Below are positions 1-38,199 of a DNA stretch of 38,199 bases, piece after piece (within the stretch, counting starts at the first letter, position 1; the number at the start of each line of letters is the position of its first letter). The position numbers were made by a program, and so were the translations under genes. Where the stretch lies: positions 1-38,199 of the forward strand of contig DAHWOF010000130.1 of assembly GCA_027335345.1 (NCBI GenBank), read 5' to 3'. The notes beneath the pieces are model-generated. The model saw only the letters and a program-made list of their open reading frames with translations. It did not search any database and was not told the DNA's origin. The stretch is from Granulicella sp. (GTDB lineage Bacteria; Acidobacteriota; Terriglobia; Terriglobales; Acidobacteriaceae).

Positions 1-2
1 CG

Positions 3-68
3 CTGATGGGATGGCTGATGCGGCTGAGCCGCAAGACGGATGGAGCTGTCAGGGAGCCGGCGGCCTGA
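3..68 (+). CDS. C-terminal end of an uncharacterised protein truncated by the window edge (tail LMGWLMRLSRKTDGAVREPAA*; could be a transporter C-terminus)
   Basis: Open frame 3 from the window start to TGA at 66-68, immediately upstream of the GlcNAc catabolic genes; too short for family assignment. Confidence 0.3.
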   Translation: MMGWLMRLSRKTDGAVREPAA

Positions 69-233
69 AGGGATTCGGCGCAATAAGAGGAAGCATCCCT
101 TGTCCACCTGGGCGGCAACCAATGCGATGTGGATAGGTCGCCCGCATCTGACTGAGGCTCTGACACCCTGAAATCACGCCTCGGCGAAACGATATCTGGG
201 TCACCTGCGCCGGCCCTGTAAGACCCTTATCGG

Positions 234-259
234 GAAAATAAAGCCTTCCATGGGAAGGC
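234..259 (-). terminator. Intrinsic terminator downstream of the GlcNAc kinase gene
   Basis: Minus strand reads GCCTTCC-CAT-GGAAGGC followed by TTTATTTT, about 28 nt after the stop at 287. Confidence 0.75.
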
Positions 260-286
260 GAGCGTCTCGCCCTCCGATCAAACCGT

Positions 287-1237
287 TCAGCGACCTTGGC
301 GAGACGGCAGCACTGGGTTACGGGCGCGCCAGAGAGCCCCAAGGAGAGGATCGACTACACCCTCACGGACCTGGATGGTCGGGAACTCGGAGCGTACCGA
401 AGCGATGAGGGCCTCACGGACGGGTGCAACCTTCTCCATAATGGAGCCCGTAAGGGCGAGACTGGGAGGCTCCGCTTGGCCGCAGGGATTGGCGGCGGCG
501 GCTCCCGCATGCACCTGGCGAACCACCAGGCGCACCAGCCAGGCCAGTTCCTCGCCCTGCTGGCGCAGAACCTGAGAGGCAACCTCGTCGCCTTGTTGGG
601 CGCAGGCAAGGATGACTTCGGTGAGGCGAGAGAAGTCGGGCGCGGGCCGGGCGTTGGCAGCTTCCACCAGAAGTTCCAGGGAGGGTAGTTGCCAGAACTC
701 CATGACGGCGTCCAGGAGCCGGGTGGAGCGGCCTTCGTCGCGAGCTAGAAAGGCGGTTCGCAGTCCCTCGTGGCCGATACGATGGCCCGAGCCTTGATCG
801 GCCAGTTCGGGGCCCCATCCGCCCGCAGTGACAATGGAGCCATCCGGCCGGCGGCCTGCGACGTTGGAGCCCGTGCCAGCCATCGCAAGCACGCCGAGCT
901 TGCCATGGAAGGCGGCATCCAAAGCGATCTCGACATCTCCAAGTAGAAGAAGCTCGCCCGAGACGCGGGCGGAAAAGGCCTGCCGCAGCCAATCGGTCAC
1001 CAGAGGAACAGTCTCTCCTGCTGTTCCGACGCATGTGCGGGTGATGGCTTGCATGGAGATGCCGCTTCTGGCACTGAGCTCGCCCAAAGCCTGATCCAGG
1101 TTGGCAGCGGCTGAGGACGCATCCGTGCGCATCCGCTTGATGGTTCCCGTTCGGGTACGGCAAAGCTCTCCAGATTCATCGGCCAGCAGATAATCGGTCT
1201 TGGTGCCGCCTACGTCAAGCGCTAAGAAGAACGCCAT
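287..1237 (-). CDS. BadF/BadG/BcrA/BcrD-type ATPase, N-acetylglucosamine kinase-like
   Basis: N-terminal ALDVGGTKTDYLLAD phosphate-binding motif, MAGTGSNVAGR, GGWGPELADQGSGHRIGHEGL; located with nagA and hexosaminidase genes. Confidence 0.85.
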   Translation of the reverse strand: MAFFLALDVGGTKTDYLLADESGELCRTRTGTIKRMRTDASSAAANLDQALGELSARSGISMQAITRTCVGTAGETVPLVTDWLRQAFSARVSGELLLLGDVEIALDAAFHGKLGVLAMAGTGSNVAGRRPDGSIVTAGGWGPELADQGSGHRIGHEGLRTAFLARDEGRSTRLLDAVMEFWQLPSLELLVEAANARPAPDFSRLTEVILACAQQGDEVASQVLRQQGEELAWLVRLVVRQVHAGAAAANPCGQAEPPSLALTGSIMEKVAPVREALIASVRSEFPTIQVREGVVDPLLGALWRARNPVLPSRQGR

Positions 1238-1288
1238 GCAATGAGTTACTCCACCAGTCTGTGCTTCCGGGATTTTGCTGCTGCTCTG

Positions 1289-2431
1289 CTACTCTGCCAG
1301 CACCGCTTTGGTCAGGTTTCTGGGATGGTCGACATCGATCCCGTTGTTGGTGGCCATCCAGTAGGAAAAAAGCTGCATGGGTATGGTCTCACAGATGGCC
1401 AGCAGAGGCTCGCGCACCTGAGCTACAGGGATGGTGTGGTCCGCCAGGGCGGATACGGTTTTGTCTCCTTCGTTGGCGATCGCAAGGATGCTGGCTCCCT
1501 GCTGGCGCATCTCTCGCATCAGATGAATCACCTTCTCATAGCGCAGGATCGAGTCTGGAGCGGCCCAGTCCACGGTGGCGATCATCACCAGGGGAGTGGC
1601 TGGGGAGACCAGAGCGTTGGGGCCGTGCTTCAACTCGCCGCTCGGATAGCCTTCCGCGTGCAGATACGCGGACTCCTTCAGCTTCAGAGCCCCTTCCCGT
1701 GCGATAGGGTAGTGCATTCCGCGGCCGAGAAAGAGGAAGTTCCTGGTGAGGCGATAGCTTTCAGCGATGCGGCGAATCGACTCCTCCCAACCGCGTAGTT
1801 GCGTCTCCACCAGGCTGGGGAGAGCTTCCATCTCCGCCAGACGCATCCTGATCTCCAGGGCGTCCATCGTCTTGCGGGCCACGGCCCCCATAAGAGCAAG
1901 AAGGTAAAGGTTCAGCAACTGAGCTGTGAAGCTCTTGGTCGCCGGAATGGCGCGCTCCCGGCCTGCCAGGGTAGGAAAGGAGACGGTAGCCTCACGCGCC
2001 ATCGTGGATCCTTCCACGTTGGTGATCGCCAGCGTCTGGTTGCCCACCGCTTTGGCTTTGCGCAGAGCGGCCAGAGTATCGGCCGTCTCACCAGATTGGG
2101 AGATTACCAGAACGGCGTTGTTTGTCAACGCCTTCTCTTGACGGTACGAGTACTCGCTGGCATACTCGACATCCACCGGGATGGAACATAGATCCTCAAG
2201 CAGAAGCTCGGCCAGAAGACCCGCGTGGCGGCTAGAGCCGCTGGCAGCGATCACAATCTTGGTGCGCACACGCTCGAGCCACTCGATGATGGCCCCGCAG
2301 GTTTGGGTGCGGAGGTTACCGTCCTCGACATAGTGTTGGATGGTGGACGAGAACGTCTCCGGCTGTTCGAAGATCTCGCGCAGCATCCAGTGAGCAAAGG
2401 GGGCGGGCGTGGAAGCGGAAGATGTTGACAC
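1289..2431 (-). CDS. SIS-domain protein related to the GlmS isomerase half (glucosamine-6-phosphate deaminase NagB-II/AgaS-like or sugar isomerase)
   Basis: Tandem SIS motifs: ASGSSRHAGLLAELLLEDL, ISQSGETADTLAALRKAK, GRGMHYPIAREGALKLKESAYLHAEGYPSGELKHGPNALV; no glutamine amidotransferase domain. Confidence 0.85.
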   Translation of the reverse strand: MSTSSASTPAPFAHWMLREIFEQPETFSSTIQHYVEDGNLRTQTCGAIIEWLERVRTKIVIAASGSSRHAGLLAELLLEDLCSIPVDVEYASEYSYRQEKALTNNAVLVISQSGETADTLAALRKAKAVGNQTLAITNVEGSTMAREATVSFPTLAGRERAIPATKSFTAQLLNLYLLALMGAVARKTMDALEIRMRLAEMEALPSLVETQLRGWEESIRRIAESYRLTRNFLFLGRGMHYPIAREGALKLKESAYLHAEGYPSGELKHGPNALVSPATPLVMIATVDWAAPDSILRYEKVIHLMREMRQQGASILAIANEGDKTVSALADHTIPVAQVREPLLAICETIPMQLFSYWMATNNGIDVDHPRNLTKAVLAE

Positions 2432-2615
2432 TATGAGTCTCTTTTGAAATTAAAATGATTATTTATGCCTAATACGATCAGAATAAGGTACATTTCAGAC
2501 AGCCGCAAGGTGTAAATTGCTGCGCCTGCGCATTGTGGAGCTAAACTCAACAAGAAGCGGGACCCTCTCCACCGGAAGAATGGGTTTTCTCTCTCCGATT
2601 CGGTAATGTTTTCTT

Positions 2616-3401
2616 ATGTCTACAAAGACCGATGTTCGCGGCGATCGCATCATGAAAGCCCTGTTACGGGCGGGGGATATCTCCGTACAGGAGCTGGTGG
2701 ACCAGCTAGGGGCGTCTGCGCCCAGCATTCGCAGAGATCTGGCGCGGCTGGAGAGACGCGGTTTGGTGCTACGCACCCACGGCGGAGCGACCCTGGTCGA
2801 GCCGCTGCTCTATGAGCCGTTTCGGCACGATACGTCCTTTCAGGCCAGAGAGTTGCGTTCCGTTGAGGCCAAGCGGCGGATAGGGGTGGCGGCCAGCGAG
2901 CTCATTGGGGAACACGAGACGATCGGCCTGACGGCTGGTACGACCACGACCCAGATTGGCCGCTCGCTTCGGCACCGCCGTGGCATCTCAGTGATCACCA
3001 ATGCGGTAAACATCGGAATGGAACTATGCAACCAACCAGCGATCAAGACCATGCTGACGGGCGGAACGCTGGCTTGGGCGTGGACCTTTGCCCTGGCCGG
3101 GCAGCCTGCGCTGAGCTTTTTGCGCGAGGTCTATCTGGACAAGGCGTTTATTGGAATTACCGGCTTTGATCTGGAACGTGGCGTGACCACGCTGGAGGCG
3201 GAGGAGGCCGCAGTCTCCCAGGCGATGATACGCAACGCCAAAAAGGTGATTATCGTGGCGGATTCGGGGAAGATGGGTGAGGTCAGCCCTGCGCTGATCT
3301 GCCCCATCTCCTCCATCCACATGTTGGTCTCCGATACCAATCTGCCTCGCCAGATGCAGGACGAGTTGGCGGCACGGGGAATTGAAGTGGTTCTGGCCTA
3401 A
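2616..3401 (+). CDS. DeoR/GlpR-family transcriptional regulator
   Basis: N-terminal HTH (DRIMKALLRAGDISVQELVDQLGASAPSIRRDLARLERRGLVLRTHGGA) and DeoR C-terminal sensor domain (GLTAGTTTTQIGRSL...VVADSGKMG). Confidence 0.9.
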   Translation: MSTKTDVRGDRIMKALLRAGDISVQELVDQLGASAPSIRRDLARLERRGLVLRTHGGATLVEPLLYEPFRHDTSFQARELRSVEAKRRIGVAASELIGEHETIGLTAGTTTTQIGRSLRHRRGISVITNAVNIGMELCNQPAIKTMLTGGTLAWAWTFALAGQPALSFLREVYLDKAFIGITGFDLERGVTTLEAEEAAVSQAMIRNAKKVIIVADSGKMGEVSPALICPISSIHMLVSDTNLPRQMQDELAARGIEVVLA

Positions 3402-3409
3402 AGACCAGG

Positions 3410-5584
3410 CTACTTCGGAGTTTCCGTCGATGAAGAAATCGGCCCCGGGATGCCGAGGCTTGATGCCGTAGGTAGTTGGTGAGTTCGATATGCCTCCTCC
3501 ATGGCAGTGCCGATCTGTTCTCCGCGGCTCTGCCAGAGCTGAATTCGGAGATCGTAGCGCACCAGGACGTTGTCCAACCAGTAAGGCCGGTTTTCACTCA
3601 GCCAGGTTTGGCGATAGAGCGTCTTGAGCAGGGAGTAGCCGTCGCGGAGATCCTGGCATTTGCCGTTATTGCTGCTGATGTCGTCCATGATATTGCCGAC
3701 GATCCTTTTCTTGGAGGGATCGTTTTGCATGGCGTAGGCCTGTGCGTAGCCGTTGCGAATCTCATCGGAAAGCTGAAACTTCAGGCCGATGAAGTCGATC
3801 CGGCGGGCGCCGAGTTCCATGGCCAGAAGAGCGTTCTTCTCCCGCAGCGAAGGCTGGCTAGCCAGGGCCGTCTCGATCAGATTGATGGCATTTTCCGCAT
3901 CGAGACGAGCGGCGGGAATGTTGGCCCGCAACTTGTCGCCCTCCTTGACACCGGCTGGGCTCCAGGGATCAAGCCAGAAGACCCGATCGCTGATGTCGAT
4001 CAGATTCTCGGCGGCAATGATCTGAGCTATGGCCTGGTTGATGCGTCCTGACCCATCTCCAAAGAAGATGGGGCCGAAGGAGGCCTGGTAGGCTGCAGCG
4101 TCCGACTTGCCCGGCTGCCATCCCGCAGCGGCCCCAAAGAGGACGCCAAACCAGTCTTCGTTGAAGAGGCCTTCGCCGTCATCATCCCAGACTGTGGTCA
4201 GCACGCCGGTGCTGCCCAGGCGCTGGCCGGCCGCGACAAAGCCGGAGATGTTGTCCAGAGCTGTACTCTCGTTGGGAAAGACGACGTTCCAGTTGGCGTC
4301 GCCCGGGGCGACCCAGGTCTCCAGACCCTGTTTCTTGAAGGGCAGAATATCGTGGTCGTAGCTGTCTTCGTGCCAGTAGATCCAGGGGATGGCAATCATG
4401 TCCTTGGGAATGCCGGGAATCGCGGAAGGGTCGGAGTCACCGATGTCGCCCCAGAAGAGCAGGCGCCGGTGAAGCGGGGCCAGGGTGCTGTGGATGGAGG
4501 CAAGAAAGTCGGCGTACACCGGGCCGAGGCCGCGTTGATCGACGGCGGGTTTGGTGCGGCCCATACCCAGGTCAAAGGTCTCATCGGCACCAATGTGCAG
4601 AAACGGGCTGGGAAAGTCAGCCGCGATCTGCGTGAACCAACTCTTGATAAGGGGAAGCGATTCAGCCTGTCCGGGAGCGAGGACATAACCGTGCGGCGTC
4701 TCTGCCACATCGGCGTACTTCTCATACTCCAGTACGTGGTGCACATGGCCGAACGCCTCCTGTTCAGGCACGATCATGATGTGCAGACGGCTGGCGAAGG
4801 CCACCAGCTCCTTGGCCTGATCTCGGGTGAGGGCTCCTCCCGGAGGCGCGGCGAGGGGATCGTCAGCATACTCCAGAGTGTTTTCAAAATATGGAGAGTA
4901 AAGATTCACCTTGTGGGCCGCAAACACCTCAAGCTGATGCTTCATGAAGGCCATGGTTGGAAATGGGCCGCGGGAGAGATCGTCATCTTCGCCGCGATAC
5001 TTCATGCTTGGCCAGTCGCGGATTTTGGCGATCCACACAGAGGGAACGCCGTTGCTGTCATCGATGAGCTGCTTCAGGGTCTGGACCCCATAAAACACTC
5101 CGGCCGAGGTTTCACCAATGATGTCCACAGTGTTGCCGCCGCTGGAGTCTTTGTGCGAGAGCAGGATGTAGCCTTCATCGTGCATGGCTTGGTCGAAGCT
5201 GAGATGGTTGTCCGCAAGGATCTGCTGTGCCTGGCTCGCGCCGGCGCGCAGAAGAGTGATGGTCAGATCCGTGGGACCAGCCGCGGGCGACAGGAGGATA
5301 CCGCGCCGGCGCAGCGTCTGGCTGAGGTTTTGCGCGGCAAACAGATCCTCGGAGTTGCCTCCAGGAACTACCACGCTAGCCGTATGGACGGGGACCAGAC
5401 CTTGGGTTTGGATCTGCTTGGGTTGAGGAGAAAGCATCGGCCCGGGGGCTACGGAACCTTGGGCCAGGAGTTGTGTTGATGGGCTGACGGCGAACAACAG
5501 CAGCGCCACGAGAGAGAGACGGAGAGCGTTGGGAGGCTGGACAAGGCGTCCGGGCCGGACCGATGCGAGAAACGGCGTGAGCAT
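3410..5584 (-). CDS. Glycoside hydrolase family 20 beta-N-acetylhexosaminidase, secreted
   Basis: GH20b-like N-terminal domain, YRGEDDD, ...FLHIGADETFDLG (catalytic D-E pair), signal-peptide-like N-terminus. Confidence 0.88.
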   Translation of the reverse strand: MLTPFLASVRPGRLVQPPNALRLSLVALLLFAVSPSTQLLAQGSVAPGPMLSPQPKQIQTQGLVPVHTASVVVPGGNSEDLFAAQNLSQTLRRRGILLSPAAGPTDLTITLLRAGASQAQQILADNHLSFDQAMHDEGYILLSHKDSSGGNTVDIIGETSAGVFYGVQTLKQLIDDSNGVPSVWIAKIRDWPSMKYRGEDDDLSRGPFPTMAFMKHQLEVFAAHKVNLYSPYFENTLEYADDPLAAPPGGALTRDQAKELVAFASRLHIMIVPEQEAFGHVHHVLEYEKYADVAETPHGYVLAPGQAESLPLIKSWFTQIAADFPSPFLHIGADETFDLGMGRTKPAVDQRGLGPVYADFLASIHSTLAPLHRRLLFWGDIGDSDPSAIPGIPKDMIAIPWIYWHEDSYDHDILPFKKQGLETWVAPGDANWNVVFPNESTALDNISGFVAAGQRLGSTGVLTTVWDDDGEGLFNEDWFGVLFGAAAGWQPGKSDAAAYQASFGPIFFGDGSGRINQAIAQIIAAENLIDISDRVFWLDPWSPAGVKEGDKLRANIPAARLDAENAINLIETALASQPSLREKNALLAMELGARRIDFIGLKFQLSDEIRNGYAQAYAMQNDPSKKRIVGNIMDDISSNNGKCQDLRDGYSLLKTLYRQTWLSENRPYWLDNVLVRYDLRIQLWQSRGEQIGTAMEEAYRTHQLPTASSLGIPGPISSSTETPK

Positions 5585-5821
5585 GATTCCTCCTATGAAT
5601 TGATTATTTTATGTTGAAATGAGCAAACTTCTGAGCTATTTTTCAAGGTAGGAGCATATTTTTCTCCTGCGTTGATGGACAGATCTCTGGAAGACCGGAA
5701 GTGCCGGAGTTCTTGATTCCCGGCGCGGCTGTGAGTAAGCCTTCTGAAGTGATCTTCGTCCCGAGAAGCCTGGCGGAGCTTGTGTTCGGAGGGTAACCAG
5801 GTTGGAAAGAGAACGGTACGG

Positions 5822-6958
5822 ATGATGCAGCAGATTATTGCAAGAAGGTTGATCTCCGATACGGGCGAGTTGGCGTATCCGGTGGTGTCCGTCGAAGACG
5901 GCAAGATTGTCAGCGTGGAAGAAGGGCCGGAGAACGGATCGACGGAGACGCTGACAGCTGCGTTCTTTGAGATTCACGTTCATGGCGCGCGGTCATTCGA
6001 TTTTATGGTGGCGGATCAGCAAGGGTTCGCAGAGGCCGGACGATTTCTGGCCTGCCATGGAGTAGCGCATTATTTGCCCACCACGGTAACAGCTCCCCTG
6101 GATCTGACATTGAAGGCGCTGGAACGTCTGGCGGACGCGATTGAGCGACCGCATCCGCATACCTCTGGTGCGCCGGTGGCGACTCCAGTGGGAATCCACC
6201 TGGAAGGCCCCTTTGTCTCCCATGCCAAGCGTGGAGTGCATCCGGAGGCTTGCCTTCAGGAGCCGAGCATCGAGTTATTTGACCGCTTCCAGACTGCGGC
6301 CAGAGGACACATCCGGTTGATCACCATGGCGCCCGAACTGCCGCATGCGGTGGAGTTGATCAAGCACGCGACAGCCCAGGGGGTGCGCATCTCGATGGGG
6401 CACAGTATGGCGACGGAAGCGGAGACGCTGGCCGGAGTTGCCGCAGGGGCCAGCAGCTCAACGCACCTCTTCAATGCGATGCGCGCCCTGGACCATCGGG
6501 AACCGGGAATCGTCGGTACGCTTCTGGACCGGGATGACATCTACGCTGAAGCCATCTGCGACGGAGTCCATGTGCACCCGGCTGTGATCCGGCTGTGGTT
6601 GAAGATGAAGGGAGACGAGCGGGCCATCCTGGTTACCGACGGAATTTCAGCGACCGGCGTCCCAGATGGGACCTACACCCTGGGCGATCTCAAAGTAGTG
6701 GTCAAGGAAGGCGTCTGCCTCTCCGGTGAGACGTTGGCCGGCAGTGTTCTCACCATGGATCGCGCAGTCGCCAACTTGCAGCGGTTTACCGGAACCTCTC
6801 TTGGAACCGCGGTACGGTTGGCTTCACGCAACCCGGCGCGGCTGATGGGAATGACGCACCTGACGCAGAACATGCCGGGAGCTCCGGCAAACTTCAACCG
6901 CTTCGATGAGAACGGTCGTCGTATCGGAGGAATCATCGACGGGCGGCAGGTGGAGTAG
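5822..6958 (+). CDS. nagA: N-acetylglucosamine-6-phosphate deacetylase
   Basis: HVHGARSFDFM, GIHLEGPFVSHAKRGVHP, MGHSMA, STHLFNAMRALDHREPGIVG, LVTDGISATG; start chosen at MMQQII, supplied ORF begins at 5780. Confidence 0.92.
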   Translation: MMQQIIARRLISDTGELAYPVVSVEDGKIVSVEEGPENGSTETLTAAFFEIHVHGARSFDFMVADQQGFAEAGRFLACHGVAHYLPTTVTAPLDLTLKALERLADAIERPHPHTSGAPVATPVGIHLEGPFVSHAKRGVHPEACLQEPSIELFDRFQTAARGHIRLITMAPELPHAVELIKHATAQGVRISMGHSMATEAETLAGVAAGASSSTHLFNAMRALDHREPGIVGTLLDRDDIYAEAICDGVHVHPAVIRLWLKMKGDERAILVTDGISATGVPDGTYTLGDLKVVVKEGVCLSGETLAGSVLTMDRAVANLQRFTGTSLGTAVRLASRNPARLMGMTHLTQNMPGAPANFNRFDENGRRIGGIIDGRQVE

Positions 6959-7107
6959 CGGAGGCGAAACCCGGATGCAGATGCTGAAAGGCTATGCTCT
7001 TGCGGGTTGGTTCGCTCTCCGGAACGGTCATCTCTTCCTCGGCCAACCGAGGCGCAAGCAAGGCGCGTTCTCTACCTCTTTCAATCCATTTACTGGAAAG
7101 GATCGTG

Positions 7108-8157
7108 ATGAAGAAACAAGGAACAAAGCTCGTGGCAGGGATAGCCTTGTGGCTTGGCGCCCTCTCGGCCTGTGCCCAGAAGACAGAGTTCTGGGTCGGC
7201 AATCAAGATGCGTCGGTGGCCTCTTTTCTGGCTCATCGGGACAAGATCGACATCATCTCGCCCACCTGGTACCACTTTGACCAGAACGGCCTGGTGAGTG
7301 GTGAGCCGCAGCCGGTGGTTCTCAAGGCAGCCAAAGAAGCGCACCTGACGATCATTCCTCTCTTCGCGCTCTTCAACCACGAGCAGCTCCACGTTCTCGT
7401 AGGGGATGAAAAGGCACAGGACGCGCTTATTCAGTCTCTGCTTCGCGAGTGTCATAACCACGGCTACGACGGTGTGAATCTGGACATTGAAAACGTGATG
7501 TGGACGGACCGCGATGGCCTCTCCGCGATGGTGAAGAAGATTGCCGACGCTCTTCACCAGCAGCATCTGCAAGTGCAGATCGACGTGGTTCCAAACGCAC
7601 CCGGATACCCTGGAGCGTCCGGCTTCAGCACCTGGATCTTCCAGGAGTGGCGCGGCGGCTATGATCTGAAAGCTCTGGCTCAATCCGTCGATCTCATCTG
7701 CCTGATGACCTACGACCAGAACACGCGCTGGACGGTTCCTGGCCCCGTGGATGGATGGACCTGGACCAAACAAAATGTGGATTACGCGCTTCAGTTCGTT
7801 CCCCGCAAAAAGTTGTCACTGGGCATAGCCCTCTACGGGTATCACTGGTATACGGGTGATCCTGGATTCAACGGCAAAAACCATACCCCTAACCCGACAG
7901 CGGAGTACATCTCGGAGCCGGCAGCCATTCACCTGCGCGATACCTGGGGTGGCAAGACCCAATGGGACGCGGTGGAGCATACCCCCTGGTTCTACATCGA
8001 CCGCGATCAGATGCGCGAGTGGGTCTTCTACACCAATCAGCGCGCCTTCATGGACCGGTTCAATCTTGCCAAACAGTATGGAATCCAGGGAGTCTGCGCC
8101 TGGGATCTGGGAGATGAAGACCCCTCCATCTGGGCGGCCATACCCGCCAAGCGCTAG
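7108..8157 (+). CDS. Glycoside hydrolase family 18 protein (chitinase/YaaH-like chitobiase type), secreted
   Basis: Signal peptide MKKQGTKLVAGIALWLGALSACA; DGVNLDIENV matches the GH18 DGxDxDxE region with catalytic E; start with good RBS (GGAAAGGA) upstream. Confidence 0.85.
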   Translation: MKKQGTKLVAGIALWLGALSACAQKTEFWVGNQDASVASFLAHRDKIDIISPTWYHFDQNGLVSGEPQPVVLKAAKEAHLTIIPLFALFNHEQLHVLVGDEKAQDALIQSLLRECHNHGYDGVNLDIENVMWTDRDGLSAMVKKIADALHQQHLQVQIDVVPNAPGYPGASGFSTWIFQEWRGGYDLKALAQSVDLICLMTYDQNTRWTVPGPVDGWTWTKQNVDYALQFVPRKKLSLGIALYGYHWYTGDPGFNGKNHTPNPTAEYISEPAAIHLRDTWGGKTQWDAVEHTPWFYIDRDQMREWVFYTNQRAFMDRFNLAKQYGIQGVCAWDLGDEDPSIWAAIPAKR

Positions 8158-8312
8158 GATCTTTGGGGAAGCGGATCCGCAGCAACCGGCCGACCGCAGC
8201 AGACTGCGGAACCGCAGGGGACCTGTGCAGGAGTTGGTTGCTCGGGTCGAAGGAAGCTGCCCTGGACCCGGTGGGTTCATGGACGCTCTCATAAGACAAG
8301 CGGAGGGATGGG

Positions 8313-10283
8313 ATGTGGAGTTGGCTGAAACCTGAACCTTGGCCTTACTGGAGACATGTGGTCCGCTTTGCAGGTGCGGCGCTGATCTGCATGAGCCCGT
8401 TGGCGTGCCGGGCACAGATCGGAGCCGGAGCAAGTTTGGAGCCGGCCTCAGCCCCACTGCAGATCCACGGCAAAGAGTTTCTTCTGCGGGGGAAGCCTTT
8501 TCAAATCCTCTCTGGCGAGATTGAATACGCGCGGATCCCGCGGGCGGACTGGCGTGACAGGCTGCGCAAGATCCGCGCAATGGGTTTGAACACCATCACC
8601 GTATATGTCTTCTGGAACCTCCACGAGACCAGCCCTGGAGTGTTTGATTTCAGTGGCCAGAAGGATGTTGCGGAGTTTCTTCGCGAGGCTCAGCAGGAGG
8701 GGCTTTATGTAGTGCTGCGGCCGGGGCCCTACGTGTGCGCGGAATGGGATTTGGGTGGCTATCCTGCATGGTTGTTGAAGCAGAGTCTGACGCCGGGCTC
8801 AGAGCAGCCGGCAGTCCTGTTGCGCAGCTCGCAGCCGGCGTATCTTGCCGCAGTGCGGCGCTGGATGAACCGGCTTGGTCAGGAACTGGCTCCCCTCCAG
8901 GCCAGCCGCGGTGGTCCGATTCTTGCCGTGCAGGTGGAGAATGAGTACGGCTCGTTCCATGTTCAGCAGAACGGTTCGGCGTATCTGGATCAGGTACTCA
9001 AGACCGTCCGCGATGCGGGATTTCAAGATTCGCTGCTTTATACCGCTGATGGCGGCGAAGAGCTTCCGGATGGCTCGATTCCGGGCCTGCTTGCAGGGAT
9101 CGACTTTGGCACCGGCGATGAGCGGCATGAGATCCCCTTGCTGCGGAAGTTTCAACCGGATGCCCCGGTCTACATCGCTGAGTACTGGGATGGCTGGTTT
9201 GATCACTGGGGAGAGAAGCATCACACCGCGAGCACTCAAGTGGAGGTACGCGAGGTGCGCGAGGCGATTGAAAAAGGCTACTCGATTAGCCTGTATATGG
9301 TGGATGGAGGAACGAGTTTTGGCTGGATGAACGGGGCCAACTGGGACAACAGAAGATATGAGCCGGATGTCTCCAGCTACGACTACGACGCGCCCATCGA
9401 TGAGGCAGGACGGCCGCGGGCCAAGTACTTCGCCCTGCGCTCGATGATCGCTGAGACCACCCATCGCAAGTTGCCGCCCGTACCCTCTTCAGCACCGATG
9501 CTCAAGGGCATCAAGCTGGCGTTGACTTGCTCGCAGTCGCTCTGGGCTGTTCTTCCGGATGCGGTAAGCAGCGACGACCCCAGATCCATGGAAGAGCTTG
9601 GGCAAGGCTACGGGGACATCCTGTACAGGACGACCCTCGGTCCAGGGACGGCAAACGGTGATGCTGGAAGGGGAACGCAGCCTGACGACATCCTGAAACT
9701 TGACCGGTTGCACAGCTATGCGCGCGTCTATCTTGACGGCGATCTTCAAGGAGTGATCGACCGGAGATTGGGGCAGAGGGAGTTGCGTCTCGCCGCTCGT
9801 CCCGGCCAACGGCTGGACCTGCTGGTGGAGAACTCTGGACGGATCAACTTTACAGCCAGGATACGCGAAGAGCGGGCCGGAGTCCTGGGAGTGGTCCGTC
9901 TGGGCGGCAGACCGCTGCGGGGTTGGAAGATGATGTCGTTGCCGCTGGATGAGCCACCGTCCAGTGGTTACACCAAGCACGGTTGCAAGCTTGGTCCTTG
10001 CTTCTATCGGGGTACCCTGAAGCTCAGCGCCGTGGGAGATACGTATCTCAATACCGAGTCGCTGGGCAAGGGAGTGGTTTGGGTCAACGGGCATCTGCTA
10101 GGCAGGTTCTGGGACATCGGCCCGATGCAGAGCCTGTACCTTCCAGGAGCGTGGCTGCACCCTGGCAAGAATACGGTGCTGGTGATGGATTGGAATGGGG
10201 AAGGTGTGGCGATGGTAAGCCTGGATGACCACCCGATCTACGGAACAAAGGCAGACGCTTCGTCTCAGCCGGAGCCGCAGTAA
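8313..10283 (+). CDS. Glycoside hydrolase family 35 beta-galactosidase, secreted
   Basis: ILSGEIEYARIPRADWRDRL, VVLRPGPYVCAEWDLGGYPAWLL, VQVENEYGSF (acid/base), YIAEYWDGWFDHWG (nucleophile). Confidence 0.92.
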   Translation: MWSWLKPEPWPYWRHVVRFAGAALICMSPLACRAQIGAGASLEPASAPLQIHGKEFLLRGKPFQILSGEIEYARIPRADWRDRLRKIRAMGLNTITVYVFWNLHETSPGVFDFSGQKDVAEFLREAQQEGLYVVLRPGPYVCAEWDLGGYPAWLLKQSLTPGSEQPAVLLRSSQPAYLAAVRRWMNRLGQELAPLQASRGGPILAVQVENEYGSFHVQQNGSAYLDQVLKTVRDAGFQDSLLYTADGGEELPDGSIPGLLAGIDFGTGDERHEIPLLRKFQPDAPVYIAEYWDGWFDHWGEKHHTASTQVEVREVREAIEKGYSISLYMVDGGTSFGWMNGANWDNRRYEPDVSSYDYDAPIDEAGRPRAKYFALRSMIAETTHRKLPPVPSSAPMLKGIKLALTCSQSLWAVLPDAVSSDDPRSMEELGQGYGDILYRTTLGPGTANGDAGRGTQPDDILKLDRLHSYARVYLDGDLQGVIDRRLGQRELRLAARPGQRLDLLVENSGRINFTARIREERAGVLGVVRLGGRPLRGWKMMSLPLDEPPSSGYTKHGCKLGPCFYRGTLKLSAVGDTYLNTESLGKGVVWVNGHLLGRFWDIGPMQSLYLPGAWLHPGKNTVLVMDWNGEGVAMVSLDDHPIYGTKADASSQPEPQ

Positions 10284-10481
10284 AAATTTGATCCCTGCGG
10301 CGGCCATCCAGACTCTCCAGATTGTGAATCGCACCTGATGAATGGACGGAGAGGGCCGGCTTCATGCCGGGAGAGTGCGTCTGCCGCGCTCCCTGCGAAT
10401 CCTGCAGGTCCCGTGAGAAACTCCGCGAATCCATGCAGATCCACTACGGAATCTGGAGCGAGGCGGCCGATGAGACTGATG

Positions 10482-10508
10482 TAAAATAGAATTTGGCGGG
10501 AATCCGCC
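10482..10508 (+). promoter_or_regulatory. Putative -10 (TAAAAT) followed by a small 5'-leader hairpin (GGCGG-GAAT-CCGCC)
   Basis: TAAAAT at 10482-10487 and a 5-bp perfect stem at 10495-10508, upstream of GAGGA RBS-like sequence and the 10534 ORF; no matching -35 identified with confidence. Confidence 0.35.
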
Positions 10509-10533
10509 GCATCACATTGAGGACTTCAGATTT

Positions 10534-10761
10534 ATGGCAAAGCGCCGCGGTAATCCCAACTGGGGTAAGCCGGAGCCGATCGGCCCGGTGGTGCCCACCA
10601 TCACATCGTTCGAACAGGTCGTCAAGGAGTACAAACTGACCCCTGACCAATACGTCCGTTCCACGCGTCTTCGCGAGTGGGCCCGGCGGAACAAAAACTC
10701 CAAGTACATTCCGGAGGCTCTTCTTGAGGCCTGGGGCTTTGAGATTGAATCCACCCTCTAG
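10534..10761 (+). CDS. Small basic protein of unknown function (75 aa), upstream of ribBA
   Basis: Intact ORF with RBS-like [20 protein letters not shown]... ends just before ribBA. Confidence 0.7.
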
Positions 10762-10830
10762 GATTCTCTCCGAGTCTTCAATACAAGCAACATCGTTGTT
10801 GAGGTAAGGAATCGAAGATCATCGAACTCT

Positions 10831-12039
10831 ATGCCTGACCGAGCCGCTGGATTTATTTCGATACCTGAAGCTCTTGATGAACTCAGGGCTGGACGAATCA
10901 TCATCCTGATTGACGATGAGGACCGAGAAAACGAAGGTGACCTCACAGTCGCGGCGGAGTTCTGCACTCCCGAAGTGATCAACTTCATGGCCCGCTTTGG
11001 ACGAGGTCTCATCTGCCTTACCTTGACCGAAGAGCGCGCAGATTACTTGCGCCTCGGGCCCATGACGAAGGACAACACTTCACGCTTTGGCACGGCGTTT
11101 ACCGAGAGCATTGAGGCCCGCGAAGGTGTTACGACGGGAATTTCGGCGGCCGACCGTGCACACACGATCCAGGTTGCGATCAGCCCCAACTCTTCCCCCG
11201 ATGATTTGGCCCGCCCAGGCCATGTTTTTCCGCTGCGCGCCCGAAAGGGGGGTGTCCTGGTGCGCGCTGGTCAGACGGAGGCTTCTGTAGACTTGGCGCG
11301 TATGGCTGGTCTGGTGCCGGCCGGGGTGATCTGCGAGGTCATGAACGAGGACGGCACCATGGCTCGCGTGCCTGACCTCGTCGAGTTCTGCAAGGTTCAT
11401 AACCTCAAGATGGTTACCGTCGCCGATCTCATCCGCTACCGCATGGCTACAGAGCGCTATGTCCACCGCGTAGCGGAGGGTGTTCTTCCCACGGAGTATG
11501 GCGATTTCCGGATGCTCTTCTATGAGAGCGATATTCAAACCGCTGACCTTGGTCCTGGAGACGAGGCTCATCTGGCGCTCACCTTTGGCGACGTGACTGA
11601 AGCAGCTTTGTCCGGCCTTCCGGTTCTGGTCCGAGTCCAGACCCACTGCCTGACGGGCAACGTCTTCGGATCTTCCGTTTGCGATTGCCGGGCGACAGTA
11701 GACGCTAGCCTTCGGGAGATCGCCAAGCTCGGTTGTGGGGCTCTGATTTATTTGCACCATACCCAGCGTGGTTTTCTGGTTGATTCTACGCCCCACCCTG
11801 CTCGACTCTGCATCCACCGGAGAAGACGTTCCAGGTTGGATGATGGTGCAGAAAATCCAAACGAGCAAATTCTTCGTGATGTCGGACTTGGAGGCCAGAT
11901 CATCTCTGATCTTGGCATTCACAAGATTCGCTTATTGACCAACCATCCCAAACACGTTCCTGCCTTGCAGGGGTTCGACATTGAGATCGTTGAGAGCGTG
12001 CCTATTGACATCAGGAGCCGTTCGCTGAGCTCAATGTAG
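10831..12039 (+). CDS. ribBA: RibBA-type protein: 3,4-dihydroxy-2-butanone 4-phosphate synthase domain fused to a divergent GTP cyclohydrolase II-like domain
   Basis: [51 protein letters not shown] (DHBPS); [15 protein letters not shown] (GCHII zinc Cys) but no GRGIGL motif. Confidence 0.85.
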
Positions 12040-12245
12040 ATGAAATTCTGGCTCGGCGCCAGGAAGCGGCCTCATAACACCACCGCATAGCCTTTCCGTT
12101 TGGATGAGTCTCCCAAAGCGGGCTTGCTGCGGCGCTTGCATTGGGAAAAAGTCCGTCAGGGCAGGGCCAGAGGAATCAGGTTGCATCTGTGCGGGAAGAT
12201 ACCTGTGGACTGGGTGGCGAGCCATTTTCAAAAATCGGATTCGGC

Positions 12246-13583
12246 TCACTGAACATCGAAGGGTAGACCCAGGAGTGTTCTCAAAGCGGCTCGAGCAGTT
12301 TCAAGCGATGCTCGCAGGCGAATCTCTTCGGCTTGTTTCCCCAGCAAGTTGGATTCCAGCGTGACATAGAGTGGGGCGTTGAGGTTGTACTGATGAAGGC
12401 TTTGTTGGGCTGCGGTAGCGGTTTGGGCCAATTCTGGCAATTGGGTGTCGAGCTCCTTTAGCTGTGCAGCAAGGATCTTGGATGCCTGCCAGACCAGGTC
12501 GGTCTGGCTTTGGGCGGAGTCGAGACGAGCCAGGTAGGTTTGGCGCAAAACGGCGCGGGTAGCTCGCTCGATGGCGATCTGACCGCGGTTGCGGTTGAAC
12601 AGGGGAAGGCTCAAGGAAACTTCAGGGCCACCGGCGTTGACGCCTTCCACGGGATCACGCTCGAGTTCGACCCCGGCGCTGAGTGCTGGAAATTGCGCAA
12701 GGATGGCGCGGCGGAGGGTCTCTTCCTGGCTCTGGTAGCCGGCTTGGAGAGCGAGAAGATCGGCACGATGATGCGGCAGTGCGGCGATGGCAGATCTATA
12801 TTCGGCATCGGTGAGCACTGGCACGGAGATGGGACCGATGAGATGAAGATGGACACTCGGATCAAGGCCCAGTAGAGCGTTGAGACTATGATCGTTCAGG
12901 CTGATCTGCGTTTTGAGTTGGCGCAGCGCGGTGTCTGCGTTGGAGAGATCGTAGAGATCGCTGGCCACGACGCCGGCGGTGGCGTCACCGCGCTGCATCG
13001 CGGCTTGGTCGCGGAAATAGCGATTGGCCAGAAGTAGACGCATGGAACGGAGAACGGTATGTAGCTGCGAGTTGGTGCGCGCCTGGATGAACAGTTCGCG
13101 GGCTTGCTCGGCGACCTGCCACTCTTGCCAGAGGATGTTGAGATTGACCTGCTGCGCCGATGCGCGAGCGGCAGCTTTGGCTGCGCCGCGGGTGAGCAGC
13201 GTTTGAATCTGCTGGTTGAGCGCCAATACGCCCCCGTAATTGAGCACAGAGGTTGCGAAACCGGTATCGAACTGAGGGTCGGGAAGCAGACCGGCCTGGA
13301 GAAGTTGAGCGCCGGCGATGCCGGCCTGAAGGCGCGCTGCCTTGAGATCTGGGTTATTGAATATAGCCAGGGTCATGACGGTGGTCTCGTCAAGACCCTG
13401 GGTAGAGACAGGGCGCGGGGGCAGGCCGGGAAGCCCGAACTGTTTAGCCTGCACGATGAGCTGGGGGTTCTTCTGGAGGTCGGGAGCGGTGGGCAGCGGA
13501 TCAGCATGGTAGTGGGCGCAGCCGATGAGCGCGAGGCAGAGGAGCAGAACAGTAGGGGCAAAGATAAAGTGGCGAGTCTTCAT
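12246..13583 (-). CDS. TolC-family outer membrane efflux protein
   Basis: Lipoprotein-like signal (LLLCLALIGCAHYH), TolC-type coiled-coil repeats, GGPEVSLSLPLFNRNRGQIAIERA; ATGA overlap with upstream RND gene. Confidence 0.88.
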   Translation of the reverse strand: MKTRHFIFAPTVLLLCLALIGCAHYHADPLPTAPDLQKNPQLIVQAKQFGLPGLPPRPVSTQGLDETTVMTLAIFNNPDLKAARLQAGIAGAQLLQAGLLPDPQFDTGFATSVLNYGGVLALNQQIQTLLTRGAAKAAARASAQQVNLNILWQEWQVAEQARELFIQARTNSQLHTVLRSMRLLLANRYFRDQAAMQRGDATAGVVASDLYDLSNADTALRQLKTQISLNDHSLNALLGLDPSVHLHLIGPISVPVLTDAEYRSAIAALPHHRADLLALQAGYQSQEETLRRAILAQFPALSAGVELERDPVEGVNAGGPEVSLSLPLFNRNRGQIAIERATRAVLRQTYLARLDSAQSQTDLVWQASKILAAQLKELDTQLPELAQTATAAQQSLHQYNLNAPLYVTLESNLLGKQAEEIRLRASLETARAALRTLLGLPFDVQ

Positions 13584-16500
13584 GCCTGGACCTCCCTGGC
13601 GATTTGCTTGCGGCGCGCGTGCAGGTAGAGCGCGGGCAACAGGTTGGTGCTGAGGATGGCGCTCCACAGGATTCCGCCAAGAACAACGGCGGCGAGGCCT
13701 TGTTCAGGCGCTGCTCCCTGCCCCCAACCAATCGCTGTGGGCAGCATGCCGAGGACGGCGGTAAGGGTGGTGAGAGCGATGGGGCGAAAGCGAACATGGA
13801 CGGCTTCGCGGACCGCCGTTTCGGGGTCCATGCCGGAAGCCTCATTGCGACGGGTACGGTAAAGCAGCACGATGCCGTGGTTGAGGCCGATACCAACCAG
13901 GGTGAGGAAGGCGACCATCCCAACGGCATTCAGGCCGACCCCACTGATGAGTAGAGTTAACGCACCTCCGGTGAAGGCAAGCGGAATCTGCAGGAGAAGA
14001 AGGCCGGGGACCAGCAGGCCGTCAAACTGAAGGATCATGATGGCGACCATCAGCAGGAACGCCGCCACGGCCGCGGCGACCAGGCCGATGGCGGCATCTT
14101 CAAGCTGGGGGAGCAAGCCTCCGAATTCGTATCGATATCCAGCCGGAAGGGGAAGTCCGGAGAGGGCTTTGCGCGCGGCAGACATGGTCGTGCTCAAAGG
14201 ACCGGTTGGGGTAGCGAGAATTTCGAGAGCGCGTGCGCCGTCGATGTGGCGTATGGTGCTGGGAGCAGGGCTGAGGCTGATATTGGCCAACTGACCCAGA
14301 GGCGTCCAGCCATCCGTGCGGATGGGCAGGCGTGAGAGAGCGTCCAGGGATTGGTCCGGTGCGTCGGCCAGGCGAACGTAGAGCGCGAGAGAGACGTTAT
14401 CCTGGGGCATTTGCGCCACGATAGCGCCGCTCAGCAACGGAGAGAGCTGCGCGTAAAGCTGTGCCGGCGTGATATTCCGCGCGGCAAGCGCAGCAGTCTT
14501 CGGCGTGATCTGGAGCTGCGTGATGAGATAGCCGTCGTTATTGAAGATGCCTGTGAGCGCTGGGATGGGACGGAGCCGATCGGTGATCTGCGCAGCGAGA
14601 GAGCGCATCTTGGCGATGTTGCTGCCATAGACGTCAAGGACAAAGGGCTGAGGCAGGCCGAAGAGACTTTCGCCGACTCGCTCGATCGTGGGCGTGTCGA
14701 TCGAGGTCTGCACGCCAGGAATCTGACTCTCTTGCATGAGGCGGTTGCTGATGACATCCAGCGAATTGACGTTGATGCTGGGTTTGAGGGTGATCTGAAT
14801 CTCACCGGAGTAAGCAGGATCGGTGTAGATGCCGTTGGAGGATGAGCCAATGCGAGCGTAGATATGGTTGACAGCGGGGTCGGAGGCCATGCGTTTGCTC
14901 ATGGCTATGACGGCGGCCTGGGTGTCCACCAGAGAACTGCCGGGGGGTAAAGTAAAGCTCTCGAGCAGCACCCCTTCGTTGGGCAACGGAAGAAAATCAA
15001 TCGGCACAAGGATGAGGCTGGCGAGACTGGCCAGAAGGAGAGCGACACAGACACTCATGCTCCAGCGCGGGTGGCGGGATACGACTCCCAATAGGATCTG
15101 GTTCTTTCTGCGCAGGAAATCGAGCGCTTTGCCCGCCAGGGTCGGTTTGGCGCCGGCCTTCGCTCCAAGGAAGCCAAGGCAAAGTGGAATCAGGCTGACC
15201 GAGATGAGCAAGGATGCAAGCAGCGAGAAGGTCATCGCCAGAGCAAAGGGAATAAAGAAGAGGCCGGCGAGGCCGCCGACGAAGAGCAAAGGCGCAAAGG
15301 AGGAGACGGTGGCGAGAGTGCCGGTGACATCCGGACCGACGATGTCTTTGAGCCCTCGGACGACGCCTGTCCAGCGATCGTCGCCGCTCTCCCAACGGTG
15401 GTAGATGCTCTCCAGGACGATGATGCCATCGTCGCAGAGCAGGCCGACGGCGACTGTGAGCGCACCGAGGGTCATGAGGTTCAGGCTTTGTCCGGTGGCG
15501 TAAAGGCCGGCGATACCGAGCAGCAGGGAGAGAGGAATGCTAAGCGAAAGAATCCAGATGCCGCGGCCGGCGCCGAGAACCCAGAGCAGGACACCAATGG
15601 CGAGGATGCCGCCGAGGAGGAGGTTGCGGCTGAGATCGGCGCCGACGCTTTTGACCAGATGACCCTGGCTATAGATTCGCACCCAACGGACACCTTGCGG
15701 GAGTTGACGAGTGCTGGTGTTCAGGCTTTGTTGTACGCTTTGGGCGACGGGGATGGTGGAAGCATCGGGTTGCTTGAAGACGACCATGGCAACGCTGGCA
15801 TGGTGGTCGAGCAGAGCTGCATTGAGAGTGGGCACAGCGGCTCGCACGACGTGCGCCAGGTCATGCAGCGGAATGGGGCCGCTGGAAGACGGTACAGGAA
15901 TGTCTTCCAGATCGGCGATATGGCGGGGAAGACTCCGGACCTCGATTAAGATATCCTGGTGACCTGCTGTGATGTAACCGCCGGGATTCAGGAGAACTTG
16001 CTGCTGAAGAGCACCGAGCAGGGACGTGACAGAGACGCCGTAGCGAACCATGGCGGCCAGATCGGGTTGGACCCAGAGGGCTTCTTCGCCAGCTCCGTAT
16101 ACTTCGACTTGGTAGACGCCGGGCAGGGCGCGGAGCGCGGGAGCAATGTTGGCCATAATAGCGTGCTGGGCCTCAGTGGGGGACACAGAAGCAGGGATCT
16201 GAAGAGCATAATCGGCTACTTCATCGATGGCGTTGCCCATGATCTCTGAAACAGGTTGCACGCCAGGTGGCATCTCCGGGTGGGCACGATCAATGGCGCT
16301 GTTGACGGACATGAGGTCTATCTGGCTGCTGGTGCCCTCCCGAAAACGAATGTCAGTCTCCACCACGCCGTTACCCATGCTGGAGCGGACGTCGACGACG
16401 TTGGGTAAAGACATCAACTCGCCTTCCAGCGGCCATGCGATCCCGGTTTCAAGCTCTGTGGCTGTGGCGCCGGGCTGATGCGTGATGACGCTGATCATCG

Positions 16501-16642
16501 GGTAGTTGAAGCGAGGCAGCACTTCAACAGGGATCTTCCACCAGGCATAGAAACCATAGGCAACAAGAGCACCGTAGATGAGGGCCCAGAAGATTGGCTG
16601 CAAAAAAAGTTCGCGAATGGAGTTCTTCTCAATCATGGGCAT
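13580..16642 (-). CDS. RND-family efflux transporter permease (AcrB-like)
   Basis: 1020 aa; PRFNYPMISVITHQPGATATELETGIAWPLEGEL, TM4 VGLLCDDGIIVLESIYHR (Asp-Asp pair), duplicated 12-TM architecture. Confidence 0.93.
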   Translation of the reverse strand: MPMIEKNSIRELFLQPIFWALIYGALVAYGFYAWWKIPVEVLPRFNYPMISVITHQPGATATELETGIAWPLEGELMSLPNVVDVRSSMGNGVVETDIRFREGTSSQIDLMSVNSAIDRAHPEMPPGVQPVSEIMGNAIDEVADYALQIPASVSPTEAQHAIMANIAPALRALPGVYQVEVYGAGEEALWVQPDLAAMVRYGVSVTSLLGALQQQVLLNPGGYITAGHQDILIEVRSLPRHIADLEDIPVPSSSGPIPLHDLAHVVRAAVPTLNAALLDHHASVAMVVFKQPDASTIPVAQSVQQSLNTSTRQLPQGVRWVRIYSQGHLVKSVGADLSRNLLLGGILAIGVLLWVLGAGRGIWILSLSIPLSLLLGIAGLYATGQSLNLMTLGALTVAVGLLCDDGIIVLESIYHRWESGDDRWTGVVRGLKDIVGPDVTGTLATVSSFAPLLFVGGLAGLFFIPFALAMTFSLLASLLISVSLIPLCLGFLGAKAGAKPTLAGKALDFLRRKNQILLGVVSRHPRWSMSVCVALLLASLASLILVPIDFLPLPNEGVLLESFTLPPGSSLVDTQAAVIAMSKRMASDPAVNHIYARIGSSSNGIYTDPAYSGEIQITLKPSINVNSLDVISNRLMQESQIPGVQTSIDTPTIERVGESLFGLPQPFVLDVYGSNIAKMRSLAAQITDRLRPIPALTGIFNNDGYLITQLQITPKTAALAARNITPAQLYAQLSPLLSGAIVAQMPQDNVSLALYVRLADAPDQSLDALSRLPIRTDGWTPLGQLANISLSPAPSTIRHIDGARALEILATPTGPLSTTMSAARKALSGLPLPAGYRYEFGGLLPQLEDAAIGLVAAAVAAFLLMVAIMILQFDGLLVPGLLLLQIPLAFTGGALTLLISGVGLNAVGMVAFLTLVGIGLNHGIVLLYRTRRNEASGMDPETAVREAVHVRFRPIALTTLTAVLGMLPTAIGWGQGAAPEQGLAAVVLGGILWSAILSTNLLPALYLHARRKQIAREVQA

Positions 16643-17718
16643 CAGTCGGGTATTTGGAACTGCTCGGCTATATTTGCGTGGAAGAGGAGATAGGCGTTGT
16701 TGACGATGACCTGGGTTCCAGGGGCAAGTCCACTTTTGATGAAGGTGTTCCAGCCCTGCGCGGGGCCGGGTTCCACTTGCTGCGCATGCTCACCCTTGCG
16801 GTCATGAACCAGCACCCACCATTTGCCCTGACTGAGGACGAGCGCGCGGCTTGGAACGATGGCGAAGATCTTTTTGGGAAGGTCGATGGTAACCTCACCG
16901 GACTCTCCGTTGATCCACTCGCTGTTGTTACGCACAGAACAGAGGAAGACAGATTCGCCGCCGCCGGCGGCGAGACTTCCGGAAACGGAGCAGACGCGCA
17001 CGGGGATTGGGGCGCCACCGTCGGAGGGCATGAATGTCCCGGACATGCCGGGATGGATTGAGGTAAGTTCAGAGCCGTAGTAGTCGGCGCGAAGCCAAAG
17101 GCCCACGGCAGGCTGCAAGGTGACCACAGGTTGGCCAGCGCTGACTAGTTGTCCATTGGCGCTATTGATGGCGATGATGATGCCGCTGGCAGGAGCAGTC
17201 AGCGTCATCATCTGACGCACAGAGGTGAGTTTCGATTGCGCGCTGTCGTAGACCGTCTGCGCCTGTGCTGCAGCGCTGTCCGCTTGTTGGATGGCCTGGC
17301 GGGTGGTGAGATGCGACGGCAACTGCTCACGTTCGATCGCCAGGCTTTTTTGCGCGGCGTCAAGGGCAGAACGAGCGCTGCGAACCTCGGCTTGACTTTG
17401 CAAGAGAAGCGTTTGCATGGTGGGACCGCCGAGAGTGGCCAGGGATTGGCCTGCGCGAACGTAAGCCCCAGGAACAACGCGGAGGCCCTCGACGACGCCA
17501 GTCTCCGCGGCACTCAGCGGAACGAGTTGAATGGGCTCGACTTGGCCGTAGGCGACCAGTTGCGGGGAGAAAGGTTGAACCTTGACGGTGACTGCGTTCG
17601 CATCTGGCGCCTGGCCAGAGGTAAATGTGGCACAGGCCAGCAGCGCAATTGCGCATACGCCTGAAGCGAGCGGGCGAAGGGACGCGCCGCGCCACAGAGC
17701 AAAACAATGGATCTTCAT
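16642..17718 (-). CDS. RND efflux periplasmic adaptor (membrane fusion protein, HlyD/AcrA-like)
   Basis: Biotinyl-lipoyl-like segments and coiled coil; GVVEGLRVVPGAYVRAGQSLATLGGP, LTAPASGIIIAINSANGQLVSAGQPV; TGATG coupling to the RND gene. Confidence 0.88.
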   Translation of the reverse strand: MKIHCFALWRGASLRPLASGVCAIALLACATFTSGQAPDANAVTVKVQPFSPQLVAYGQVEPIQLVPLSAAETGVVEGLRVVPGAYVRAGQSLATLGGPTMQTLLLQSQAEVRSARSALDAAQKSLAIEREQLPSHLTTRQAIQQADSAAAQAQTVYDSAQSKLTSVRQMMTLTAPASGIIIAINSANGQLVSAGQPVVTLQPAVGLWLRADYYGSELTSIHPGMSGTFMPSDGGAPIPVRVCSVSGSLAAGGGESVFLCSVRNNSEWINGESGEVTIDLPKKIFAIVPSRALVLSQGKWWVLVHDRKGEHAQQVEPGPAQGWNTFIKSGLAPGTQVIVNNAYLLFHANIAEQFQIPD

Positions 17719-17804
17719 AACGACTCCCGCTGATGGTTGTCCGAAGGAAGCTGAGCGCACGATGACTCATACGCGCACGAACACGGGCGACGGACAGCGG
17801 AGGT

Positions 17805-18239
17805 CTAGATGCGGAGGGAGGTAAGGCTCAACGGAGGAGAGAAGAGCAGACGCAGATATCCAGTTCCATAGGAGTGCAACTGTCTTTCAGGCGGCGAAAT
17901 TCCGAAGAGTTGCAGAACGAGGAAAAATACAGCTCGGAGAAACCGTACTGCCAGCAACGCCAAGAGGAGGCACACTCCGATACAAAGGCCGATGACAAAG
18001 AACATGAACTCGGAGTCGTGTCCAAAGTCAGCGATGGTGTCCCATCGATCGCAGAGCTGGCATAGCTGTGAGCCGACCATCAGAAGGATGGCGACAAGCG
18101 AGAAGAAGACGTGGAATCTGCGGCTCACGGTTGGATTATAGAACGACTCGAACGGAGTCTCCTCTGCAAAAGAAAACGCGCATAGAATTGCGTTGAGCCG
18201 AGGGCAACAACGGCATTCTCCGCGGGAGAATGCATCCAA
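17805..18239 (-). CDS. Small hypothetical membrane protein upstream of the RND operon
   Basis: 144-aa ORF with two or more hydrophobic segments (HVFFSLVAILLMVGSQL, FMFFVIGLCIGVCLLLALLAVRFL); true start uncertain. Confidence 0.45.
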   Translation of the reverse strand: MDAFSRGECRCCPRLNAILCAFSFAEETPFESFYNPTVSRRFHVFFSLVAILLMVGSQLCQLCDRWDTIADFGHDSEFMFFVIGLCIGVCLLLALLAVRFLRAVFFLVLQLFGISPPERQLHSYGTGYLRLLFSPPLSLTSLRI

Positions 18240-18292
18240 GACGGAAGATGTTCCAAGGGCAAGCGGTCAAAGAGATCAAGGGAAGGCCCCGG

Positions 18293-19789
18293 CTAAAGTC
18301 CAGAGGCCTGGATCACCTTCAGGATCTGATTCAGGATCAGTTCGGGGGCGCATCCCAAAACGATTACGCCTCCAGCCAGTATCCCGATGAGCAGGCGCAT
18401 CAGCACGGTGGACTGGATTGGGTCGGCCTCAGCTGACGCTTCCGCGACGAAGGCGCTCTTCAGCACTCGCAGGTAGTAGTAGAGAGAGACCGCGCTCATA
18501 CCGATGGCCAGAATAATCAGCCAAAGCAGCAGTTTCGACCCTGGATCCACGGTAAGGAGAGAAACGAAGAGGAAGAACTTCGCGAAGAAGCCAGAGAGCG
18601 GCGGGATTCCGGCCAGCGAGAGGATGAAGACGAAGAGACAGGCAGAGAGAAAGGGCGCTCGGCGGTTAAGGCCGGCGAGGTCGGCGATGCGATCGTTGCC
18701 CAGTTGCTTTTCGGTAACCGCGAGGATTCCGAAGATCCCGAGAGTTGCCAGAGCGTAAGTGACGACGTAATAGAGAAGCGCAGCCAGACTCTGCTCTGAG
18801 TGGGCGACGTAGGCGAGCAACATGTAGCCGGCATGGGCTACTGCGGAGTAGGCAAGCAGGCGACGGAGGCTGGTCTGGGTGATCGCAATTAGATTACCCA
18901 GAATCATGGAGACGACGGCGACGGCCACCAGAACCGGCACCCAGCCGCTCTGAAAGTGGACCGGGGATGCCACGCCTTCCGCACCCGCAAAGGCCAGAAC
19001 CAGGAGTTGGAAGAAGATAAAGAAGCTGGCCACCTTCGAGCCGGAGGCGATAAAGGCCGCGCTGGGGATGGGTGCTGCTTGGTAGACATCCGGTGCCCAG
19101 AAGTGGAAGGGGGCAGCGGCGAGCTTGAAACCGAAGCCGATGACGGTGGTGACGATGGCCAGGATCAGGATGGAGCTAAAAGGATGTCCTTGAACCGCAC
19201 AGGCGATCTCCACAAAATTAGTGGAGTTGGCCAGGCCATAGAGCAGACTGAAGCCGAAGAGGAGGAACGCCGCGGACATGCCACCGAAGAGAAAGTACTT
19301 GAGCGCCGCCTCTGAGGAGCGGGGACGGAGTTTGTCAAAGCCGGCAAGGATATAGGCCGACAAGCTGAGCAGTTCGAGCGAGAGGAAGAGGACGAGAAGG
19401 TCCTGTGCAACCACCAAAAACATCATGCCTGTTGTGGCCAGAAGAATGAGAAGGACGAACTCCCCCACATGCTCGGTGAAGTCGGTATCCACCGCCAAAA
19501 ACAGGGTTAGGATGGCGATGACCAGGAGGGCGATCTGGACCAGTTGGGTGAGCGGAGTGGAGACCAAGATTTTATCGAGGAGGGCTCCTTGGGTTGAGGT
19601 ATGTAGAAGCTCGTCGAGAGCGATGAGGCATCCGATGGAAGCGATGCTGGTTGCGGCGAGGAAGCGAAGGCGGAGGCGAGAGTGCCGGAGCGCGACCAGA
19701 TCGACCGACAGAGCGAGAAGCGCAGCGAGAATAATGGTGATCTCAGGCCAGAGAAGCCGCAGAAGTTGTCCAAAGTCGATGATGCTCAT
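18293..19789 (-). CDS. nuoN: NADH-quinone oxidoreductase subunit N
   Basis: 498 aa; GFGFKLAAAPFHFWAPDVYQAAP (TM7 Lys retained), LAYSAVAHAGYMLLA, GIPPLSGFFAKFFLF; last gene of complex I operon. Confidence 0.93.
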   Translation of the reverse strand: MSIIDFGQLLRLLWPEITIILAALLALSVDLVALRHSRLRLRFLAATSIASIGCLIALDELLHTSTQGALLDKILVSTPLTQLVQIALLVIAILTLFLAVDTDFTEHVGEFVLLILLATTGMMFLVVAQDLLVLFLSLELLSLSAYILAGFDKLRPRSSEAALKYFLFGGMSAAFLLFGFSLLYGLANSTNFVEIACAVQGHPFSSILILAIVTTVIGFGFKLAAAPFHFWAPDVYQAAPIPSAAFIASGSKVASFFIFFQLLVLAFAGAEGVASPVHFQSGWVPVLVAVAVVSMILGNLIAITQTSLRRLLAYSAVAHAGYMLLAYVAHSEQSLAALLYYVVTYALATLGIFGILAVTEKQLGNDRIADLAGLNRRAPFLSACLFVFILSLAGIPPLSGFFAKFFLFVSLLTVDPGSKLLLWLIILAIGMSAVSLYYYLRVLKSAFVAEASAEADPIQSTVLMRLLIGILAGGVIVLGCAPELILNQILKVIQASGL

Positions 19790-21300
19790 TACCAGCCTCC
19801 CTTGCTCAGGCCGTCAAACATCGGCGAATTCAGGGCTGGATGGATGACATGGAGAAAGATCTGGGGAAAGATACCGACGACCACACTTGAGGCGATGAGA
19901 ATGACAGCGGCCGCCCGCTCCGGAAGGGAGATGGGTGGAAGCGGGTGATCATCGGGAGGAACCGTAACCAGGGGACCGCCAGCGAAGAACGCCTGCTGCA
20001 TCGCGCGCCAGATATAGGCAACACCGGCGACCAGACCGAAGCCGACGAAAAGGACGAGAGTTGGATAGGAGCGCCAGACGCCGATCAAAATCATAAGCTC
20101 GGCAGCGAAGCCGCTGAAGCCCGGAAGCCCCATGCTGGCCATGCCGGCGATAACGAAGGTGAAGGCGGCAAAGGGGATGACCTTGCTGAGGTGCATGGGG
20201 CCCAGGGCGGCCAGCTCGCGGGTATGGGTGCGGGAGTAGACCATGCGGCCTACAACACCGAAGAGAAGTCCGGCGAGGATGCCGTGGGAGATCATCTGAA
20301 CGACCGCGCCAGAGAGACCAATCTGATTCAACGTCATCAACCCAAGCAGGATGAAACCCATATGACTGATGCTGGAGTAACCGATGACAAACTTGAAGTC
20401 CTTTTGTACCAAAGCGACCAGCGCGCCGTAGATAATACCGATGACTGCCAGAATTGCGAAGACGTCACGCCAGGATCCGAATCCGAGGACGTGGAAGCCC
20501 CAGGGACCGAGGCCAAGAGGGAAGAGGGTCATGGCGACGCGGAGGCATCCGTAAGCTCCGAGCTTCATGACGACTCCGGCCAGGAGCATGGAAGCCGCAG
20601 TGGGGGCAGCGACGTGTCCGGTGGGGGCCCAGGTGTGGAACGGCCACATGCCCGCCAGAACGGCGAAGCCGGTGAAGACCAGAGGGAAGGCCCACATTTG
20701 GAAGTGCGGCGAGAAGTGGTAGCCGGCGAGGTAGTCCAGAGAGAGGCTTCTGGAGCCGGAGACGACGTAAGCGGCGACCAGGCCGACCAGCACCATGGCG
20801 CTGCCGACAAAGGAGTAAATCACCAGCTTCATGGCTCCGTACTCCCGCCGCGTTGAACCCCAGATGGCGATCAGGAAGTACTTGGGGATGACGACAATCT
20901 CATAGAAGACGAACAGGAGGAAGAGGTCGTAGCTCAGAAAGACGCCATAGACGGCGCCGATCAGCACCAGGTAAAAGGCGAAGAACTCCTTGACGCGAAC
21001 GTCAATATTCCAGGACAGAAGAACGCCGCAGATTCCAATGATGCCGGTGAGCAAAAGTAGGGTCAGGCTGATGCCGTCGGCTTTGAGGGAGTATTGGATG
21101 CCCAGAGAGTGAATCCAGGGAACGCTGACGACGGTGAACATTTCGCCGGAGCGATGCTGGAGGAATCCCAAAAGGGCGAGGGCAAAGGTGGTGACGCTGA
21201 CCAGCAATGCCAGTAGCCTCGCCAAGGTGGCGCTTCGACTTGGCAGCAGCAGGAGCGCCAGTGCCCCGAGAAAGGATATGTAGATCGTCCAAGCAAGCAT
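19789..21300 (-). CDS. nuoM: NADH-quinone oxidoreductase subunit M, second copy (NuoM2)
   Basis: FYEIVVIPKYFLIAIWG, MWPFHTWAPTGHVAAPTAASMLLAGVVMKLGAYG, GYSSISHMGF; start MLAWTIY chosen, the supplied ORF is 5'-extended. Confidence 0.93.
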   Translation of the reverse strand: MLAWTIYISFLGALALLLLPSRSATLARLLALLVSVTTFALALLGFLQHRSGEMFTVVSVPWIHSLGIQYSLKADGISLTLLLLTGIIGICGVLLSWNIDVRVKEFFAFYLVLIGAVYGVFLSYDLFLLFVFYEIVVIPKYFLIAIWGSTRREYGAMKLVIYSFVGSAMVLVGLVAAYVVSGSRSLSLDYLAGYHFSPHFQMWAFPLVFTGFAVLAGMWPFHTWAPTGHVAAPTAASMLLAGVVMKLGAYGCLRVAMTLFPLGLGPWGFHVLGFGSWRDVFAILAVIGIIYGALVALVQKDFKFVIGYSSISHMGFILLGLMTLNQIGLSGAVVQMISHGILAGLLFGVVGRMVYSRTHTRELAALGPMHLSKVIPFAAFTFVIAGMASMGLPGFSGFAAELMILIGVWRSYPTLVLFVGFGLVAGVAYIWRAMQQAFFAGGPLVTVPPDDHPLPPISLPERAAAVILIASSVVVGIFPQIFLHVIHPALNSPMFDGLSKGGW

Positions 21301-21302
21301 AA

Positions 21303-22871
21303 TCAGAAAGTCCGCAGATGTAGCGCCATCTGGATGGCGGTGTGGTTGACGACGCCGAGGATCAACTGGGGATAGAGACCCAGAACGAACATAAGTCCAA
21401 TCACGGGGATGAGCGCGAGACGTTCGCCGAGGGTGAGATCGGGCAGACGCGCCCAGCGCTCGTTGAGTGGACCGGAGAAGACACGCTGCAGGATGCCGAG
21501 GATGAAGAGAGCGGTAATCAGCAGGCCGATGACTGCCAGCGAGGCGGCCCACATGGCAAGGGGAAAGGTTCCCTTGAAGATAAGAAACTCACCGACGAAA
21601 CCATTGAGGCCCGGCAGGCCGAGAGAAGAGAAGAGCGCAATGCCCATCACGCCGGTGAATAACGGCACGGCCTTGCGCAAGCCGCCAAAATCATCCAGGC
21701 CACGGAGGCCACCGGTCCGCCGCTCCAGCATGGCGACGAACCAGAAGAGGGTGGCGGCGGTGAGTCCGTGGTTGAACATCTGCAGGAAGACGCCGTTGAG
21801 GGCAGCGAACTTCTGGCCGGTCAGCACGGCGTCTCCACCGGTCAACCTAACCACCGCAAAGATCGCCAACAGGCAGTATCCCAGGTGATTGATGGAGGAG
21901 TAAGCGAAGATGCGCTTGAGATCCTTCTGGGCCAGAGCGGTATAGGCGGACAGAACGATGGTGGCCACCGCAAGCCAGAGAAGAATCGTAAGCACGCGCT
22001 GCATTTCGGCGCTGAAGATGGGCAGCAGGATGCGCAGAAATCCGTAAAGGCCCATCTTCGACATGGCTCCGGTCAACAGGATGGTGGTGCCGGAGGGCGC
22101 CTCAGAGTAGGTGGAGGGCAGCCATGTATGGAACGGAAACAGCGGAACCTTGACGGCAAAACCGAGCAAGGCTCCGCAGAAGATGATCATCGCCACATGT
22201 TGCGGAGTCAGAAGATGCCAGTTGAGCCGGGAGACCACGGCCGGCATCAGTGTTCCGTTCTGAGCCATGTTGGCGAGTTCGGTGAGGTCGAATGTTCCGG
22301 TCGAGAGGAAGATGGCCAGGAAGGAGAGCAGCATGGCCACGCTGCCCACCATGGTGTAGACGAGAAACTGCATGGCGGCTTTGGCGCTGCCCGGGCCTCC
22401 CCATAACCTGACCAGAAAGAAGGCGGGAATCAGGCCCAGTTCCCAGAAGATGAACCAGTGGAAGAAGTTCAAGGCGGTGAAGGTGCCAACGAGGCAGGCC
22501 TGCAGGGCCAGGACCAGAGAGAAGTACAAACCAACCTTGTGTTCGATATGCCAGGAGGCAAAGATGCTGATCGGAACCACAACTGCGGTGAGCAGCAGCA
22601 TCAGCAGCCCCAGGCCGTCGATCCCTACGCGGTAGTCAACATTAAGCGAAGGAATCCATGTGTGGATCTCCTGAAATTGGAAACCATCGGCCGCAGAGTT
22701 GAAGTTGTGCCACAGGATCAGGGTAAGGACCAAGGCGATCAGGCTAAAGGCCAGCGCTGTCCAGCGCGCCATGGCCTTATTTCTACCCAGAGCGAGCGAC
22801 AGGAGCGCGCCCACCAAGGGTAGCGCCGTCAGCGTCGTGATCCACGGAAAAGGGCTCGTAGCGGGGCTCAT
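21303..22871 (-). CDS. nuoM: NADH-quinone oxidoreductase subunit M, first copy (NuoM1)
   Basis: FWELGLIPAFFLVRLWGG, FAVKVPLFPFHTWLPSTYSEAPSGTTILLTGAMSKMGLYG, GLPGLNGFVGEFLIF; start MSPATSP chosen, overlapping nuoL stop. Confidence 0.93.
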   Translation of the reverse strand: MSPATSPFPWITTLTALPLVGALLSLALGRNKAMARWTALAFSLIALVLTLILWHNFNSAADGFQFQEIHTWIPSLNVDYRVGIDGLGLLMLLLTAVVVPISIFASWHIEHKVGLYFSLVLALQACLVGTFTALNFFHWFIFWELGLIPAFFLVRLWGGPGSAKAAMQFLVYTMVGSVAMLLSFLAIFLSTGTFDLTELANMAQNGTLMPAVVSRLNWHLLTPQHVAMIIFCGALLGFAVKVPLFPFHTWLPSTYSEAPSGTTILLTGAMSKMGLYGFLRILLPIFSAEMQRVLTILLWLAVATIVLSAYTALAQKDLKRIFAYSSINHLGYCLLAIFAVVRLTGGDAVLTGQKFAALNGVFLQMFNHGLTAATLFWFVAMLERRTGGLRGLDDFGGLRKAVPLFTGVMGIALFSSLGLPGLNGFVGEFLIFKGTFPLAMWAASLAVIGLLITALFILGILQRVFSGPLNERWARLPDLTLGERLALIPVIGLMFVLGLYPQLILGVVNHTAIQMALHLRTF

Positions 22872-24985
22872 ATGCGTGCCTTCCATAGCAGCAGGATGGT
22901 GAACACCACCAGCGCGCCTGCGATGATCTTGAGATATCCCTGAATACGGCCTGCTTGGAGCAACGCTAGAAGCTTGCCGCCGCTGGAGACGCCTTCGCAT
23001 CCTTCGTCGAAGCCAGAGTTGACAACGTGTGTATCGATGAAGTTGTCCAAGTGAGCAAATCCAAAGACGGTTTGAGTCACAGTCTTGACGGCGCCGTTCC
23101 AGACCCAGCGGTCAAACCAATCGGAAACTCTGGAGACGAGCGTATTGAGGCGAATGAAGGTGGCTCCGTAGAGCGCATCCACGTAAGCGGCGTGGCCCAG
23201 GAAGTTGAAGGCCGGGGGCGCCAGCCGCCCAAGGTTGTCCGGCGCCTCCGCGCCTTCGATGGGCCGGCGACCGTAGAACCACCAGCCTAACCCGAGGCCG
23301 AGAAGGACGATCACCGAGGAGGTCAGCATTACGGTAAGGATTCCGCCTTGGGTAAAGGCGCCAAAGTCCAGCTTCAGCGGGGCATCTTCCAGGAAAGATT
23401 GGAACCAGGGCCAGGCGGCTGTTCCGACAAACCCGAGCAGTCCGGCGAAGATGGACAATAGGAGGAGCGGGACGGTCATGACTGCCGGGCTTTCATGCGG
23501 GACTCCCGAACCATGGTGGTGAGCGTCTGCGTGGGCCGAAGAGTGACCGGCGTCGTGAACGGCCTGGTGGGCCGCCGGGGTAACTCGGAGCGTCCCGAAG
23601 AAGACATAGATTACCTGGCGGGACATATAGAAGGCCGTGAGCAGGGCTCCGGCGGCGCCCAGAAAATAGGGTATGTGGGAGATGTTCCAGGTGCTGGCTG
23701 CGTGCAGGATCTCATCCTTGCTCCAGAAGCCGGAGAAGAGTGGGAAACCGCACAGGGCAAGCATGCCGACCGCATATGCGGCAAAGGTTACGGGCATGTA
23801 TTTGGCCAGGCCTCCCATGCGGCGGATATCCTGTTCCTCCGAGCAGCCGTGGATGACCGAGCCGGCGCCAAGGAAGAGCAGGGACTTGAAGAAGGCATGG
23901 GTGATGAGGTGAAAGATGCCTACGGCAACACCGCCAACGCCCAGACCCATCATCATGTAGCCGAGCTGGGAGACGGTGGAGTAGGCCAGAATACGTTTGA
24001 TGTCCCACTGCGCGACGGCGATGGTGGCGGCAAAGAAAGCGGTGATGGCGCCGATCCAGGTAACGACCTGAAGGGCGACCGAGGTGGTCAGCATCCCGTC
24101 GATGGAGTGATGTGCGCTCATCAGGGGATAAACGCGCGCAACGAGGAAGACGCCGGCGGCGACCATGGTGGCGGCGTGGATCAGCGCGCTGACTGGCGTA
24201 GGTCCTTCCATGGCGTCGGGCAACCAGACATGCAGCGGAACCTGTCCGCTCTTTCCAACGGCGCCGCAGAAGATGAGCAGGGCGATGGCCGTGGCAGCGC
24301 AGACTCCGAGGGGTGTGGCCTGGGAGAGCATGTGGGTAATGGCGGTTGGCTCCATGCATCCGGCGCCGTGGTTGTAGAACAGCAGCGTTCCGGTCTGGGA
24401 GTAAAGCCAGACCATACCCAGGAAGAAGGGTAGATCGCCGATGCGGGTGGTGATGAACGCTTTCTTGCCGGCGGCTGCAGCGCTGGGCTTGTGATACCAG
24501 AAGCTGATCAGGAGATAGGAAGTCAATCCAACGATCTCCCAACACATGAAGAGGAGTAGCAGGCTGTTGGAGATGACCACGCCGAGCATGGCGCCGGCGA
24601 AGAGCGCAAGGAAGCAGAAGAACCGGGTAAAGTTCTCATCGTGCGCCATGTAGCCGACACTGAAGATGAAGATCAGCAGCCCTACGAAGGTGACCATCAC
24701 CAGCATGACCGCCGTAAGTGGGTTCAGAACCCAGCCGAGCAACAGCCATTCGTTTCCAAACTGGAACCAGCGGAAGTTGAAGACCTGAGTGGTGAGTTCG
24801 CCGTTGCTGCGCTGGGCAAGCACGTGCGCAAATGCCCAGACCGAGAGAAGGAAGGAGATGCCCATCGAACCGATGGCGAGAGCAGCGCCGCGTGCGCGGC
24901 CCTTCTGCGGGGTAAGGGCAATGATCCCCGCTGCAAGCAGGGGTAACGCAGGAATCAGCCAGAGATTTTGTACGATCCAGTTCAT
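22868..24985 (-). CDS. nuoL: NADH-quinone oxidoreductase subunit L with extended C-terminal lateral-helix region
   Basis: 705 aa; FMCWEIVGLTSYLLISFWY, GKSGQVPLHVWLPDAMEGPTPVSALIHAATMVAAG, LAYSTVSQLGYMMMGLG. Confidence 0.95.
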   Translation of the reverse strand: MNWIVQNLWLIPALPLLAAGIIALTPQKGRARGAALAIGSMGISFLLSVWAFAHVLAQRSNGELTTQVFNFRWFQFGNEWLLLGWVLNPLTAVMLVMVTFVGLLIFIFSVGYMAHDENFTRFFCFLALFAGAMLGVVISNSLLLLFMCWEIVGLTSYLLISFWYHKPSAAAAGKKAFITTRIGDLPFFLGMVWLYSQTGTLLFYNHGAGCMEPTAITHMLSQATPLGVCAATAIALLIFCGAVGKSGQVPLHVWLPDAMEGPTPVSALIHAATMVAAGVFLVARVYPLMSAHHSIDGMLTTSVALQVVTWIGAITAFFAATIAVAQWDIKRILAYSTVSQLGYMMMGLGVGGVAVGIFHLITHAFFKSLLFLGAGSVIHGCSEEQDIRRMGGLAKYMPVTFAAYAVGMLALCGFPLFSGFWSKDEILHAASTWNISHIPYFLGAAGALLTAFYMSRQVIYVFFGTLRVTPAAHQAVHDAGHSSAHADAHHHGSGVPHESPAVMTVPLLLLSIFAGLLGFVGTAAWPWFQSFLEDAPLKLDFGAFTQGGILTVMLTSSVIVLLGLGLGWWFYGRRPIEGAEAPDNLGRLAPPAFNFLGHAAYVDALYGATFIRLNTLVSRVSDWFDRWVWNGAVKTVTQTVFGFAHLDNFIDTHVVNSGFDEGCEGVSSGGKLLALLQAGRIQGYLKIIAGALVVFTILLLWKARI

Positions 24986-25096
24986 TGAGCGCCCGTCAAG
25001 AGTTGCAGGTGAGTGAGAGGACTGTCTATTTTAGCGACAACGCAGGCGGTTGCGGAGTTGGAGAAGTTGCTAAGGCGTACGTTCATGATGTACCGC

Positions 25097-25408
25097 TTAA
25101 CCCTTCAAAAAGTTGATCTTGTCTAAATCCGTCGTCCGGAAGTGCCGGTAGACGGCAACGATGATACTGAGGCCGACGGCCGCTTCTGCCGCGGCGACGC
25201 CTATGGAGAAGATGACGAACATCACTCCGGTCAGCATCTCCGGGTGCCGACCGTAACGCCAAAAGGCGATGAAGTTCAGGTTGGCCGCGTTGAGCATGAG
25301 TTCGATGCCAATGAGAACCAGGATGGCATTGCGCCGGATGAGTGCGCCGGAGAGGCCGATGGAGAACAGGACGGCGGAGAGGAGCAGGTAGCTGGAGAGC
25401 GAGTTCAT
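25097..25408 (-). CDS. nuoK: NADH-quinone oxidoreductase subunit K
   Basis: 103 aa; GALIRRNAILVLIGIELMLNAANLNFIAF; ATGA overlap with nuoJ. Confidence 0.95.
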   Translation of the reverse strand: MNSLSSYLLLSAVLFSIGLSGALIRRNAILVLIGIELMLNAANLNFIAFWRYGRHPEMLTGVMFVIFSIGVAAAEAAVGLSIIVAVYRHFRTTDLDKINFLKG

Positions 25409-25908
25409 CGATCTCCTCCTTTTTCTTCGATGGCGAGTACTCCAGCTCCGATCAGTGCCGCGGTCAGGAGGACGCCGATGATCTCCAGGGGAAGGACAAA
25501 GCGCTGCATCAGCGCCACGCCAACTTCCCGAACCGAAGCCTCCGGTTGTGCGCCGGAGAGCGGCTGCGGAGAGACTCCGGTAAGGATCGCCCAGGCCAAC
25601 ACCGCGAAGACCAGGAGGGCGGTCAGCGCTCCCGAGAGCCGGGAAGAGACCGAGCCAGGCGCGAGAGTCTCCCCGGTTCGGCTGCGCGTCAGCATGATGG
25701 CGAAAACCGCCAAGATGGCTACCGCACCGACGTAGACAAGGACTTGCGTCAATCCGACGAACTGAGCCCCTAACTGGAGATACAGAGCAGCCAAGCCTAC
25801 CATGCCCAGGGTGAGCGCAAGAACACAGTGAACCGCAGTCTTCAGATTCATCGCCGCGGCGGCTCCGAGAATCGCGATGGCGGCGAGCAGCATAAAGGAG
25901 AGAGTCAT
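25405..25908 (-). CDS. nuoJ: NADH-quinone oxidoreductase subunit J
   Basis: 167 aa; AAAMNLKTAVHCVLALTLGMVGLAALYLQLGAQFVGLTQVLVYVGAVAILAVFAIML. Confidence 0.94.
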   Translation of the reverse strand: MTLSFMLLAAIAILGAAAAMNLKTAVHCVLALTLGMVGLAALYLQLGAQFVGLTQVLVYVGAVAILAVFAIMLTRSRTGETLAPGSVSSRLSGALTALLVFAVLAWAILTGVSPQPLSGAQPEASVREVGVALMQRFVLPLEIIGVLLTAALIGAGVLAIEEKGGDR

Positions 25909-26007
25909 TTCAAGACGTTTCCAGTTCCGCGGAGTTGGTGATGGTGAATGAACATATGGAACCCGATGTCCGTGTGATGAAGAGCACCGCTGATGATCAT
26001 CACTCGG

Positions 26008-27183
26008 CTAGCTGGCGAAGCGATAGGTGCGTTCCTGAAACCATTTGTTGCGCCTGAGGTTCCGGCTCAACAGGAAACAGGAGAGCAGGAGCAGGAGGCT
26101 GATGACGGACCAGCGCGTAAAACCGGAGGGAAGATAATGCCACAGCCCTGCGCTAACGATATTAATCAGTGAGAGTGGCAGCATGAACTTCCACCCGAAG
26201 TTCATCAACTGATCCATGCGCAGGCGCGGAAGTGTGCCGCGAATCCAGATGAAGACCATAAGCATGAGGATCAGTTTGGCAAAGAACCAGAACCAGGAGG
26301 GAATCCAGGTGAGGAAAGAGAAGGGCGCGGCCCAGCCGCCCAGGAAGAGGGTGATGGCCATGGCGCTGCTGGCCATCATGCCCAGGTACTCTGCGACAAA
26401 GAAGAGGGCAAACTTGAAGCCCGAGTACTCGATGAAGTAGCCGGCGATGATCTCAGACTCGCCCTCAGGCATATCGAAGGGGCAGCGGTTGGACTCGGCC
26501 GTGGCCGCAATCATGAAGAGGATGTAGCCGGTGATGCCCCAGGGAGTAAACAAATACCAGTGCGGCCAGATTCCGGTGTAACCCGCCTGCATGTTCACGA
26601 TGGTGACGGTGGAGAGCGAGCCTGCCGCCATAATTGCCACCACGCCAGAAAGAACCATGGGCATCTCATAGCTGATCATCTGAGCGATGGCGCGCATGGC
26701 CCCCAGCAGAGAATACTTGCTGCGGCTGGACCAGCCCGCCATGAAGACGGCCAGTTCCACCATGCTTCCGATGGCGAAAAAGAATAGGACGCCCGCATTC
26801 AGATCAACCACCACCATATTCCTGCCTACCGGCACCACCGAGTACACCAGGAATGAAGCGATGACGATGAGGATAGGCGCCAGCAGGTGGACGAGGTGAT
26901 CCGCGGAGCGAGGAACGATGTCTTCCTTGGTGAGCGACTTGATGCCGTCGGCGGCCGGCTGCAGGATCCCCCACGGACCGGCGCGGTTAGGACCGTAGCG
27001 GTTCTGCATTCTACCCAGGCCTTTGCGCTCCAGCACCGTTGTGATCGCAAACAGCAGGGGAAACACAACCAGTATCGGGAGCACGGACAAAATGGCGGAG
27101 CACAGCGGCTGCAGACCGCTGGGCACATAGCCCATGATCCACTGTTTCAGGAGAACAAAGATCTGATCGATCATCTCAGGCAT
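26008..27183 (-). CDS. nuoH: NADH-quinone oxidoreductase subunit H
   Basis: 391 aa; LERKGLGRMQNRYGPNRAGPWGILQPAADGIKSLTKEDI, AESNRCPFDMPEGESEIIAGYFIEYSGFKFALFFVAEY. Confidence 0.95.
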   Translation of the reverse strand: MPEMIDQIFVLLKQWIMGYVPSGLQPLCSAILSVLPILVVFPLLFAITTVLERKGLGRMQNRYGPNRAGPWGILQPAADGIKSLTKEDIVPRSADHLVHLLAPILIVIASFLVYSVVPVGRNMVVVDLNAGVLFFFAIGSMVELAVFMAGWSSRSKYSLLGAMRAIAQMISYEMPMVLSGVVAIMAAGSLSTVTIVNMQAGYTGIWPHWYLFTPWGITGYILFMIAATAESNRCPFDMPEGESEIIAGYFIEYSGFKFALFFVAEYLGMMASSAMAITLFLGGWAAPFSFLTWIPSWFWFFAKLILMLMVFIWIRGTLPRLRMDQLMNFGWKFMLPLSLINIVSAGLWHYLPSGFTRWSVISLLLLLSCFLLSRNLRRNKWFQERTYRFAS

Positions 27184-27237
27184 GATTGGCTACCATCCAC
27201 CGCGAAATCTTGCTTTCTCCAATAAGTGTCCAAAAGG

Positions 27238-27912
27238 TCATTTCGTCTCCTCTTTGGCGGACGTGTCGGTGTTGGTCCCGGGGGCGGGGACTGGGACATG
27301 CGCAGCGGGGGCAGAGGCCGGCGCTGCGGCCGCTTTGGCAGCAGCGGCAGCCGCGGCCGCCAAAGCAGCCTGCTTTTGCTTCTCTTTTTCCTTCTCTCGC
27401 TCCTCAGCCAAGGCGGCATCGACGGCCGCAGCTTCCGTGGGATGAATCTTGTGATAGTACTCGTTGGACTTGGCCAGCTTGTCTTTGTGGTGGAGCAGAC
27501 CGCCGAAGCGATCGTCCGAACTCAACTCGAACTCGACGTCCATCTTGATGGCATCGAATGGGCAGACTTCGACGCAGATCTGGCAGCTCATGCAGACAGA
27601 GACGTCAATATCGAATCTTACGGGGTAGAACTGGAGCTTGCCGACAGCGTCAGGCTTCTTATCCTTGCTCTTTTCGATGAAGATGCACTTGGGCGGGCAC
27701 TCTTTCTCGCAGATGTGGCAGGAGACGCAGCGCAGGCCCTTCTCCCAGTCGTCGCCGTCGTAGACCAAAAAGGGGAAGTCGCGAGTCCCCTCGATTTGGG
27801 GGAGCCGCTCCTCAGGGTATTGAACTGTGGTCAAGCGCTCTTTGTCGACATAGCTTCCAAAGAAGTTGCGCGCCGTCTCGGCAAGGCCTTTGATGATTCC
27901 GTCCCCTAGCAC
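27238..27912 (-). CDS. nuoI: NADH-quinone oxidoreductase subunit I (2x[4Fe-4S] ferredoxin-like) with Ala/Glu/Lys-rich C-terminal tail; GTG start
   Basis: CVSCHICEKECPPKCIFIE and CMSCQICVEVCPFDAIKMD; located between nuoD and nuoH. Confidence 0.93.
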   Translation of the reverse strand: MLGDGIIKGLAETARNFFGSYVDKERLTTVQYPEERLPQIEGTRDFPFLVYDGDDWEKGLRCVSCHICEKECPPKCIFIEKSKDKKPDAVGKLQFYPVRFDIDVSVCMSCQICVEVCPFDAIKMDVEFELSSDDRFGGLLHHKDKLAKSNEYYHKIHPTEAAAVDAALAEEREKEKEKQKQAALAAAAAAAAKAAAAPASAPAAHVPVPAPGTNTDTSAKEETK

Positions 27913-28012
27913 AGGCAGCCTCCAACACCCTTTGCAATATTCGCCTCAAACAACGTCTCGCTGACCGAACTGCAGCGATCCAAGATTGCCTCATTGTTAT
28001 GCATCTTGAAGT

Positions 28013-29173
28013 TCAACGGTCCACCTCACCCAAGACGATATCCACGCTGCCCAGGATGATGACGACGTCAGAGACGTTGTGACCCAGGCACATCTGTTCG
28101 AGCAGGGTGAGATTGATTAGGCTGGGCGGACGCACCCGGTAGCGGTAGGGATTGGGTCCTCCATCGCTGATGAGGTAAAAGCCCAGCTCGCCCTTAGGGG
28201 CCTCTATCCGCCCGTAGGCCTCACCCGCCTTGGGCCGGAAGTTACGTATCTTGGTGTTTGGATCCATGATGGGGCCGGACGGCAGATCGCGCATCGCCTG
28301 CTTGAGGATCTCGATGGACTCACGCATCTCCAGCAAGCGCATCATGTAGCGGTCGTAGACGTCCCCATGCTCGCCGAGAGGAACCCGGAAGGAAAACCGA
28401 TCATAGATGCCGTACTTGTCCACTTTGCGGAGATCGTAGTTGACCCCCGAAGCCCTGGCCATCGGACCACTGATTCCGGCGTTGATGGCCTGTTCGCGGG
28501 TGACGATGCCGATGCCCTGGGTGCGCGCCATCAGGATCTCGTTGGTCCGCAGCAGCCGTTCAAACTCATCTAGGAATCGCGGAAATCCGTCCACGACCTT
28601 CTGGGCATGCTCCATCCACCCGGAGGGAAGGTCGCGGCGGCAACCTCCGAAGCGCATGTAGTTGCACATCATGCGTGAACCTGTGAGGGCTTCAAAGAGA
28701 TCCAGAATCTTCTCCCGCTCGCGGAAGGCGTACATCAGGGGAGTACCGCTGGCCCCCATATCCTGCAACAGGAAGCCAATCAGGCCGGCGTGGTTCTGCA
28801 GCCGGGTCAGCTCACCTGTGATGACGCGCAGGTACTCGGCGCGCTCCGGCACGGGAATGCCGGCCAGTTTCTCCACGGCCAGTGCATAGGCCCAGTTGTT
28901 AGTGATGGAGCAGATGTAATCCAGGCGGTCGGTGTAGGGCATGGAGCCCAGATAGGTCTCATGCTCAGCGATCTTCTCGTGATTGCGGTGCAGGTAGCCA
29001 AAGACAGGCTTCAGCTTGACCACACGTTCTCCATCCAGCACGATGTTCATTCGGAAGACGCCGTGTGTGGAGGGGTGATGGGGTCCCATGGAGATCTCCA
29101 GCAGATCGCCGTGGAGATGGTCGTTGGCCGGCTGGGAGATGGTATCGATGGAGACTTCGGTCAGAACGCTCAT
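28013..29173 (-). CDS. nuoD: NADH-quinone oxidoreductase subunit D
   Basis: [53 protein letters not shown]; no [NiFe] CxxC pairs. Confidence 0.95.
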
Positions 29174-29823
29174 CTTGCTTCCTCTGCTCCGGATAGTGCT
29201 TCCTGCGCCGCGTAATGGGCTTGGGTTCGCCTGAGCACCTCATCGTGGGCGGTTGGTTCGTACTCATAGTCATCCGGATCGACGTAGTCTTTGCGCATGG
29301 GGTGGTCGGTGAAGTCCTCCCACATCAGCAACCGGCGCAGATCGGGATGGCCGTCAAAGACGATGCCGAACAGGTCATAGACCTCTCGCTCCTGAAACTC
29401 CGCGCTGCGCCAAACTGGGGTCAGGGAAGGGAGGTGAACCCGCTCCGCGCGGTCCCCGGTGCGCATGCGCAGCACCAGAGGACCCTGGCGGTTTTCCTGT
29501 GAAAAAAGGTGGTAGACCACCTCCAGATAGTTGCCTGTGGAGATCTTGACCAGCTCTTCAACCTCCTTCTCCACGCCGTCGACGATCTTCTTCGTCTTTT
29601 GCTTGGAGGAGGTCTCTTTGAGGGGCCAATCGATTCCGGTGACGTTGGAGCAGTAATCAAAGTGTGGGCTGGCGCCGTCTCGCAAAAAGCTGGCCACAGT
29701 CAGGGCATGCTCTGGATCCACAAGCAGAGAGTGCTGGCCGGATGGGCTCGCGTTCGGGAGGATCTCCAGGGAGCAACCGGGTACATTGGCTTCAATTTGA
29801 GATTTAATCTCTTCCAGATTCAT
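29170..29823 (-). CDS. nuoC: NADH-quinone oxidoreductase subunit C
   Basis: [22 protein letters not shown]...[49 protein letters not shown]; start MNLEEIKS chosen. Confidence 0.93.
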
Positions 29824-30445
29824 TTGGGCCTGCATTTGAGATGTTAACCAACGGAGCATGCCAGATGGCGTCGTTCCGTGTAGGGGTAAGGTCGTGCTGG
29901 CCGTATTGCGGCACGACAAACTCGCTCGGCTGTTCCTCCTGGAGATGGCGGGGGCGACCGGGACCGGTGAGCTGCTGCTCGTCGATCTTCCGCTGCAGCA
30001 TCAAAAATGCATCCAACAGCGCCTCCGGACGGGGAGGGCAGCCGGGGATGAAGACATCGACGGGGATATAGCGATCGATGCCCTTGAGCACGTTATAGCC
30101 CTGCTTGAAGGGCCCGCCGGAGATAGCGCATGCGCCCATGGAGATGACGTACTTGGGTTCCGCCATCTGGTTATAGAGACGTACTACCTGCGGAGCCATC
30201 TTTTTGGTGACGGTTCCAGCGACGATCATAAGATCCGCCTGGCGCGGCGAGGGACGAAAGACCTCGGCTCCGAAGCGGGCCAGATCGTAGCGCGCCATGG
30301 TAGTGGCGATCATCTCAATGGCGCAGCAGGCGAGACCGAAGTTGAGCGGCCAGATGGAGCTTTTGCGGCCCCAGTTGTAAAGCTCCTGGAGAGAAGTGGC
30401 GACCACACCTTGGCGCCTCAACTCACTTTTTAGCTGTTCATCCAT
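29804..30445 (-). CDS. nuoB: NADH-quinone oxidoreductase subunit B
   Basis: [77 protein letters not shown] (N2 cluster Cys retained). Confidence 0.96.
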
Positions 30446-30577
30446 GCCTTAGAACCCTTTGAGCGGATGTTTCAGTTGGTTTTGCAGGACCAAACCGACG
30501 CTACTTGCAGTTTACTTTGATGCTGCAACAGCTGTAGCCCGATGGCTGGTGGATGTTTGAGGAATGCGAACGGTGGA

Positions 30578-30949
30578 TCAGGTCCAGGAGAGTACGTTCT
30601 TCTGCCAGGCCCAGACGAGCCCTTCTACAAGGAGAAGCAGAAACACCAGCATGGAGACGGACTCTGCCACAGTGAAGCCCCCGAACGCGACAGCGAACGG
30701 CAGAAGGAAGACAGCTTCCACGTCAAAGATAAGAAAGATGATGGCGTAGAGGTAATAGCCTGGCTTGAACTTGATCCAGGCATCGCCGTTGGACTCCAAG
30801 CCACACTCATAAATCGCGTTTTTGGTGGGGCCTGCCTTTTGCGGAGAAAACTTTTTGGCCCATACCCATGCCAGAGCCAACGGACCGATGGCGAAAGCCG
30901 CGCCTGCAATCAAGAGCACAATAACCGGAAGGTACATGTGATTCGTCAT
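30578..30949 (-). CDS. nuoA: NADH-quinone oxidoreductase subunit A, first gene of operon
   Basis: 123 aa; KNAIYECGLESNGDAWIKFKPGYYLYAIIFLIFDVEAVFLLPFAVAF. Confidence 0.95.
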   Translation of the reverse strand: MTNHMYLPVIVLLIAGAAFAIGPLALAWVWAKKFSPQKAGPTKNAIYECGLESNGDAWIKFKPGYYLYAIIFLIFDVEAVFLLPFAVAFGGFTVAESVSMLVFLLLLVEGLVWAWQKNVLSWT

Positions 30950-30986
30950 AGCTCATCTTTACTTTACCAGAGACGAAACAAATCAG

Positions 30987-31002
30987 TGTGACATTGATCA
31001 CA
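30987..31002. promoter_or_regulatory. Perfect CRP/FNR-superfamily-like operator TGTGA-CATTGA-TCACA in the nuoA/nifJ divergent region
   Basis: Exact 5+5 bp palindrome with 6-nt spacer centred between two divergent start codons; regulator identity unknown. Confidence 0.6.
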
Positions 31003-31027
31003 ACAGGACGACTCCCAGCCGCTGAGA

Positions 31028-34693
<3,666 letters not shown>

Positions 34694-34701
34694 TAATCGC
34701 A

Positions 34702-34736
34702 CTGCAGATGGTTGCTCCTGAAGGAGACCATTGCAG
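34702..34736 (+). other. Imperfect stem-loop just downstream of nifJ (no U-tract)
   Basis: CTGCA-g-ATGGT-tg-CTCC-TGAA-GGAG-ACCAT-TGCAG, 14 paired positions with two one-sided bulges, starting 8 nt after the nifJ stop codon. Confidence 0.6.
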
Positions 34737-35040
34737 GGCGTCAAGATGCTCCTCAAACCATCACCGAACTGGCGCGGAGCCAGCAAATTCGCCCATTGGA
34801 AAAGTTGAGAAGATAGCCCGAAGGGCGCCGTTTCGCAGGCAAGACAACTTATGAAGATTGAGCATTTCGAGGTGCGGCAAACCCGGCTCGATAGCGAACG
34901 GTTGCGGGGAAGGAATACAATCTCTGGTGGTATATGACGAGCCGGTTGCTATGACGGCTGCGGGAGCGAAACGCGAGTTTTCCTGCCTTCCCGACCATCC
35001 GCAGAACTCTATCGGCGCAACAAGATGGAAGGATTTATCA

Positions 35041-36894
35041 ATGGCTACCACGAATCTCGAAGCTGAGAGTCTGTCCGCAGCAGACTCGATTGTTCACCCC
35101 AAGAAATTGGTGAACGATTTCACCATCCAGGTCGCAACGGTAAACGGATCTGGATCACAGTCCGCGAACAGCATCCTGCTCCGGAGCATCTTTCGAATGG
35201 GGGTTCCAGTCTCCGGCAAGAACCTGTTTCCATCCAACATTGCAGGACTGCCCACGTGGTTTCTGATTCGCGCCAACCGTGATGGCTGGGTGGCGCGCAA
35301 GGGGCACGTGGATCTGCTGATTGCGTTGAATCCAGAGACCGTGTTGGACGATATTCGCAAACTGCCGGCGGGTGGGGCTGCGATCTATGACGAAAGCTTC
35401 TCGATCGGAGACCGTCGCGCCGATGTGGTGTACTATCCCGTTCCCTTCGATCAACTGGTAGCTGCGACCGGGGCGGAGATGAAGGTTCGCAAGCTGATCA
35501 AGAACATGGTCTATGTGGGCGTGGCGGCGCAGCTCCTGGCCATCGACATGAAGGGCCTGGAGAGCATCGTTCGGCAGCAGTTTTCTCGCAAGGCCGCAGT
35601 GGCGGATCTGAACTGGAAGGCGGTTCAGCTCGGTTTTGATTATGCCGCCAGCTCGCTGACCAAGCAGGATGGGCTCATGGTTGAGCCGATGAACGCCACA
35701 CAGGGCAAGATCATCATCGATGGAAATGCGGCCTGCGCCATGGGTGCGATGTTCGCCGGAGTGACGGTGGTGAGCTGGTATCCGATCACTCCGTCAACCA
35801 GCGTGGTGGAAGATCTGATCAAGTACATGAAGAAGTACCGGGTGGAGAAGGACGGCAAGGCCACCTTTGCCATCGTGCAGGCCGAGGATGAGCTGGCCGC
35901 AATGGGGATGGTGCTGGGCGCGGGATGGGGCGGAGCTCGCTCCATGACGGCGACATCCGGACCTGGCATCTCGCTGATGGCGGAGTTTGCCGGGCTCGGA
36001 TACTTTGCCGAGATCCCGGGTGTCATTATTGACGTGCAAAGAACCGGCCCTTCAACGGGACTGCCGACCCGCACGCAGCAGTGCGATATCGCCTTCATCT
36101 CCGGGCTGTCGCATGGCGATACCAAGCACGTGATGCTGCTTCCGGGCTCGGTGAAAGAGTGCTTCGAGCTGGCCATTGAGGCCTTTGACGTTGCGGAGAT
36201 GCTCCAAACTCCTGTGTTCATTCTGAGCGATCTGGATTTGGGGATGAACAACTGGATGTCCGATCCATTCGAATATCCAGAGAAACCGATCAATCGAGGA
36301 AAGGTATTGAACGCGAAGCAACTGGAAGAGTTGGGAGAGTTTGCCCGTTACAAGGACGTGGATGGCGACGGCATTCCTTACCGGACGCTACCTGGGACAA
36401 ACCATACCAAAGCGGCGTACTTCACGCGCGGTACGGGCAAAAATGAGAGGGCGCTGTACTCGGAGAGGCCGGAGGACTATGCGCAGAACATGCAGCGGTT
36501 GGCTCGCAAGTTCGAAACCGCAAAGACCTTGGTCCCCAAGCCTGTACTGAAGGGAACGGGGAAGGAGAAGATAGGCATCATCGCCTTCGGGAGCAGCGAT
36601 CCTGCCGTGCTGGAGAGCCGGGATCAGTTACAACGCGAAGCCAGGATCGAGACCGACTATCTGCGCCTTCGGGCTTATCCGTTTACGCAGGAGGTCAATG
36701 ACTTCGTGGCTCGCCACGAGACCATCTTTGTGGTGGAACAGAACCGCGATGGCCAGATGCGAAACCTGTTGAAGACCGACCTGGATGCATCCGAGGCTGT
36801 CAAGCTGCACTCGATCACCTACTTTGCCGGCCTGCCGATAGAGGCGAGGGTTATTACCGAGGCTATCACCAAATTTGAAGGAGCAAGAAAGTAA
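35041..36894 (+). CDS. korA: 2-oxoacid:ferredoxin oxidoreductase, fused gamma-alpha subunit (2-oxoglutarate:ferredoxin oxidoreductase KorA-like)
   Basis: N-terminal gamma domain (ILLRSIFRMGVPVSGKNLFPSNIAGLPTWF) then alpha domain (GNAACAMGAMFAGVTVVSWYPITPSTSVVEDLIKY...ATSGPGISLMAEFAGLGYFAEIPGVIIDVQRTGPSTGLPTRTQQCD); RBS GGAAGGA before ATG 35041. Confidence 0.9.
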   Translation: MATTNLEAESLSAADSIVHPKKLVNDFTIQVATVNGSGSQSANSILLRSIFRMGVPVSGKNLFPSNIAGLPTWFLIRANRDGWVARKGHVDLLIALNPETVLDDIRKLPAGGAAIYDESFSIGDRRADVVYYPVPFDQLVAATGAEMKVRKLIKNMVYVGVAAQLLAIDMKGLESIVRQQFSRKAAVADLNWKAVQLGFDYAASSLTKQDGLMVEPMNATQGKIIIDGNAACAMGAMFAGVTVVSWYPITPSTSVVEDLIKYMKKYRVEKDGKATFAIVQAEDELAAMGMVLGAGWGGARSMTATSGPGISLMAEFAGLGYFAEIPGVIIDVQRTGPSTGLPTRTQQCDIAFISGLSHGDTKHVMLLPGSVKECFELAIEAFDVAEMLQTPVFILSDLDLGMNNWMSDPFEYPEKPINRGKVLNAKQLEELGEFARYKDVDGDGIPYRTLPGTNHTKAAYFTRGTGKNERALYSERPEDYAQNMQRLARKFETAKTLVPKPVLKGTGKEKIGIIAFGSSDPAVLESRDQLQREARIETDYLRLRAYPFTQEVNDFVARHETIFVVEQNRDGQMRNLLKTDLDASEAVKLHSITYFAGLPIEARVITEAITKFEGARK

Positions 36895-36896
36895 TC

Positions 36897-37943
36897 ATGG
36901 CAACCTCACCCGTCCCATCCACACCTGCGCGGACCAATCAGATCGGCCTTGAGATCCTGGATTACCGCGGCAGCAAGTCTACTCTCTGCGCCGGTTGCGG
37001 TCATAACGCGATCTCCGAGCGTCTGATCGAAGCATTTTACGAGATGGGCGTTCCGCCAGAGGAGGTGATGAAGATGAGCGGCATCGGCTGCTCCTCCAAG
37101 TCGCCGGCGTACTTCATGTCTCGCTCTTTCAGTTTCAACTCCGTGCATGGACGCATGCCGGCAGTGGCGACCGGAGCTCTGCTAGCCAACAAGACCATGC
37201 GGTCGATTGGCATCAGCGGAGACGGGGATACCGTCTCCATCGGGCTTGGGCAGTTCATGCACTTGCTACGCCGCAATCTGCCCATCATTTACATTGTTGA
37301 GGACAATGGAGTGTACGGGCTTACCAAAGGGCAGTTTTCCGCAACCGCCGATATTGGTTCGAAGCTGAAGACGGGCGTTGTCAATGACATGCCGCCCATC
37401 GATATCTGTGCGCTGGCGATCCAGGTGGGAGCTACTTTCGTAGGCCGATCGTTCTCCGGGGACAAGAAGCAGCTCTCCACGATGCTGAAGGCGGCCATTG
37501 CTCACAAGGGAACCGTCTTGCTGGATATCATCTCCCCGTGTGTCACCTTCAATGACCATGAGGGTTCCACAAAGAGCTACAAGTACATGAAAGAGCACGA
37601 TGAGGCAGTCAACGAAGCCGGCTTTATCGCTCCGTTTGAGGATATCGCCGTGGAGTACGATCACAATACCACCGTGGATGTTCAGCTGCATGACGGCTCG
37701 CATCTGCGGCTGCGCAAGATTCATGAGGATTACGCTCCGACCAGCAAGACGGGCGCGATCAGCATGCTCACCGAGGCGCACGATTCAGGCGAGGTCCTTA
37801 CGGGTGTCTTCTATGTGAACCCGCAAGGGATGGATTTTGTGACGCGGCTGAATTTGATTGACGAACCGCTTTCGTTCGCCTCTGAGGCTCGGGTGCGCCC
37901 TGGTCCTGAGGTCCTCACGGCGCTGATGCAAGAACTTGCTTAG
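36897..37943 (+). CDS. korB: 2-oxoacid:ferredoxin oxidoreductase, beta (TPP) subunit
   Basis: STLCAGCGHNAISERLIEAF, SGIGCSSKSPAYF, SIGISGDGDTVSIGLGQFMHLLRRNLPIIYIVEDNGVYGLTKGQFSAT. Confidence 0.92.
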   Translation: MATSPVPSTPARTNQIGLEILDYRGSKSTLCAGCGHNAISERLIEAFYEMGVPPEEVMKMSGIGCSSKSPAYFMSRSFSFNSVHGRMPAVATGALLANKTMRSIGISGDGDTVSIGLGQFMHLLRRNLPIIYIVEDNGVYGLTKGQFSATADIGSKLKTGVVNDMPPIDICALAIQVGATFVGRSFSGDKKQLSTMLKAAIAHKGTVLLDIISPCVTFNDHEGSTKSYKYMKEHDEAVNEAGFIAPFEDIAVEYDHNTTVDVQLHDGSHLRLRKIHEDYAPTSKTGAISMLTEAHDSGEVLTGVFYVNPQGMDFVTRLNLIDEPLSFASEARVRPGPEVLTALMQELA

Positions 37944-37967
37944 ATTGCGACAAATCAACGACAGTGG

Positions 37968-37998
37968 AAGGGCCCTGCCATCATCCGCGGGGCCCTTT
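37968..37998 (+). terminator. Intrinsic terminator downstream of korB
   Basis: AAGGGCCC-N14-GGGCCCTT followed by TCT, 24 nt after korB stop. Confidence 0.7.
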
Positions 37999-38084
37999 CT
38001 CGTATGAACTAGTATAACGACCGGATAAATAGGTAATCAAGCTAGATGCTTGCGCAGCCCGATTCCTGGCATTATAGCTGAGGT

Positions 38085-38199
38085 ATGGGCAGAGGAAAGC
38101 GACTTGAGATTGCGCTAACCCCGCGAGACCGGCGGCATTTGCAGCGGTTGCTCAGGGGTGGATTGCAAGCGGTGCGCACGGTAAAACGCGCTTTGGCGT
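38085..38199 (+). mobile_element. 5' end of a putative IS630-family transposase gene, truncated by window end
   Basis: Translates MGRGKRLEIALTPRDRRHLQRLLRGGLQAVRTVKRALA, resembling the IS630 N-terminal HTH (L-T-P-x-x-R-x-x-L-x-x-L...R..RA); inverted repeats not established. Confidence 0.5.

Follow-up and report, generated by a model that had tools for sequence, protein, structure and literature searches.

A perfect TGTGA-N6-TCACA palindrome between nuoA and nifJ is probably one class II operator for two divergent promoters in a family-wide Acidobacteriaceae regulon

The window (the whole 38,199-nucleotide stretch of Granulicella sp. DNA that was analysed) contains a complex I cluster and a set of 2-oxoacid oxidoreductase genes that read away from each other. 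On the minus strand, nuoA (30578-30949; Oxidored_q4, E=2.1e-29) is the first gene of the complex I cluster, which continues through nuoB, C, D, an I-like Fer4 protein, H, J, K, L, M, a second M and N (18293-30445). The Fer4 protein occupies the place of nuoI, and no nuoE, nuoF or nuoG was found within the cluster (18293-30949). Its two NuoM-like subunits make it of the duplicated-nuoM kind reported for Acidobacterium capsulatum. The closest named nuoA records are from Acidobacteria and Granulicella MAGs (81-97% identity), and a second nuoA homologue, 36% identical, lies elsewhere in the window's own draft genome (G000, a Granulicella-like Acidobacteriaceae MAG of 3.65 Mb, 84.9% complete), at C107.

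On the plus strand, nifJ (31055-34693) encodes a pyruvate:ferredoxin (flavodoxin) oxidoreductase (PFOR) with POR_N, POR, EKR, PFOR_II, Fer4 and TPP_enzyme_C domains. It is followed, after a gap of 164 bp, by a korA/B-like two-subunit 2-oxoacid:ferredoxin oxidoreductase (34858-37943), whose subunits carry POR_N and POR (34858-36894) and TPP_enzyme_C and PFO_beta_C (36897-37943). From its gene content, the locus would pair a ferredoxin-fed complex I with a ferredoxin-reducing enzyme, and the position of the cluster beside the PFOR and korAB-like genes suggests that the complex is a ferredoxin:quinone oxidoreductase. Two further gene groups share the window. A three-gene RND-type efflux set (HlyD-like, AcrB-like and outer membrane OEP; 12246-17760, minus strand) lies immediately beyond the downstream end of the nuo cluster and shares its strand, and positions 287-10283 hold amino-sugar/chitin-type utilisation genes, comprising a BadF/BcrAD-family ATPase (kinase-like), a SIS protein, a DeoR regulator, GH20, GH18 and GH35 enzymes and an amidohydrolase.

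The 78-bp gap between the nuoA ATG (30949, minus strand) and the annotated nifJ ATG (31028) contains TGTGACATTGATCACA (30987-31002), a perfect 16-base TGTGA-N6-TCACA inverted repeat. Measured from its centre (30994.5), the nuoA ATG is 45.5 bp away, the annotated nifJ ATG 33.5 bp, and a TTG at 31055 is 60.5 bp away; the sequence, coordinates, gap and distances given in an earlier, sequence-only reading of this DNA were all exact. The palindrome is a predicted member of the CRP/FNR-superfamily operators and a predicted site for one activator dimer of that superfamily, common to two divergent promoters. The exact pattern occurs once in the window, against 0.04 copies expected from dinucleotide shuffles. 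A genome scan for it, which the sequence-only reading had proposed, returned 13 copies in G000 against one for a reversed-pattern control, with about 10 of the 13 outside long reading frames. Across 121 family genomes, 1295 motifs were counted against 87 reversed-pattern matches, an enrichment of about 15-fold.

Conservation was followed in a sample of 80 nuoA loci taken from genome contigs. The sequence-only reading had made its case depend on the palindrome being kept in orthologous intergenic regions, and it is kept: in each of the 28 relatives' loci where nifJ diverges from nuoA at a distance of up to 300 bp, it is present with 0-1 mismatch. The half sites are constant across relatives and the N6 core is variable. 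Upstream of nuoA, 46 sites were found in 23.8 kb, compared with 28 in 760 kb of surrounding DNA. A uniform footprint across all nuoA orthologues was not found, the site (at most one mismatch) being present in 12 of 52 loci without an adjacent nifJ. Two loci, L025 and L087, have lost the adjacent nifJ and kept the palindrome before nuoA. In four Verrucomicrobia/Pedosphaera loci (L122, L127, L129 and L131), an identical sequence, TGTGAAAAAAGTAACA, stands 30-33 bp upstream of the orthologous nuoA; it is conserved and contains an imperfect palindrome only.

The divergent loci fall into three layouts. In layout (a), seen in 12 loci and the window, the gap is 78-98 bp and holds one shared site. In layout (b), seen in 6 loci, the gap of 220-286 bp holds two sites, one near each gene. 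In layout (c), seen in 10 loci, a gap of 124-259 bp has a single site at its nifJ end. Joint control is therefore not universal, as these ten relatives retain the nifJ site but not the nuoA site. Among family nifJ genes, 25 of 30 loci have a site within 300 bp (28 sites in 8.5 kb vs 3 in 119 kb), and nuoA is absent from 24 of the 30. Since nifJ mostly keeps its site even where nuoA is missing from the locus, PFOR is a core target, and nuoA the more labile of the two.

The flanks of the palindrome carry promoter-like elements in both directions. Towards nuoA it is followed by TCTGGTAAAGT, and TAAAGT (30961-30966) begins after 20 nt; it forms part of an extended -10-like element, TGG-TAAAGT (30961-30969, minus strand), which is kept as TG[GAC]TA...T in 13/13 shared-site relatives. 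Towards nifJ, the -10-like element GAGAAT (31024-31029, plus strand) lies 21 nt from the palindrome, and GAGAAT, GAAAAT, CAGAAT or CAGACT is found at equal spacing in 27/29 rows. A hexamer of the form xAxxxT, 20-22 nt past the palindrome, is present in 20/20 nuoA-direction rows and 27/29 nifJ-direction rows vs a mean over offsets of 19%, figures whose strength should not be overread because this -10 definition is loose and the rows are related sequences. At nifJ genes away from nuoA, xAxxxT peaks at that offset too (55%). An independent set of 20 intergenic palindromes from three genomes (G000, G117 and G098), with the window left out, had the hexamer 20-22 nt away on one flank or both in 18 cases, compared with 5.8 +/- 2.0 for shuffled flanks and with none of 3000 trials reaching 18. 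In 3/20 it stood on both flanks, against 0.5 for the shuffles (p about 0.013); a site of this two-sided kind is therefore uncommon without being unique.

With the hexamer at -12 to -7 and a spacing of 21 nt, the centre of the site falls at -41.5, which is given as the class II position in the case of FNR (PMC4886647). The palindrome would lie near -41.5 for both promoters, an arrangement consistent with class II activation from one shared site. Transcription of nuoA is predicted to start at about 30954, giving a nearly leaderless transcript (leader of about 5 nt), and that of nifJ at about 31036, with a leader of about 19 nt to TTG 31055. The expectation of very short leaders thus holds for nuoA and fails for nifJ, on these predicted starts. 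Class I activation was rejected as its spacing does not fit, in agreement with the sequence-only reading, which had thought it unlikely. The further proposal of that reading, one regulator for both arms, is probably right.

The annotated start of nifJ was also reconsidered. ATG 31028 very probably is not the start, because it overlaps the conserved GAGAAT element (31024-31029), and it was rejected in favour of a downstream TTG that close relatives share. The string TTG-AATTCAGAA, with a preceding G-run, is common to the window and three of them (L054, L055 and L056), and GTG or ATG stands near this position in other relatives. The true start is probably TTG 31055 (31055-31057), with the G-run (31044-31050) as a possible Shine-Dalgarno sequence, both within 31044-31057 on the plus strand.

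Upstream of the -10 elements, the layouts differ. In shared-site loci, the nuoA-side -35 has at most 3 of 6 matches (mean 2.3; 2 in the window). In layout (c), nuoA keeps its extended -10 and has TTCGC(A) 17 bp upstream in 9/10 loci, with a mean -35 match of 3.5. This difference is as expected if the palindrome replaces the -35 in the shared layout. The TTCGC(A) stretch can equally be read as the inverted repeat GRTTCGC...GAATC, and a different regulator may therefore act at layout (c) nuoA. This repeat is conserved in L062, L064, L065, L067, L070-L072, L078, L097 and L113, 75 bp upstream of the uncoupled nuoA, and also supplies the TTCGCA -35-like hexamer.

The reading that we favour, and regard as likely, is that two divergent promoters, both activator-dependent and of class II, share the palindrome as their operator and respond to an FNR-like regulator at low oxygen; published expression data from A. 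capsulatum agree with it. A different division of labour, in which the shared site activates nifJ alone from its class II position and the bound protein is neutral for nuoA or excludes polymerase there, the two promoters competing, is unlikely. It draws on the greater conservation of the nifJ-side spacing and site, on the 10 lineages that keep the nifJ site with nuoA 41-220 bp further off, and on the nifJ genes away from nuoA, which retain a site in most family genomes. However, the extended -10 of nuoA is the more perfectly placed and conserved element (20/20), the palindrome stands at the class II position before nuoA in L025 and L087 with no nifJ nearby, and where the intergenic region is expanded, nuoA is preceded by a second site at class II spacing. 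The -35-like hexamer of uncoupled nuoA promoters, missing from the shared type, likewise argues against a neutral or excluding role at nuoA.

Repression of one or both promoters by the bound regulator, which the sequence-only reading had raised as promoter-overlapping repression, appears decidedly unlikely. The site does overlap the expected -35 position, superfamily members can repress, and Cmr, at a single site between divergent genes, is described as a dual regulator (PMC5499769). The geometry speaks for activation instead: the class II spacing of about -41.5 to -10-like elements is found on both sides, recurs at other regulon palindromes and is constant across the regulon, and the shared-site nuoA promoters look activator-dependent because they have no recognisable -35. 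In A. capsulatum, moreover, transcripts of por and of nuoABC from the duplicated-nuoM complex I increase as O2 is lowered (PMC11636273), which repression would not lead one to expect. Other subunits of the canonical complex fall with O2 in that organism (PMC11636273), and the induction is for this reason to be read as partial.

The genome encodes suitable candidates for the regulator. G000 has four Crp-HTH proteins and two further cNMP-binding-domain proteins. The sequence-only reading had assigned the palindrome to the CRP/FNR superfamily and looked to a family member able to bind it; the conserved palindrome agrees with the assignment, and so do the encoded CRP/FNR-family regulators, with suitable recognition helices among the four Crp-HTH proteins. 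Two of them, C46 and C7, have an N-terminal C-x2-C-x7/8-C pattern and the helices RETVTR and RETITR. C33 has a related Cys-rich start and the helix RETVCR, and C219 is a CRP-like paralogue without such Cys and with the helix RELVSR. Each of the three N-terminal Cys, and likewise a fourth within V-L-C-S-G, occurs in 31-32 of the 33 homologues that were aligned. The nearest solved structures are those of CRP/FNR-family proteins, FNR-type regulators included. A search with one such FNR-like protein, L134, whose homologues L135-L163 share its three N-terminal Cys and the fourth Cys in V-L-C-S-G, found 5-17 homologues in many Acidobacteriaceae genomes.

In E. coli, the FNR cluster is ligated by C20, C23, C29 and C122, and CRP recognises TGTGA through R180, E181 and R185. 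Set against these residues, the Cys pattern and the helix probably place the regulator in a class of mixed character, its sensor part resembling that of FNR and its DNA-recognition helix that of CRP. By the same comparison, the fourth Cys of the Acidobacteriaceae proteins lies at a position other than that of C122. The DNA site bound by E. coli FNR is TTGAT-N4-ATCAA (PMC4886647), and the FNR recognition helix and TTGAT half site were not found here, where a CRP-type helix, RETVTR, accompanies a TGTGA site. Because both helix and half site differ, the regulator is not classified as FNR and is described as working like it; a literature search on the recognition helix of CRP/FNR found nothing. 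The likely regulator is one of the two FNR-like G000 proteins with four conserved Cys and a RET[VI]TR helix, and three to four paralogous regulators could bind the site.

The regulator genes are themselves partly associated with the motif. Two palindromes precede the start of C46, a perfect one at 581 bp and one with a single mismatch at 111 bp; a palindrome with one mismatch also precedes the start of C7. Among 30 regulator homologues, the autoregulation footprint is weak overall (9 sites in 18.0 kb vs 14 in 61.5 kb) and clear only for some. Over the 121 genomes, the number of C46 homologues correlates with the motif count (Spearman 0.71, partial 0.64 given genome size; phylogeny uncorrected). 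The 17 genomes without a close C46 homologue have 0.95 motifs per Mb vs 2.7 (again with phylogeny uncorrected), and some of these 17 still contain 7-11 motifs.

The set of targets in G000 is redox-leaning. Intergenic sites lie near the C46 regulator together with two small cytochromes c, a multihaem cytochrome, a 2-oxoacid dehydrogenase E1 subunit, a flavin amine-oxidase-type protein resembling protoporphyrinogen oxidase, an ArsR-type regulator, a response regulator and a DUF3536 protein, and one palindrome lies inside the annotated 5' end of ccmB. At L009 (G000:C88:4590-4605), a perfect palindrome stands 31 bp before a 2-oxoglutarate dehydrogenase E1-like gene, and for this reason the regulator may balance dehydrogenase against ferredoxin-dependent routes. 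The family-wide set of palindrome sites probably answers to low oxygen; a search of the literature found no description of FNR or CRP sites in Acidobacteriaceae.

A CRP-type consensus in the DNA site, and the presence of the Cys-free CRP-like paralogue C219 (RELVSR), would also suit a cAMP-dependent CRP proper with carbon status as its signal. This identification is doubtful, and we hold it to be quite improbable. A class III cyclase domain (PF00211) was not found in G000 (84.9% complete) or in 6/7 relatives, the remaining one giving a weak match, and the Cys-bearing regulators have, as the alignment reads, no obvious CRP-like Arg-Ser pair for the cAMP phosphate. The redox character of the targets (ccmB, the flavin amine-oxidase/protoporphyrinogen-oxidase-like gene, the multihaem cytochrome, the 2-oxoglutarate dehydrogenase E1 and PFOR) is a further point against carbon status. 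Finally, a chance palindrome without function, conceivable for a short motif of just 10 fixed bases, can be rejected with near certainty from its rarity in the window (0.04 expected), the strong genome and family excess and the conservation in relatives.

Under the favoured reading of a shared class II operator, a homodimer of the FNR-like regulator with its CRP-type recognition helix would bind the palindrome, most likely at low oxygen. The bound dimer would substitute for missing -35 contacts and help RNA polymerase to start at about 31036, serving nifJ (PFOR) and perhaps korAB, and at about 30954, serving the genes from nuoA to nuoN, which encode a complex I that has two NuoM and lacks the NADH module. 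The products would form one electron route, from 2-oxoacid oxidation through ferredoxin to quinone with proton pumping. In this scheme we infer the binding, the activation, the oxygen signal, the acting paralogue and ferredoxin as the electron donor. With 83 bp between the two polymerases, a single dimer may, for steric reasons, be able to serve just one of them at a time. The locus probably represents a single operator that is centred at about -41.5 with respect to each of two divergent promoters and belongs to a class II regulon, found across the family, whose binding and activation are predicted from sequence, and this suggests that PFOR and the complex I without an NADH module act as one unit.

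More broadly, and only tentatively, the Acidobacteriaceae may possess an expanded group of FNR-like redox sensors with a CRP-type DNA code, a fourth Cys displaced relative to E. coli FNR and a class II regulon, in which one operator is able to activate two divergent promoters symmetrically and joins a ferredoxin-producing oxidoreductase to a ferredoxin-type double-NuoM complex I. The literature on the sensing of low oxygen by soil Acidobacteriaceae, and on their response to it, appears to be sparse, and the palindrome supplies an operator that can be tested, together with a set of targets and candidates for the regulator. The three natural layouts (shared, two-site and nifJ-only) offer a comparison of divergent promoters that share, duplicate or drop an activator site.

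Several known systems resemble this arrangement. El-Robh and Busby (2002; cited in PMC5434802) reportedly found that CRP at a single target activates divergent promoters in E. coli, using promoter probe plasmids. That case is like the present one in having one CRP-family site for two divergent promoters. Unlike the plasmid study, the arrangement described here is natural and conserved in Acidobacteriaceae, and joins PFOR with complex I. The locus also resembles E. coli class II FNR- or CRP-dependent promoters in combining a superfamily palindrome near -41.5 and a -10 with no good -35 (PMC4886647; the -35 was scored here on the nuoA side). It differs from them in that its start sites are predicted, and in having a CRP-type TGTGA site though the candidate regulators look FNR-like. 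The Cmr site of Mycobacterium tuberculosis is similar in that a redox-responsive CRP/FNR-family protein acts as a dual regulator at one DNA site between divergent genes (PMC5499769); the genes, the clade and probably the activation geometry differ. For the duplicated-nuoM complex I of A. capsulatum, the paper, which cites Chadwick et al. 2018, describes no regulatory site, and FNR and CRP, looked for within it, were not found (PMC11636273). That system is alike in belonging to the same organism family, in having a duplicated nuoM and in its nuoABC transcripts, which are higher at low O2 (PMC11636273).
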